Source of the DNA: Gammaproteobacteria bacterium
GTDB lineage: Bacteria > Pseudomonadota > Gammaproteobacteria > Chromatiales > Chromatiaceae
DNA: 64,000 bases
Direction: 5' to 3'
Assembly (NCBI GenBank): GCA_030065815.1
Contig: JASJCU010000002.1
Location: forward strand, 1 to 64,000
Part shown: positions 1 through 64,000 of the stretch, piece after piece
Numbering within the stretch: position 1 is the stretch's first letter
Layout: each line of letters opens with the position of its first letter
Program-made: the position numbers and the translations under genes
The notes under the pieces: generated by a model
What the model saw: only the letters and a program-made list of their open reading frames with translations
What the model was told of the DNA's origin: nothing
The model's database searches: none

Positions 1-242
1 GCGCGACCGCTGCGATCGTCGGCGTCGCCGTCTTGCGGCGGCCCTCCGGCCGCCGCGGCCGCCGCCGGCAGGAAGCTGGCGACGCCGACGGCGAGCCCGC
101 CGACGAGGATGTCGCGACGGCTGATGCGGCTGTCCAGCACGTCGCCGAAGGGACGGTTGCCGGACCGGTTGACGACCTCGTTGTCGTCGTCGAACCCCGG
201 TTGCTGGGTCGCCGGGTGCTGGGTCACCGGGTCTTCGGTCAT
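1..242 (-). CDS. PhoX-like (DUF839) phosphatase, N-terminal part with twin-arginine signal, runs off the window edge
   Basis: Manual reverse translation from CAT at 240-242: MTEDPVTQHPATQQPGFDDDNEVVNRSGNRPFGDVLDSRISRRDILVGGLAVGVASFLPAAAAAAGG. Tat motif SRRDIL and the N-terminal 'NRSGNRPFGDVL..RxSRR' layout resemble the PhoX family. Not in the ORF track because it is truncated. Confidence 0.7.
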   Translation of the reverse strand, partial: MTEDPVTQHPATQQPGFDDDNEVVNRSGNRPFGDVLDSRISRRDILVGGLAVGVASFLPAAAAAAGGPPQDGDADDRSGR

Positions 243-467
243 CGGATTGGCCACTCCTGGTTCGGTTGGGGTCGACACGAACGCCCGCATGCCGACAGCG
301 TGTCGATGCCTGCGGGGCCGCAGCGGCGGCGTCGCCGTCGTGCCCTCAACGCCGTCGCCGCTGGCGGGTCGAAGCGCGGCGGATCTGCGCGCCAACCCTG
401 CTGCGGCGAGGCCCGGGGATGTGCCGAACCCTTCGCCAGGCGTGCCGGGTCGCGCCGCGGGATCCGG

Positions 468-1787
468 CTAGACCGGTTCGGCGAACAGGTCGTGATCGTC
501 GTACCCGGTCACGCGCACGTCGATGAAATCACCGGGCCCGACGTCGTCCCAGCCGCCGTCGATGACGACGACGCCGTCGACCTCCGGTGCATCACCGGGA
601 CCGCGGGCGACAATCCGGTCGTCGTGCACCTCGTCGATCAACACGATCATCTGCCGTCCGACCTGCAACGCCAGCTTGTTGCGGCTGATCTCGGCCTGGA
701 TCTCCATGAAGCGCTGCAGCCGGTCCTGCTTGACCGCCTCGGGCACCGGGTCTGGCAAGGCGTTGGCCGCCGCGCCGTCGACCGCCGAGTACGCGAAGCA
801 GCCGACGCGGTCGAGCTGCGCCTGCTGGATGAACTCGAGCAGCCGGTCGAAGTCGTCCTCGGTCTCGCCCGGAAAGCCGACGATGAAGGTCGAACGCAGC
901 ACCAGCTCGGGGCAGGTCTCGCGCCAGTGCGCGATGCGCGTCAGCACCTTCTCGGTCGCCGCCGGGCGGCGCATCGCCTTGAGGACGCGCTGGCTGCCGT
1001 GCTGCAGCGGCATGTCGAGATACGGCAGGATTATGCCGTCGGCCATCAGCGGCAGCAGCTCGTCGACGTGCGGGTATGGGTAGACATAGTGCAGCCGCGT
1101 CCATGCCGGCAGCCGGCCGAGTTCTTGCGCCAGCGTCGTCAGCCGGGTCGGCAGCGGCCGGCCGTCGAAGAAGTCGGTACGGTACTTCAGGTCGACGCCA
1201 TAGGCGCTGGTGTCCTGCGACACGACCAGCAGCTCGCGCACGCCGGATTCGACCAGGCGCTCGGCCTCGGCCAGCACCTCGCCGACCGGCCGGCTGACCA
1301 GATCGCCGCGCAGGCTCGGGATGATGCAGAAGCTGCAGCGGTGATTGCAGCCTTCGGAGATCTTCAGGTAGGCGTAGTGCGGCGGCGTCAGCTTGATGCC
1401 AGGCGGCGGGATCAGGCTCGTGAACGGATCGTGCGGCGCCGGCAGGTGGGCGTGCACGGCGCTCATGACCGCCTCGTAGTCGTGCGCACCGGTCACGGCG
1501 AGCACGCCCGGATGGGCGGCGCGGATCTCGTCGGCGCGGGCGCCCAGGCAGCCGGTCACGATCACCCGGCCGTTGGCGTCGAGCGCCTCGCCGATGGCAT
1601 CGAGTGACTCCTCGACGGCGGCGTCGATGAAGCCACAGGTGTTGACGACGACCAGGTCGGCACCGCCGTAGCTCGGCGACAGGTCGTAGCCCTCGGCGCG
1701 CAGCTGGGTCAGGAGGCGTTCGGAGTCGACCAGGTTCTTCGGGCAGCCGAGGCTGACGAAGCCGATCGTGGGCACGGCGCTACGCAT
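468..1787 (-). CDS. rimO: Ribosomal protein S12 methylthiotransferase RimO
   Basis: 439 aa; '[21 protein letters not shown]', radical-SAM '[15 protein letters not shown]', C-terminal TRAM-like region. Confidence 0.96.
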
Positions 1788-1799
1788 CGGATCGATGGA

Positions 1800-2012
1800 T
1801 CAGGCGGGCGAGTGCGCCGCGATAGCGCTTGACCAGCCCGTGGTCGCGGCCGCGGGTGTCGAACACGGCCAGCAGGCGGCGCCGCGCGGCGCCGCCGTCT
1901 GGGCAGCGAGGTCGGCGGCCTTGAAAGCGTCGCTGAAGCTGATGTGCAGCACGCAGTTGCCGTCGGGTGACGGTTCGACGACACCCACCTTGAGCGGACC
2001 GTTGATCTCCAT
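1800..2012 (-). CDS. Small hypothetical protein, possibly frameshifted
   Basis: MEINGPLKVGVVEPSPDGNCVLHISFSDAFKAADLAAQTA reads as plausible protein; a more natural C-terminus ([31 protein letters not shown]) lies in the adjacent frame. Confidence 0.3.
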   Translation of the reverse strand: MEINGPLKVGVVEPSPDGNCVLHISFSDAFKAADLAAQTAAPRGAACWPCSTPAAATTGWSSAIAAHSPA

Positions 2013-2356
2013 GCCTGTCTCCGAATACAGCGCGCGGGGAAGATCGCGAAGGATACGGCAAGCCCGTGTTCAATAAACCCCCGACGATCTCCCGGCTTGG
2101 CCGCGCACGACGCCTCGCGTGGTCGCCAACTGTGCACGATTTGGCCAACCGGTAACCCGCGATTTCCGATTTCGATACAGTGGGTTAACGCAGGTTAGTC
2201 GATCCGCGAAAAATGTCCGTGTCACAGCCTTGTCACGGTCCCGGATGCATGCCAGTATCGGATAACTCGAGGCACATAAAATTAGTATTTTCTAATTCAA
2301 AAACCGAGAGTTGCGGCAATAAGAGAACAGACCAGAAAGTCGAAATGGAGGTGTGG

Positions 2357-2497
2357 GTGAAATCTTTGTTGAGTTGTACTTTCGGTAAGGCCTGCAGTGA
2401 TATCCCGGGTGTCTGCATCGTGTTGCAGATGATCCTCGTCGTCGCCATCTCCGGCGTACTCGGTTACCTGTTCGTGACCCAGGAGCTGATGAAATAA
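2357..2497 (+). CDS. Small putative membrane protein (46 aa)
   Basis: GTG start preceded by GGAGG; MKSLLSCTFGKACSDIPGVCIVLQMILVVAISGVLGYLFVTQELMK with one hydrophobic helix. Confidence 0.45.
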   Translation: MKSLLSCTFGKACSDIPGVCIVLQMILVVAISGVLGYLFVTQELMK

Positions 2498-2578
2498 CGA
2501 CTCCGGGGCCCTCCCGCGGCAACGCCGGGGGGCTTGACCGCTCTTCGAGCGCCTTCTAAAGTCCGGCGCCTCGCCTGA

Positions 2579-2782
2579 GGTGCCTCTCGCCTTTCCCGCC
2601 AGAGGTTAAACGGGAAGCCGGTGCGCTCTGCTCCAGAGCCAATCCGGCACTGCCCCCGCAACGGTGATCGGGCCTGTCTGTCGCCCACTGCCACTGTGTC
2701 TGCCGACATGGGAAGGCGCGTGCAGACAGCGAGTCGCGGAGATTCCCCCGCCTCGCAGCCCGTCAGTCCGGATACCGGCCCA
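2579..2782 (+). ncRNA. Cobalamin (B12) riboswitch
   Basis: Conserved order 'ttaaacgggaagccggtgcg..aatccggcactgcccccgcaacggtga..ccactg..gggaaggcg..gcgagtc..gtcagtccggataccggcc' just upstream of btuB and an adenosyltransferase. Confidence 0.88.
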
Positions 2783-2914
2783 GGTGGATCTCAACCACGT
2801 TGCGGCGGGCGGCGTGAGACGCCCCGCTGACCCGCCGCGGTCCGCCGGCCCGTCTCCGCACGTCCCCCGCCTGTCACAGGGACGGCGCGGCGGGCGTCGC
2901 CCGGGGAGTTCGCC

Positions 2915-4837
2915 ATGCCTTCGCTGCCGATTGCGCGCCTCGCCCTGGCCGCCGGGCTTTACCTGCTGTCGTCGGCGACCGTCGCGGGCGTGCCACCGAT
3001 CCTGATCAGCGCGGCGCGCACCGAGCAGCCCGGGCTCGACATCCCGGCCGCCCGCACGGTCATCGACGAGCGCGAGATCGCCGCCAGCGGCGCGCGCGAC
3101 ATCGACGAACTGCTGCGCCGGGTCAGCAGCCTGCACGTGGCCGATGGCATCGGCGACGGCGGCGGCAGCCGTATCGACATGCGCGGCTTCGGCGCGGCCG
3201 CGACATCCAATGTTGCGGTGCTGGTCAACGGCCGCAAGATCAACCCGGCCAGCGATGCCGCGACGCTGTACCTGAACAGCATCGACATCGACAGCATCGC
3301 GCAGATCGAGATCATCGAAGGCAGCGCCGGCACGCTGTACGGCAATCAGGCGGTCGGCGGGCTGATCAACATCGTCACGCGGCGCCCGCAACGACGGTCG
3401 CGCACGCTGCGCATCGGCGCCGGCAGTTACAACGGCCGCGCCGCGAGTGCGACGCTGAGCGAGACGCTGGCTGGCGCCGGCGGCCTGCGCGTACAGCTGG
3501 AGCGCCGCGACAGCGACAACTACCGCGACCAGAACGCCAGCCGGGTCAGCCGCTTCGATACCCGCGTCGAGCTCGCGCATGACAACGGCCGCAGCCACAT
3601 CGACGTCCAGGTGCTCGACGACGACGTGCAGACACCCGGCGCGCTGCTGGCCGCCGAACTCGCCGCCGACCGCCGCCAGGCCGCGTTCACCGGCGACTAC
3701 CTCGACACCGAGAGCACCGTGCTGCGCTTCGGTACCCAGCGTGGTCTCGGCGGCGACTGGCAGTTCGAGGGCGAGGTCGCGGTGCGCGACGACCGGCGCG
3801 AGTTCGTACAGAGCTTCCGCGGCTTCCCGGGCTCGCTGTCGACCCAGGACCGCGACAGCATCGAGATCACGCCACGCCTGGTCGGCCGCGCCGCCGGCAG
3901 CGTCGTCACGCTCGGCATGGACTGGCTGTCGACCGATTACCTTCTGGTCACGGCGTTCGGCACACAGGGCAACGATCAGGCGATACAGGCGTGGTACGCG
4001 CAGCTGACCCACCCGCTGTCGCCGACCCTGTCGGTGACCGCCGGCGTGCGCCACGCGCGCGTCGACAATGCGATCGACAACAACGGCACGCCGGTCGACC
4101 TCGATGACGACATCACGGTCGGTTCACTGGGCCTGGTCTATCGCCCGACACCGGACTGGCGGCTGTTCGCGCGCGCCGACCAGAACTACCGCTTCGCCAA
4201 GGTCGACGAGCATACCAACGTGCCATTCGGCCAGCCGGTGGGCCTCGCCAACCAGCGCGGCGTGTCGTACGAGAGCGGCGCCAGCTACCGGCGCAACGGC
4301 TGGCGCGTCGCGCTGAGCGCCTACCAGCTGCGTCTCGACGACGAGATCAGTTTCGACGCCACCACCTTCACCAACGTCAACCTGCCGCGCAGCCGGCGCA
4401 ACGGCGCCACCCTGAGCGTCGACGCCAACCTGACGGCCGAACTCAGCGGCGGCGTCGGCTATACCTGGACCGACGCCGAGATCACCAGCGGTAACCACGC
4501 CGGCAGCCGCGTGCCGCTGGTGCCGGAACACCGCGCCACGGCCTTCCTCGCGTACCGTCCCAGCCTCGACTGGCAGGCGCGCGTCGACGTCGAGCACGTC
4601 GACCGGCAGTTCCTGGGGTCCGATTTCGCCAACCTGTCGGCGCCGCTCGACGCCTACACCGTGGTCAACCTGGTCGCCCACCGTGATATCGGCGACTGGC
4701 GCCTGAGCGCAAAGCTCAATAACCTGTTCAACGAACGTTACAGCGAGACCGGCGCCCGCTCGTTCGCCGGCGACGGCTTCATCCCGGCGCCGGAGCGCAA
4801 CGCCTGGATCGGCGTGACCTACCGGACCGGGGACTGA
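2915..4837 (+). CDS. btuB: TonB-dependent vitamin B12 receptor BtuB
   Basis: Signal peptide, plug domain (IDELLRRVSSLHVADG..IDMRGFG..IEIIEGSAGTLYGNQAVGGLINIVTR) and beta-barrel; downstream of the riboswitch. Confidence 0.88.
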   Translation: MPSLPIARLALAAGLYLLSSATVAGVPPILISAARTEQPGLDIPAARTVIDEREIAASGARDIDELLRRVSSLHVADGIGDGGGSRIDMRGFGAAATSNVAVLVNGRKINPASDAATLYLNSIDIDSIAQIEIIEGSAGTLYGNQAVGGLINIVTRRPQRRSRTLRIGAGSYNGRAASATLSETLAGAGGLRVQLERRDSDNYRDQNASRVSRFDTRVELAHDNGRSHIDVQVLDDDVQTPGALLAAELAADRRQAAFTGDYLDTESTVLRFGTQRGLGGDWQFEGEVAVRDDRREFVQSFRGFPGSLSTQDRDSIEITPRLVGRAAGSVVTLGMDWLSTDYLLVTAFGTQGNDQAIQAWYAQLTHPLSPTLSVTAGVRHARVDNAIDNNGTPVDLDDDITVGSLGLVYRPTPDWRLFARADQNYRFAKVDEHTNVPFGQPVGLANQRGVSYESGASYRRNGWRVALSAYQLRLDDEISFDATTFTNVNLPRSRRNGATLSVDANLTAELSGGVGYTWTDAEITSGNHAGSRVPLVPEHRATAFLAYRPSLDWQARVDVEHVDRQFLGSDFANLSAPLDAYTVVNLVAHRDIGDWRLSAKLNNLFNERYSETGARSFAGDGFIPAPERNAWIGVTYRTGD

Positions 4838-4839
4838 AC

Positions 4840-5385
4840 ATGGCCGACAGACTGACCCGCATCTACACGCGCAGCGGCGACGACGGCAGCACCGGCCTGG
4901 CCGGCGGCGAGCGCGTCGCCAAGGACCACCCGCGGATCGACGCGATCGGCGCCGTCGACGAGCTCAACTCGCACCTCGGCCTGCTGCGAAGCGCCGCGCT
5001 GGACAGCGGCGACGACGCGCTGCTCGAGACCCTCCAGCATCGCCTGTTCGATCTCGGTGGCGAACTGGCGATGCCCGGCAGCGAGCTGCTGCGCCCGGCG
5101 CACACGACGCAGCTCGAGCACGCGCTCGACGGCTACAACGCCGCGCTGCCGCCGCTGCAGGAATTCGTGCTCCCCGGCGGTAATGCCGCGGCGGCACGTT
5201 GTCACGTCGCGCGCACCGTGTGCCGGCGTGCCGAGCGCGAGCTGTTGCGACTTTCCCGCATCGAGCCGGTAAACTCCGCGGGCATCACGTTTCTGAACCG
5301 ACTCTCCGACCTGTTGTTCGTGCTGGCGCGTACGCTGGCGCGGCGCGACGGCGGCAGCGAGGTCACCTGGCGCAAGGACATCTGA
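4840..5385 (+). CDS. Cob(I)alamin adenosyltransferase, PduO/ATR type
   Basis: 'RIYTRSGDDGSTGLAGGERVAKDHPRIDAIGAVDELNSHLGLL' and 'NRLSDLLFVLAR'. Confidence 0.95.
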   Translation: MADRLTRIYTRSGDDGSTGLAGGERVAKDHPRIDAIGAVDELNSHLGLLRSAALDSGDDALLETLQHRLFDLGGELAMPGSELLRPAHTTQLEHALDGYNAALPPLQEFVLPGGNAAAARCHVARTVCRRAERELLRLSRIEPVNSAGITFLNRLSDLLFVLARTLARRDGGSEVTWRKDI

Positions 5386-5388
5386 CGC

Positions 5389-6168
5389 ATGGCGAAGCAA
5401 CCGGCTGTTGTCGTTGGCATGGGCGAAATGGGCAGCGTGTTCGCGCGCGCGCTGCTGCGGCTGGGCCACCCGGTCTACCCGGTGGATCGCAGGACGCGCA
5501 TGAAGGCATTGGCGAAGGTGGTGCCCGAACCGAAGCTGGTGCTGATCGCGGTCGGCGAGAACGACCTCGCGGCGGTGCTGAACAAGGTGCCCAGGGCCTG
5601 GCGCAGGCGTCTCGTGCTGCTGCAGAACGAACTCCTGCCTGACGACTACCGGCCGTTCGAGAATGTCACCGTGATCTCGGTGTGGTTCGAGAAGAAGCCG
5701 GGCCAGGACAGCAAGGTCATCATCCCGTCGCCGGCGCACGGCCCGCGCGCCAAGCTGCTGCGCCGGGCGTTGGCGACACTCGGCATCCCGGTCACGGTCG
5801 TCGAGCGCCGCCGCGACATGTTGTTCGAACTGGTCGTCAAGAACCTGTATATCCTGACCAGCAACATCGCCGGCCTGCGCGTCGGTGGCACGGTCGGCGA
5901 AATGCGCGATCGCCATGCCGGTTTCATGCGCGACGTCGCCAACGACGTGATCCGCCTGCAGGAGGCGCTGACCGGCACGCGCTTCAACAACGATCACCTG
6001 GTCGCCGCGATGCTGCGTGCGTTCGACGGCGACCCCGGGCACCCGTGCATGGGACGCAGCGCGCCGGCCCGGCTCGAACGCGCGCTCGACCACGCCGACC
6101 GCCTCGAGATCTACCTGCCGACGCTGCGCGCGATCGCGATCGAGCACGCCGAGCCGGTCGTCGCATGA
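5389..6168 (+). CDS. NAD(P)-binding ketopantoate reductase-like protein
   Basis: N-terminal Rossmann-like 'VVVGMGEMGSVFARALLRLGH'. Confidence 0.55.
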   Translation: MAKQPAVVVGMGEMGSVFARALLRLGHPVYPVDRRTRMKALAKVVPEPKLVLIAVGENDLAAVLNKVPRAWRRRLVLLQNELLPDDYRPFENVTVISVWFEKKPGQDSKVIIPSPAHGPRAKLLRRALATLGIPVTVVERRRDMLFELVVKNLYILTSNIAGLRVGGTVGEMRDRHAGFMRDVANDVIRLQEALTGTRFNNDHLVAAMLRAFDGDPGHPCMGRSAPARLERALDHADRLEIYLPTLRAIAIEHAEPVVA

Positions 6169-6632
6169 GCGAGGCGCCGCAGATCCTGCCCGGCAGCCGG
6201 GTCACGCTGCACCTGTCGATCCGACTCGAGGACGGCACCGAGGCGCTGTCGACCTTCGATGAAGAACCGGTCACGCTGACGCTCGGCGACGGCACGCTGC
6301 AGCCGGGCCTGGAGCTGGCGATCTACGGGCTCAGCGCCGGCGATCGCCAGACCCTGAACCTGCTGCCCGAGCAGGCCTACGGGCTGCGCGACCCGGCGCT
6401 GATCCAGCAGATGCCGATGACCGATTTCGGCGGTGAGTTCGTGCCCGAGGTCGGGCAGATCATCGCGTTCGCGATGCCCAACGACGAGGAGGCCGCCGGG
6501 ACCGTGCTCAGCGTCGACGAGGGCCAGGTCGAGGTCGACTTCAACCATCCGCTGGCCGGGCACCAGATTGCGTTCACGGTCGAGATCCTGACCGTCGAGG
6601 CGCCACCGGAAGATGCGGCGAAAGACGCCTAG
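6165..6632 (+). CDS. fkpB: FKBP-type peptidyl-prolyl isomerase, SlpA/FkpB type
   Basis: SlpA-like 'GDGTLQPGLELAIYGLSAGDRQTLNLLPEQAYGLRDPALIQQMP'; ATGA overlap with the upstream gene; precedes ispH. Confidence 0.9.
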   Translation: MSEAPQILPGSRVTLHLSIRLEDGTEALSTFDEEPVTLTLGDGTLQPGLELAIYGLSAGDRQTLNLLPEQAYGLRDPALIQQMPMTDFGGEFVPEVGQIIAFAMPNDEEAAGTVLSVDEGQVEVDFNHPLAGHQIAFTVEILTVEAPPEDAAKDA

Positions 6633-6921
6633 GAAGACGCAGAGACCACAGATAAAGCGCAAAACGACACGGAGGTAGCGGAAAGGCGTCCATTCGTCGC
6701 ACTGCCGACTTTTTTGCAGCGCGGAGGGCTTCCCCGGCAGACTGATGGGAACCCCCTCCATCTCGGTGGGTCAATGCACGTGGGCCGGGCAGCTTCACCT
6801 GCCAGCCGGGCGGCGGCGTCAGTCGTATGCGCTGCGCATCTCTGCGCTTTCCTGCGATCCTCTGCGTCCCCCCCCAACGGCCGGGTTGAAAACCGGTCGC
6901 CGCACCCCGAGAATCCAGCGC

Positions 6922-7878
6922 ATGAAGATCCTGCTCGCCAACCCGCGTGGCTTCTGCGCCGGCGTCGACCGCGCGATCGAGATCGTCGAGCGCGCACTCG
7001 ATGCCTTCGGCGCGCCGATCTACGTGCGCCACGAGGTCGTGCACAACCGCTTCGTCGTCGAGCGGCTGCGCCAGCGCGGCGCCGTGTTCGTCGACGAACT
7101 CAGCGAGATCCCCGACGGCGGTACCGTGATCTTCAGCGCCCACGGCGTCTCGCGCCAGGTGCGCGAGGCGGCCGAGCAGCGCGACCTGACGGTGTTCGAC
7201 GCGACCTGCCCGCTGGTGACCAAGGTGCACCTCGAAGTAGCGCGGCATTGCCGCGACGGCCACGAGGTCGTGCTGATCGGCCACAAGGGCCACCCTGAGG
7301 TCGAAGGCACGATGGGCCAGTACCGCTGCCCACCGGACCAGGCCGGCATCTACCTGGTCGAGACGCCGGCCGACGTCGCCGCGCTGCGGATCCGCAATCC
7401 CGAGCAGCTCGCGTTCGTGACCCAGACGACGCTGTCGATGCACGATACGGCACAGGTCATCGACGCGCTGCAGCGGCGCTTCCCGGCGATCCGCGGGCCG
7501 AAGAAGGACGATATCTGTTATGCGACGCAGAACCGCCAGGACGCGGTCACGCGCCTCGCCGGGAAATGCGACCTGGTGCTGGTCGTCGGTTCGCCGAACA
7601 GCTCGAACTCTAACCGCCTCAAGGAGATCGCCGAGAAGCAGGGGCGCCCGGCCTACCTGATCGACGGCCCGGCGGATATCCAGGCCGCGTGGCTCGCGGA
7701 TGTCGATGCGGTCGGCGTCACCGCCGGGGCGTCGGCGCCGGAGGTGTTGGTCGAGAGCGTGATCGAGCACCTGCGCCGGCACGGCGCCGACGGCGTCGAG
7801 GAGGACAGCGGCGAACCCGAGACCATCGTGTTCGCGCTGCCGAAGAACCTGCTCGGGGCCATCGAACGCAGCCGCTGA
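6922..7878 (+). CDS. ispH: 4-hydroxy-3-methylbut-2-enyl diphosphate reductase
   Basis: '[26 protein letters not shown]', '[11 protein letters not shown]', '[14 protein letters not shown]'. Confidence 0.97.
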
Positions 7879-7903
7879 GCGCGGGCAGCGGCGCCGGGTG
7901 CCG

Positions 7904-8329
7904 CTACCAGCAGTTGGACGCCGACCCGGTGTAGGTCTTGGTACCGAGTTGGTCGATCGTGAAGCTGCCGCAGTTCGTCGAGTCGCTGGCCTGCGCATCG
8001 CCGGAATCGACGGTCGCCGTCGCCGTGAACGCCTGCCCGGCATTGGTCACGTTGGCCGCGACCGTGTAGTAACCCTCGTCGGAGTTGCCACCCTGCAGCG
8101 CCGTCGACACCTGCAATGAACTCAGCGTGGCCGCGTACGAGCCGTTGATCGTGTAGAAACGCTCCTGCGCGAGCGCGAGCGTCTCGAGCGCTATCTTGGC
8201 ATCGGCGCGGCGCGCCTTCTGCGACTGGGTCGTGTACAGCGGGTAGGCGATCGCCGCGATCACCGCCATGACGGCGACCACGACCATCAGCTCGACCAGC
8301 GTCAGTCCTGCTTGCTGTAAACGCATCAC
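7904..8329 (-). CDS. pilE: Type IV pilin PilE-like minor pilin
   Basis: Prepilin motif 'QQAGLTLVELMVVVAVMAVIAAIAYP', C-terminal Cys pair. Confidence 0.9.
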   Translation of the reverse strand: MMRLQQAGLTLVELMVVVAVMAVIAAIAYPLYTTQSQKARRADAKIALETLALAQERFYTINGSYAATLSSLQVSTALQGGNSDEGYYTVAANVTNAGQAFTATATVDSGDAQASDSTNCGSFTIDQLGTKTYTGSASNCW

Positions 8330-8338
8330 CTACCCCCG

Positions 8339-11300
8339 TTACTTGACCCGAACCCAGGACTTGCGCCCTTCACCGGACGACAGGGCGTTCTCGGTCTTGG
8401 CATCGATCTGCGCCTGCTTCGAACCGGAGAAGTACTTGCCTTCGCAGTCCTTGCAGCCGCCCGACGGCCCACCGACCCCGGCGAGGATCGCCGGCGCCTG
8501 GATGATGCCGACCTTGGACTTGGTTCCCGAGACCGGCGTGTAGGTGGTCACGTTGTTGACCGTCGTCGACGGCATATCGTTGAAGTCGAACTTGCCATCG
8601 CCGTTGAGGTCGAGCACCGGCACGTCCAGGCGGCCACCGGTGCGCGGATCGAGTTCCATCAGCCAGCCGGAGCCGCCCTCGTCACAGGGCACCGGCGACG
8701 GCAGCGTCGTGACGAAGATCAGCTTGCCGGCGCGCAGGATCGGTTGTGCGACCATCTTCTCGCCGCTGTCGGTCAGATCGAGATACCAGCCGCACGACTT
8801 GTTGACCGCGCAGGTCTCCGGCACGCCGCTGACGAACCCGGCCCATTGCACCGCCGTGTTGCTGACCAGGCGGATCGTCTCGGTATTGGTGCCGAACGTC
8901 GCGACCTGCGTGCTCGTGATCGTCTGCTGCTGCAACACGTTCGAATTGCGGGTCGTCACCGACGTGATCGTGTTGCCGTCGTCACGGTCCCAGATGCCGT
9001 ACATAGTGTTGTCCTGCACGGCGTTGGCCGGGTCCTGGTCCACCAGCTCGTAGTACTTGCCGGTACCGAAGAACACGATGCGGCCGATCGCCGACGTCGG
9101 GTGGAAGCCGACGGCCATGCGCGACGTGATGCGCTGCGGCACATTGCTCGCATTGCGCGCCGAGTACAGCAGCGTCGTGCTGGCACGGGTGAACCCTGTC
9201 GACGTCTTCGCGAAACGCCAGACGTTGCCGTTCAGGTCGCCGCCGTAGACCAGGTCGGCGTCACCGTCGCCGTCTGTATCGACCGGTGCCACGGTGGACA
9301 GGCCGTTGCCGCTGCCGTGCGAGCCCGACCCCGGGCCGGTATCGGAAAGGTCGATGCGCTGCAGTAGGACGCCGTCGCTGAGGCGCACGACGTACAGGAT
9401 CGCCTTGCCCGACTTGCCGTGATAGCCGTTGCCGAAGATCGCGACCCAGCCGAGATTGTCGACCTTGACGATCGACGGCTGGCTGTAGCTGTAGCCGAGT
9501 TCTTCGAAATCGCTGCCCGCGACCGTCGGCGTGGCCTCGATATCCCACAGCACCAGCTGGTTGGCATAGGTCTCGTCGAACTTGCCGGGATCGGTGACAT
9601 CGAGCGCAAACACGCCGCTGCCGCCGCCGCGCAGTGTGCCCACCAGCACCGTGTGCCACGCGCCGCTGAAGAACGCGTCGACGACGGTCGACGGACCGTC
9701 GACAAAGTACTGGTGCGTGTAGTTGGTCGACGTCAGCTTGCTCAGGTTGGGCGTCGGCACACCACTGACGACATTGGCATAGACCGAATTCGGCACGAAG
9801 GCGATACGCTCCTGGCCGGTGCAGGCCGACACCCCGTGCAGCGCGCCATCGTTGCCGCCGAAGTACAGGATCGGCTCACGCTCCAACGACCCCAACGGGC
9901 GCAGGTTACCGCCCGAGTCGCGGCAATCGACGTCGTCGTTGGCGGCGACGAACGACGAGTAGGCCACCGTCTCCATGCTGTCCGGATAACCGAAGGCCGG
10001 TGCACCGACGACGGTCGGCGTCGAGTTGACGACGTCGCCGAGCGGCGTGCTGCGGTCGCGGAAGCTGCCACCGTTGACCAGTTCGTTGCTGTCGTCACCG
10101 CGCAGCCAGTCCAGTCGATCGCTGCCGCGGCTGTCTGACAGCCCGGAACCCGGATTCAGATCCAACGCGGTCTGCTGCGCCGTGTTCAGGCTGGACCAGC
10201 GGAACGGGACACCGCTGCCGGCCCCAAGGTTCGCGGTCGGGTCCCAGGTGATCCATTCACGCCCGGTGTCGTGGTCCTGACCCGCCACGACCGTTGCGAC
10301 GTCCCACTCCTGGGGCAGCAGCGCACCGGTCGTCGTGTCGACCGGGAAGGACACGACGCTGCCGGACCAGTCGGTGCTGTCGAAGCGTGCCTGGTAGATG
10401 CGCGTCGACGTGCGCAGGCTGACGGTGTTGGCGACGACCGATGCCGACGACGAGGTCGTCGCGATCGTCGCCAGGTACGACGCCAGCTTCGGACCGATCT
10501 GCGACGGGTCGTCGGCGAAGAAGAAGCTGTCGGCGACGCCGTCGCCATCCTCGTCCCATTCGACTGCCTTGTCGGGCAGGTTGTAGCCGGTATCGCCGGG
10601 CGAGTCGGAGTCGTTGAACGAGCCGTACTTCGCCGCGAGTTCGAGCGGCAGCGGCAGGTTGCGCGCGGTCGACGTGCCGGCCGTGAAGGTCCGGACCAGC
10701 GGCGTCGGCTCCTTGTTATCCTGGCCCGGGTCGTCGTCGAACGAACTGAAGTTGGCACCGCCGCCGTGGTTCTTGATCAGGCCCGCGTAATCGCCGTCGG
10801 CCGTCGTGCCGACGACGATGAAGCCGAGGTTCATCGACACACCGCCCTCGGCGTGCATGAAACGCACCGTGACGCGTGCGGTACTGGTACCCGGGTTCGA
10901 ATCGTTGGCGCCGCTGCCGTCGTCGTCGCGCGTGGTACAGGCCGCGCCGACACAGATCGAGACGCGTTGCACCATGTCCATGTCATAGTCGTTGCCCCAG
11001 GCCGAGTCCTCCCACTGGGCGAGGAAACGCAGGTAGACGAGGTTGTTGTTGACGTCGTACTCCTGCTCCTCGATGTTCAGATGCGCGAGGCTCGACGATT
11101 TCCAGTTCGGCGAACCGGCCGCCGGCGTAGAGTTGGTCGGCCCCGCGTACGAGATCGGCACCAGCGTCATCGAACCGTTGCCGAGCGGGATCACGAAATC
11201 GGGCAGCGTCTTCGACAGCGCGATCGCGTAGGTGTTGATCAGCTGCTCATCGGTGCGGTCGTTGCGCAGGTCGCCATTGCTGCCGCCGATGTGCGCCTGG

Positions 11301-12961
11301 TGCGCGATACCCGCCATCGCGTAGCCACCCTGCTTGTTCGGCGACGTCGGGCACAGGCCACGCATCTGCGACAGCGACGTGAAGGTCTTCGCCGAGCAGA
11401 TATTGGTATCCGGGTTGGCCAGCGGCGTCGCACCGACCTCGCCGATGAACACCGAGCTGGAGATCGTGCCCTGCGAAACCTCCTCGGTGCCGACCGCGTT
11501 GGTCGCGGTGGTCAGGTTGCCGAGCACCGTCGGCACGGTACCCAGGTCGTCGGTATCGAAGTTGTTGTCGCCGCTCGAGATCACGACGACGTTCATCGGC
11601 GTGCAGTACTCGGTCGATATCATCGGGTCGTCCCACGTCGCCGAGGGCAGGCCCAGAGAATCCGATGCGACATCGAAGGTGCCGGTCGCCGAACCCTCGC
11701 CGATCAGGTAGCGCACCGATTCGAGGTACAGTTCGGACACCGGGTTGCCCCAGTTCGAACAGCGCCGGTTGCCAGACGTGCTGGTCAGGTAGGTGTTGAT
11801 GTCGATGCCGAAGGTGTCGCAGTCGCTGTAGTGCGTATCGTCGTAGTCCCAGGTGTTCAGGCGCACCTTGTCCAGCGTCGACACGATGCCGTTGACGCTG
11901 CCGTTGAACGTGCCATCGGTCAGGTTCACCTCGTCGTCCGACGCCGAGGCATTGCCGGCGAACAGGCCCATCGCCTTGCGCAGCACGCCGCCGTGATCGC
12001 GCTTCTGGTAGCTGCCGCTGACCAGCCCGAAGCGCAGCGTGCCGTCCTCGCCGTATTCCTGCAGCAGGCCGATCGGCTTCGAGTCGGTGCCGTTGTAGCT
12101 GCGGCAGTTCTCTTCGAGCTTGCCCGACACGCAGACCTCGACCTTGACGTTCGGTGCGTTGTTGGTGTTGGCGCCGAACAGGTTGTCGGCGTTCTTCGGT
12201 ACCGTGCCGGCGTTCCGGTTGGCGTTGGTGCGGAAGTTGGTCTCGTACCACTCGCACTGGTTGCGTTCGCCGGATGCCCAGCGACCCCAGTCGCCGCTGG
12301 CGATACGCACCTTCGGCGGATAGGTCGCGGTCGACATGTTCTGCGTCTCTATCGTGCCGACGTTCGGGTCGGGCGTCGAGTTGCACAGCGTCATCGTCGC
12401 GACGTTGTACGGCGTGTAGTTCTGGGTCGTGTCGGTGAGGCTCGGCGTGAAGACCTTGGCGAACGAGTGCACGTCGTTGGCGAGCAATGTCCGCTGCAGC
12501 ACGGTCTGGCTCGCGCTGTCGACCGCGCGCTTGCCGCCGTACAGTGCCTTGCGCAGCACGTCGATGCGGGTCATCGTCGCCCAGTTCAGGAAGTTGCCGC
12601 TCCAGTCGCCGTCGGAAGCGGCGTTGTTGCAGTGATGCAGGTTGCTACCGCTGGCGGCATTGCGCGGCTCGAAATAGCCGCTGCTACTGTCGTACTGGTA
12701 GCAGCGCCTGCTGTCGAAATAGCCGAAGTAGTCGAAAGTATCGACATAGGTGTTGTCGATGACGCCGTCGCCGTTCAGGTCCGAGTAGTCGGCGAAGGCC
12801 TTGGCGAACAGCTGGTGATCGACCGACATCGCGAACATCACCATCGGGCTGACCTGGGACACGAGGAACAACGGCTCCTGGGCCGGCAGCGCGATCGCCG
12901 CGCGGCTCGACATCAAACCCCACGCGACGGCAACGGCAGAACTGAGAATCTTGTTGCGCAT
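8339..12961 (-). CDS. pilY1: PilY1-like tip-associated pilus biogenesis protein (1540 aa)
   Basis: Size, C-terminal PilY1 propeller with Ca-binding 'DTDGDGDADLVYGGDLNGNVWRF', position in the minor-pilin cluster. Confidence 0.93.
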   Translation of the reverse strand: MRNKILSSAVAVAWGLMSSRAAIALPAQEPLFLVSQVSPMVMFAMSVDHQLFAKAFADYSDLNGDGVIDNTYVDTFDYFGYFDSRRCYQYDSSSGYFEPRNAASGSNLHHCNNAASDGDWSGNFLNWATMTRIDVLRKALYGGKRAVDSASQTVLQRTLLANDVHSFAKVFTPSLTDTTQNYTPYNVATMTLCNSTPDPNVGTIETQNMSTATYPPKVRIASGDWGRWASGERNQCEWYETNFRTNANRNAGTVPKNADNLFGANTNNAPNVKVEVCVSGKLEENCRSYNGTDSKPIGLLQEYGEDGTLRFGLVSGSYQKRDHGGVLRKAMGLFAGNASASDDEVNLTDGTFNGSVNGIVSTLDKVRLNTWDYDDTHYSDCDTFGIDINTYLTSTSGNRRCSNWGNPVSELYLESVRYLIGEGSATGTFDVASDSLGLPSATWDDPMISTEYCTPMNVVVISSGDNNFDTDDLGTVPTVLGNLTTATNAVGTEEVSQGTISSSVFIGEVGATPLANPDTNICSAKTFTSLSQMRGLCPTSPNKQGGYAMAGIAHQAHIGGSNGDLRNDRTDEQLINTYAIALSKTLPDFVIPLGNGSMTLVPISYAGPTNSTPAAGSPNWKSSSLAHLNIEEQEYDVNNNLVYLRFLAQWEDSAWGNDYDMDMVQRVSICVGAACTTRDDDGSGANDSNPGTSTARVTVRFMHAEGGVSMNLGFIVVGTTADGDYAGLIKNHGGGANFSSFDDDPGQDNKEPTPLVRTFTAGTSTARNLPLPLELAAKYGSFNDSDSPGDTGYNLPDKAVEWDEDGDGVADSFFFADDPSQIGPKLASYLATIATTSSSASVVANTVSLRTSTRIYQARFDSTDWSGSVVSFPVDTTTGALLPQEWDVATVVAGQDHDTGREWITWDPTANLGAGSGVPFRWSSLNTAQQTALDLNPGSGLSDSRGSDRLDWLRGDDSNELVNGGSFRDRSTPLGDVVNSTPTVVGAPAFGYPDSMETVAYSSFVAANDDVDCRDSGGNLRPLGSLEREPILYFGGNDGALHGVSACTGQERIAFVPNSVYANVVSGVPTPNLSKLTSTNYTHQYFVDGPSTVVDAFFSGAWHTVLVGTLRGGGSGVFALDVTDPGKFDETYANQLVLWDIEATPTVAGSDFEELGYSYSQPSIVKVDNLGWVAIFGNGYHGKSGKAILYVVRLSDGVLLQRIDLSDTGPGSGSHGSGNGLSTVAPVDTDGDGDADLVYGGDLNGNVWRFAKTSTGFTRASTTLLYSARNASNVPQRITSRMAVGFHPTSAIGRIVFFGTGKYYELVDQDPANAVQDNTMYGIWDRDDGNTITSVTTRNSNVLQQQTITSTQVATFGTNTETIRLVSNTAVQWAGFVSGVPETCAVNKSCGWYLDLTDSGEKMVAQPILRAGKLIFVTTLPSPVPCDEGGSGWLMELDPRTGGRLDVPVLDLNGDGKFDFNDMPSTTVNNVTTYTPVSGTKSKVGIIQAPAILAGVGGPSGGCKDCEGKYFSGSKQAQIDAKTENALSSGEGRKSWVRVK

Positions 12962-12973
12962 GGTCTTTCCCTC

Positions 12974-13537
12974 TTAGTTGCCGTTCCAGCTGAAATAGGT
13001 GCTCTGCAGGACCACTTCGGTGTTCGGCGACACGCCGTAGCCCTTCGCCGTGACCCGGTAGTGATGCACGCGCGGCGGCTGGTTCTGGGTGCCGATCGCC
13101 AGGTCACTGTTGCCGATCACGGTCTTCGGCAGTTTCTCGATGTAGTACTCGGGCACCGCGGCGACCAGCAACTTGCTGTTGTAGGTCAGCACCGACGCCG
13201 GGACCAACAGCCCGTAGTTGCTGCCGGTATTCGGATCGACGCTGGTCGACGATGCGGTGACCTCGTAGGTGCCGCCGGTCCCGTCGAACGCCATCGCCGA
13301 GTGCGTCGTGGTGTTTGCCACGCCGCCTTCGCCGGTGCGCAATGCCGACTCGGCGGCCTCCAGCGCCGCGCTGTAATCGCGGAAGTTACCGGCCATGCGC
13401 TCCTCCATCGTCGTGTCGCGCAGGCTCGCGGTGCCGAGCACGGTCAACACCAGCAGCAGCACCAGCGCGACGATCAACACCGCGCCGCGTTGTTTGCGGA
13501 GGATTCTGGGATTTGCGTTTCGCATCGTCTGGTCCAC
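12974..13537 (-). CDS. pilX: PilX-like minor pilin
   Basis: 'RKQRGAVLIVALVLLLVLTVLGTASLRDTTMEERMAGNFRD' typical PilX N-terminus. Confidence 0.9.
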   Translation of the reverse strand: MDQTMRNANPRILRKQRGAVLIVALVLLLVLTVLGTASLRDTTMEERMAGNFRDYSAALEAAESALRTGEGGVANTTTHSAMAFDGTGGTYEVTASSTSVDPNTGSNYGLLVPASVLTYNSKLLVAAVPEYYIEKLPKTVIGNSDLAIGTQNQPPRVHHYRVTAKGYGVSPNTEVVLQSTYFSWNGN

Positions 13538-14581
13538 TTAAAGCACCGAGTTCCGGATCGAAATCAGTGAGCTGAATTCCTGGCGCAGGCGAAAGTCGCC
13601 GGTGGGCGGCGAGATCGACGTGCTGCCAGACGGAAAATAGGTATACGGGGCCTCGACCGCGCTGGCACCCTCGACACTGTTGAGCAGCAGCGAGACGCGC
13701 ACCGCCATGACCTCGTCCCAGTCGTACAGGCTGCCGGTCGGCCGGATCTGGCCGGCATGTCCGAACGCGTCGATGTCGCCGTTGCCATCGGTATCGAAGG
13801 CGTAATCGATCTGCATGTTTTCGACGCCATCGACGAGCTCCACCGCGTTAGTGCCGTCGAAGCGGTACAGCGCATTGATCGCCTGGCCGGTCTGGTTCAG
13901 GCGGCCGGTATCGCCGACGAAATAGGTGTGACGGTCGAATTCCATGACCACGGCATCCGAGCCGTAGGGCTCAGCGAGTTCGTTGTGCTTGTTGCCGGTC
14001 GTGTGCGTGATCACGGTGTTGCTGCCCGCTGTCGAGACGTTGGTGGCGCGGAAGATCGTGCCGCTCTTGCAGTCGCCGATCAGCAGGAACTCGTTGTTGG
14101 CGAAGCCCGTCGCCGTGCCAAGCACCGTGACGTTGCCGTTCTTCAGAACCGGCGCCGCGACGAAGGCGACGTTGGAGCGCAGCGGGCCGCGGATCTCGAT
14201 CGAATCGGTATTGCTCACCATGTCCACGCTGCCGATCGTGACCGTACCGCTGGGATCGTTGCGGCCGTCGAGGAACTGGCCCGCGGCGAAATCGTCCAGC
14301 CATGCCGTCGCGCCCGATGCCGTGACGACATTCTTGAAATGCGGTTCGATATGCGGCGATTTGCAGCCGCCGAACCCGGCCTGCTGCAGATCGGCGGCGA
14401 TCTGCCGGACCGCGTAGCGGCCGTTCTCCTGCAATGTGCCGAGCCCGTTCTGCATCTGGTAGGTCGCCTTGTTGGCCGAGAACACCAGCAGCACGCCGGC
14501 CAGCAGCACCAGGCTCAGCGTCGTCGCGACCATCAGCTCGACCAGGGTCAGGCCGGTTTGTTTGCCAAACGCTCGGGTCAT
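13538..14581 (-). CDS. pilW: PilW-like minor pilin
   Basis: 'KQTGLTLVELMVATTLSLVLLAGVLLVFSANKATYQMQNGLGTLQENGRYAVRQIAADLQQAGF'. Confidence 0.92.
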   Translation of the reverse strand: MTRAFGKQTGLTLVELMVATTLSLVLLAGVLLVFSANKATYQMQNGLGTLQENGRYAVRQIAADLQQAGFGGCKSPHIEPHFKNVVTASGATAWLDDFAAGQFLDGRNDPSGTVTIGSVDMVSNTDSIEIRGPLRSNVAFVAAPVLKNGNVTVLGTATGFANNEFLLIGDCKSGTIFRATNVSTAGSNTVITHTTGNKHNELAEPYGSDAVVMEFDRHTYFVGDTGRLNQTGQAINALYRFDGTNAVELVDGVENMQIDYAFDTDGNGDIDAFGHAGQIRPTGSLYDWDEVMAVRVSLLLNSVEGASAVEAPYTYFPSGSTSISPPTGDFRLRQEFSSLISIRNSVL

Positions 14582-15036
14582 AGCTGGGCCCTCGTGACCA
14601 GTTCGAGTTTCGCGCTGACGTCGCGGGCATCGGTCCAACGCACCTTGACCTCGGCGAGGCCGCCCGCGGTCACGCTGACCTCGCCTTCACCGGCCGGCAG
14701 GCGCTCGACGTAGGCGTGCCAGAGCTCGACGTCCATCTGCGCGACCTGGGCCGCCGAGCAGCTGCCGGCACAGGTCACGTGTGATGGCGTCACGCCGTAG
14801 TTGATGTCGTAGTCGCCGTCGCGGGCCGCGTCGCGGTTGGCGCGCATGCGATCGATTATATCGGTCGTCGCCAGCGTCGCCTGCGAACGCAGGAACGCGC
14901 TGTGATTGCTGCGCAGACCGGTCGTCTGCAGACCGCTGAGACCGAGCAGGCCGATCGACAACACGATCAGCGCGACCAGTACCTCGAGCAGCGTGAAGCC
15001 ACCCTGTCGATGTTGCTTGCCGGCCATCAGCTGCAT
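14578..15036 (-). CDS. pilV: PilV-like minor pilin
   Basis: 'RQGGFTLLEVLVALIVLSIGLLGLSGLQTTGLRSNHSAFLRSQATLATTDIIDRMRANRDAA'. Confidence 0.92.
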   Translation of the reverse strand: MQLMAGKQHRQGGFTLLEVLVALIVLSIGLLGLSGLQTTGLRSNHSAFLRSQATLATTDIIDRMRANRDAARDGDYDINYGVTPSHVTCAGSCSAAQVAQMDVELWHAYVERLPAGEGEVSVTAGGLAEVKVRWTDARDVSAKLELVTRAQL

Positions 15037-15578
15037 ACCCCGCGGTTCAAACGGACCTGGCCACTGTTCATGATGTGCAGGCAGCGCTGCTGGTTACCGG
15101 TCGACTCGTTCTGGCCGAGCTGGATGCAGCTGCCGCTGGTCGCGCACACACCGGCATTCGCGGTCAGCGCGGCGACCTCGCCCTGCGCCTGGTAGGTCAC
15201 GAACGCGCCGGTGGTCACCGCGGTCGCACCGTCGATCGTCAACGCGAACACCTTCAGCCGCTCGTCGCCGCCGTCGACGGTGCCGGCGGTACCGCCGTCG
15301 GTGAATACCAGCAGCCCGTTGTCCCAGTCGCTGTTGCTGCCGCAGACGATCGGGTTGGCGGTCGGATCGGCGATCGCGCAGACCGACACCCCGGTGCCGC
15401 GGCGGATCGCCTCGCTGCGCGCCAGCTTGAACGCGGTCAGGAAGGTGTTGGCCTGGGTCGTCGCCCGGTTGTTGGCCGCGACGCCGCTGAACAGCGGCAT
15501 GCCGACCGCGACCAGGATGATCGCCACGGCCAGCGTGACCATCAGCTCGACCAGCGTAAGTCCCTGTTGTGTCTTCAT
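15027..15578 (-). CDS. fimT: FimT/GspH-family pseudopilin
   Basis: 'QQGLTLVELMVTLAVAIILVAVGMPLFSGVAANNRATTQANTFLTAFKLARSEAIRRGTGVSVC'. Confidence 0.9.
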   Translation of the reverse strand: MKTQQGLTLVELMVTLAVAIILVAVGMPLFSGVAANNRATTQANTFLTAFKLARSEAIRRGTGVSVCAIADPTANPIVCGSNSDWDNGLLVFTDGGTAGTVDGGDERLKVFALTIDGATAVTTGAFVTYQAQGEVAALTANAGVCATSGSCIQLGQNESTGNQQRCLHIMNSGQVRLNRGVCS

Positions 15579-15733
15579 AATGGCTCGTATAGCAGTTCAC
15601 TGATTAGATAGCGCCGACGCGAATGATAGACTGGCGCAAATACCCGACGAACGGTGGTGGCGTAGCGCTCCGCGATCGCCCACCCGATCTACGATCCTGT
15701 TGAGTCTTTTCCCCGGATGAGTCACTTCCCCGG

Positions 15734-16828
15734 ATGAGTCATTTCCTGGTTGTCGGCGGCGGCGCCATCGGCATGCTGACTGCCCTCGAACTGCGCAGCG
15801 CCGGGCACGACGTCAGCCTGTTCGAACGCGGCGAGACCGGTCGCGAATCATCGTGGGCCGGCGGCGGGATCGTGTCGCCGCTGTTCCCGTGGCGCTACCT
15901 CGACAGTGTGACGCGCCTCGCGAGCTGGAGCCAGTCGGTCTATCCGGCGTTGTGCTCTGACCTGTTTCGGCACACCGGGGTCGATCCTGAACTCACCGAC
16001 TGCGGCCTGCTGCTGGTCGCACCCGACGAACACGACGCGGCATTCGCCTGGGCACGCGAGCACGACCGCGCGCTCGAGGCGGTCGATCGCGCGGCCTTCC
16101 ACCGCCTCGAGCCGCAGGCCGCCGACCCGCCGGACAAGGCGCTGTGGATGCCGACGGTCGCCCAGGTCCGCAACCCGCGAATGGTAACGGCCCTGCGAAC
16201 GCGCCTCGACCAGCTCGGCGTCGCGCTGCACACGGCCAGCGAGGTGCGCGCCCCGTCGGTGGAAGGCGGACGCTGCCGCGGCGTGCTGACCGGCGACGGC
16301 GCGACCCACGAGGCCGACGCGGTCGTCGTCTGCGCCGGGGCCTGGAGCGCCGGCCTGCTCGCCGACCTGCCGGCGCCTCCGGCGATCCACCCGGTGCGCG
16401 GCCAGATGCTGCTGTTTCGCGCCGCACCCGGCACGATCACGCGCATGGTCCTCGAGGCCAGCCGCTACGTGATCCCGCGGCGCGACGGCCGCACGCTGTT
16501 CGGCAGCACCATCGAGGAGGTCGGCTTCGACAAGCAGACCACGCAGGCCGCGCGCGACGAGCTGCACGCGATCGCGACGGCGCGTTTCCCGGTGCTCGCC
16601 GACTGCCCGGTCGAGGCCCACTGGGCCGGCCTGCGGCCGTCGTCGCCGGCCGGCGTGCCGTACATCGGCCCGCACCCGGCGATCGACGGGCTGTTCGTCA
16701 ATGCCGGCCATTTCCGCAACGGTATCGTCCTCGGCCCGGCGTCGGCGCGCCTCGCCGCCGACCTGGTACTCGGCCGTACACCGATCGTCGACCCGGCGCC
16801 GTACGCGTGGACGGCCGCGCGCGGCTGA
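15734..16828 (+). CDS. thiO: Glycine oxidase ThiO-like FAD-dependent oxidoreductase
   Basis: 'FLVVGGGAIGMLTALELRSAGHDVSLFERGETGRESSWAGGGIVSPLFPWRY', C-terminal 'GHFRNGIVLGPASARLAADLVLG'. Confidence 0.85.
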   Translation: MSHFLVVGGGAIGMLTALELRSAGHDVSLFERGETGRESSWAGGGIVSPLFPWRYLDSVTRLASWSQSVYPALCSDLFRHTGVDPELTDCGLLLVAPDEHDAAFAWAREHDRALEAVDRAAFHRLEPQAADPPDKALWMPTVAQVRNPRMVTALRTRLDQLGVALHTASEVRAPSVEGGRCRGVLTGDGATHEADAVVVCAGAWSAGLLADLPAPPAIHPVRGQMLLFRAAPGTITRMVLEASRYVIPRRDGRTLFGSTIEEVGFDKQTTQAARDELHAIATARFPVLADCPVEAHWAGLRPSSPAGVPYIGPHPAIDGLFVNAGHFRNGIVLGPASARLAADLVLGRTPIVDPAPYAWTAARG

Positions 16829-16853
16829 TCGGCGGCCAGCGCGGCGCGGCGTC

Positions 16854-16883
16854 TTGAGTCGCTGCACAGAGTGTCCCTATAAT
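16854..16883 (+). promoter_or_regulatory. Sigma70-type promoter for tRNA-Thr
   Basis: TTGAGT (16854-16859), 18-nt spacer, TATAAT (16878-16883), immediately upstream of the tRNA. Confidence 0.65.
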
Positions 16884-16895
16884 GCGCCGCCCCAT

Positions 16896-16971
<76 letters not shown>

Positions 16972-16987
16972 TTTCCCGGCAGACCGC

Positions 16988-17488
16988 ATGCCCCGTACCG
17001 GCCTCCTCCCGATCTCGTTGATGCTCGCGGCGTGCAGCGGCGCGCCGGCCGCCGACCACCTGCCCGGCCGGGTGTTGCGGGTCATCGACGGCGACAGCCT
17101 GGTGCTCGAGCTGCGCGGCGCGCAGCACCGGATCGAGCTGCACGGCATCGACGCGCCGGAACTCAACCAGCCGTGGGGCGGCACGGCGGCGGCACAGCTG
17201 CAGCGCCGGCTCGCCGGGGCCTTTGTCGTCGTCACCCGCCACGCCGTCGACCGCGCCAACCGGACCGTCGGCAGCATCCGCGTGCACGACCGCGACGTCG
17301 CCCTCGACCTGCTGTCCGGCGGCCTCGCCTGGTCGACCGTGCCGCTGCCGGATGGCGCCACCGACAGCCGGCCGCCGCACCCGTACACGCGGGCCGAGCG
17401 ACAGGCGCGCGATGCCGGCCGCGGCCTGTGGTCGGACGCCGCCCCGATAGCGCCGTGGGAGTGGCGACGGCGGCGCGCGCGACGCTGA
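16988..17488 (+). CDS. Staphylococcal-nuclease-like (thermonuclease family) secreted nuclease
   Basis: 'GRVLRVIDGDSLVLELRGAQHRIELHGIDAPELNQPWG' SNase motif plus a signal/lipobox-like N-terminus. Confidence 0.85.
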   Translation: MPRTGLLPISLMLAACSGAPAADHLPGRVLRVIDGDSLVLELRGAQHRIELHGIDAPELNQPWGGTAAAQLQRRLAGAFVVVTRHAVDRANRTVGSIRVHDRDVALDLLSGGLAWSTVPLPDGATDSRPPHPYTRAERQARDAGRGLWSDAAPIAPWEWRRRRARR

Positions 17489-17644
17489 CATCCGCGCCCG
17501 CCCGTTGCGGTATGCTTGGTGGCAGGCACAGCGTTCCTGCACGGCACGCAGGCGGCGGCACCGCGATGAGCACAGCAAGCGCACAGGGATGGCGGCATCG
17601 GCGGCAGCGCGTCGCTGCAGCTGCTTCTAGGGCCCGGCCGGCCG

Positions 17645-19411
17645 ATGGCTGCTGAGCGGCCCAACGTCTTCATCAGTTACCGGCGCGACGACGCCGCGGC
17701 CAATGCCGGCCGCCTGTTCGACTGGCTCAGCGACCAGTTCGGCGACGCCCACGTGTTCCTCGATACGAGCCGGATCGCGATCGGCGCCGATTTCGAACGC
17801 GTCCTCGGCGAGCGCCTGGCCGCCGCCGACGTCGTGCTGGTCGTCATCGGGCCGCGCTGGCTCGACATCGCCGACGCCAACGGCCGCCGCCTCGACCAGC
17901 CCGACGACTACGTGCGCATGGAGGTCGCGACCGCACTGCGCAGCGGCACGCGCCTGATCCCGGTGCTGGTCGGCGGCGCCCGCATGCCGGCCGCCGAGCG
18001 GCTGCCGGACGCGCTGCGGGCGCTCGCGACGCGCAATGCGACCGAACTCCGCGATGCCGGTTTCGAGCAGGATTTCGACCAGCTGGTCAACGCGATCCTC
18101 GACCGCCCGCGCGGCTACCTGAAGACCGAACTCGACCGCGTGCAGCGCCTGCTGCGCGCGATCCGCGTGTCGACGCTGCTGGTGCCGACCGTCGCACTGC
18201 TGGTCGTGATCGCGATCTGGGTCGGCGCCCTCGAGGCGTTCACGCTGGACACCCGCGCCGCCAGCTACCTGATGTGGGCCGGCGAACAGCTGGCGCCGCC
18301 GGGCGCGCAGCCCGGCGTGCTGCTTGTCGCCGTCGACGGAGACAGCGAACGACGCCTGCGGCGCGACTTCGGCCCGGTCGCCGCGTGGCGCAGCGACCAC
18401 GCGCGCCTGCTGCGGCGCGCCGCGGCCGCCGGCGCGACGGCGGTGGTCTTCGACCTGGTGTTCGAACGCGCGACCGCGGCCGACGCCGAGCTGGCCGCCG
18501 CGATGCGCGCCGCACGGGCGCGCGGCACGCGCGTCGTCGTCGGCGTGCGTGACCTCGACGCCGGCCGGCCGCGGATCGCCGCGGCACTGCGCGACGCCGC
18601 CGACTGGGGCTCGGTGTGCATCAACCGGCGCCTCGGCTACAGCTACATGGCGCCGCTCGCCGTCGTCGCCGCCGGGCCGGACTTCGCCGCGGTGCAGCCG
18701 GCACGGACGCCGGCGCTGGCACTCGCCGCGGTACGCGGCGACGCGCTGCAGGCGGTCGACATCGAGCGCCGGCGCCTGGTGCTCGCCAACGACCCGGCGC
18801 CGGCAGCGGCGCCGCGATTCTCGCTGCTGCACCGCATCTCCGGCGCGACCGGCGACTGCGGTGCGCTCGCCGACGGCGACCTGATCGCCGCGCAGCTGAT
18901 CCGCTTCACCGACGCCGGCTACTGGCATGAGCCGCAACGCCGCGTGTCGTACGCCGACGCGCTCGACCCGCAGCGCGTGCCCGACAGCGCGCTCGCCGGG
19001 CGCATCGTGCTGGTCGGCGCGACCCTCGGTCGACGCGACCGCGTCGACGTCGTCAGCGGCTTCGACCGCCATGCCCTGTACGGCGTCGAGCTGCACGCGA
19101 ACGCGATCGCCAACCTGCTGAGCGGTCGCGAGATGGTCACGCCGACACTCGACAGCGACGCCTGGACGGCCCTGCTCGCGGCGGCCGCCGGTGCGCTGTT
19201 CGGTTACCTCGCCGCCGCGTGGAATCCCTGGCTGCGCCGCGCGCTGCTGCTCGCACTGGCCGGCGGCTACCTCGGCGTCGCCGCCGTGTTCGCCGGACAC
19301 GGACTGCTGCTCAACGTGCTCTACCATGTCAGCGGCTTCGTGATCGCGTTCACGCTGCTGCGTCGCCTGCGCAGCGGTGCGTTCGATCACCGCACCCGGC
19401 GCCGGTCGTGA
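17645..19411 (+). CDS. TIR domain - transmembrane - CHASE2 - multi-TM membrane receptor
   Basis: N-terminal TIR ('NVFISYRRDDAAANAGRLFDWLSDQFGDAHVFLD', 'DDYVRMEVATALRSGTRLIPVLVGGARMP'), TM ~aa 175-198, CHASE2-like periplasmic region ('VLLVAVDGDSERRLRRDFGPVAAWRSDHARLLRRAAAAGATAVVFDLVFE', 'LAGRIVLVGATL', 'YGVELHANAIANLLSGR'), hydrophobic C-terminal segments. Confidence 0.85.
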   Translation: MAAERPNVFISYRRDDAAANAGRLFDWLSDQFGDAHVFLDTSRIAIGADFERVLGERLAAADVVLVVIGPRWLDIADANGRRLDQPDDYVRMEVATALRSGTRLIPVLVGGARMPAAERLPDALRALATRNATELRDAGFEQDFDQLVNAILDRPRGYLKTELDRVQRLLRAIRVSTLLVPTVALLVVIAIWVGALEAFTLDTRAASYLMWAGEQLAPPGAQPGVLLVAVDGDSERRLRRDFGPVAAWRSDHARLLRRAAAAGATAVVFDLVFERATAADAELAAAMRAARARGTRVVVGVRDLDAGRPRIAAALRDAADWGSVCINRRLGYSYMAPLAVVAAGPDFAAVQPARTPALALAAVRGDALQAVDIERRRLVLANDPAPAAAPRFSLLHRISGATGDCGALADGDLIAAQLIRFTDAGYWHEPQRRVSYADALDPQRVPDSALAGRIVLVGATLGRRDRVDVVSGFDRHALYGVELHANAIANLLSGREMVTPTLDSDAWTALLAAAAGALFGYLAAAWNPWLRRALLLALAGGYLGVAAVFAGHGLLLNVLYHVSGFVIAFTLLRRLRSGAFDHRTRRRS

Positions 19412-19426
19412 AACGGAGGACCTACC

Positions 19427-20425
19427 ATGCCCAGCATCGCCTTCCCCCGCCTGTCGACATCCCTGCTGCTGCTCACGCTGTGTGCGCTGTGGCTCGGCGG
19501 CTGTGCGCCGAGCAACCGCCTGACCAAGGTCGTGCGCGCCGACCCGTCGGCGCCGCTCGGCTACGTCGAGGTCCACGACCGTGACAGCGGTATCGTCGCG
19601 GTGATCCGCGGCGGCCGCCGGCTCGGCACGCGCACGCCGCTGACCCTGCAGCCCGGCGACGAGGTCCGAACCGGGCCGGGTGCCGGCGCCGTGATCCGCC
19701 TGCTCAACGGCGGCGAGGTCGTGCTGGCGCCGGATACCCACGTCCGCCTCGGCTCGCTCGAGGTGTTCTTCGGCCGCGTGCTCGCCGACCTGCGCGGGCT
19801 GTTCGAGATCGAGGACGACACGCTGGTCGCCGCGGTCGAGGGGACGCGCCTGCTGTTCGAACGCGAGCGCGGCCGCAGCACCCGCGTCGCAGTGCTCGAG
19901 GGCCGCGTGCTGTGCATCCCGAAACGCGGCCACTGGGAGCCGGTGCGCCTCAACGACGGCCAGGCGCTGCGCACCCGCTATGCCAGCGACCGGCGCCCGG
20001 CGATCGAGCGCCTCAGCCGGGCCGAGATCGCCGACATCGAACGCTGGTCGTCGGGCATCCGCGACGCCGCGCGCGCCGGCTTCTGCTGTGCCGGCGGTCG
20101 GGTCACCGAGACCCTGTCCAACCAGTGCCGCGGGCGTTTCTTCGACAGCGAACGGCGCGCGCGCCGGCACTGCGAGTCGGGCTGGTGCTGTCGCAACGGC
20201 AGCGTCACGTCGAGCCTGCGCGGCGACTGCCGCGGCAGCTTCCACAACAACCGGACCGCCGCGGAGCGCGCCTGCGCCCCGCCGGAACCCGCGGTCGTAC
20301 AGGGCTGGTGCTGCCTGCAGGGCAACCTGCGGCAGACCGACAGCCGCTACTGCAAGGCGGTGCAGGGGCAGTTCTATACCAACGGCGCGGTCGCCAAGCG
20401 GCGCTGCCTGCCGGTGGTACAGTGA
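19427..20425 (+). CDS. FecR-domain lipoprotein with three C-terminal Cys-rich repeats
   Basis: Lipobox 'LWLGGCAP'; FecR-like 'LQPGDEVRTGPGAGAVIRLLNGGEVVLAPDTHVRLG..'; tandem units AGFCCAGGRVTETLSNQCRGRFFDSERRARRHC / SGWCCRNGSVTSSLRGDCRGSFHNNRTAAERAC / QGWCCLQGNLRQTDSRYCKAVQGQFYTNGAVAKRRC. Confidence 0.8.
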   Translation: MPSIAFPRLSTSLLLLTLCALWLGGCAPSNRLTKVVRADPSAPLGYVEVHDRDSGIVAVIRGGRRLGTRTPLTLQPGDEVRTGPGAGAVIRLLNGGEVVLAPDTHVRLGSLEVFFGRVLADLRGLFEIEDDTLVAAVEGTRLLFERERGRSTRVAVLEGRVLCIPKRGHWEPVRLNDGQALRTRYASDRRPAIERLSRAEIADIERWSSGIRDAARAGFCCAGGRVTETLSNQCRGRFFDSERRARRHCESGWCCRNGSVTSSLRGDCRGSFHNNRTAAERACAPPEPAVVQGWCCLQGNLRQTDSRYCKAVQGQFYTNGAVAKRRCLPVVQ

Positions 20426-20435
20426 CAGCGGTCGC

Positions 20436-23400
20436 TCAGTCGTGCTCGATCTTGTAGAACAGGTCGACCGATTGCTCGCTGCCGGATCGGCTCTCGACCT
20501 CGAGCCGCTCGCTCAAGCGCAGGCGTAGCAGCACCGCGCCCTCGGGATTGAACAGGCCCTGTGAGTAGCCGAGGTAGAGGTCGGGATTGAGGTACTTGCC
20601 GAGCAGCAGCGAGCTGTCGGCGATGCCGCCGCTGCCGTTGTCGACGCGCAGGTCGTCGAGCCCGAGGCGGTCACCGAGGTCCTGCAGCAGCGGCTCGCTG
20701 CGCGACAGGCCGAGCGACAGCGCGGCGCTGCCGATGTCCTGGCCCTCGCCGGCGCTGGCCGCGGCGAGGCCACGCCCGGTCAGCAGGTAGGCGACCGCCT
20801 CGGCCTCCGGCAACGCCGGTTCGGTGTAGACGCGCGGCCGCGGCTCGGCCAGCGGCCCGCTCATCGCCAGGTAGGCACGGACACGGCCGTCGCGCGACTC
20901 GCGCACGGCGCGCAGGTCGACCTCGGGGTTGCCCGGCGGTCCGGCGAACAGCAGGCGGCCCTGCTCGACCTTCAGGTCCTGGCCGTAGGCCTTGTAGCTG
21001 GCGTCGCGCAGCTCGATCTTGCCGTCGACCAGCGTACCGCGCTGCCCGCTCTGCGCATCCAGGCTACCTTCGAGGCGGGTCTTCAGGCCGAAGCCGGCGA
21101 AGGTCACGTCGTCGCCGAGTACGACCGCGATCGCGGCATCGAGCGCCTGGCGACGCGCCGCCGGCGCGGCCGGGGCATCGCGACCGACGATGACCGCGTC
21201 GTCGCTGACCGCGACGGTACCCTGGGGCAGTTCCTGGAGCTCGATCGCGGCCTGCGGGATACGCAGCGTGCCGGTCAGGCGGTAGCTGCCGCGGCCCTGC
21301 AGCCGCAGGTCCGGCGACACCCGCGCGGTCGCCTCGGGCAGGCGCACGGCGAGGAAATCATCGCCGCGGATGCGCAGATCGACCGCCGGGCCATCGCTGG
21401 CAACAGGATCGACCTGGCCGCGGATCGCAATGCGACCGTCGCCGGAGGTCACGCTGCCGTCGACCGCGAGCGGGCCCTGCCCGTCGCCGCGGACCTGCAG
21501 GCCGAAGTCGCGCAGCTCGATGCCGGCGGCCGGCAGCGTCGCAGCGGCGTCGCTGATCCGCAGCTCGCCGTCGATCGCCGGCTGCGCCAGCGTGCCGCCG
21601 AGCGCGAGCGCGACACGCAGCCGGCCGCTGACCGCCTGCAGTGCCGGCACGAAACCGGCGACCAGCGTCAGGTCGGGGAACTCGGCATCGACGCGCCCGC
21701 CGAGCGCGCGGCCGCCGTCGCGCGCCGCGCCAAGCGTCAACCTGCCGCCGGCGCGGCCGCTGCTGCCGAGCCGCAGACCCAGCTCGGCCTCGCCTCGGTC
21801 ATCGGCGAACCGCCCGCTGACGCGCGCGTCGCGGTAGGCCAGCACGACCGGTTCGAGGCCCTCGTCGACACGGATCTCGCCGTCGTCGGGACGCAGCTCG
21901 AAGGTCGCCGCTGGCCGCTGCGGCGGCCCCTCGACGCGGACGCTGGCATCCAGGCTACCGGCGATGACGGCCTCGCCGGGCAGCTGGGCGGCGAAACGGG
22001 CGAGGTCCAGCGCGGCGAGGCGGCCGTCCAGATCCAGCCCCTTTGCGCGGCTCCAGCCGCCGTCGACGCACAGCGATGTCGCGCCCTGCTCCAGGCACAG
22101 GCCGTCGACCTTGGCCAGGTCGGCGCCGGCACGCAGCGGCGTCGCCTTACCCAGGCGCCAGTCGCCGAGCTGCAGCGAGTTCGCATCGAGGTTGCGCAGC
22201 GTGCCGCGCCACTCGGCAGCGCGCTGGTCCCAGCCGCCCTGCGCGCCGAACGCGACACGCACGGCCGGCCCGTCGGCACTGAGTTGCACGCGGTGGTCTG
22301 CGATACCACCATCGAGCGCTGCCGACAGCGCGCTGATCCGGGTCTCGCCGCTGACCAGCCCGGTCGCGGTCAGGTTCGCGGTTCCGCGCTGATCCCGCCA
22401 GTCGATGCCTAGCTCGAGCGCCGCGATCCGGGCACCGTCGAAACCGACCTCGCTGCCGCTGAGCTGTGCGCTCAGCGCCGGCCGGTCTTGCGTACCACGC
22501 AGCGTGCCGCTGCCCTGCAGCGCACCGTCGAGGCCGGGGTACAGTGCCGCCAGCTGCGGGGCCTCGATGGTGAAGGCGAGGTCGAGGTCGCGGTCGGCGC
22601 GGCCGTAGACGCGGACGCGATTGGGCCCGCTGGTCAGGTCGAGCGCGCGCGCCGTCAGCGCGTCGCCGCGCAGCGCGACGCCCCCCGACGCGGCGACCGG
22701 GTAGCCGCGCAGGCTGCCCGCGAGGCGCTCGATCGCGACGTCCAGCGCCATCGCGGCGTCGCCGCCGAACCTGCCGTCGAGCCGCAGGCGGCCGTCGAGC
22801 CGGCCCGGCCAGTCGGCCGCGAAAAGGCCGGGATCGACGCCGTCGACAGCCAGCGCCAGGTCGGTGCGGACGCCGTCGGTCCAGGTCAGCGTGCCGTCGG
22901 CCTCGACACGGCCGTCACCGACACCGAGCGTCAGCGGCTGCAGCCGCAGACCGGCCGTGTCGCCCTGCGCCTGCAGCGCCAGCGCCACCTCCGGCAGGTC
23001 GGGCAGCGACAGCGGCGCGCGCAGCGTCAGGCGGTAGTCGTCGGGCGTGCCGCGCAGCGCGAGGCTGCCGGCAGCGGCGCGGTACTGTGCCGTTCCGTGC
23101 AGCGGCCAGTACAGCTGCGGCCAGCTGACATCGACGCTGAACGCCGGCGCGACCTGGTCGAGCACCGCGTCGGCACGCGCCCGCAGCTCGAGCGGTGTCT
23201 CGATCGCGGCCACGAGTTCTGGCCGCAGGGCCTCGCCGGACAGGGTCATGCGCGCGCGCATTTCGCCGATGTCCGGCCCGGTCAGCGTCGCCGGCAGCGT
23301 CGTGCGCAGGCTGCCATCGAGCGCGTGCGGTGCGGTCGTGGCCAGGCCCAGCGCACCGTCGAGCTGCGCGCCCGCCACGCGCAGCTGCAGCCCGTCGATG

Positions 23401-23957
23401 CGGATCGCGGCGCTGTCCAGCAGCGCGGACAGCCCGAGGTGGTCGAGCACGAGGTCGCCGTCGGCCTGCTGTAGGCGCACGTCGTCGAGCGTGGCGCGAT
23501 CGATGCGCAGCGTCAGCGGCACGCGCAGGGCCGGCAACTGCGGCGCCTGCGCCGGTTCATCGGACGCCGGCGGCAGCGCGACGCGCAGCCCGTCGACCGC
23601 CAGCTGCTCGACGTGCAGCACCCGGTCGAGCAGCGCGCGCGGCCGCCATGCCAACAGCAGCGATGCCGCAGCGACCCGCGTCTGCGCGGCGTCGACGGTC
23701 AGCCCGCGCAGCTCGATGCGCTCGAGCAGGCTGCCGTGGCTACTCGTGAACGCGATGGAAACGCCCTGGTCGGCCGCGACGCCGGCGAGCTGCTGCAGCA
23801 GCCAGGCGCTGCCGCGTTCGCTGGCCAGCAGCGCATAGGCCCCGAGCGGCAGCGCCAGCACCAGCAGCAGCGGTAGCAGCAGCAACCAGAGCAGCCAGCG
23901 CCAGCGTCGCGGCCGTGGCGCCGGCGGCGCGGTCGCGGGCGTGCCGCCCGACGTCAC
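20436..23957 (-). CDS. tamB: TamB-like translocation and assembly module protein
   Basis: Large beta-helical AsmA/TamB-like protein with N-terminal TM and a C-terminal DUF490/TamB region ending '..LFYKIEHD'; GTG start overlapping the tamA stop. Confidence 0.9.
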   Translation of the reverse strand: MTSGGTPATAPPAPRPRRWRWLLWLLLLPLLLVLALPLGAYALLASERGSAWLLQQLAGVAADQGVSIAFTSSHGSLLERIELRGLTVDAAQTRVAAASLLLAWRPRALLDRVLHVEQLAVDGLRVALPPASDEPAQAPQLPALRVPLTLRIDRATLDDVRLQQADGDLVLDHLGLSALLDSAAIRIDGLQLRVAGAQLDGALGLATTAPHALDGSLRTTLPATLTGPDIGEMRARMTLSGEALRPELVAAIETPLELRARADAVLDQVAPAFSVDVSWPQLYWPLHGTAQYRAAAGSLALRGTPDDYRLTLRAPLSLPDLPEVALALQAQGDTAGLRLQPLTLGVGDGRVEADGTLTWTDGVRTDLALAVDGVDPGLFAADWPGRLDGRLRLDGRFGGDAAMALDVAIERLAGSLRGYPVAASGGVALRGDALTARALDLTSGPNRVRVYGRADRDLDLAFTIEAPQLAALYPGLDGALQGSGTLRGTQDRPALSAQLSGSEVGFDGARIAALELGIDWRDQRGTANLTATGLVSGETRISALSAALDGGIADHRVQLSADGPAVRVAFGAQGGWDQRAAEWRGTLRNLDANSLQLGDWRLGKATPLRAGADLAKVDGLCLEQGATSLCVDGGWSRAKGLDLDGRLAALDLARFAAQLPGEAVIAGSLDASVRVEGPPQRPAATFELRPDDGEIRVDEGLEPVVLAYRDARVSGRFADDRGEAELGLRLGSSGRAGGRLTLGAARDGGRALGGRVDAEFPDLTLVAGFVPALQAVSGRLRVALALGGTLAQPAIDGELRISDAAATLPAAGIELRDFGLQVRGDGQGPLAVDGSVTSGDGRIAIRGQVDPVASDGPAVDLRIRGDDFLAVRLPEATARVSPDLRLQGRGSYRLTGTLRIPQAAIELQELPQGTVAVSDDAVIVGRDAPAAPAARRQALDAAIAVVLGDDVTFAGFGLKTRLEGSLDAQSGQRGTLVDGKIELRDASYKAYGQDLKVEQGRLLFAGPPGNPEVDLRAVRESRDGRVRAYLAMSGPLAEPRPRVYTEPALPEAEAVAYLLTGRGLAAASAGEGQDIGSAALSLGLSRSEPLLQDLGDRLGLDDLRVDNGSGGIADSSLLLGKYLNPDLYLGYSQGLFNPEGAVLLRLRLSERLEVESRSGSEQSVDLFYKIEHD

Positions 23958-25684
23958 AGGTCGGCCCCGAGGCCGAAGTGGATGCGCCACTCGTCGTCGG
24001 CGGTATCGTCCGGCAGCGCGACGTCGAGGCGCAGCCGGCCGACCGGCGAGTACCAGCGCACGCCGACGCCGTAGCCGCTGCGCAGCTCGATGTCGTCGGT
24101 ATCGAAGGCATTGCCGGCGTCGACGAACGCCGCGACCCACCAGTCGTCGCCGAACACCGGGTGCTCGTACTCGACGCTGGTCGTCAGCAGGTGGCGGCCG
24201 CCGCGTGGCTCGTCATTGGCGTCACGCGGCCCCAGCGACTCGAACTCGTAGCCGCGTACGCTGTTGTCGCCGCCGGCGAAGAAGCGCAGCGAGGCCGGCA
24301 GGTCGGTGACGCTGTCGCCGGCCGTCAGGCCGGCGTCGACGCGGCCGGTGATGCGTCCGGCGTCGCCGAAGCGGTAGATGCCCTTGGCCCGCCCGACGAT
24401 GCGGAACAGCGTCGCGGTCGACAGCAGGCCGTCGTGGGCGCCGCGCAGCTCGAGGTTGACCCGGTACCCGCGGCGGGTACGCAGCAGGTTGTCGGCCTCG
24501 GTGCGGTCCCAGCCGATGCCGGGCATCAGCAGGGTCGCGTCGGTGTCGTCATCGCCGACCGTCGAGCGCTCGTGCAACAGCTCGATGAAGCGGTTCTGCG
24601 TCCAGCGGCCGACCTTGCGCGTGTGGCGCACGACCAGCGCCGCGCTGTCGCTCTCGGCGCTGTCGGTGTCCTCGTGCTGCAGGCGTGCGCCGAACGAATA
24701 GCTGTCGACGTGCGGGTCCTCGCCCGGGATCACGTAGTCGGCAGCCAGCGTCGACAGCACCGGCGACAGGCTCAGCGCGCTCTCGAAGCGATGGCCGCGG
24801 CGATTGATGAAGCGGTTGTCGTAACGCAGGCTGGCGCGCGGCCCGGTATCGGTCGCGTAGCCGATGCCGGTGCGCCAGGCGTGCCGTTTCGCGGCCTCGA
24901 GTCCGACATCTATCGGGATCGCGTTGTCGTCGGCCTGGTCGCGCCGTGGACGCACCTCGACGCGTTGGAAATAACCCGAATCGCTGAGCCGGCGGTCGAG
25001 TGCCGCGACCGCGCTCGCCGCGTAGTCGGTCCCCGGCCGCAGGCCGGCGAGGCGGCGCACGAAGCCTTCGTCCAGCGGCTGCTCACTGATGCGCACGTCG
25101 CCGAAGCGGTAGCGCGGTCCGCTGTCGGCGGCGATACGGATCTCCGCCTGCGCGGTATCGGGATCGATGCGCAGCTCGCGCCGGCGGTACGCGAAGTCGA
25201 GGTAGCCGCGCTCGGCCGCAAAGCGCTGCAGGCGTTCCTTGATCGCCTCGTAGTCGCCGTGGTGCAGCGGCGCGCCGACCGCCAGCGGCAAGCTGTCGAT
25301 CAGCCCGTCGAACTCCGGATCGTCGGCGGCCTCGCCGCTGATGTCGATGCGGCGCGACGCGATCGTCGTGCGCACGCCGAGCGCGATGTCGACGTCGGCA
25401 CGCCAGCAGTCGTCGCCGCGTTCGAGGCGCGGCGTGATCGCGGCGCCGTAGTAGCCGAACGCGTGTAGCGCCGGCTGCAGGTCGCCGCCGAGGCGGCGGA
25501 ACAGACGTTGCACGCGCCACGCCGGCGCGTCGCAGGCCTCGTCGGTGAGCGGCGTGCGTGCCGCGAGGTTGTCAACCAGACCGTCCGGCGCATCGGCCAC
25601 ACGAAACTCGACCGCGGCGTGACCCGGTGCCAGCCAGACGGCCAACAGCCAGGCCGGCCAGGTTCTACATGTACGGGAGATCAT
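23954..25684 (-). CDS. tamA: TamA (BamA/Omp85-family outer-membrane protein)
   Basis: Signal peptide, POTRA domains, Omp85 barrel ('GGDNSVRGYEFESLGPRDANDEPRGGRHLLTTSVEYEHPVFGDDWWVAAFVDAGNAF'). Confidence 0.93.
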   Translation of the reverse strand: MISRTCRTWPAWLLAVWLAPGHAAVEFRVADAPDGLVDNLAARTPLTDEACDAPAWRVQRLFRRLGGDLQPALHAFGYYGAAITPRLERGDDCWRADVDIALGVRTTIASRRIDISGEAADDPEFDGLIDSLPLAVGAPLHHGDYEAIKERLQRFAAERGYLDFAYRRRELRIDPDTAQAEIRIAADSGPRYRFGDVRISEQPLDEGFVRRLAGLRPGTDYAASAVAALDRRLSDSGYFQRVEVRPRRDQADDNAIPIDVGLEAAKRHAWRTGIGYATDTGPRASLRYDNRFINRRGHRFESALSLSPVLSTLAADYVIPGEDPHVDSYSFGARLQHEDTDSAESDSAALVVRHTRKVGRWTQNRFIELLHERSTVGDDDTDATLLMPGIGWDRTEADNLLRTRRGYRVNLELRGAHDGLLSTATLFRIVGRAKGIYRFGDAGRITGRVDAGLTAGDSVTDLPASLRFFAGGDNSVRGYEFESLGPRDANDEPRGGRHLLTTSVEYEHPVFGDDWWVAAFVDAGNAFDTDDIELRSGYGVGVRWYSPVGRLRLDVALPDDTADDEWRIHFGLGADL

Positions 25685-25761
25685 TTGCCGCGAGCGTATC
25701 AGGCCCGGCAGCGGCTGTATCCCGCTGCCGCCGCAAGGTGGTTTCGGGCTATCCTGGGCGC

Positions 25762-26613
25762 ATGACCATCCTGTTCGTCAACCGACTGACCGTCATCGAC
25801 AATTCCATACTGAGCCCGGCGCGCGGCCTGATCGGCGAGAGCTGGCAGGTCGATGTCGAACTCGAAGGCGACCTCGATGCCCAGGGCATGGTGTTGGACT
25901 TCGGCGAGATCAAGCGCTCGATCAAGCGGCTGATCGACGAACACTTCGACCACAAGCTGCTGGTGCCGGCGGACTGCCCGGGGCTGAGCGTGCACGACTA
26001 CGACGACGGCATGCACCTGACGTTCACGACCGACGACGGCCGCGTCATCGAGCACCGCTCGCCGCGCGACGCGGTGCGCCTGATCCCGTGCGAGCGCGTG
26101 GTCGCCGACCGCCTCGCGCAGGTCATCGCCGACTACCTGTCGCCACAGACCCCGGACAACGTGATCGCGGTACACGTGCGCCTGTGGCCCGAGTCGATAG
26201 ACGGTGCGTTCTATCGCTACAGCCACGGCCTCAAGCACCACGACGGCAATTGCCAGCGCATCGCCCACGGCCATCGCTCGCGCCTCGAGATTCTGCGCAA
26301 CGGCCAGCGCGACACGGACCTCGAGGACGACTGGGCGACTCGCCTCGCCGACATCTACATCGGCACGCGCGACGACATCATCGGCAGCAGCCAGCGCGAC
26401 GGCATGGCCTATTACGAATTCGGCTACCGCAGCACCCAGGGCCTGTTCGGCCTGACGCTGCCGCAGGCCGCGTGCTACCTGATCGATAACGATTCGACAG
26501 TCGAGAACATCGCCGCCCATATCGCGGCGACGCTGAAGGCCCGGCACCCGGACGACCGCTTCAAGGTCTACGCCTTCGAGGGTGTCGACAAGGGAGCCGT
26601 CGGTGTCGCCTGA
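25762..26613 (+). CDS. 6-pyruvoyl-tetrahydropterin synthase / 6-carboxytetrahydropterin synthase-like protein (two PTPS-like halves)
   Basis: 'DFGEIKRSIKRLIDEHFDHKLLVP' in the N-half; 'YSHGLKHHDGNCQRIAHGHRSRLEI' in the C-half. Confidence 0.75.
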   Translation: MTILFVNRLTVIDNSILSPARGLIGESWQVDVELEGDLDAQGMVLDFGEIKRSIKRLIDEHFDHKLLVPADCPGLSVHDYDDGMHLTFTTDDGRVIEHRSPRDAVRLIPCERVVADRLAQVIADYLSPQTPDNVIAVHVRLWPESIDGAFYRYSHGLKHHDGNCQRIAHGHRSRLEILRNGQRDTDLEDDWATRLADIYIGTRDDIIGSSQRDGMAYYEFGYRSTQGLFGLTLPQAACYLIDNDSTVENIAAHIAATLKARHPDDRFKVYAFEGVDKGAVGVA

Positions 26614-27241
26614 CCGCTGGCGCGTGCTCGCGCCGGCACTCGCATCGATGCTGCTGAGCGGCTGCGCCGCGCTGTGGCCGGCACCCTACGGCGAGGTCGC
26701 CGCCGACGCCGACCCGGTTCGCGGCCCCGGCCTGCCGAACCTGATCCCGGCCAACGCACCTTCGACACTGAACGGCCATTGGGCCGACTACGGCGGCCAC
26801 CAGGGCATCGACGTGCTCGGCGACGTCGGCCTGCCGGTGCTGGCGCCGGCCGCCGGCCGCGTCGTCGCATCACGCTTCGAGCCGATGTACGGGCACCGCA
26901 TCGAGATCGACCACGGCGACGACGGCGACGGCAACGCCGTGCGCAGCCTGCTCGTGCACCTCGACGAACGCCTGGTCGGCGTCGGCGAGACCGTCAGGCG
27001 TGGCCAGCAGGTGGCGCGACTCGGCCGCACCGGCCTGCTCGCCGGCGCGATCCCGCATCTGCATTTCGAGATCCGCACCCGGGCACCCGGACGCTACCGG
27101 ATATTCGAGCCGCGCAACCCGAATCTCTACTGGGTCGACGGTGCGGGCATCATCACCTGCTTCGATCGCGCGCGCCGTTACCCCGCCGCACCATTCGCGA
27201 TCACCTACCCGGTGCCGTGTCGTGGCGTCGACTGGGAGTGA
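26582..27241 (+). CDS. M23-family peptidase, lipoprotein-like
   Basis: 'GHQGIDVLGDVGLPVLAPAAGRVVASRF..YGHRIEIDHGDDG', 'PHLHFEIR', lipobox 'MLLSGC'. Confidence 0.85.
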   Translation: MSTREPSVSPDRWRVLAPALASMLLSGCAALWPAPYGEVAADADPVRGPGLPNLIPANAPSTLNGHWADYGGHQGIDVLGDVGLPVLAPAAGRVVASRFEPMYGHRIEIDHGDDGDGNAVRSLLVHLDERLVGVGETVRRGQQVARLGRTGLLAGAIPHLHFEIRTRAPGRYRIFEPRNPNLYWVDGAGIITCFDRARRYPAAPFAITYPVPCRGVDWE

Positions 27242-27439
27242 GCGCGCAGCGTCGGACCGGTTCCGGCGAGTTGGCCGCATGCGTCGAACCGGCCACGTCA
27301 TGACTCGCCGGCCAGGTGCGTCGGGCAGATCTGCTGACGGCCAGGAACGGACCTTCCGTGGCTGCTTCGCTCGACGATCGAGATGCATTGCACTGCGGAG
27401 TTGGCTGTGTGGCGCTTTCCGCCCAACAGCAGGTACAAG

Positions 27440-27467
27440 AAAACCCGGCAGCACAGCGGCCGGGTTG
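27440..27467 (-). terminator. Rho-independent terminator
   Basis: Minus strand AACCCGGC-loop-GCCGGGTT followed by TTCTTG, just downstream of the 27491..28108 gene. Confidence 0.7.
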
Positions 27468-27490
27468 ATGCACTCAATCGGCTAATCCGA

Positions 27491-28108
27491 TTACTGTATG
27501 ACTTCTATCAGCTCCGACGTGACCTTTCCACGCTTGCGGTGATCTTGTTCAAACTTCACCGTCCGATCGAGAGCTGGTGCGTACCAGTAAGACTGTTTCG
27601 CCCACGGGTACTTGCAATCGACGCGATAAGTGCCGAACTCGCCAGCAGGTACTTCCACCGTCTCCTTTGCGGCTACTTCACACGACATCTTTGTGCCGTA
27701 AAACATCTTGCCCTCGGCATTTCGACGGGCATATTTGTACTTCACCTTGTTGCCTACCTTGAACGGCCACAGGGCACCTTCGCGATCAAATTTCGTGACC
27801 TCGCCAGAATGCCACTTGCGGGAATCGTTGCATTTCTCCCAGCTCAAGTTCGGCCCGTAGCGATCCTCGGTTGAGTTGGTGGTTATACAACCGTTGCTTC
27901 GACTGAGTTGCTGTGTCTTTTCGTCCAAGCGCGTCGCTTCGACAATAATCTCTTCTCCGTTGCGTAGACGCTTGGACTTCCATACTTCGCCCGCTTTTAT
28001 TTTGAACGCCGGGCCGGTGACTTCCGGCACCTCGACGGCAAAAACAGCTGTGCTGGTGCTAACGACCAACATGCCACCCAGCAGGACGCAAACCCGATTA
28101 TTTTTCAT
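27491..28108 (-). CDS. Hypothetical secreted protein
   Basis: Signal peptide 'MKNNRVCVLLGGMLVVSTSTAVFAVE'; coherent 205-aa ORF followed by a terminator. Confidence 0.7.
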   Translation of the reverse strand: MKNNRVCVLLGGMLVVSTSTAVFAVEVPEVTGPAFKIKAGEVWKSKRLRNGEEIIVEATRLDEKTQQLSRSNGCITTNSTEDRYGPNLSWEKCNDSRKWHSGEVTKFDREGALWPFKVGNKVKYKYARRNAEGKMFYGTKMSCEVAAKETVEVPAGEFGTYRVDCKYPWAKQSYWYAPALDRTVKFEQDHRKRGKVTSELIEVIQ

Positions 28109-28813
28109 TGGATAATTTCTCCTTGAACTCTGGGGAACAACTCCTCACAACCTGACACTAGCCGACCTTGTTCAAGTCCGGCCGACCAGAAAAACGAGTA
28201 TATGAAAACGCCCGAAACTGCGATAGAAAAACGACCATGCCGCTGTAACCGGCGACGGGGCTGATCGAGGCAGGACGCCAAAACTTGTTATCGGATGGAC
28301 AAAGGTCTCCATGTCGGTCCGGTAGACGCCACGCAAAGCTAGGTCTGACACCATGAATGGCCGGTTTGTGTCGAGACCTGCCTGAAACGGTCCGTCTGCT
28401 GTAACGCATCAATACGTCGTCCATTGGCGAAACTCTAGGGACCGTTCCGAGTCGATTCCCGCCGGCTGGGGAATCGAAAAGCCGCCGTTCGTCCTGATCG
28501 CCAGTCATCGTCCGGCGCCCAAATCACCAGCGGTCATTGCCGAGCCTGATCCCGAGCGACCGCTTCGGCCGAGAGAGAGACGCACGCGGCAGGCTGATCC
28601 CGCTTCCGTATCGGTCGCGCAGCCGACCTGTCGACGCGATTTCCCACTTGTCGGCTCAATGTTGAGAACAAGAGTTCTCCACAAGGCAGCGGCTAGCCAG
28701 TCCTGGCCGCAAAAAGAACCCCGCCTCTCTATCAACAGCCCTTACCGAAGGTCGTCACGTGTGTTGAGCAAGCGCATGTGCAGCGAGGAAGCCATACCCC
28801 TCCGACTTCCGAC

Positions 28814-29677
28814 CTACGGCGTCAAAAACACATGCAGCGGACTGTCCGCCACAAGGGACGACGCTCGGTAAATCAGGCCGTTACGTTCCCAGGCATCGAG
28901 TTGTCGGCGGATTACCGGCGCCGCCTGGAAATAGGTCATGCCGGTAACGAGTTGAGGCGAATACAGCAGCTTCAAAAGCAGGTAATCAAAACCCGTCAGA
29001 AACTCATCGTCGGTAACATCACTGAAGACGGTGGGATGAAAATGCCGGGAATCATTGAGCAGACCGAGCATCTGCGTGACCTCTTCAATCACGCAGGGCA
29101 GAAGTTTGCCGAGGGATTCGGCGCGCTCGACGGGAATGACAACTGTCCCACGGATGATCTCGCCACGTCGATTCGATCGAAACTGGCCGACACAAACGCT
29201 TCGCTGCAGCTGGCGCAAACCGCTATGTGAGAGCGCTCGTGCCGCCATGCCATTGGGATCGCGCTCGCCGGTAAACAGGATACGGACATTGGCCTGATTG
29301 CGGTCGAGTACGAAAGTCGTCGGAAGGCCGGTGATCCGGCTCAGTTGCTGGAGATGCGTTGACAGCAACCATCGCTGCAGTGCCGGATCGCCTGCCTCGC
29401 TGTAAAACCAGACACGCAACGGTTGCACCCACTTGCGAACGACCGGCGAAATCCGCTCATGCTCGCCATTCAGCGCGATGTTGTAGAAGCCGTATTCGAT
29501 GTACTGCTTGTTATGCCAGTGCACCGCGCCACCTGCATCGCGAGTGGTCGCAAACGCCGGCAACGTCGATGCAAGGCAAATTATCACCGCCAGCAGGCAT
29601 CGCAACACGATACCTTTCAGGCATCGGCTACCATCTCGACTTACGAAAAGCGTGTTCTCTGCGCACAACAGATTCAT
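28814..29677 (-). CDS. DUF2927-like secreted protein
   Basis: Hydrophobic leader; 'PCVIEEVTQMLGLLNDSRHFHPTVFSDVTDDEFLTGFDYLLLKLLYSPQLVTGMT' resembles DUF2927. Confidence 0.7.
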   Translation of the reverse strand: MNLLCAENTLFVSRDGSRCLKGIVLRCLLAVIICLASTLPAFATTRDAGGAVHWHNKQYIEYGFYNIALNGEHERISPVVRKWVQPLRVWFYSEAGDPALQRWLLSTHLQQLSRITGLPTTFVLDRNQANVRILFTGERDPNGMAARALSHSGLRQLQRSVCVGQFRSNRRGEIIRGTVVIPVERAESLGKLLPCVIEEVTQMLGLLNDSRHFHPTVFSDVTDDEFLTGFDYLLLKLLYSPQLVTGMTYFQAAPVIRRQLDAWERNGLIYRASSLVADSPLHVFLTP

Positions 29678-29990
29678 CAGTCATCCAGAATCAGCAACCG
29701 CATGAAGCATCACTCTAGTCAGTGGGCGCAACGGCTGACAACCATGATCAGTTGGTTACCGTTTTCTAATGATGAATCCTGACCCTATGCCGTACGCAGC
29801 GTCGTCAAGGCAGATCTTCACAAGCAGTGGATTGGCCGGACGCGATCGCTCCGGCAATACCTGCTCCGGTCATGTGTGCTTGACCAAGCCGAGCCCTACC
29901 TCCGATTGGAAGAGATAACCTGCGATCTGAATAGACCACATTGACACCTGCGTCGGTTGTATAGCAGTCATCGAGCGAGCCCAATCAAAG

Positions 29991-30076
29991 GACCGCTCAC
30001 TGATGACAGCCGCCTGACGCTCTGTACAGATGACGAGGCCGCCCATCGAGGCGGCCTTCTCGGCTGGATGCGGCCA
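29991..30076. repeat. 86-bp direct repeat, copy 1, with internal hairpin
   Basis: Manual alignment to 33025..33110: 75/86 identical, no gaps; internal GGCCGCC-CATCGA-GGCGGCC hairpin. Confidence 0.9.
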
Positions 30077-30422
30077 CGAAGAGACACTCGCCTACGGTCG
30101 GCGGCAGGCAGGTTCAAGCATTTGGCGGACTCGCGGGTTGTGCAGTGCAATTAACGGGGTCCGCGACACGACGCACTTGCAGAGTTCGAGGCACTTGCAG
30201 TGACAACCAACGGCTCCTGCAATTGATGAACCGTCAGGAAATTTAACAGCTGCGATGCATCAATCTCTCAGTTACATGAGTAAGCACCTGATTCCAAATT
30301 CATAAGTCTCTGTGGTACGTCTCTTGCTGTTAACTGCAACCCGGCTGGACTGTTCGCTGACCGCCGGGACAATGCAATCTCACAATGCGCTAAAACGCTG
30401 CCAAGGGTTTCGAGGAGGACTT

Positions 30423-30992
30423 ATGTTGAGGATACTCGGTCTCGCTGGCCTGTTCGTCGCTACGTTCGCTACCCAGGTGTTCGCTGCTGTTGTTACGCCA
30501 ACATCTGACGTGATCTTCGAGTTCGATACTACTGTTCTCGGTGGGCAATCGATAACGACATACACTTGGAGCTGCGTGGCATTCGAGGAGCCCGCTTGCA
30601 ACACGCAACCCGGTCAGGGTGCAAGCGATGTACCCGGTTCTCTTTTGGGTTCGATGCGCATTCAGATTGGTACCACGCCGGGTGGGAACGATATTGTCTC
30701 GTTCATCGAAAACAGCGGGGTTGGCGCAATTTTCGGTAGGAGCGCTACCTTCTTGATTGCTCCGATAGTTCCACCTTCGGCATCGAGTATCTTCATGTCG
30801 TTCAGCTTCATCAATGATCCTCTGGTTGGCATTTCCCAGGCTTCGCTGCGATTTGGAAATGGCACCTCTGTTCCGGGCGTTTTTTTCGACCCAGATGCGC
30901 CCGGCAATCGAGTGCCACTTCCGGGCGTGCCAGCCTTGCTAGGGGCTGGCCTTATCGCTGTCGGAGCGCTACGCCGTAGCAAGGGGGCTTGA
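30423..30992 (+). CDS. PEP-CTERM-like (VPLPG variant) exported protein
   Basis: Signal peptide 'MLRILGLAGLFVATFATQVFAA'; C-terminus 'RVPLPGVPALLGAGLIAVGALRRSKGA' has the motif / TM / Arg-rich sorting layout. Confidence 0.7.
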   Translation: MLRILGLAGLFVATFATQVFAAVVTPTSDVIFEFDTTVLGGQSITTYTWSCVAFEEPACNTQPGQGASDVPGSLLGSMRIQIGTTPGGNDIVSFIENSGVGAIFGRSATFLIAPIVPPSASSIFMSFSFINDPLVGISQASLRFGNGTSVPGVFFDPDAPGNRVPLPGVPALLGAGLIAVGALRRSKGA

Positions 30993-31231
30993 GCTCTACC
31001 GCTCTTCTCTCTAAAACCCTTTATCGGTGGGTTCTTCTTCGGTCGGCTCCGGCGGAAAAGCTGCCGGCCCCGCCGATGGTCATTTGGTCGGCTTCGTGCC
31101 GACTGCGGACTCATACCCGATCAACACGCTTAGATATGCCTGCTGCAGCGGGTGGCTAGGCTGAGATCGGCCACAACCGGTACGAATCCAAGTCGACCCT
31201 GTGCCCGTCCTACGGCTCCGGTGCAGCAGCG

Positions 31232-31702
31232 TCACTCGTCTGTCAGTTCAGTCTCGAGCTTTTTCCGAACCGACATCAATACCTTGCCATAGGTGTTGTG
31301 CCCCCGGCCATCCCGCCCACAGCCCCAGTAGTAGTCGTACATCGAGTTTTCGACGATCTTTTGAGTACCGGTCATCAATAATGCTTCGGCAACGTCGGCA
31401 TGAGTTCGGCACTTAATGTATACCCCGCGAGTCATGACGGTTTGCCGGATCTCTTTCCAATCTTTGCGAACAGCCCCGGCATGTTTCTCGGCCAACTGCT
31501 CAGCCTCGACCGGGGAGGCTGTATTGCGGATGGCCGCGCGTTGATCCGGGTCGATGAACTTCATGCCCTGGAAATAGTGTTCGAGCGTGGGCCAGTACGC
31601 GTCATCCAAGCCAAATCCGTGGCGTGAGAAACTGCTGAGTGGATTGCTGTCGTCGGTCCGCGACACGTACAGCGGCTCAGGTTCTGATCTGTTGAAAAAC
31701 AT
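31232..31702 (-). CDS. NADAR (YbiA-like) family protein
   Basis: 'PTLEHYFQGMKFIDPDQRAAIRNTASPVEAEQLA', 'ALLMTGTQKIVENSMYDYYWGCGRDGRGHNTYGKVLMSVRKKL'. Confidence 0.9.
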   Translation of the reverse strand: MFFNRSEPEPLYVSRTDDSNPLSSFSRHGFGLDDAYWPTLEHYFQGMKFIDPDQRAAIRNTASPVEAEQLAEKHAGAVRKDWKEIRQTVMTRGVYIKCRTHADVAEALLMTGTQKIVENSMYDYYWGCGRDGRGHNTYGKVLMSVRKKLETELTDE

Positions 31703-32148
31703 GGTGCTCCTGATTGATGCCCCTGGTTGCGCCGCATCTTATGCCGCCTGCGACCATTGACGGTAAGAAAAAACGCCGCAGCGGGCTGTTTACTCAACGG
31801 ACAAAGAGATTGAGTTAAGCCCGATCCCACAAAAGGTTCCGGTGACATACAGTTCCCAGTCGTCACCGACCCGCCTAACGCGTTGAGCGAACGCAGCGCG
31901 AATCGATCCGTTTCGATTCGGTGCGACCGGCATGTATCGTTAGCCGGCTGATGTGCTGCAGCGATTCAAAGGGCTACTCCGTTTCGTCGGCAGCCGAAAG
32001 CGAACCATTGGCGTCATAGAGGTCAATCGAAACCAATCCTTTCGGTCGCCCATTTGGCTGTCGTCGTTGCTTGGCCGGCTTGACATTCTGTGCGCAACTC
32101 CATTGACTTGCGTTACTTCACGGAGGTTCAACAGCCGCGGCAAAGACA

Positions 32149-32943
32149 ATGTATGGCTATCCTTTAGTTCGTTCGTCGTTGGTCTCATTGATCGCCTTGG
32201 CACTAATGGCGACGACGCTGATCGGGTGCGTGAAGGTGCCCAGCGAAGACGATAGGCTGGCGGCCCTCGCCGCCGAGCCGTTGTCGCCGGAATACAGGGT
32301 GGCCATGCTTGCGACCTGGATGTCTCCACCCTACACGGAGGTGGCTGACCTCGTCGACAAGCAACAACTCGATGCCATTGGAGCCAGCATTACCAGCGGG
32401 TTTTCACAGCGGATGCCTGCTAGCGTGAAAGCTTGGCCAGCCTCTTATGGCAGGCGTTCGACAATCGGGCAGGGAGTGCTGAGTTCGGGCAGGATCAACG
32501 ATTTCGCGCGGTCCCAGATGCGCTCTATTGCAAACAGCGGGTTCGATGCAATCATGACGGTGCGTTTGATGCCGATCGTCGCCATTCGCGCTCCCGATTT
32601 GTATCGCCGCGGTGGCACGAAAACCGTTCGAACGATACTTGCACCCGCCGGTACAAACCGGTCGACCCCCTTCTCGATCGAGGTTAGGCAGAGTGACGGT
32701 CAATTCAAACTGATCGAGCGGGAGTTCCAGCTCAAGACGATGCGCGCGCACGTCAACATCCGCAGCGTCCCCGGTGATCAACTGCTTTATTTCGATTCGA
32801 ACGTCGAGATTGCCTGTGACGATGCCGACGAGTACTTGTCCGCAGGTCCCGACAGCAAAGCTGTCGTTTCGGCTTGCGCAGCACTTTTGTCGGAACAGCT
32901 CTTGTCCAATTTGGAACGAACGCTGAAACGCATGATTCGTTGA
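32149..32943 (+). CDS. Hypothetical lipoprotein
   Basis: N-terminal hydrophobic segment with lipobox 'MATTLIGC'; coherent 264-aa ORF. Confidence 0.65.
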   Translation: MYGYPLVRSSLVSLIALALMATTLIGCVKVPSEDDRLAALAAEPLSPEYRVAMLATWMSPPYTEVADLVDKQQLDAIGASITSGFSQRMPASVKAWPASYGRRSTIGQGVLSSGRINDFARSQMRSIANSGFDAIMTVRLMPIVAIRAPDLYRRGGTKTVRTILAPAGTNRSTPFSIEVRQSDGQFKLIEREFQLKTMRAHVNIRSVPGDQLLYFDSNVEIACDDADEYLSAGPDSKAVVSACAALLSEQLLSNLERTLKRMIR

Positions 32944-33024
32944 GCGGCAGAAAGGGGGCGTGCTGGAGTCTCGTCGGTTTCCGCTCCGGCCGTGTAGCTG
33001 ACGTTTCAGCATGGCTTACGACCT

Positions 33025-33110
33025 GTCCGCTCAGTGTTGACAGCCGCCTGACGTACTGCACAGATGACGAGGCCGCCCATCGAGACGGCTTTTTCGGCCA
33101 GATGCGGCCA
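33025..33110. repeat. 86-bp direct repeat, copy 2, with terminator-like hairpin
   Basis: 75/86 identical to 29991..30076; GCCGCC-CATCGA-GACGGC followed by TTTTT. Confidence 0.9.
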
Positions 33111-33410
33111 GAACCCGCCCTCCGTTGACCGACCCAGTCATCCACCAAGATGCATTTCAGCACAGAGTCAGTTGACTGGCGCTTCCACTTATACCGAGTG
33201 ACCTTTCCCCCTGGAGCCTAAATATCCCCGACGAGGGTCTTCTCAGCTCGAACAAGCCGGCCTGTCCCGGGGGGAGCTGCTAGCTGACGGCTGTCGACTC
33301 GGCGAAGTGACCTGCAGAGCAGCGATCGTGCCGGTCGTGATCAGGAAAGGTAGGCCGTTGCGACCGGCGTCATCGACATCGACGCCGCGGCGGCGACGCC
33401 GGGCGTCGCG

Positions 33411-34751
33411 TCACCGGCGGGCGAACGCCAGGCGCTGGCCGTTGGCCGCGCCGAAGAACTCGCCGTCGCGGTACTTGAGTTCGCCGTTGACGACGGTCGC
33501 CACGATGCTCGAGCGCAGCGTGTCGCCTTCGAGCGGCGACCAGCCGCACTTGTACAGCACGTCCTCGCGGCGCACGGTCTGCGGGCGCTCGACATCGACC
33601 AGCACCAGGTCGGCCCAGTAGCCCTCGCGCAGGTAGCCGCGCTCGACCAGGCCGAACATCTCGGCCGCGGCATGCGTGACCTTGTGCACGAGCTGCGGCA
33701 GCGGCATGACGCCGTCGTGCACGAGTTCGAGCGCCATCTGCAGCGCATGCTGGACCAGTGGCAGGCCGGCCGGCTGTTTGAAGTAGGATGCGGCGCCCTT
33801 CTCGTCCAGCGTGTGCGGCGCGTGGTCGGTCGCGATGATGTCGAGGCGGTCGGCAGCGAGCGCCGCGCGCAGGCCGTCGCGGTCGGCCGCGGTCTTGATC
33901 GCCGGGTTGCACTTGATCAGCGTGCCGCGGTTTTCGTAGTCGGCCTCGCTGAAATACAGGTGGTGCACGCAGGCCTCGGCAGTGATGCGCTTGCCCGGGA
34001 TCGGCCCGGTCTCGAACAATTCGAGTTCACGCGCCGTCGTCAGGTGCAGCACGTGCAGCCGCGAGGCGTGCCGGCGTGCCAGCCCGACCGCGAACGACGA
34101 CGACTTCCAGCACGCCTCCTCGCTGCGGATCGCCGGGTGAAAGCGCATCGGGATCGCATCGCCGTACTCGGCGCGGAAGCGCTCCTCGTTGGCCTGGATC
34201 GTCGGCGTGTCCTCGCAGTGCGTGGCGATCAGCGTCTGCGCATCGCGGAAGATCATCTCGAGGGTCTGCGGGTCGTCGACCAGCATGCTGCCGGTCGACG
34301 CACCCATGAACACCTTGATGCCGCAGGTCTGGTTCGGGCCGAGGCGGCGGATCTCGTCGATGTTGTCGTTGGTCGCACCGAGGTAGAAGGCATGGTTGCC
34401 CCAGGCGCGCCCGGCGGCGAGCGCGAACTTGGCCTCGACGGCGTCCAGCGTGGTCGTCTGCGGGTTGGTGTTGGGCATCTCCATGAAGCTGGTGATACCG
34501 CCGGCGACCGCGGCGCGCGACTCGGTCGCGAGGTCGGCCTTGTGCGTGGCGCCGGGTTCGCGGAAGTGAACCTGGTCGTCGATCATGCCCGGCATCAGCA
34601 CGCGCCCGGCGGCATCGATGACCTCGGCATCGGCGTGACTGATCTGACCGCCGACCTTGGCGATACGGCCGTCGACGACCAGCAGGTCGCCGTGTTTCTC
34701 CTCGCCTTCGTTGACGAGTCGGGCATTGGCAATCAACAGTGCTCGGGGCAT
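33411..34751 (-). CDS. pyrC: Dihydroorotase
   Basis: 'GRVLMPGMIDDQVHFREPGATHKADLATESRAAVAGGITSFMEMPNT', 'DIIATDHAPHTLDEK'. Confidence 0.95.
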   Translation of the reverse strand: MPRALLIANARLVNEGEEKHGDLLVVDGRIAKVGGQISHADAEVIDAAGRVLMPGMIDDQVHFREPGATHKADLATESRAAVAGGITSFMEMPNTNPQTTTLDAVEAKFALAAGRAWGNHAFYLGATNDNIDEIRRLGPNQTCGIKVFMGASTGSMLVDDPQTLEMIFRDAQTLIATHCEDTPTIQANEERFRAEYGDAIPMRFHPAIRSEEACWKSSSFAVGLARRHASRLHVLHLTTARELELFETGPIPGKRITAEACVHHLYFSEADYENRGTLIKCNPAIKTAADRDGLRAALAADRLDIIATDHAPHTLDEKGAASYFKQPAGLPLVQHALQMALELVHDGVMPLPQLVHKVTHAAAEMFGLVERGYLREGYWADLVLVDVERPQTVRREDVLYKCGWSPLEGDTLRSSIVATVVNGELKYRDGEFFGAANGQRLAFARR

Positions 34752-35542
34752 CAGTCGTAGTCCTTGTCTTTCCAGGTGCGCAACGCGCGGAACACCGCGG
34801 CCCGATCGCTCAGCGACTGGCCGGCCCAGTCGCTGACCGCGGCGACGACGCCCGGCTGATCAGTACGCATGAAGGGGTTGGTGGCGAGTTCGTCGGCGAG
34901 CAGTGACGGCACGGTCGGCGCACCCTGCTCGCGGGCGGCACGGTCACGCGCGGTGCGGGCGAGCAGTGCCGCGCTGTCGGGCTCGACCCACGCGGCAAAA
35001 CCGAGATTGGCGAGCGTGTACTCGTGCGCACAGTAGATGCGCGTGGTTGGCGGCAGCGCGGCGATGCGGATCAGGGAGTCGCTGAGCTGTGCGAACGTGC
35101 CGCTGAATACCCGACCGCAGCCACCGGCGAACAGCGTGTCGCCGCAGAACAGCACACCGTCGCCGGCGTCGGCACTGTAGTACGCGATGTGGCCCTCGGT
35201 ATGGCCCGGCACGTCGATGACGTCAAACGTCATGTCGAGACCGTCGAGGGTCACCCGGTCACCGCCGCGCAGGCGCCTTTCGAGCGTGCGGATCGGCTCG
35301 CCGACCGGGCCGTGGACGACCGCGTCCGGCCACTCGGTCTTGAGACCGCGGATGCCGCCGACATGGTCGCCGTGCTTGTGCGTGATCAGGATCGCGTCGA
35401 GACGCAGGCCGGCGGCACGCAGACCGGCGATGACCGGGTCCTCGTCACCCGGGTCGACGACCGCACAGCCGCCGTAACCGGGGCGCGTCAGCAGCCAGAT
35501 GTAATTGTCGTCGAAGGCCGGGATGGGGCGGATATCGATCAC
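34751..35542 (-). CDS. gloB: Hydroxyacylglutathione hydrolase (glyoxalase II)
   Basis: 'FDDNYIWLL', 'ILITHKHGDHVGGI', 'DTLFAGGCGRVFSG', 'CAHEYTLANLGFA'. Confidence 0.95.
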   Translation of the reverse strand: MIDIRPIPAFDDNYIWLLTRPGYGGCAVVDPGDEDPVIAGLRAAGLRLDAILITHKHGDHVGGIRGLKTEWPDAVVHGPVGEPIRTLERRLRGGDRVTLDGLDMTFDVIDVPGHTEGHIAYYSADAGDGVLFCGDTLFAGGCGRVFSGTFAQLSDSLIRIAALPPTTRIYCAHEYTLANLGFAAWVEPDSAALLARTARDRAAREQGAPTVPSLLADELATNPFMRTDQPGVVAAVSDWAGQSLSDRAAVFRALRTWKDKDYD

Positions 35543-35973
35543 GGGCGGTACAGCTCCGCCGGGTCGATCAATACCGCCTTGTCGACGGTCACGCGGTCGC
35601 CGTCGATGCGGTTGTAGAAACAGTCACGCCGCCCGGTATGACAGGCCGGCCCGGTCTGGTCGACCTTGAGCAACAGGGTGTCGCCGTCGCAGTCGAGGCG
35701 CAGCTCCCTGAGCATCTGCACCTGGCCCGACGACTCGCCCTTGCGCCATAGCGCCTGGCGCGAGCGCGACCAGTAGCAAACCCGGCCGGACGCCAGCGTC
35801 TCGTCGAGCGCGCGGCGGTTCATCCACGCCAGCATCAGCACCTCGCCGCTGTCATGCTGCTGGGCGATCGCCGGCAGCAGGCCGTCGGCGTTCCATGGCA
35901 GCGCGTCGAGCACGTCGGCGAGCGGCAGCGACGCCCCGGTCGGCAGGGCCTCGAGTTGCTTGAAAACGCCCAT
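35539..35973 (-). CDS. hisI: Phosphoribosyl-AMP cyclohydrolase
   Basis: 'VLMLAWMNRRALDETLASGRVCYWSRSRQALWRKGESSGQVQ', 'DGDTLLLKVDQTGPACHTGRRDCFY'. Confidence 0.95.
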   Translation of the reverse strand: MGVFKQLEALPTGASLPLADVLDALPWNADGLLPAIAQQHDSGEVLMLAWMNRRALDETLASGRVCYWSRSRQALWRKGESSGQVQMLRELRLDCDGDTLLLKVDQTGPACHTGRRDCFYNRIDGDRVTVDKAVLIDPAELYRP

Positions 35974-36096
35974 TGGATCTCCGTCGAGATGCGGTGTCTG
36001 GTAACGATGATAACCCAGGCGCGCTGCCGTTTCGGCGTGTCCGCGGGTCGCGAAATCGCAGTAAACTGGCTGCGCGCGGCCCCGCGCGGAGGACCC

Positions 36097-36420
36097 ATGC
36101 ACATCTACCGCGTCTCGTTTCACAACAACGGCAAGCTCTACCAGCTGCACGCGCGACAGGTCGCGTCGGCAACGCTGTACGGCTTCATCGAGGTCAGCGA
36201 GCTGCTGTTCGGCGAGCACACGTCGGTCGTCATCGATCCGGCCGAGGAGCGCCTCAAGGGCGAGTTCGACGGCGTGCAGCGCCTGCTGCTGCCGATGCAT
36301 GCCGTCGTGCGCATCGAGCAGGTCGAGCGCCGCGGCCAGAACAAGATCCTCGACCTCGACGGCAGCGTCAGCAACATCACGCCGTTCCCGATGCCCCCTT
36401 CGGACCGCAGCGGCGGCTAG
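36097..36420 (+). CDS. DUF1820-like protein
   Basis: 'MHIYRVSFHNNGKLYQLHARQVASATLYGFIEVSELLFGEHTSVVIDPAEERLKGEFDGVQRLLLPMHAVVRIEQVE'. Confidence 0.75.
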   Translation: MHIYRVSFHNNGKLYQLHARQVASATLYGFIEVSELLFGEHTSVVIDPAEERLKGEFDGVQRLLLPMHAVVRIEQVERRGQNKILDLDGSVSNITPFPMPPSDRSGG

Positions 36421-36440
36421 CGGCAAGGCACCGCCGCGCC

Positions 36441-37397
36441 ATGGACATCGACAACGACACGCCGCTGAAACAGCGCATCGTGCGCCAGCGGGCGACGCTG
36501 TACAACATGCTGATCGACCCGATGAAGCGCGCCGCGCGGCGCTGCAGCAAGGTCTGGGACGACCGCCCGACGCTCGACCACATGCTGCTCGACTCGATCC
36601 CTAAGGTACCCTACGTGACCTACCTGTACGCCCTCGATCCGAACGGACGGCAGATCAGCAGCAACGCCGCCGCCGGCGGCCTGATCGAGCAGGACTTCGG
36701 CCGCGACCGCTCGCAACGGCCGTATCTGCAGAAGCTGTCGGCGACGCGCGACATGACGCTGTCGGAGGCCTACATCAGCCTGCGCGCCGAGCGCCCGTCG
36801 GTCACCGCGATCCAGCGCGTCCACCGCAACGACGCGCTGATCGGCTACCTCGGCGGCGACTTCGACCTGCGCGGCCTGCCGATCACCAAGGAGCTGTATT
36901 CCGAGCCGACGCGTTGGCGCCAGCTCAAGGGCGATCCGGCGATCCGCGGCCACGTGTTCGAGCAGTGCCGGATCCAGAGCCGCATGGACGAGTACATCGG
37001 CGAGATCCTGCCGACGCTCGAGGAACTGGTCATCGAGAGCGGCGTGTTCCATTTGAAGATCCATTTCTCGAGCAGCCGGGCGACGATCTGGCAGGTCGAC
37101 GACCCGTACCGCTACCAGCTGCTCGAGTTCGACGACCTGGTCGATCCCGACGTCTGCCTGGCGTTTCCGCACCGCCCCTACCCCGACGAGGCGATCGTGC
37201 CGCGCGAGCAGATCCGGCCGATCTTCGACACCTTCCGCCACCTGCGCTTCGCCGACGACACGATCTACCTGCGTTCGGGCTCGGTCAACGTGTTCAACGG
37301 CATGGTCGGCCTGAACTTCTCGTGCGACGGCTCGCACTACATCCCGGCCGACCAGTTCCTGGCGCGCGACTCGGAGTTCTGGGAGGGGATTGGGTGA
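36441..37397 (+). CDS. PDC/Cache-like sensor domain protein without an obvious output domain
   Basis: 318 aa; 'VTYLYALDPNGRQISSNAAAGGLIEQDFGRDRSQRPYLQKLSATRDMTLSEAYISLRAERPSVTAIQRV' resembles a PDC sensor fold. Confidence 0.7.
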   Translation: MDIDNDTPLKQRIVRQRATLYNMLIDPMKRAARRCSKVWDDRPTLDHMLLDSIPKVPYVTYLYALDPNGRQISSNAAAGGLIEQDFGRDRSQRPYLQKLSATRDMTLSEAYISLRAERPSVTAIQRVHRNDALIGYLGGDFDLRGLPITKELYSEPTRWRQLKGDPAIRGHVFEQCRIQSRMDEYIGEILPTLEELVIESGVFHLKIHFSSSRATIWQVDDPYRYQLLEFDDLVDPDVCLAFPHRPYPDEAIVPREQIRPIFDTFRHLRFADDTIYLRSGSVNVFNGMVGLNFSCDGSHYIPADQFLARDSEFWEGIG

Positions 37398-37400
37398 TTA

Positions 37401-37453
37401 GGACCGAGGGCCAAGGGCCAAGGGCCAAGGGCCAAGGGCCAAGGGCCAAGGGA
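37401..37453. repeat. Heptanucleotide tandem repeat (GGGCCAA)n
   Basis: Six perfect GGGCCAA units at 37408-37449 plus degenerate flanking units. Confidence 0.95.
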
Positions 37454-37572
37454 AGCGTAGCGCGGCGGATGGCGTCGGCAAATCCCTCGGCTGCTGCCGG
37501 TTTATACGCTGGCAGTGACAGCAGAAACTTCGGGCTTTACCGCGCCGCCGCCCGGCGCATGGAAGACAGCAC

Positions 37573-37887
37573 ATGCAGATGCAACAACAGATCGAGCAGC
37601 GCCTGCGCGACAGCTTCGCGCCGCTGCACCTCGAGGTCGACAACGAGAGCCACATGCACAATGTGCCGGAGGGCTCGGAATCACACTTCCGCGTCGTCGT
37701 CGTCAGCGCACAGTTCGACGGCAAGGCGCTGCTGCAGCGCCATCGCGCCGTCAACGGCGTGCTCGCCGAGCAGCTCGCCGGCGGTATCCATGCGCTGGCG
37801 CTGCATACGATGACGCCGGAGGAGTGGTTCGCGAAGGGCGGCGACGCCCCGGCGTCGCCGCCATGCCTGGGCGGGGACAAGTCGTGA
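37573..37887 (+). CDS. bolA: BolA family protein
   Basis: 'IEQRLRDSFAPLHLEVDNESHMHNVPEGSESHFRVVVVSAQFDGKALLQRHRAVNGVLAEQLAGGIHALALHTMTPEEW'. Confidence 0.93.
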   Translation: MQMQQQIEQRLRDSFAPLHLEVDNESHMHNVPEGSESHFRVVVVSAQFDGKALLQRHRAVNGVLAEQLAGGIHALALHTMTPEEWFAKGGDAPASPPCLGGDKS

Positions 37888-37889
37888 TC

Positions 37890-38276
37890 ATGCGGATCAT
37901 CCGCTGGCCGATCGGCCAGCTCATCCTGCTCGCCGACGCGCTGACCGCGCCGCGCCCGCCGCAGCGTGCGCCCGAGGCGCAGGCACGGATCGACGCCGTG
38001 ACCCGCGGGCTCGCGCTGTACCAGTTCAAGACCTGCCCGTTCTGCGTCAAGGCGCGGCGCGCGATGCGCCGACTCGGCGTCACGATCGAGCTGCGTGACG
38101 CCCGCAGCGATCCGCGCTGGCGCGAGCAGCTGATCGCCGAGGGCGGCAAGCTGCAGGTGCCGTGCCTGCGCATCCCGCAGGCCGACGGCGACGCGCGCTG
38201 GCTCTACGAATCTGACGCGATCGTCGCCTACCTCGAGGCCGTGGTCGCCGACAGCCGCGTCGCCGACGCCGCCTGA
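37890..38276 (+). CDS. Glutaredoxin/GST-N-like thioredoxin-fold protein with CPFC motif
   Basis: 'ALYQFKTCPFCVKARRAMRRLGVTIELRDARSDPRWREQLIAEGGKLQVPCLRI'. Confidence 0.85.
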   Translation: MRIIRWPIGQLILLADALTAPRPPQRAPEAQARIDAVTRGLALYQFKTCPFCVKARRAMRRLGVTIELRDARSDPRWREQLIAEGGKLQVPCLRIPQADGDARWLYESDAIVAYLEAVVADSRVADAA

Positions 38277-38470
38277 GCAGCGGCCGCCGGCGCGCCCCCA
38301 TCCAGCCCTTACCCGTCTTGCGGGCGCTGCGTGCCATCGGCCACGGCTTCTGCGGCACGCGCTTGGCGACGCAGCCGGCACGCGGCACGACAGACACGCC
38401 AGAATCCGCGCTGGGACCCGCTCCCCGACCGCCGCGACCCGCACAGGTGCCGCGCCCCCACCAGACCTGT

Positions 38471-38808
38471 CATGGCTGACCCGCAAGCCATCGGCGCCCT
38501 GTCGCGCATCCACGAACTGCTGCTGCAACTGATCGAGTCGCTGCCGGCGCGCGACGGCCGACGGCGCTTCGTCGCCGGCGTGGCTGCCCGGACGCGCGGT
38601 CTACGTCGAGCTGCACCGGCTGCGCGGCAGCGCCATGCAGGACGACGACCTTGCCGCGCGTGTCCGTCACCTGTTCGGCGACGACCGCCTGCCGGTGGCC
38701 GACCCGGCGCTGGAGCCCAGTCTCGGCGCCGCCGACCGTGTCGCATTGCGCAACGGCTGCCTGCACACCCAGCCGAGCCTGCGCCGCACGACCTTCCGCC
38801 ACCAGTGA
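38471..38808 (+). pseudogene. Small ORF with apparent +1 frameshift
   Basis: Frame 1: MADPQAIGALSRIHELLLQLIESLPARDGRRRFVAG; +1 frame continues WLPGRAVYVELHRLRGSAMQDDDLAARVRHLFGDDRLPVADPALEPSLGAADRVALRNGCLHTQPSLRRTTFRHQ*. Confidence 0.4.
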
Positions 38809-38839
38809 CGCCGACGCGGCGCGTCGTCGTTGCCGTCGC

Positions 38840-39520
38840 TCAGCGCAGCACCTGCAGCAGGCGGATCTCGAAGATCAGGGCCTCGTTGGGGCCGATGTCG
38901 CTGCCGGCACCGCGCTCACCGTAGGCCAGCGCACTGGGCAGGAAGACCTGCCAATGGTCGCCGACGCGCATGTTGGAGATCGCCTCGCGAAACCCGGGGA
39001 CGACGCCGGACAGCGGGAAATCGGCCGGTTCGCCGCGCTCGACCGAGCTGTCGAACACGCTGCCATCGATACGCGTGCCGTGATAGTGCACGCGCACCCG
39101 GTCCTGTGCGGTTGGCTGTTCACCGTCGCCCGAGGCCAACGCACGGTATTGCAGGCCGCTCGGCAGCACGACGACATCCGGTTTGCCGGCGTTCGCCGCG
39201 AGGAACGCCTGGCCGGCCTCGAGGTTGGCCTGGGCCTGTTGCGCGCGCTGCTCGGTGAACTGGCGCTGCTGCGCGACCACGGCGTCGCGCATCTCGGCAT
39301 CGCTGAGGCGCAGTGCCCGACCGCTCATGACATCGTCGATCGCCGTGGCGAAGGCCTGGCTGTCGAGGCGCTCGATGCCCTGCTCCTTGAGCATCTGGCC
39401 GAGGCGCACACCCATCGTGTAGCTGTAGCGCTCGGAGACGCTCAGCGGCGACACGTCGGCCGCGTCCGCGGACACCACCCAGAGGCCCAGCAACGAGGCG
39501 AAGAAAGCGCGTTTTTGCAT
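38840..39520 (-). CDS. FKBP-type peptidyl-prolyl isomerase, Mip/FkpA type
   Basis: Signal peptide, helical N-domain, FKBP 'RVRVHYHGTRIDGSVFDSSVERGEPADFPLSGVVPGFREAISNMRVGDHWQVFLPSALAYGERGAG'. Confidence 0.93.
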   Translation of the reverse strand: MQKRAFFASLLGLWVVSADAADVSPLSVSERYSYTMGVRLGQMLKEQGIERLDSQAFATAIDDVMSGRALRLSDAEMRDAVVAQQRQFTEQRAQQAQANLEAGQAFLAANAGKPDVVVLPSGLQYRALASGDGEQPTAQDRVRVHYHGTRIDGSVFDSSVERGEPADFPLSGVVPGFREAISNMRVGDHWQVFLPSALAYGERGAGSDIGPNEALIFEIRLLQVLR

Positions 39521-39671
39521 GATTTATCATCCAGTTGGGGAAACCGGCTCCCAGTATCGGAAATCTGACCCTGAAACCGGCAACGTACTTCACAGATTGC
39601 ACCGCGCGCTATCAATGCGCCGCGGCGGCTGTCGATAATACAGGCAACGGCGCAGTACGCGGACGCAGCAG

Positions 39672-39899
39672 ATGATCGGCAAACTCGGCAACACGGCCCT
39701 CCAGGGCATCCAGCGCAGCACGCAGGGCATGGCGCGCAGTGCCGTGGAGATCGCGCGCGCGTCCCAGCCCGGCGATCAGCAGAACATGACCCGCGCCCTG
39801 GTCGAACTAAAGCAGCACGAACACGCCGCGAAGGCCAACATCAAGACCCTGGCCGTCGCCGACCGCCTGCTCGGCTCGCTGCTCGACGTCAAGGCCTGA
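39672..39899 (+). CDS. Small protein resembling the C-terminal segment of flagellar rod/hook proteins
   Basis: 75 aa; 'NMTRALVELKQHEHAAKANIKTLAVADRLLGSLLDVKA' resembles FlgC/FlgG-type C-termini. Confidence 0.55.
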   Translation: MIGKLGNTALQGIQRSTQGMARSAVEIARASQPGDQQNMTRALVELKQHEHAAKANIKTLAVADRLLGSLLDVKA

Positions 39900-39918
39900 G
39901 CGGCGATCGCCGCGCGTA

Positions 39919-40761
39919 TCAGGCGGCCGCGAAACGCATCGAGAAATCCGTCGCCCGCACGTTCTTCGTCAACTCCCCGACCGAGATGAAGTCGACACCG
40001 GTCCGGGCGATCGCGGCGACGCTGTGCAGACTGACGCCGCCCGAGGCCTCGAGCGCCGCCCGCCCGGCGGTCCGTAGCACCGCCTCGCGCAGCCGCGCGT
40101 TGTCGAAATTGTCGAGCAGGATTCGGTTCGCGCCGGCGGCCAGCGCCTGATCGAGCTCGTCGATGTCCTCGACCTCGACCTCGACCGTCACGCCGTCGCC
40201 GGCCAGCCGCCGCGCCGCCCCGAGCGCCGCGGCGATCGAACCGGCCGCCTGGATATGGTTTTCCTTGATCAGGATCGCGTCGTACAGGCCGACCCGGTGG
40301 TTGCTGGCACCGCCGCAGCGCACGGCGTATTTCTGCGCCAGGCGCAGGCCGGGGACGGTCTTGCGGGTGTCGAGGATGGTCGCGCCGCTGCCGGCCACGG
40401 CGGTGACATAGGCCTGCGCCAGCGACGCGGTGCCGGACAGCGTCTGCAGGAAGTTCAGCGCGGTGCGTTCGCCGCTGAGCAGCGCGCGCGCCGGACCATG
40501 GACGTCGCAGACCACGTCATCGCGATCGAGTTGATCGCCGTCGTGTGCCGACCAGTCGACCGTGATCGCCGGATCGAGCTCGCGGAACACGGCATCGAAC
40601 CAGTCGCAGCCGCACAGCACCGCCGCCTCGCGGACCACGACCTGTGCATGCGCCGCCGCCGCGGCCGGCACCAGCGCCGCGGTCAGGTCGCCGCTGCCGA
40701 TGTCCTCGGCCAGCGCCGTGCGCACCTGGCGGGCGACGAGTTCGCGATCGGGGTGCGGCAC
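39919..40761 (-). CDS. nadC: Nicotinate-nucleotide pyrophosphorylase (carboxylating)
   Basis: 'EDIGSGDLTAALVP', 'LNFLQTLSGTAS', 'ILDTRKTVPGLRLAQKYAVRCGGASNHRVGLYDAILIKENH'. Confidence 0.97.
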   Translation of the reverse strand: MPHPDRELVARQVRTALAEDIGSGDLTAALVPAAAAAHAQVVVREAAVLCGCDWFDAVFRELDPAITVDWSAHDGDQLDRDDVVCDVHGPARALLSGERTALNFLQTLSGTASLAQAYVTAVAGSGATILDTRKTVPGLRLAQKYAVRCGGASNHRVGLYDAILIKENHIQAAGSIAAALGAARRLAGDGVTVEVEVEDIDELDQALAAGANRILLDNFDNARLREAVLRTAGRAALEASGGVSLHSVAAIARTGVDFISVGELTKNVRATDFSMRFAAA

Positions 40762-40808
40762 GTGCGGTTGCGCAGCGGGTCAGTCGATCGGACCAGGCGA
40801 CGTCGCGC

Positions 40809-41153
40809 TCAGCGGATGTCGAGCAGTTCGACCTCGAACACCAGCGTCGCATTCGGCGGGATCACGCCACCGGCGCCCTGCGCGCCGTAACCGAGCTGCG
40901 GTGGGATCGTCAGCTTGCGCTTGCCGCCGACCTTCATGCCCGCGACGCCCTCGTCCCAGCCGCGGATCACCATGCCGCGACCGAGGGCGAAATCGAACGG
41001 CTGGTTGCGGTCGACGCTGGAATCGAACTTGCTGCCGTCGGTCAGCCAGCCGGTGTAGTGCACGACCACCTGCTGCCCCGCGGCAGCGACGGCGCCGTCG
41101 CCGTCGACGAGGTCTTCGTACTTGAGTCCGGAATCGGTGATCTGCTCTGCCAT
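40809..41153 (-). CDS. FKBP-type peptidyl-prolyl isomerase
   Basis: '[85 protein letters not shown]'. Confidence 0.95.
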
Positions 41154-41376
41154 CGCTGCCCCCTGTCGTTGTGCATGGCGCGCACACGGACCATGACGGG
41201 TCCGCGGCGGCGCCCCGGATTCTAGCCGAATCGCCGCGCAGCTGCGCGCGCCGTCGGGGCAGGCCATCGCGGCCGCGATAACGTCGGATCATCGCACTGC
41301 CGCGGGTGTTGGCGGGCGCCGACGGCAGGCGCGCAGCGCTGCCGCTTGCCGGCGCGTCGAACGGGTCGGGAATCGG

Positions 41377-43647
41377 TCAGGCGGGCTGGGTGTCGCCGCC
41401 GGTGTCTTTGAGCGCGCCGAGCATTGCGCTCAGTGCGCGGTCCATCAGCGGCGTGTTGAGGTCGTCGAGGACGCGCGCGCGGCCGTCACGGAACAGCGCG
41501 GCGAGTTCGAGCAGCGTCATCTCGGCGACCTTCATGCCCTTGCGGTTGACGAAGATGCAGTTGCTCGTCACCTCGCTGCGCCACGACAGCTTACCGCGCA
41601 CCCAGCTGTCGTCGCTGCCGCGCCATTCGATCCATTTGCCGACGACCATCGCACGCGCGGTGTCGGTGTGCGCGTCCTCGATGACCTCCTGCTCGTCGTC
41701 GATGCCGCGCAGCACCGAATCGGGGATCACCTCCTCGAGCAGCGAGCTGTCGCCGGCGTCACTCTCGCCGCGCAGTGCCGCGATGTGGCAGGTCTGCAGG
41801 TCCTTGAACAGCTGACCGGCACGATGCTGGTCGAACGAGATGTTGTTGAGGCCGTCGCGCAGCTTCTTCAACAGGTCCGGGATGGCCTTGAGCAGCTTCT
41901 GCCGCTCGGGCTGCTCGATCTTCGGCTGCACGCTCCAGATCAGTTCCTCGACCGCGTCGAAGGCGTGCTTCCACGCGACGCTCTCCTCGCCCTCGCGCAG
42001 GTAGGCGAGCAGCATCACGTCATGCCAGCCCTCGCGCAGGATGTTGACGACCGCGGTCGGCAGGTCGGGGTTGGCGACGCGGAAATCGTTGAGTACCTCG
42101 GCGACGCGGCGGCGCGCGATCAGCAGCTGTTCCTGGCCACGCGTGACCTGGTTGATGCGTTCCTCGGCGACCTCGGCGCCGCGCGCCTCGCGCTCGACGA
42201 AGTTGGCGAACTCGTCGTACAGCTGCGCGAACAGCCCGACGTCATCGCTGAACTCGCCGAGGATGCGCGTGACGATGGTCTCGATGCGGCCGTACAGCGA
42301 CTTGGCCGAACGGTCGCCGTCGTCGACCCAGGCCATGCCCGCCTTGGCCAGTGCGTTGAGCAGGCGGCGCGCCGGGTGCTGCTTGTTGCTGAAGAAGCTG
42401 CGGTCGATCACGGCGACCTTGAGCATCGGGATCTGCAGGCGGCCGAGCAGTGCCTTCATCGCCTCCGGCACGTTGCTGTCGTCGAGAATGAACTCGAACA
42501 GCATGCCGACGACATCGATCAGGTCCTGGTCGACCTGCTGCAGGCGCTTGGCCGGGGCGTCGGCCGAACCCATCTCGAGCTGGCGACCGAGGTTGACCAG
42601 CATCTCGCCCTGCAGCTGCTCGATCTCGGCGCGGCTGACCGGCGCCTCGACCGAGGCCTCGCGCTGCAGCCCGTGCAGCGCGTTGAGCAGTTCATTGGAC
42701 GCGACCACGGGCAGGTGCGCGTACTCGGCGCCAGGGCCGCCCGGCAGGTAGCTGGAGTGAAGGTTGGCCGCACCGTGCCCGCGGCGTACCGACAGCAGCT
42801 GGCCGAGCAGGCCGAGGATCTGCTCCTGGCTGACCTCGTCGGCGATCGTCGCGGCGCCGCCGACGTCGACGCTCGGCGGCGGCTCGCTCGGCGCGCCCTC
42901 CTGCCGGGCACGCTGCACCGACGGGGCCACCGGGTTGCGGCGCACGCGTTGCACGATCTTCGGCAGTACCCCGGCCTCGACCAGGGTGTCGTTGAGTTCG
43001 TCGTAGAGGCCGCCGACGTAACCCATCACGTAGCGGTCGAACAGCTTGAATACGACCAGCCGGACCCCGAGCTCGCCGGCCCACTGGCGCATCGCGTCGC
43101 GGAAGCCGTCGGCCATCACGTACGGTCCGACCGGGTTCTGGCGGGTCGTCAGATCGGGGATGCCGACCATCTGCGCGAAGCGCATGTTCAGTGCGAACAG
43201 TTCGCGGTGGTAGCGGTTCTCGGCCTTCGACACCATGCCGCTGACCGCGAGGTTCTCCTCGAGTTCGTCGTTGTCGACCAGGCTCAGTTCGTCGTCGACG
43301 GCGGCCTCGGCGTCGGTTTCGCCGCCGGTCACCTGCGGATGCAGCCAGAACTTATCGAAGGTCTCGAGGTGGCCGTTGAGGAACGCCTGGTCGATCGCGT
43401 CGCGCAGCTTGCGCAGTTCGCGCATCGCGTCGAAGTAACGGGTCTGCAGGACGTCACTGGCGGACTTGTCGGCGAGCTGGTAGAGCTCGTCGTCGACGTG
43501 CTCGAACAGCTCCTGCATCAGGCGCGGCAGCGTGTCGGCGAGGTGGCGCCGGCAGCGCGAGACCAGTTCGTGCGTGCGCGCGTCAGCGACCCGCCTGCGG
43601 CCGCCGCCCAGGTTCTGGTCAAAAGAAACCACGTTATCGCGCGCCAT
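41377..43647 (-). CDS. DUF1631 family protein
   Basis: 756-aa protein with DUF1631 layout ('VVGKWIEWRGSDDSWVRGKLSWRSEVTSNCIFVNRKGMKVAEMTLLELAALFRDGRARVLD'). Confidence 0.85.
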   Translation of the reverse strand: MARDNVVSFDQNLGGGRRRVADARTHELVSRCRRHLADTLPRLMQELFEHVDDELYQLADKSASDVLQTRYFDAMRELRKLRDAIDQAFLNGHLETFDKFWLHPQVTGGETDAEAAVDDELSLVDNDELEENLAVSGMVSKAENRYHRELFALNMRFAQMVGIPDLTTRQNPVGPYVMADGFRDAMRQWAGELGVRLVVFKLFDRYVMGYVGGLYDELNDTLVEAGVLPKIVQRVRRNPVAPSVQRARQEGAPSEPPPSVDVGGAATIADEVSQEQILGLLGQLLSVRRGHGAANLHSSYLPGGPGAEYAHLPVVASNELLNALHGLQREASVEAPVSRAEIEQLQGEMLVNLGRQLEMGSADAPAKRLQQVDQDLIDVVGMLFEFILDDSNVPEAMKALLGRLQIPMLKVAVIDRSFFSNKQHPARRLLNALAKAGMAWVDDGDRSAKSLYGRIETIVTRILGEFSDDVGLFAQLYDEFANFVEREARGAEVAEERINQVTRGQEQLLIARRRVAEVLNDFRVANPDLPTAVVNILREGWHDVMLLAYLREGEESVAWKHAFDAVEELIWSVQPKIEQPERQKLLKAIPDLLKKLRDGLNNISFDQHRAGQLFKDLQTCHIAALRGESDAGDSSLLEEVIPDSVLRGIDDEQEVIEDAHTDTARAMVVGKWIEWRGSDDSWVRGKLSWRSEVTSNCIFVNRKGMKVAEMTLLELAALFRDGRARVLDDLNTPLMDRALSAMLGALKDTGGDTQPA

Positions 43648-43945
43648 ACATCGTCCTCGAGACTATGACGTCATCGGGCGGCATCCGTTCAGCCCCTGTA
43701 TGCAGATTCTGTGAAGGGCCGGCCGTCGCATCAGTGATACGAATCACGCTTTGCCTCGCGCTCCCTGGGGGCGTTCGACCGGCGGTGAACGGATTCACAC
43801 TAACCTGGGATCGAGTCGCCTATGCGGGCAGTGCGGCGATGCCGGCGCCATCTGCCAGTAACTAGCGGCCGGTGACGGCGAATCATGACCAGAAATCGCG
43901 TTCGGGTGATAAGTTATCGCCATCCCCGGGATTTGCCAATCCGCA

Positions 43946-44317
43946 ATGTTCGACAACCGACAACAGGCCGCCGACTGGTCGCCGCCGACACTCAGCCAGT
44001 TCGACTTCCACGCCCGTCTCGAGGCGCTGACGGGAGCGGCGCTGGTCATGTTCAGCGGGGCCGGCTGCGGCGCCTGCCGCCACCTCCGCCGGGTGTTTGC
44101 CGAGGTCCACCGGCAGCGCCCGGACTGGGGCCTGTTCGAGATCGATGCCGGGCGCGACCAGGCCCTGTGCAACGAGTTCGAAGTCTTTCATTTACCGACA
44201 GTTTTTCTGTTTTCCGACGGCCGCTTCCACTGCCAGCTCGAGGCCGAGGCACGGCCGTCGGCGATCATCGCGGCGACCGTCGCTGCACTGCAGCAAGCGG
44301 CCGACGAGGCACCGTGA
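43946..44317 (+). CDS. Thioredoxin-fold protein
   Basis: 'ALVMFSGAGCGACRHLRRVFAEV..WGLFEIDAGRDQALCNEFEVFHLPTVFLFSDGRF'. Confidence 0.85.
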   Translation: MFDNRQQAADWSPPTLSQFDFHARLEALTGAALVMFSGAGCGACRHLRRVFAEVHRQRPDWGLFEIDAGRDQALCNEFEVFHLPTVFLFSDGRFHCQLEAEARPSAIIAATVAALQQAADEAP

Positions 44318-44892
44318 CGCCGCCCGGCAGACACTGGCTGGGCGGCGTGCGCCGCGAACCGTCGCCGAATGCCGACGAACGCCCGGCCGACGCCGACGTC
44401 GACCTGCTGGTCGTCCACAACATCAGCCTGCCGCCGGGCGAGTTCGGTGGCGGGCATATCCGCGACCTGTTCCTGAACCGCCTCGACCCGGCCGCGCACC
44501 CGTACTTTGCCGCTATCGCCGAGCTCAAGGTCTCGGCCCACCTGCTGGTACGGCGCGACGGCGAGGTCATCCAGTTCGTCGCCCTCGACCGTCGCGCCTG
44601 GCATGCCGGGCAGTCGTCGTTCTGCGGCCGCGAACGCTGCAACGACTTCTCGATCGGCATCGAGCTGGAGGGCACCGACGAGACGCCGTTCACGTCGGCA
44701 CAGTACACCGCACTTGTCGACCTTACGGTTCGGATTCGCGACATTTACCCGCAGATCGCCGACGATCGCATCGTTGGGCACGCCGACGTCGCGCCCGGTC
44801 GCAAGACCGACCCGGGGCCGGCCTTCGATTGGCGTCGCTACCGCAGGCTGCTGCTGGCGACTGCCGCGCGGCGACCGGCGCGGCGCAGTTGA
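44314..44892 (+). CDS. ampD: 1,6-anhydro-N-acetylmuramyl-L-alanine amidase AmpD
   Basis: 'DLLVVHNISLPPGEFGGGHIRDLFLNRLDP..VSAHLLVRRDGEVIQFVALDRRAWHAGQSSF', 'GHADVAPGRKTDPGPAFDW'; GTG start overlaps the upstream stop. Confidence 0.94.
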   Translation: MTPPGRHWLGGVRREPSPNADERPADADVDLLVVHNISLPPGEFGGGHIRDLFLNRLDPAAHPYFAAIAELKVSAHLLVRRDGEVIQFVALDRRAWHAGQSSFCGRERCNDFSIGIELEGTDETPFTSAQYTALVDLTVRIRDIYPQIADDRIVGHADVAPGRKTDPGPAFDWRRYRRLLLATAARRPARRS

Positions 44893-44932
44893 CGTAGAAT
44901 CCGCGGCCTGGAACAGCAACCCCGCGATTGCG

Positions 44933-45844
44933 ATGACCTTTCTGAGCGTCCTGGTGGCTCTGCTCGTCGAGCGCGCCCTCGAACAGTATCGGCCCCGGCG
45001 GCGGCATACCTGGTTCGCCGGCTACTGCCGGCGGCTGGCCGGCAGCGACGCGGCCCGGCGCCTGATGTCGCGACCGTGGGGCGGCGTGCTCGCGCTGCTG
45101 CCGCTGCTGCTCGTCGTCGGCTGGCTGCAGGCCCTGTCTCACGACCTCGGATGGCCGCTGGCGTTCGCGTTCGGCACCCTGGTGCTGCTGTACGCGCTCG
45201 GCCCGCGCGACCTCGGCGACGAGGCCGAGGCGTTCCTGGCCGCCCGCGACCGCGGTGACGACGACCGGGCCAACACGCTCGCCGCGCAGTTGTGCATCAG
45301 CGCGGCACCGCGCCAGGAGCCGCGGCGCTCGTTCGCGGTCGCTCGCGCCGTCGTCGTGCTGGCCAACCGCCGGCTGATCGGGCCGGTCTTCTGGTTCGTG
45401 CTGTTCGGCGCGGTCGGCGCCGCCGCCTACCGCGCTGTGCACCTGCTCGCCGAGCGCCTGCACGCCGAGGACTGCCCGGCGGGCATGCGCCGCTACAGCG
45501 ACGAGCTGCGCCACATCGTCGAGTGGGCGCCGGCGCGCCTGACGGCGATCGGCTACGCGATCGCCGGCAACTTCGACGCCGTCGCCCACGCCTGGCGGAC
45601 CTTCGACTACGAGCCCGGCGACGGCCCGCTGACCGAGGCCGAGAACCTGCTCGCGCAGACCGGTCTGGCCGCGCTCGACACCTTCCCCGACGACGCCGAC
45701 GAGCTCGCCGGCGGCACCGAGATCACGCCGGGCCACGTGCTGGTCCCGCCGGTCGTCGAAGACGCGCTGGCCCTGGTCTGGCGCAGTCTCGTGCTGTGGG
45801 TCACCGTGATCGCCGGCGGCAGCCTGGTCGCCGCACTGGCGTGA
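44933..45844 (+). CDS. ampE: AmpE-like regulatory signaling membrane protein
   Basis: 'MTFLSVLVALLVERALEQYRP', TM segments, 'RRLIGPVFWFVLFGAVGAAAYR'; follows ampD. Confidence 0.85.
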   Translation: MTFLSVLVALLVERALEQYRPRRRHTWFAGYCRRLAGSDAARRLMSRPWGGVLALLPLLLVVGWLQALSHDLGWPLAFAFGTLVLLYALGPRDLGDEAEAFLAARDRGDDDRANTLAAQLCISAAPRQEPRRSFAVARAVVVLANRRLIGPVFWFVLFGAVGAAAYRAVHLLAERLHAEDCPAGMRRYSDELRHIVEWAPARLTAIGYAIAGNFDAVAHAWRTFDYEPGDGPLTEAENLLAQTGLAALDTFPDDADELAGGTEITPGHVLVPPVVEDALALVWRSLVLWVTVIAGGSLVAALA

Positions 45845-46653
45845 CCCGGCGCGCGCTGCTGCTGTTGCTCGCCGCCGCGACCGCCGGCGCCGCGCCGCTG
45901 CAGGTGACCGATGATCGCGGCCTGCACGTTCAGCTGCCGGTCGCCGCGCAGCGGATCGTGACGCTGGCGCCGCACGCGACCGAGCTGGTCGTCGCCGCCG
46001 GCGCGGCCGACGCGCTGGTCGCGATCGCGGCCGGCTCACCGACGAACGGCGCGCTCGCGGCGCTGCCGCGGATCGGCGGCCCTGGGCCGCTCGACCGCGA
46101 ACGCCTGCTCGTGCTGCGCCCCGACCTCGTGATCGCCTGGGATTCGGGCAACCGCGCCGCCGACCTCGACTGGATCGCGCGCACCGGCGTGCCGCTGTTC
46201 CGCAGCGAACCGCGCGACGCCGACGACATCGCCGACACGCTGGTCGCGATCGGCCGTCTCACCGGCAACACCGCCACGGCGACCGCGGCGGCGGCGGCGT
46301 TCCGCCGCGCGCTGCGCACGCCGTGCGCAGACCTGCCGCGACAGCCGGTCTACGTCCGCGTCTGGGATCGTCCGGCGATGTCGCTGGGCGGGCGGCACTG
46401 GCTCAACACGGTCCTGCCGCTCGCCGGCTACCGCAACGTCCTCGCGGCGCAGCCGCGCGGCGCGATCCGCATCGCCCCGGAGGCGCAGCTCGCGCTGCAG
46501 GCCCTGCCCAGCGTGTCGCTGGTCCGCCGCCATGACGGCAGCGCCGCCGACCGCCTCGCCGAGCTGCTGTCGCGACCCGGCCCGCGCCTCGCCGATGCCG
46601 TGCAATTGCTGTGTCGGCAGCGCCTGCGCCTGGCGGCGTCGCCGCGGCGCTGA
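45841..46653 (+). CDS. btuF: Cobalamin-binding periplasmic protein, BtuF-like
   Basis: 'QRIVTLAPHATELVVAAGAADALVAI..RPDLVIAWDSGNRAADLDWIARTGVPLFRSEP', 'GRHWLNTVLPLAGYRNV'; GTG start overlaps the ampE stop. Confidence 0.82.
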   Translation: MTRRALLLLLAAATAGAAPLQVTDDRGLHVQLPVAAQRIVTLAPHATELVVAAGAADALVAIAAGSPTNGALAALPRIGGPGPLDRERLLVLRPDLVIAWDSGNRAADLDWIARTGVPLFRSEPRDADDIADTLVAIGRLTGNTATATAAAAAFRRALRTPCADLPRQPVYVRVWDRPAMSLGGRHWLNTVLPLAGYRNVLAAQPRGAIRIAPEAQLALQALPSVSLVRRHDGSAADRLAELLSRPGPRLADAVQLLCRQRLRLAASPRR

Positions 46654-46746
46654 CGCCCGGCCGTGGCGCCCGCGCACCTCAAGGCTGCCGCAACCGGGAC
46701 GCTATACAAAAAGTTCGGCAACGGCGGTGGGCAAGGGACGCGGACC

Positions 46747-49104
46747 ATGCAGTTCGGCAGCATCCGAAACGGCAGCAAGCCAGGCAACGGAAACGGCACC
46801 GCACGGCTCGCCACGGCGATCCAGTCCGATCGCGTCGACCTGCTCTACCGCGGCACCTTCGCGTCGCTGATCACATCGTTCGCGATCGCGGTGCTGTTGG
46901 TATTCCTGCACCGCACGCAGCACGCCATGGCCGGCGGCCTGGCATGGCTGGTCGTCATCAGCGGCCTGCTGCTCGGACGCCTGATCGCCGGCTGGCTGTA
47001 CCGTGTGCGTCGCGACCTGCTGTCGGACAGCGCCGCGTGGCTGCGGCTGTTTCGCAACGGCGCGAGCCTGACGGCCGGTGCCTGGGGCATTGCCGGCATC
47101 CTGTTCCTGCCCGGGCAGCAGCCGCTGCTGCAGGCGATGACGCTGATCATGCTCGCCGGCATCGCCGCCGCCGCACTGAGCGCGATGGCCGCGGATTTTC
47201 CGACCTACCGCAACTACGTCGTCCTGACCCTGTCGCCGCTGGTCGCGATCAACCTGCTGCGCGGCAGCGACGAGGAAAGGCTGGTCGGCGTCATGGCCCT
47301 GGTGCTGATGCTGTTCCTGCTGCGTTCCGGCCGGGCGACCGCCGCGGCGATCGAGAGCGCGCTGACCCTGCACCACGAGAATGCCGCGCTGGTCGATGAC
47401 CTGAGGAGCGAGAAGAATCGCGTCCTCAGCGATGCCGAGACGATGATGGGCACGGTGCTGTCGGCGTCGCCGATCGTACTCTGGGCGGTCGACAACGACG
47501 GCGTGATCACGTTCATGGAGGGTCGCCAGTTCACCGCGCAGACCGGCCACGACCTGCCCGAGATCGGCGACAACCTGTTCGACGCGTTTGCGACGCAGCC
47601 GCAGATCGCGTACGAGACCCAGCGCGCGCTGCGCGGCGAGGCTTTCGCCACCGAGGTCGAGCTGGACGGACACAGCTACGAGATCCACTACAACCCGATG
47701 CGCGACGACGCCGGCGCGCAGCAGGGCGCGATCGGCGTCGCAATCGACATCACCGATCGCATCGCGCACAAGCTGGAGCTGTCGCGGCGCGCCCACTACG
47801 ACGAACTCACGGGCCTGCCGAACCGCACGCTGATCATGAGCCAGATCGAGCACGCCTTCGACAACGCGCGGCGCCACAACTCGCACGTCGGCCTGTTCTT
47901 TCTCGACCTCGACAACTTCAAGACCGTCAACGACACGATGGGCCACAATGCCGGCGACGAACTGCTGCGCCTGGCCGCCGAGCGGCTCAACGACGCGGTA
48001 CGCCAGAACGACATGCCGGCGCGCCTCGGCGGCGACGAGTTCCTGGTCGTCAGCGAAGACATGCACCGTCCGGAGGACGCCGAGGTCATCGCCCACAAGA
48101 TCGCGCGCGTGTTCCAGCGCCCGTTCGTCGTCGAAAAACGCGAGGTCTATGCGACGACCAGCGTCGGCATCGCGATCTTCCCCGAGGACGGCACGACCGC
48201 CGAAGCACTGCTGCAGAGCGCCGACACGGCGATGTACCACGCCAAGACCGCGGGCAAGAACAAGTACCGTTTCTTCACCCGGCAGATGCAGGACACCGCG
48301 GAACGCCATATGGCGATGGAGACCGATCTGCGCAAGGCGCTGGCGCGCGACGAGCTGCGCCTGATGTACCAACCCAAGTACGACGCACGCAGCGGCCGGC
48401 TGCGCGGTGCCGAGGCACTGTTGCGCTGGGACTCACAGCGCCTCGGCCAGGTCTCGCCCGACGACTTCATCCCGGTCGCCGAGGTCGCCGGCCTGATGCC
48501 GCAGATCGGCGACTGGATATTGCGCACGGCGTGCGCCGAAGCCACCACCTGGCAGGCGCTCGCCGACACGCCGCTGCACGTCGCGATCAACGTCTCGCCG
48601 CAGCAGTTCCGCAACACCGACCTGCTCGCCAACGTCACGCAGGCACTGGTCGCAACCGAACTCCAACCGGGCCTGCTCGAACTCGAGATCACCGAGAGCG
48701 TACTGGTCGAGGACGCTCCGGAGACGATGGCGGCGTTCACGACCCTGTGCGAGATGGGCATAACGCTGGCCCTCGATGACTTTGGCACCGGCTACTCGTC
48801 GCTCAGCTACCTGAAGAAGTTCCCGATGCAGGTCCTCAAGATCGACAGGGCCTTCATCCAGGACCTCGGCAACGACGACGACAATGCCTCGCTGGTCGAT
48901 GCGATCATCGCGATGGCACACAGCCTGCGCATGGAAGTCGTCGCCGAGGGTGTCGAGACCGCGGAGCAGTATGCGTTTCTCAAGCAGCGCGACGTCGAGC
49001 TCGTGCAGGGGTTCCTGTTCTGTCGACCGGTCAGCGCCGACGCGTTCCGCACGCTGATCCGCGACGAGGCCAGCGGACGCACGCCGCAACCGCACGCCGT
49101 CTGA
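46747..49104 (+). CDS. Multi-TM sensor - PAS - GGDEF - EAL protein
   Basis: N-terminal multi-TM region, PAS-like 'SPIVLWAVDNDGVITFMEGRQF', GGDEF 'RLGGDEFLVVSED', EAL 'RGAEALLRWDSQRLG', 'LALDDFGTGYSSLSYLKKFPMQVLKID'. Confidence 0.94.
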   Translation: MQFGSIRNGSKPGNGNGTARLATAIQSDRVDLLYRGTFASLITSFAIAVLLVFLHRTQHAMAGGLAWLVVISGLLLGRLIAGWLYRVRRDLLSDSAAWLRLFRNGASLTAGAWGIAGILFLPGQQPLLQAMTLIMLAGIAAAALSAMAADFPTYRNYVVLTLSPLVAINLLRGSDEERLVGVMALVLMLFLLRSGRATAAAIESALTLHHENAALVDDLRSEKNRVLSDAETMMGTVLSASPIVLWAVDNDGVITFMEGRQFTAQTGHDLPEIGDNLFDAFATQPQIAYETQRALRGEAFATEVELDGHSYEIHYNPMRDDAGAQQGAIGVAIDITDRIAHKLELSRRAHYDELTGLPNRTLIMSQIEHAFDNARRHNSHVGLFFLDLDNFKTVNDTMGHNAGDELLRLAAERLNDAVRQNDMPARLGGDEFLVVSEDMHRPEDAEVIAHKIARVFQRPFVVEKREVYATTSVGIAIFPEDGTTAEALLQSADTAMYHAKTAGKNKYRFFTRQMQDTAERHMAMETDLRKALARDELRLMYQPKYDARSGRLRGAEALLRWDSQRLGQVSPDDFIPVAEVAGLMPQIGDWILRTACAEATTWQALADTPLHVAINVSPQQFRNTDLLANVTQALVATELQPGLLELEITESVLVEDAPETMAAFTTLCEMGITLALDDFGTGYSSLSYLKKFPMQVLKIDRAFIQDLGNDDDNASLVDAIIAMAHSLRMEVVAEGVETAEQYAFLKQRDVELVQGFLFCRPVSADAFRTLIRDEASGRTPQPHAV

Positions 49105-49507
49105 GCGGGTCACCGCGCACCGTGTGCGGTGATGGCGGCGCGCCACAGACCGGCAACACCGACGATCGGTTCGGCACGATTTGCCACTGTACGCGGCTGC
49201 AGCCGCGCACGCGTCACACCAGGTCAGCACGACCATGGCCCGCGGGCATGGCCGCCGTCAGTGCGCCGGCGCCGGGCAGCGGAGGCGGGGAGCGGGCAGC
49301 GGCTGGCCCTGGCAGGTAGCACTGTCACGCGGCACCCTCCGAGACGCACTCCGACGACCCGGCTGACGGCAGCGGCATGCCCGGCGACATATCGGGCCGC
49401 AGCGCCTTTGCCGGCCCGGCGATCACGGAGCGGATCCACAGGCTTGTCGACTGGCGGCGCAACCGGCCCGACTACGGGACCAAGGTCGCGGCGGACGGCT
49501 CTTGCGC

Positions 49508-51727
49508 TTACTTCAACGAGTCGGCCAGCCGGTCGAGACTGGCGACCACTTGGTCGGACAGGGTCTGCACGCGCGCATAGCCCTGCTCGGCGGCACGCAT
49601 GTCGCCGCGCTCCTTGGCCTCGACGACCTCGCGGATCGCCTGGTGGATCTCGCGGTGCGGCGGCTCGATGGCCTTGAAGTCGGCGCTGGCGCCGAAGCGC
49701 TGCATGCCCTCGGCGTAGTACCACTTGCCGAGGTCGCAGTGCTCGTGCGATGCCACCTGCTGTGAGCTCAGCTCGCTGTGGCCGTCGAGGAAGCTGCGCA
49801 GCCGACCCTTCCAGTCGAAGTGCGCGGCCTTGGCCTGTGACAGCACCAGCAGCTCGTCGTTCTCGAAACGAAAATGCTTGAGTTCATGGGTCACGCCGGC
49901 CATCGCCTCGGCGAGACGACCGGCGAGATCGGTCGTCGTGTCGGCATGCGCCGTCGTGCCCTGGGCGAGCTGGTCGATCTCGACGACGTTGCCGGAGATA
50001 TCGGCGACCACCGCCGACTGCTCCTCGGCGGCCGTCGCGATCTGCGTCGTCATGCCGTTGATCGTGCCGATCGCATCGGTGATCCGTGCCAGGGCCTCGC
50101 CGGCCTGGCCGGCCTGGGCCACGGTCTCGCCGATCCGCGCCTGGCCGTGTTCGATCATGCCGACCGCCGATTCGGCCTGTTCCTGCAGGCGGACGATCAG
50201 GTCCTGGATCTCGCTGGTCGACTGCTGCGAGCGGTGCGCGAGCGTGCGTACCTCGTCGGCGACGACCGCGAAGCCGCGCCCCTGCTCGCCGGCGCGCGCC
50301 GCCTCGATCGCGGCGTTGAGCGCCAGCAGGTTGGTCTGCTCGGCGATGCTGCGGATCACGTCGAGGATGCCGCCGATGTTATCGGTCTCGGCGCGCAGGC
50401 TGGTGATCGTCGACGCGGCGGCGTCGAACTCGCGGGCGAAGGTGTTGATCGACGCGATGCTCTGCTCGACGGTCTCGCGGCCCTGCACGGCGACGCTGTC
50501 GGCCTCGCTCGACGACGCGGCGACGCGACTGGCGCCGGTCGCGACCTCGCGCGCGGTCGCCGACATCTCCTCGGTCGCGACAACGACGGCCTGGGTGTTG
50601 CCGCGCAGGCGCTGCATGCTGTCGTCGGTCGCGCCGGCGGCCTCGCTGACCTTGCTGGTGGTCTCGCTGAGTACGGTCGACATGCCGGCGATGCGCTTGA
50701 GCATGTCGTGGATCTTGCCAGCGAATTCATTGAACGCCGACGCCAGGTCGGCGAACTCGTCGCCGCCGCCGACGTCCATGCGCCGCGTCAGGTCGCCGTC
50801 GCCCTGCGCGATCGCGCACATGTTGTGGGCGACCTGCGATGCGCGGTGCGAGATGCTCCAGCCGAGCCATGACAGCCACGCGGCGACGGCCAGGATGATC
50901 GCGGCCAGCGCACCGTACAGCACGACATCGATACGCGACGACGCAGCGGCGATCTGGGTGCCGAGCTCGGCCTCGAATGCCTGGAGTTCGGCCTCGACCG
51001 CGTGCACGGTCTTGCGCAGCTCGCCGAGCGCGCCGTCCTTGTGGCTCAGGCCGAGTTCGCGCTCGGCGTCGACCAGGGCCAGGAAGCCGGCCCGGTAGGC
51101 GTCCATGAAGCCACTCGCCTGCGCGCGCACATCGCCCGCCATCGCGGCGGTTGTCAACGCGGCCTGCATGCTGCCGAAGCTGTTGTCGAACTTGTCGAGA
51201 TACTTGGTGTCGCGGCGCAGCATGAAGTCCTTCTCGGCGCGCCGCAGCATCAGCATATGGCTGGTCAGCTCGAAGTCACCCAGTGCCTTGAAGATCGCCT
51301 CGGCGTCGTGCACCGCCTCGCGCAGCCTGCCGTAGAGGCCGTCCTTGGCGTGTAGGCCGATCCTGTGCTGCAGCCTGACGACGTCGTCGAACAGCCCCCG
51401 GTACGCGGCGCCGCCGGCGCGCACGCGGTCGACCGCCGTCGACGCGATGGCCAGCTCGGCGAGCAGCGTGTCGAGCTCACCGAGGTGCGCCTCGACCTCG
51501 CCGTAGGTCGCGTCGAACTTGTCGACATAGGCGTTGTCGCGGCGGGCCAGGAAGTCCTTCTCGTGGCGCCGCAGCTCCAGCATGTGGGTTTCGATCTCGG
51601 CGACCTGGTAGCGGCTCGCCGACAGGCGTTCGTAGGCGAGCACCTGCAGGTGGGTGATGACGCCGAGCAGCACGAGCAACAGCGTGACCACGACGACGGT
51701 GGCGATCATCTTGAATTTGACAGGCAT
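49508..51727 (-). CDS. Methyl-accepting chemotaxis protein with C-terminal CZB domain
   Basis: TM, helical sensor, HAMP, MCP hairpin '[38 protein letters not shown]', C-terminal '[29 protein letters not shown]' CZB motif. Confidence 0.93.
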
Positions 51728-51861
51728 TGCGGTCACTCCCGCGTGGTTTGTCGCGCCCACGCATGATCAAGTGCACGGCTTCCGCTGCGGCACAGAAAGA
51801 AAATTCGTTATCCGACAACCGACTTATCGGTTTTTGTCCGTGTTTCTTGAGGGGGGTGTTA

Positions 51862-53277
51862 CTAACCGGGCTTTCTGTCGTCGGCGGGCAGCGCGACCCG
51901 CGTCGCCGGGACGATGTCGCGTAGCAGGGTAGCCAGCGTCGCGCTGGCCTCGGGGTCGCCGTGGATCAGGCGGATCTCGCCGGGCAGGCGCTGCATATCG
52001 CGCACGAAGGCGACCAGGCCGGCCTGATCGGCGTGCGCCGAGTAGCCGGAGATCGTGTGCACCCGGGCGCGGATGTCGATACGCTCGTCGCCGAAATCGA
52101 CGTAGCCGCCGTGCGGTCCGTACTGCTGGATCGCCCGGCCCGGCGTGCCCCTGGCCTGGTAGCCAACGAACAGGATGTCGTGCCTGGGGTTGCCGAGCAT
52201 GGCCTTGAGGTAGTTGACGATGCGCCCGCCGGCGCACATGCCGCTGGCCGCGAGCACGACGACCGGGCGCTCGCTGCGGTCGAGGTAGTCGACCAGGCGC
52301 ATGTGGTCGGCGTGGCTGTCGATCGTCGTCAACTGCTCGAAATTCAGCGGATGCCGGCCATCTTCGAGACGCGCGCGCGCCTCGTCGTCCCAATGCGGGC
52401 GCAACTCGCGGTACAGCCTGGTGAACTTGGCCGCCATCGGCGAGTCGAGGATGATCTCGACATCGTCCCAGGCCAGCCCGTTGGCGGCTTCGCTACCCTG
52501 GTTGCGGTGCAGGATGTCCTCGAGCTCGTACAACAGCTCCTGGGTGCGGCCGATGCTGAACGCCGGGATCAGCACGGTTCCGCGGTCGGCGAGTGCATGT
52601 CGCAGGACCTGTTCGAGGGCATCCTGGCGCTGCTCGCGGCGCTCGTGGTTGCGGTCGCCGTAGGTGCTCTCCATGACCAGCACGTCGCACGACTCGGGCT
52701 GATCGGGCGCACGCAACAGCGGCGTGTCGCGGTTACCGAGGTCGCCGGAGAAGATCACGTGGCGCGCGGCGTCGCCGCTGCCGACGCGGCAGTCGACCCA
52801 CGCCGAGCCGAGGATATGCCCGGCGCGGCGGAACTGGACCGCCAGCGGCACGTCGCCGTCGACGTCGATCGCCTGCCACTGACCGAACGCCACCGGCCGG
52901 ATCATGCGCTCGAGCCTGGCCATGACCTTGCGGATCAGCGACCTGTTGCGCGTGACGCCGATCTTCAGCGCATCCTCGAGGACCACCGGCAACAGCTTCG
53001 CCGACGGTGGCGTGCAGTAGATCGGCCCGTTGAAGCCGGCCGCGAGCAGGTACGGGATACGGCCGACGTGGTCGATGTGGACATGGGTGACGATCAACGC
53101 CCGCACCCGGTCGATCGGGAACTCGATCGCGAGCTGCTCGGCATGCGCGCCCTTGCCGGACGTCTCGGCGCCCTGGAACAGCCCGCAGTCGATCAGGATC
53201 GCGTCGGCGGTGCCCGGGCGCAGCTCGTGGCACGAGCCGGTGACGCCGCCAACGGCGCCATGGTGCAGGATCTTCAT
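51862..53277 (-). CDS. MBL-fold / beta-CASP metallo-hydrolase (RNA-processing exonuclease family)
   Basis: 'ALIVTHVHIDHVGRIPYLLAAGF', 'PVVVLAASGMCAGGRIVNYLKAMLGNPRHDILFVGYQARGTPGRAI', 'SGYSAHADQAGL'. Confidence 0.93.
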   Translation of the reverse strand: MKILHHGAVGGVTGSCHELRPGTADAILIDCGLFQGAETSGKGAHAEQLAIEFPIDRVRALIVTHVHIDHVGRIPYLLAAGFNGPIYCTPPSAKLLPVVLEDALKIGVTRNRSLIRKVMARLERMIRPVAFGQWQAIDVDGDVPLAVQFRRAGHILGSAWVDCRVGSGDAARHVIFSGDLGNRDTPLLRAPDQPESCDVLVMESTYGDRNHERREQRQDALEQVLRHALADRGTVLIPAFSIGRTQELLYELEDILHRNQGSEAANGLAWDDVEIILDSPMAAKFTRLYRELRPHWDDEARARLEDGRHPLNFEQLTTIDSHADHMRLVDYLDRSERPVVVLAASGMCAGGRIVNYLKAMLGNPRHDILFVGYQARGTPGRAIQQYGPHGGYVDFGDERIDIRARVHTISGYSAHADQAGLVAFVRDMQRLPGEIRLIHGDPEASATLATLLRDIVPATRVALPADDRKPG

Positions 53278-53313
53278 AACGCCTCTACAACGATTCTAGG
53301 ATCTGACACCGAG

Positions 53314-53477
53314 TTGGGAACGCAAAGGCCGCAAATCTCAAAGAACACAAAGAACCCTTTTGCGCGCGGCACTTGCCGTGATCGCTAAACGAGTCAACCC
53401 CGGCATACGCCGCATCTCAAAGTCAAAGAAAACTCTGCGACCTTTGCGTCTTTGCGGCCTTTGCGTTCGATACTCCC
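53314..53477. repeat. Intergenic inverted-repeat element with perfect 18-bp arms
   Basis: GAACGCAAAGGCCGCAAA at 53318-53335 is the exact reverse complement of TTTGCGGCCTTTGCGTTC at 53451-53468. Confidence 0.85.
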
Positions 53478-53495
53478 AACCCGAAACGGCACGCC

Positions 53496-56312
<2,817 letters not shown>

Positions 56313-56350
56313 GGTCTCGGGACCCGGTACTCGGTCATGGTGGATGGATG

Positions 56351-57307
56351 TCAGACGGACTCGGAATGTGCGACGCGATCAATGCGGTGGATCTCGCGGG
56401 CGCGCTCGACGTCGCGCCCGATCTGTGCGCGCAGCGCGTCGAACGATTCGAACTTGTGCTCGTCGCGGATGCGGGCGACGAAGTCGACCTCGACATGCCG
56501 ACCGTACACGTCGGCGTCGTAGTCGAACAGGTGCACCTCGAGCAGCAGGCGGTCGTCGCCGTCGAGGGTCGGCCGGCTGCCGATGTTGGCCACGCCCGGC
56601 AGCGGCCGGTCGTCGAGGCAGTAGACCAGCACCGCGTAGACGCCGCGCAGCGGTGTCGAGCGGCGCAGCAGACCGATGTTCATCGTCGGGAAACCGATCG
56701 TGCGGCCGCGCTTGTTGCCGTGCGCGACGCGCCCGGCGATCCGGTAACGGCGCCCGAGGCAGCGCGCGGCATGCGCGAGGTCGCCGGCCTGCAGCGCCTC
56801 ACGGACGCGCGTGCTGCTGATGCGCTCGCCGTCTTCGGCGACCGTGGCCAGGCTCTCGACCACGAAGCCGTGCTCGGCGCCCATGCGCTCGAGCATCGCG
56901 AAGTCGCCGACCCGGCCGCTACCGAAACGGAAGTCGTCACCGACATAGAGGTGGCGGATGCCGAGCTTGTCGACCAGCACGCCGCGCACGAAATCCTCGG
57001 CACCGACTGCAGCGAACGCGGCGTCGAAGCGCACCAGCAATACGCGGTCGATGCCGCAGCCGGCGATCGCCTCGAGTTTCTCGCGCAGCCGCGTCAGCCG
57101 CGCCGGCGCCTGCTCGGGGCGGAAGAACTCCATCGGCTGCGGCTCGAAGATGATCACCAGCGACGGCAGGCCGGCGTCGCGGGCGCGCGCCGTCAGCGCC
57201 GCCAGTACCGCCTGGTGGCCGATGTGGACGCCGTCGAAGTTGCCGATCGTGGCCACGCAGTCACGGTGTTCAGCGCGCAGATTGTGCAGGCCCCGGATCA
57301 GAAGCAC
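56351..57307 (-). CDS. ribF: Bifunctional riboflavin kinase/FAD synthetase
   Basis: '[18 protein letters not shown]', '[49 protein letters not shown]'. Confidence 0.97.
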
Positions 57308-57402
57308 GGGCGTACGACCGCCTGGTCAAGGAAAACAAGCGTCTGATTATATCGGCACGCGCGGCTGCGGCGTAACCCGCGCCGGCAGCACGGCGGGCCG
57401 CA

Positions 57403-57442
57403 AAAACAATACCCGGCAGCGTCCGTGCTGCCGGGTATTTCC
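57403..57442 (-). terminator. Rho-independent terminator on the minus strand, 5' of ribF
   Basis: Minus strand AATACCCGGCAGC-ACGGAC-GCTGCCGGGTATTGTTTTTG. Confidence 0.75.
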
Positions 57443-57864
57443 ACCGAGGTCTGGTGTCGATCCGTCCTGGATCCCGCGACATCCCTGTCTACCGGTACGT
57501 CCTGTACGTGCACGTCGTCCTTGAAGGTGGTGGCAGAATTGTCGACGCCGCCGCGGCGCCGCTGAATGGCCGAAAGCCGCCAGTGCTGTAGGGATTTTCC
57601 CAGCGTGCTGTCCCACCGACGACCGGTCGTTCGGTGTCGCTGCATTGGCCGACGCCCCGGCGCGCGGGCGGCGGCCGGCCGATGCCAGCGCGAGCGCCGG
57701 CACCGATACCGCAAGTCATTGAGAGAGCAACCAAAGGCAACGCCACCCGGGTGTCTCTGCGGTATCGCGTTCAGCGCCGCTGGCGTCACCGTCGGCGCGC
57801 GAACCCGCCGTGCACAGACACCAAGGCCGCGTACCGACTGCCGAGTCGACCGCCGGACAGGTCG

Positions 57865-58338
57865 CTAGGACGGCGCATCACTGCGGTCACCGAGCACGGC
57901 ATCGATCAGCAGCAGGACCACGCCGAGCGTGATCGCGCTGTCGGCGACGTTGAACGACGGCCAGTACCAGTCCTGCCAGTGCCATTGCAGGAAGTCGACG
58001 ACCTTGCCCAACCAGACGCGATCGATGATGTTGCCGATCGCTCCGCCGATTACCAGCGCGAGGCCGTAGCCGGTCAGGCGCTCGCCGGGCTGCAGGCGAC
58101 GCAGCCAGACCACCATGACGGTCGTGACGACGACGCCGAGCGAGATGAAGAACCAGCGCTGCCAACCGCCGGCATCGGCGAGGAAGCTGAACGCGGCGCC
58201 GGTGTTGTAGACCAGCGTCAGGTTGAACACCGGCCACACGACCAGGACCTCGTACTCGTCGAACGTCGCCATGATCCAGAACTTGGTGATCTGGTCGACG
58301 GCGACGACCAGTCCGCTCAACCATAACAGGCGCGACAT
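57865..58338 (-). CDS. lspA: Lipoprotein signal peptidase
   Basis: 'AVDQITKFWIM', 'VYNTGAAFSFL', 'GGAIGNIIDRVWLGKVVDFL', 'FNVADSAITLGV'. Confidence 0.97.
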   Translation of the reverse strand: MSRLLWLSGLVVAVDQITKFWIMATFDEYEVLVVWPVFNLTLVYNTGAAFSFLADAGGWQRWFFISLGVVVTTVMVVWLRRLQPGERLTGYGLALVIGGAIGNIIDRVWLGKVVDFLQWHWQDWYWPSFNVADSAITLGVVLLLIDAVLGDRSDAPS

Positions 58339-59882
58339 CAGACGGCCCCGCTGCCGCGCAGGTCGCGCGGGCGCACGCCGGCGACGAACAGCACCGCGAA
58401 ATACACCGCCATCGCCGCGACGATCAGCCCGCCGAGCCGGCCGACGCGGTCGATTCGCCCGGCCTCGACCCACCAGTCGAGCTGCGGCGACGACCACGCC
58501 AGCAGTGCGCCCATCAACAGCGCCGCCGCGCCGACCTGCAGCCCCAGGCGCAGCCAGCCCTGCAGCGGTCGGTAGGCCTGCGCGGCACGCAGGCCACGCA
58601 GCAGCAGGAATGCGTTCAGATAGGCCGCCAGGCTGGTAGCCAGCGCCAGGCCGGCGTGCTGCAGCGGGAAGATCAGCAGCAGGTTCAGCACCATGTTGAC
58701 GAGCATCGCGATCACGCCGATGCGCACCGGGGTGCGCGTGTCCTGGCGCGCGTAGAAACCGGGCGCCAGCACCTTGATCAGGATGAACGCCAACAGGCCC
58801 AGCGAATAGGCCATCAGGCTGCGCTCGGCCATCGCGACATCGTGGGCGTCGAACACGTCCGACTGGAACAGCGTCGCGATCATCGGTCCGGCGAGCAGGA
58901 TCAGGCCGATCGCCGCCGGCACGCCGAACATCACGGTCATGCGCAGCCCCCAGTCTAGCGTACGGCTGAACGTCACGCCGTCGGCCTCGGCCTGGCGACG
59001 CGACAGCTTGGGCAGGATCACCGTCGACAGCGCGACACCGAGGATGCCGAGCGGGAACTCCATCAGGCGGTCGGAGTAGTACAGCCACGAGATGCTGCCG
59101 GAGACCAGGAACGACGCCAGCACGGTATCGAACAACAGGTTGATCTGCGTGACCGATACCGCGAACAGCGCCGGCAGCATCAGCGTCAGTATGCGGCGCA
59201 CGCCCGGGTCGCCGAAATCCGGCCGCGGTCGCGGCAGCAGCTTCACCTGGTTGAGGAACGGCAGCTGGAACGTGAACTGGGTGATGCCGGCGACCAGCAC
59301 CCCCCAGGCCAGCGCGACGATGCTGCCGTCGAGCAGCGGCGCCAGGCCGAGCGCGGCGCCGATCAGGCAGACGTTGAGCAGCACCGGCGTGAACGCCGGC
59401 ACCGCGAAGCGGTCGTGGGCGTTGAGGATGCCGCCGGCGAACGCCGTCATCGAGATGAAGAACAGGTATGGGAACGTCAGGCGCAGCATCTCGGCGGCCA
59501 GCGCGAGCTTGTCGCTGTCGCCGTCGAGCACCCAACCGAACGCGAACACCGAGACGAACAGCGGCGCGGCGACGACGCCGACCAGAGAGACCGCGAGCGT
59601 GACCAGGCCGAGGCTGCCGGCGACATGATCGACGAAGTCCTTGAGCTCGCGGTAGTCGCGCTGCGTGCGGTACTCGCTCAAGACCGGCACGAACGCGGTC
59701 GCGAATGCGCCTTCGGCGAACAGCCGGCGCAGGAAGTTGGGGATCTTGAAGGCGACGAAAAAGGCGTCGGTGTGCGCATTGGCGCCGAACACCTGGGCGA
59801 AAACCAGGTCGCGTACGAAGCCCAGGACCCGCGACAGAAAGGTATGGCCGCCGACGGTCGAAAGGGGTCTGAGCAGGGACAG
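58338..59882 (-). CDS. murJ: Lipid II flippase MurJ (probable CTG start)
   Basis: Manual extension of the 58338..59792 ORF: (M)[73 protein letters not shown] at 59882-59880 with GGAGG at 59895-59891. Confidence 0.93.
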
Positions 59883-60017
59883 CGTGGTTTCCTCCGGAAA
59901 GCGGCGATTATAGAGGCTGTAGTCGCGCAGTTGGGAGGTCCCTGCGCCTTGACAGGCCCGGCGGAGATCACCATAATTCGCGGTCTTTCGAAAAGCCGAT
60001 GTCCCAGGAGAGCTGAA

Positions 60018-60278
60018 TTGGCCAACTCAGTACAAGCCCGCAAGCGCGCGCGCCAGGCCGAGAAGCGTCGCCAGCACAATGCCGGTCGCCGCAGCATGAT
60101 GCGCACCGAGCTCAAGAAGGTCGACGCCGCGATCGCCGCCGGCGACAAGTCCGCTGCCGAGGACGCCTACAAGTCGGCGGTACCGGTGCTCGACAGCCTG
60201 GCGACCAAGGGCCTGATCCACAAGAACAAGGCCGCACGCCACAAGAGCCGGCTGAACGCCAAGATCCGCGCGCTGTAA
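60018..60278 (+). CDS. rpsT: 30S ribosomal protein S20 (TTG start)
   Basis: (M)[38 protein letters not shown]..; 'AGGAGAGC' SD before TTG. Confidence 0.97.
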
Positions 60279-60303
60279 CGGCGCCCTGGCGACCGAAACG
60301 ACA

Positions 60304-60332
60304 GAAGCCGGCCATAGCGCCGGCTTTTTTCC
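60304..60332 (+). terminator. rpsT rho-independent terminator
   Basis: AAGCCGGC-loop-GCCGGCTTTTTT. Confidence 0.85.
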
Positions 60333-60511
60333 TGGCCGAGGCCTGACAGCACTGTAGGCTTTTTCCTACACCACGACCCGATCCAGGTTATTCCCACGCC
60401 GGGTGTGGGTATTGGAGAATGTATCTGTCGTCCACAAGGATGCAAAGGACTGTCAATTGCGCCCGGAGGCGCCGCAGGGACCAAGGATTTGCCAACCAAG
60501 CCTGACGACAC

Positions 60512-60548
60512 TAAACCCCGAGCGTAGGGATGCGTTCGGGGTTTTTTC
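60512..60548 (+). terminator. Second + strand rho-independent terminator
   Basis: AACCCCGAGCG-TAGGGA-TGCGTTCGGGGTTTTTT. Confidence 0.8.
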
Positions 60549-60826
60549 TGCGCGCCGTTGGAACAGGCCCGGGCCCGCCCTTTGTACGCGCATTCGGCCA
60601 ACCTGGGTGTTCACCGCCGCCGTGGCGCCGACCCGAAGCGCGAGCCATAGCCGCAGCCGTGGCCTGAGTGACAGCCAGGCCGCAGCCAGCGAGAAACCGC
60701 AGGCCTACGCACAGCACGGCGCGGGGTGGCAACGGCAAGGTCCGGTTGTTCGCCGCAGCTGACGAAAACCATAGAAGTGTCCGATCGGCACAGGGCTGGC
60801 GCTGGTCGGCCCAGGCCATACGCCGG

Positions 60827-63356
<2,530 letters not shown>

Positions 63357-63369
63357 GCTCTGCTACTCC

Positions 63370-63684
63370 TCAACCGGCGCTGATACCGGTGACTTCGATC
63401 TCGGTGAATGCCTGGCGATGGCCCTGACGCTTCAGGTGGTGCTTGCGACGACGGAACTTGATGATCCTGACCTTCTTGCCGCGACCGTGCGCCTTGACCG
63501 TCGCCGTGACCCTGCCACCGTCGACGTACGGCGAACCGACCTTGATGTCGTCGCCGTCGGCGACCATCAGGACCTTGTCGAGTTCGACGCTGGCGCCCTC
63601 GTCGGCCTCGATCTTCTCGATCTTGAGCGTCGAGCCCTGGGCGACCCGGTATTGTTTGCCCCCGGTCTGGATGACGGCGTACAT
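63370..63684 (-). CDS. rplU: 50S ribosomal protein L21
   Basis: '[44 protein letters not shown]'. Confidence 0.98.
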
Positions 63685-63890
63685 GACCGCATGAACTCCC
63701 CGAATTTGCTGATCGGACCGGGGCACGCACAGCGCGGGCGCCTCCGGCGGAAAGACGCGAAATTCTATAGAGCCGGCGAGACGCCGTCAAGGCGCCCCGG
63801 TACCCCGGGCGCAGCGGCGCGGCGCTTGACAGCCGAAAACCCCCTTACCTACGATGCGCGGCAGTTTTTTGCCCCGCATTCCCGCCACTT

Positions 63891-64000
63891 ATGCAGTTTT
63901 CCCAGATCCGCGAGCTGATCGAGGACGATTTTCGGGCCACCGACGCCTGCATTCTCGACCACCTCAGCTCCGACGTCGTGCTGATCAATCAGATCGGCCA
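63891..64000 (+). CDS. ispB: Octaprenyl diphosphate synthase, N-terminal part (truncated by window end)
   Basis: MQFSQIRELIEDDFRATDACILDHLSSDVVLINQIG; divergent from rplU as is usual for ispB. Confidence 0.85.
   Translation, partial: MQFSQIRELIEDDFRATDACILDHLSSDVVLINQIG

Follow-up and report, generated by a model that had tools for sequence, protein, structure and literature searches.

Two adjacent genes lie on the + strand of the window, the 64,000-nucleotide stretch of gammaproteobacterial DNA that we analyzed, and encode a membrane receptor and a lipoprotein. The receptor gene (17645..19411; 588 aa) carries a TIR_2 domain at the N-terminus (aa 8–148, 17666..18088; Pfam E = 1.5e-13, above the curated cut-off) followed by a CHASE2 sensor match (aa 184–512, 18194..19180; Pfam E = 8.1e-26, 91.6 bits against a cut-off of 26.3). 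Hydropathy places one transmembrane segment ahead of CHASE2 (TM1, 18161..18241) and three behind it (aa ~502–572, 19148..19360). The AlphaFold model (mean pLDDT of 83) is concordant, with the TIR domain followed by a long helix (aa 158–199) that contains TM1 and links TIR to CHASE2, an alpha/beta domain and the three TM helices. The Pfam CHASE2 match overlaps the last part of TM1 and the first part of TM2, and the sensor is predicted to be mostly periplasmic. Both receptor termini suit a cytoplasmic location, since positive residues are read from the sequence before TM1 and after TM4. The protein ends ~16 residues past TM4, and the only recognizable output is the N-terminal TIR domain, unlike in the usual CHASE2 receptors, which place the output at the C-terminus. 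The first-pass annotation had proposed this order of an N-terminal TIR, a CHASE2 domain at aa ~200–470 and C-terminal hydrophobic segments, and the Pfam matches, hydropathy and model all concur with it. An antisense ORF of 872 aa (17627–20245, − strand) spans the pair and was taken as a by-product of high GC content rather than a gene.

Two cysteines in the middle segment of the CHASE2 region, Cys325 (18617..18619) and Cys405 (18857..18859), are kept in 12/12 of the receptors described below. In the comparisons seen, this segment showed no alignment with CHASE2 proteins of other architecture. Judged from the sequences, Cys325 and Cys405 probably form a disulfide that is peculiar to the TIR-CHASE2 subfamily.

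The second gene (19427..20425, + strand; 332 aa) starts after a gap of 15 nt and is preceded by a Shine-Dalgarno-like GGAGG (19415..19419), 7 nt ahead of the ATG. The encoded protein has a signal peptide with the lipobox LGGC26, as read from the sequence (19427..19504), a FecR domain (aa 78–161, 19658..19909; Pfam E = 1.1e-6, above the curated cut-off) and three Cys repeats (20078..20173, 20180..20275 and 20303..20407). The repeats follow the pattern G-W/F-CC..G...C..G.F......A...C, with nine invariant columns across six copies from three proteins. The structure model of the lipoprotein is poor (pLDDT of 57), with repeats 1 and 3 at ~75–87. The same-strand FecR lipoprotein, its 15-nt gap, the three repeats and the GGAGG had all been picked out in the first pass, and each was recovered in place. 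A FecI-FecR anti-sigma system was ruled out, the FecR protein here being a lipoprotein with a signal peptide, and no sigma gene was identified among the ORFs neighboring the pair.

We compared the TIR domain to solved structures. Its sequence relatives in the PDB are of the SARM1 type only (SARM1/TIR-1; profile E = 2e-16), and in fold the TIR model best matches TIR structures of SARM1 (TM-score to target of up to 0.86). Glu93 (17921..17923), within YVRMEV, aligns with the glutamate of SARM1 WVHKEIVTAL, Glu642, which is needed for NAD hydrolysis (PMC8295901). This is the residue that the first-pass annotation had placed at the NADase catalytic position, and it is invariant in 12/12 receptors together with Tyr12, Arg13, Arg14, Asp40 and Gly47, despite ~30% overall identity to the distant members. 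At the sequence level, the candidate catalytic pocket appears to be retained. The position of SARM1 Trp638 is Tyr89 in the window protein and mostly Val in the distant members. By homology to SARM1, with which the domain has the TIR fold, the pocket residues and the catalytic-position Glu in common, the receptor likely has an NAD-linked output.

The TIR domain might instead be a non-enzymatic assembly module, whereby an envelope signal clusters the receptor and the TIR domain draws in further TIR proteins from the same cell, among which several have membrane anchors as well. The host genome encodes 12 TIR_2 domains, several of them in TIR-TM proteins, and the loss of SARM1 Trp638 would fit this reading. 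The conserved Glu is no proof of catalysis either, since a Glu occupies this position in over 70% of TIRs overall, with or without enzymatic activity (PMC7075850). However, the nearest structural relatives are all SARM1-type NADases and the six residues listed above are invariant even between distant members, and we consider a purely assembling role unlikely relative to an NAD-linked output.

Other TIR proteins in the window genome and its relatives are SARM1-like, with an N-terminal TIR domain, one or more TM-like segments and C-terminal parts that vary (L102 1396–2112, L104 4841–5662, L105 338–1315, L106, L107 and L108). They suggest that membrane-bound TIR proteins form a wider group. Two further loci (L042 3535–5424 and L043 5679–7502) encode proteins of ~600 aa with a C-terminal TIR domain that is ~50% identical to the window TIR, and an N-terminal part without a Pfam match.

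Relatives of the receptor were sought in 212 genomes of the same order and in a wider scan of 85,462 species genomes. Eight full-length TIR-CHASE2 proteins occur in seven of the 212 genomes, window included, and the wider scan yielded four more (two from Burkholderiales, one from Thauera and one from a gammaproteobacterium). All 12 are from Pseudomonadota, and the relatives are 29–52% identical to the window protein. CHASE2 is present in 124 of the 212 genomes, and TIR domains on their own are common, whereas proteins that combine the two are scarce. No additional full-length member turned up among 369 sampled genomes of the class, and we therefore regard the module as rare. We ruled out phage or plasmid cargo, since viral contigs held no relative of the module and plasmids gave TIR-only matches alone.

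A FecR gene is adjacent to the TIR-CHASE2 gene at 11 of the 12 loci. The two are on the same strand at the window, L035, L048, L049 and L040, with overlaps of 4 or 14 nt at the last four, and at L038, where one gene intervenes; they are convergent at L036, L041, L039 and L050, and divergent at L052. The window FecR protein, used as a query, matched 9 of the 212 genomes, including all seven that hold TIR-CHASE2 (hypergeometric p ~1e-11), and the matches in the other two genomes are weak. Trees of the two partners are congruent in their main clades (Mantel r = 0.72, p = 1e-4). The neighborhood check suggested in the first pass thus finds the pair conserved among the relatives. Near CHASE2 genes without TIR, FecR was found in 7 of the 18 cases checked. 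We conclude that TIR-CHASE2/FecR is a real, conserved and co-evolving chromosomal module; an artefact or chance association was ruled out, since coding, domains and pairing are all conserved.

At the twelfth locus (L037, genome G018), the sole FecR relative found is unlinked and of a different type, an orphan FecR protein with PASTA-like repeats (L109 6146–8368), and a PG-binding FecR partner was sought in this genome but not found. The neighbors of L109 are transporter genes which resemble, at the gene starts, those flanking the full pair in a congener (G017, L041). It is possible that a receptor was lost at the L109 site.

Even within one genus, the window and its relative L047 have different flanking genes, thus the pair stays joined while its surroundings vary, and no recurrent effector gene was found beside it. 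At L048, the region beside the pair (2455–6177) holds a further TIR gene, whose product has a TM-like segment, together with genes for a GDSL-like hydrolase, a protein resembling OmpA/MotB and an unassigned product of 201 aa.

TIR NADases are common effectors of abortive infection, and the patchy occurrence of the module (7/212 genomes) and the neighborhoods that vary within one genus (window and L047) would be consistent with strict phage defence, in which adsorption or injection disturbs FecR-CHASE2 and elicits a TIR-driven abortive infection. We regard this role as less probable still than an assembling TIR. PADLOC gives partial TIR matches only, no defence genes or defence-island context were seen around the window pair, which is flanked by SNase, DAO and envelope genes, and the module is absent from viral contigs, with TIR-only matches on plasmids. 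Moreover, FecR partners with PASTA or PG-binding domains fit general wall surveillance equally well. The Thoeris ThsB/ThcB4 TIRs share a weak sequence match with the receptor TIR over ~aa 7–73 (partial in PADLOC), and membership of Thoeris was ruled out on score (NCBIfam ThcB4, 51.5 against a cut-off of 220). No ThsA-type effector was identified beside the pair, and a STALD search for the ThsA SIR2-SLOG architecture gave no match in 7 genomes, in which the controls were silent too.

The C-terminal part of the FecR partner tracks the receptor clade. Cys repeats are found in the partners of the window, L035 and L049 and are absent from that of L048; the L050 partner has five PASTA domains, and PASTA-like repeats were recognized by eye in L036 and L041; PG_binding_1 is present in L039 and L052, the former pair (L039/L055) being that of Sedimenticola selenatireducens DSM 17993; and the L038 and L040 partners have a short C-terminal form. 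Within the same order, convincing matches to the Cys repeats are confined to the window and its same-genus relative. PASTA and PG_binding_1 bind the cell wall in characterized proteins, so that wall or outer-membrane attachment is the common theme of these partners. The clade-dependent C-termini point to such an anchoring, while the Cys repeats may be a further attachment or ligand module. The first-pass annotation had suggested that an envelope or redox cue is sensed. The envelope part of this idea is strengthened by the PASTA or PG_binding_1 domains of the sister-clade partners, whereas the redox part is weakened, since the Cys repeats occur in only 3/12 modules. A redox cue may still be sensed, given the two cysteines that all 12 receptors keep within CHASE2.

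Comparable pairs are known with other outputs, such as the FecR-CHASE2 adenylate cyclase clusters (in Campylobacterota, for example; PMC9239204) and the operon of a FecR/LysM protein and a CHASE2 histidine kinase in Burkholderia (PMC5192318). These likewise encode an envelope or periplasmic FecR partner beside a CHASE2 membrane receptor, and the Burkholderia partner has a wall-binding LysM module, comparable to the PASTA and PG_binding_1 modules on the sister partners here. Their output is a cyclase or kinase rather than TIR, and in the Burkholderia kinase, as in the two CHASE2-cyclases of the window genome, it is C-terminal to CHASE2, rather than N-terminal. An N-terminal effector is found in the caspase-CHASE2 proteins. 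PMC3501461 describes a Trichodesmium metacaspase-CHASE2 protein with one TM segment before CHASE2 and three after, and PMC8195603 describes EACC2-caspase-CHASE2 proteins. Both share an N-terminal conflict or death effector with the receptor, and the Trichodesmium protein has the same TM layout. However, the effector is a caspase-like protease and the text consulted mentions no FecR partner, in contrast to the TIR domain and FecR partner here. Animal Toll-like receptors are also membrane receptors with an extracytoplasmic sensor and a cytosolic TIR domain, but this is an analogy only: the sensor is another one, the domain order is reversed, the receptor here has no LRRs, and we claim no common descent as receptors.

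SARM1 is cytosolic and gated by its ARM repeats and NMN/NAD, whereas the gating that we propose here is periplasmic. The active site is built from two subunits in class III cyclases as well as in SARM1-type TIRs, and a single sensor that gates dimers could therefore serve both kinds of output. CHASE2 is able to restrain the output, since its deletion in CyaD1 leads to constitutive cAMP output (PMC5498481). From the FecR-CHASE2 chassis, the restraint by CHASE2 and the two-subunit sites we interpret the module as a TIR NADase or cyclase under envelope control, and we lean towards a two-gene envelope receptor with a FecR-gated TIR NADase or cADPR-type output. In this model, the FecR lipoprotein would be exported and tethered to the outer membrane or cell wall, with its FecR domain touching the periplasmic CHASE2 of the inner-membrane partner. 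At rest, this contact would keep the TIR domains in the cytoplasm from adopting an active arrangement. An envelope change, such as wall damage, lost spacing or a bound ligand, would shift the contact, and the shift would travel along the continuous TM1 helix to the TIR domains. These may then assemble a SARM1-style two-subunit active site and cleave or cyclise NAD+, which would either deplete NAD+, so that growth stops or the cell dies, or yield a messenger of the cADPR type. A sharper version, which we put forward tentatively, is a transmembrane TIR receptor whose tethered FecR reports an envelope breach via CHASE2 to a SARM1-like NADase, resulting in direct NAD+-based suicide or a cADPR-type alarm. 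Envelope homeostasis, with a FecR-CHASE2 sensor like those of the cyclases and kinases and a TIR domain that makes a low-level regulatory nucleotide without lethality, seems very unlikely to us: this chassis feeds cAMP or phosphorelay signaling elsewhere and two CHASE2-cyclases are encoded in the same genome, but the STALD search revealed no protein that could receive a cADPR-type signal, a weak point since the control was silent as well.

The module looks like a bacterial envelope-sensing TIR receptor. To our knowledge, most characterized bacterial TIR effectors respond to cytosolic cues. Cyclase and kinase outputs of FecR-CHASE2 pairs have been described, as have caspase-CHASE2 proteins; for a TIR output on this sensor we found no paper. 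Literature searches that combined TIR with either of the other two domains, in a coverage that lay largely outside subscription journals, yielded no account of the pair, and an earlier mention is possible. If the TIR domain is wired to a periplasmic sensor, the module would reveal a route by which NAD-based pathways of death or alarm sense the integrity of the envelope, and TIR would join the cyclases, kinases and caspases already seen as CHASE2 outputs. The system is compact, with two genes, one candidate catalytic residue and one candidate disulfide, and makes the job of FecR-CHASE2 pairs testable via NAD+ levels.

Other envelope-related genes were recognized by eye in the window. Two TamB/TamA-like outer-membrane assembly genes (20436–25684, − strand) are convergent with the FecR lipoprotein gene, and a type IV pilus minor pilin-like cluster with a PilY1-like tip protein is encoded at 8339–15578 on the − strand.

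Follow-up and report, generated by a model that had tools for sequence, protein, structure and literature searches.

Tandem cysteine-rich units in a FecR lipoprotein encoded beside a TIR-CHASE2 receptor gene in a gammaproteobacterium

In the 64,000-nucleotide stretch of gammaproteobacterial DNA analyzed here (the window), a TIR-CHASE2 receptor gene is followed by a gene for a FecR lipoprotein whose C terminus carries three tandem Cys-rich units of ~35 amino acids each (Table 1), as an earlier note made from the DNA alone had described. The unit recurs, with all of its Cys residues, in two other bacteria that have the same pair of genes in an operon, and it thus appears to be a genuine sensing or anchoring domain that has gone undescribed. 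Judged by its sequence, the system appears to be a variant of the FecR-CHASE2 pair that bears a small repeat family unnamed in the libraries searched. We tentatively favor the reading, quite possible in our judgment, that the units are disulfide-stabilized binding modules on an envelope FecR partner of a CHASE2 receptor with a TIR output.

Table 1. Features of the TIR-CHASE2 and FecR genes and their products (window positions unless marked aa)
Feature	Position	Strand	Basis
TIR-CHASE2 receptor gene, 588 aa	17645..19411	+	Pfam TIR_2 E=1.5e-13, CHASE2 E=8e-26; hydropathy
TIR_2 of TIR-CHASE2	aa 8-148		Pfam, 51.8 bits, cut-off 28
First TM of TIR-CHASE2, single segment	about aa 169-203		Hydropathy
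CHASE2 domain of TIR-CHASE2	about aa 184-512		Pfam E=8e-26
Additional TM segments of TIR-CHASE2	about aa 506-572		Hydropathy
GGAGG, ribosome-binding-like, in the 15-bp TIR-CHASE2/FecR gap	19415..19419	+	Direct sequence reading
Repeat-bearing FecR lipoprotein gene, 332 aa	19427..20425	+	ORF; Pfam FecR E=1.1e-6; ortholog at 49%
Signal peptide and lipobox LGGC of FecR lipoprotein	19427..19504	+	Sequence; hydropathy peak aa 9-27
FecR domain, aa 78-161	19658..19909	+	Pfam PF04773, 29.5 bits, cut-off 24
Cys163 codon of FecR gene	19913..19915	+	Alignment of five FecR proteins
Cys unit 1, aa 217-251	20075..20179	+	Counterpart of the lone unit of the same-genus ortholog
Cys unit 2, aa 251-285	20177..20281	+	Sequence
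Cys unit 3, aa 292-329, 3-aa insertion	20300..20413	+	Sequence

The Cys residues of each unit are spaced CC-x12-C-x(14-17)-C within the consensus xG[FW]CCxxGx[VL]x7C[RK]..GxFx6Ax3C of the window protein. The slight divergence of unit 3 that had been pointed out earlier is borne out: V is replaced by L and CR by CK, and three extra residues stand ahead of the conserved G. In protein sequence, identity is 40% between units 1 and 2 and 34 to 37% between unit 3 and each of them; because the DNA identity among the three is just 48 to 58%, the duplication is not recent. A chance origin is very unlikely by shuffle tests, in which the unit-unit alignments scored 8 to 10 SD over shuffled units (0 of 2000 shuffles reached the score for any pair) and the pattern CC-x(11-13)-C-x(14-18)-C occurred three times in only 67 of 300,000 shuffles of the same 116 residues. 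The strongest evidence against chance is the independent conservation of unit positions across three genomes: G2, C4, C5, G8, C18, G20, F22, A29, and C33 are invariant in all seven complete units, so that every Cys is kept in the orthologs, while no His, Asp, or Glu is conserved among them.

One of these genomes, the Chromatiales MAG IP29b_bin.61 (G007), belongs to the same genus. It contains the same gene pair, and its FecR protein, 49% identical to that of the window, has exactly one unit (RAGFCCSGGAVAGAYSDACRGRFFTDEAAATAACKR). The other is a distant betaproteobacterial MAG (contig VBCY01000518.1, locus L060), in which the TIR-CHASE2 protein is 46% identical to P0002 and the FecR gene follows with a 4-bp overlap. 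Its FecR protein contains at least three complete units, some separated by Pro-rich linkers, which are long and lie both before and between units; a fourth unit starts (SGYCCANGQ) at the contig end. The FecR gene thus comes directly after the TIR-CHASE2 gene in 3 of 3 unit-bearing genomes (15 bp apart or with a 4-bp overlap), and the copy number is 3 in the window, 1 in the same-genus MAG, and at least 3 in the betaproteobacterial MAG. No unit turned up outside FecR proteins whose genes adjoin TIR-CHASE2 genes. Attachment to FecR, CHASE2, and TIR proteins, which the earlier note had raised, therefore holds; a link to caspase-like proteins, raised with it, was not seen.

AlphaFold2 modeled a single unit from a seven-row alignment with a pLDDT of 94.6 and a pTM of 0.62. 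The predicted mini-fold is beta-beta-short helix-beta-alpha, with strands at residues 2-6, 9-13, and 21-23, a short helix at 15-17, and a helix at 26-34. In the full-length model, which was made from a different alignment, equal elements appear in register in the three units at a local pLDDT of about 80 to 92. In the unit model, strand 1 contains C4 and C5, the last helix contains C33, and C18 comes after the short helix; since C5 would face the side of V10 in the two-residue hairpin, we guess that C5 pairs with C33 and C4 with C18. Disulfides could form, since DsbB and DsbA-family proteins are encoded in the genome of the window, and the four Cys of a unit probably form two of them, an arrangement that the earlier note had suggested and that fits the predicted fold, the even Cys count, and the DsbA/DsbB genes. 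Alternatively, the four Cys, all invariant and within about 35 residues, might hold zinc, copper, or iron, but the compartment is oxidizing, Dsb proteins are encoded, conserved His, Asp, and Glu are absent, and two adjacent Cys would be unusual in a tetrahedral Cys4 site, so that we regard a metal-binding module as most improbable.

Foldseek searches of the unit against PDB and viral structures returned nothing significant; the sole match, BPTI, was dismissed at E=9.5. The fold resembles none of the binding domains known so far, which counts against the binding-module reading and agrees with its main rival, a passive stalk or spacer. On this account, the units would do no more than add length, letting the FecR domain or the C terminus of the lipoprotein span the periplasm or wall, with copy number tuning the reach. 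The differing copy numbers among relatives and the long Pro-rich linkers of the betaproteobacterial protein are what one would expect of a stalk. However, the lone unit of the same-genus ortholog gives little extra length, and five non-Cys positions (G2, G8, G20, F22, and A29) are also invariant, which leads us to consider a stalk somewhat unlikely.

The impression of the earlier note that the unit belongs to no named domain is upheld by searches of Pfam, NCBIfam, PHROGs, PDB sequences, and PDB folds, none of which gives it a name. The galaxin repeat (PF24748) is weakly matched by two of the three unit-bearing proteins, at 9.4 and 10.8 bits, the match extending across their repeats. The unit could accordingly be read as a divergent member of a described CC-type repeat, such as galaxin or the planctomycete repeat GACC...G.C...C...GG...C, which we take to be similar. 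Yet both galaxin scores are far under the Pfam cut-off of 28, and 0 of 7 units match Pfam when searched singly; such a kinship seems very improbable.

Profile searches of the family (146 genomes), a class sample (369), the order (210), and a phylum sample (399) yielded credible units only in the genome of the window and in the same-genus MAG, and the former held no further unit above chance level. Profile matches in other genomes, at E values of 6e-5 or worse, were rejected as chance. In a genome-contig collection, the three-unit alignment matched just the same-genus relative and the betaproteobacterial MAG, which has the unit nowhere besides its FecR protein; a whole-protein scan of the collection with P0001 found no relative, and plasmids and viral contigs contained no unit. 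Several other candidates were discarded: the L037 match lies within a TRAP-transporter gene region and has stops in the matched frame, those of L070 and L071 also contain stops, and the CC..C..C unit is absent from every listed frame of the L069 and L002 (0.014) matches. The repeat is rare, being found only in three operons; since the collection was scanned with exact degenerate peptides, by which divergent units would be missed, this rarity is an impression and not a census.

A search of the order (204 genomes) with the CHASE2 region found the receptor in six genomes. The FecR partners of the more divergent TIR-CHASE2 proteins lack repeats, among them the FecR proteins of G002 and of G155 (L078), in the latter of which the FecR gene overlaps the TIR-CHASE2 gene. 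The Cys module would thus be an optional part, present on a subset of FecR partners; its varying copy number and its absence beside the more divergent receptors suggest that the system can do without the repeats. Other arrangements were also observed. A gene for a PstS-like periplasmic binding protein lies between the TIR-CHASE2 and FecR genes of G002 (L006), and the TIR-CHASE2 gene is tail-to-tail with a gene for a FecR and PG_binding_1 (peptidoglycan-binding) protein in G524 (L075) and, at the second receptor of G155 (L076), with one for a 7-PASTA protein. Occurring in the same family, the PG_binding_1 and PASTA neighbors hint at a cell wall theme.

The repeat-bearing protein is predicted by the lipobox rule to be lipidated at Cys26, and the +2 residue is not Asp; export to the envelope would follow from its signal peptide. 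The PF04773 cut-off is also passed by the orthologs (25.5 and 34.9 bits), and a PDB fold search with the full-length model retrieved the FecR-like anti-sigma regulators 4m0n/4m0h and PupR 6ovk, in agreement with the FecR assignment. This is not a FecIRA-type anti-sigma FecR: its N terminus is a signal peptide with a lipobox, and neither sigma factor nor TonB receptor genes are among the neighbors, which are TIR-CHASE2, TamB, TamA, SNase, and DAO-type oxidoreductase genes. The putative SNase-domain lipoprotein gene (16988-17488) is immediately upstream of the TIR-CHASE2 gene, a place taken by a different gene in the same-genus MAG. The full-length model also matches 5ix9, a cell surface anchoring domain in the PDB; this match probably falls on the FecR part, because in the ortholog the FecR region is weakly hit by the NCBIfam model of the LapA retention module. 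The FecR-domain region may have structural kinship, of weak significance, to the surface-anchoring domain 5ix9 and to the LapA retention module.

For the TIR-CHASE2 receptor, hydropathy predicts an N-terminal TIR domain in the cytoplasm and a periplasmic CHASE2 domain. Our literature search found no published description of such a receptor. The Glu of the TIR motif VRxE/WE (E93, a position assigned by motif) is kept in all TIR-CHASE2 proteins compared, including two more distant ones, which is consistent with, and no proof of, TIR NADase activity. The Thoeris ThsB and ThcB4 models weakly match the N-terminal TIR stretch over ~65 residues (PADLOC ThsB, 32.9 bits across 67 residues), far under the NCBIfam cut-off (51.5 versus 220 bits), and the immediate neighbors scanned include no Thoeris partner. 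Eight places in the genome of the window (G000) match TIR-CHASE2, mostly by the TIR part alone, and the genus looks rich in TIR proteins.

Two further sets of Cys residues were observed. Cys163, a lone Cys just past the FecR domain, is invariant in 5 of 5 aligned FecR proteins of TIR-CHASE2 loci, with repeats or without, and Cys325 and Cys405 of CHASE2 are conserved in the three closest TIR-CHASE2 homologs. Together with the twelve unit Cys and the vicinal CC of each unit, these residues could point to a thiol or redox sensor, in which oxidation of the unit Cys, perhaps with Cys163, would report periplasmic redox stress to CHASE2-TIR. Nonetheless, the fixed spacing, the even Cys number, and the small, confidently modeled fold look structural, and Cys163 is not tied to the repeats, since FecR proteins without them keep it. 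We consider redox sensing improbable.

With neighboring FecR and CHASE2 receptor genes on one strand, the locus belongs among FecR-CHASE2 pairs. In the Burkholderia BiofilmReg operon, a LysM-FecR protein adjoins a CHASE2 histidine kinase (COG4254); as in the window, a periplasmic FecR protein with an extra module sits beside a CHASE2 receptor, but that module is LysM and the output is a histidine kinase with a response regulator instead of TIR (PMC5192318). In Campylobacterota, a FecR outer membrane protein is likewise clustered with CHASE2 adenylate cyclases, for which the authors propose one pathway; there the output is cAMP, and the portions of that paper drawn on here do not mention Cys repeats (PMC9239204). 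The metacaspase-CHASE2 protein of Trichodesmium has a one-plus-three TM layout and a caspase-like domain where the window protein has TIR, and it has been interpreted as a receptor whose effector part is free in the cytoplasm (PMC3501461). By analogy with the FecR-CHASE2 pairs and metacaspase-CHASE2, we take TIR to be the cytoplasmic output and the FecR lipoprotein to be the envelope partner.

The Cys units occupy the LysM slot of other FecR partners, which is why we prefer to see them as binding modules. This explanation is favored by (i) the invariant Cys, (ii) the shared gene order, (iii) the confident unit model, (iv) the Dsb genes, (v) the FecR-CHASE2 literature, (vi) the hint of a cell wall theme at related loci, and (vii) the kept E93. 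The units would be copies of a small disulfide-stabilized module that makes up the C-terminal arm of the lipoprotein. Co-expressed with the TIR receptor, the lipoprotein presumably contacts its periplasmic CHASE2 domain, a contact read from gene order only. The arm would serve as an exchangeable module for binding a ligand or a component of the envelope, the FecR domain would pass the signal from the arm to CHASE2, and the TIR domain would be the output, possibly through NAD+ cleavage. A bolder version, in which an undescribed disulfide-rich family forms the ligand-binding arm of a two-protein TIR receptor and relays an envelope or external cue (damage or surface phage) through CHASE2 to TIR, is in our view quite unlikely; such lipoprotein-CHASE2-TIR sensing would be analogous in layout to the extracellular sensing of animal TIR receptors.

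Most work on bacterial TIR domains treats them as phage sensors of the cytoplasm. What CHASE2 domains bind is not known (PMC5192318). With a lipoprotein that has an unnamed, conserved Cys module as its partner, a TIR-CHASE2 receptor offers a concrete handle on both CHASE2 ligands and bacterial TIR sensing, and the Cys-repeat module could serve as bait for the signal of the TIR-CHASE2 system.
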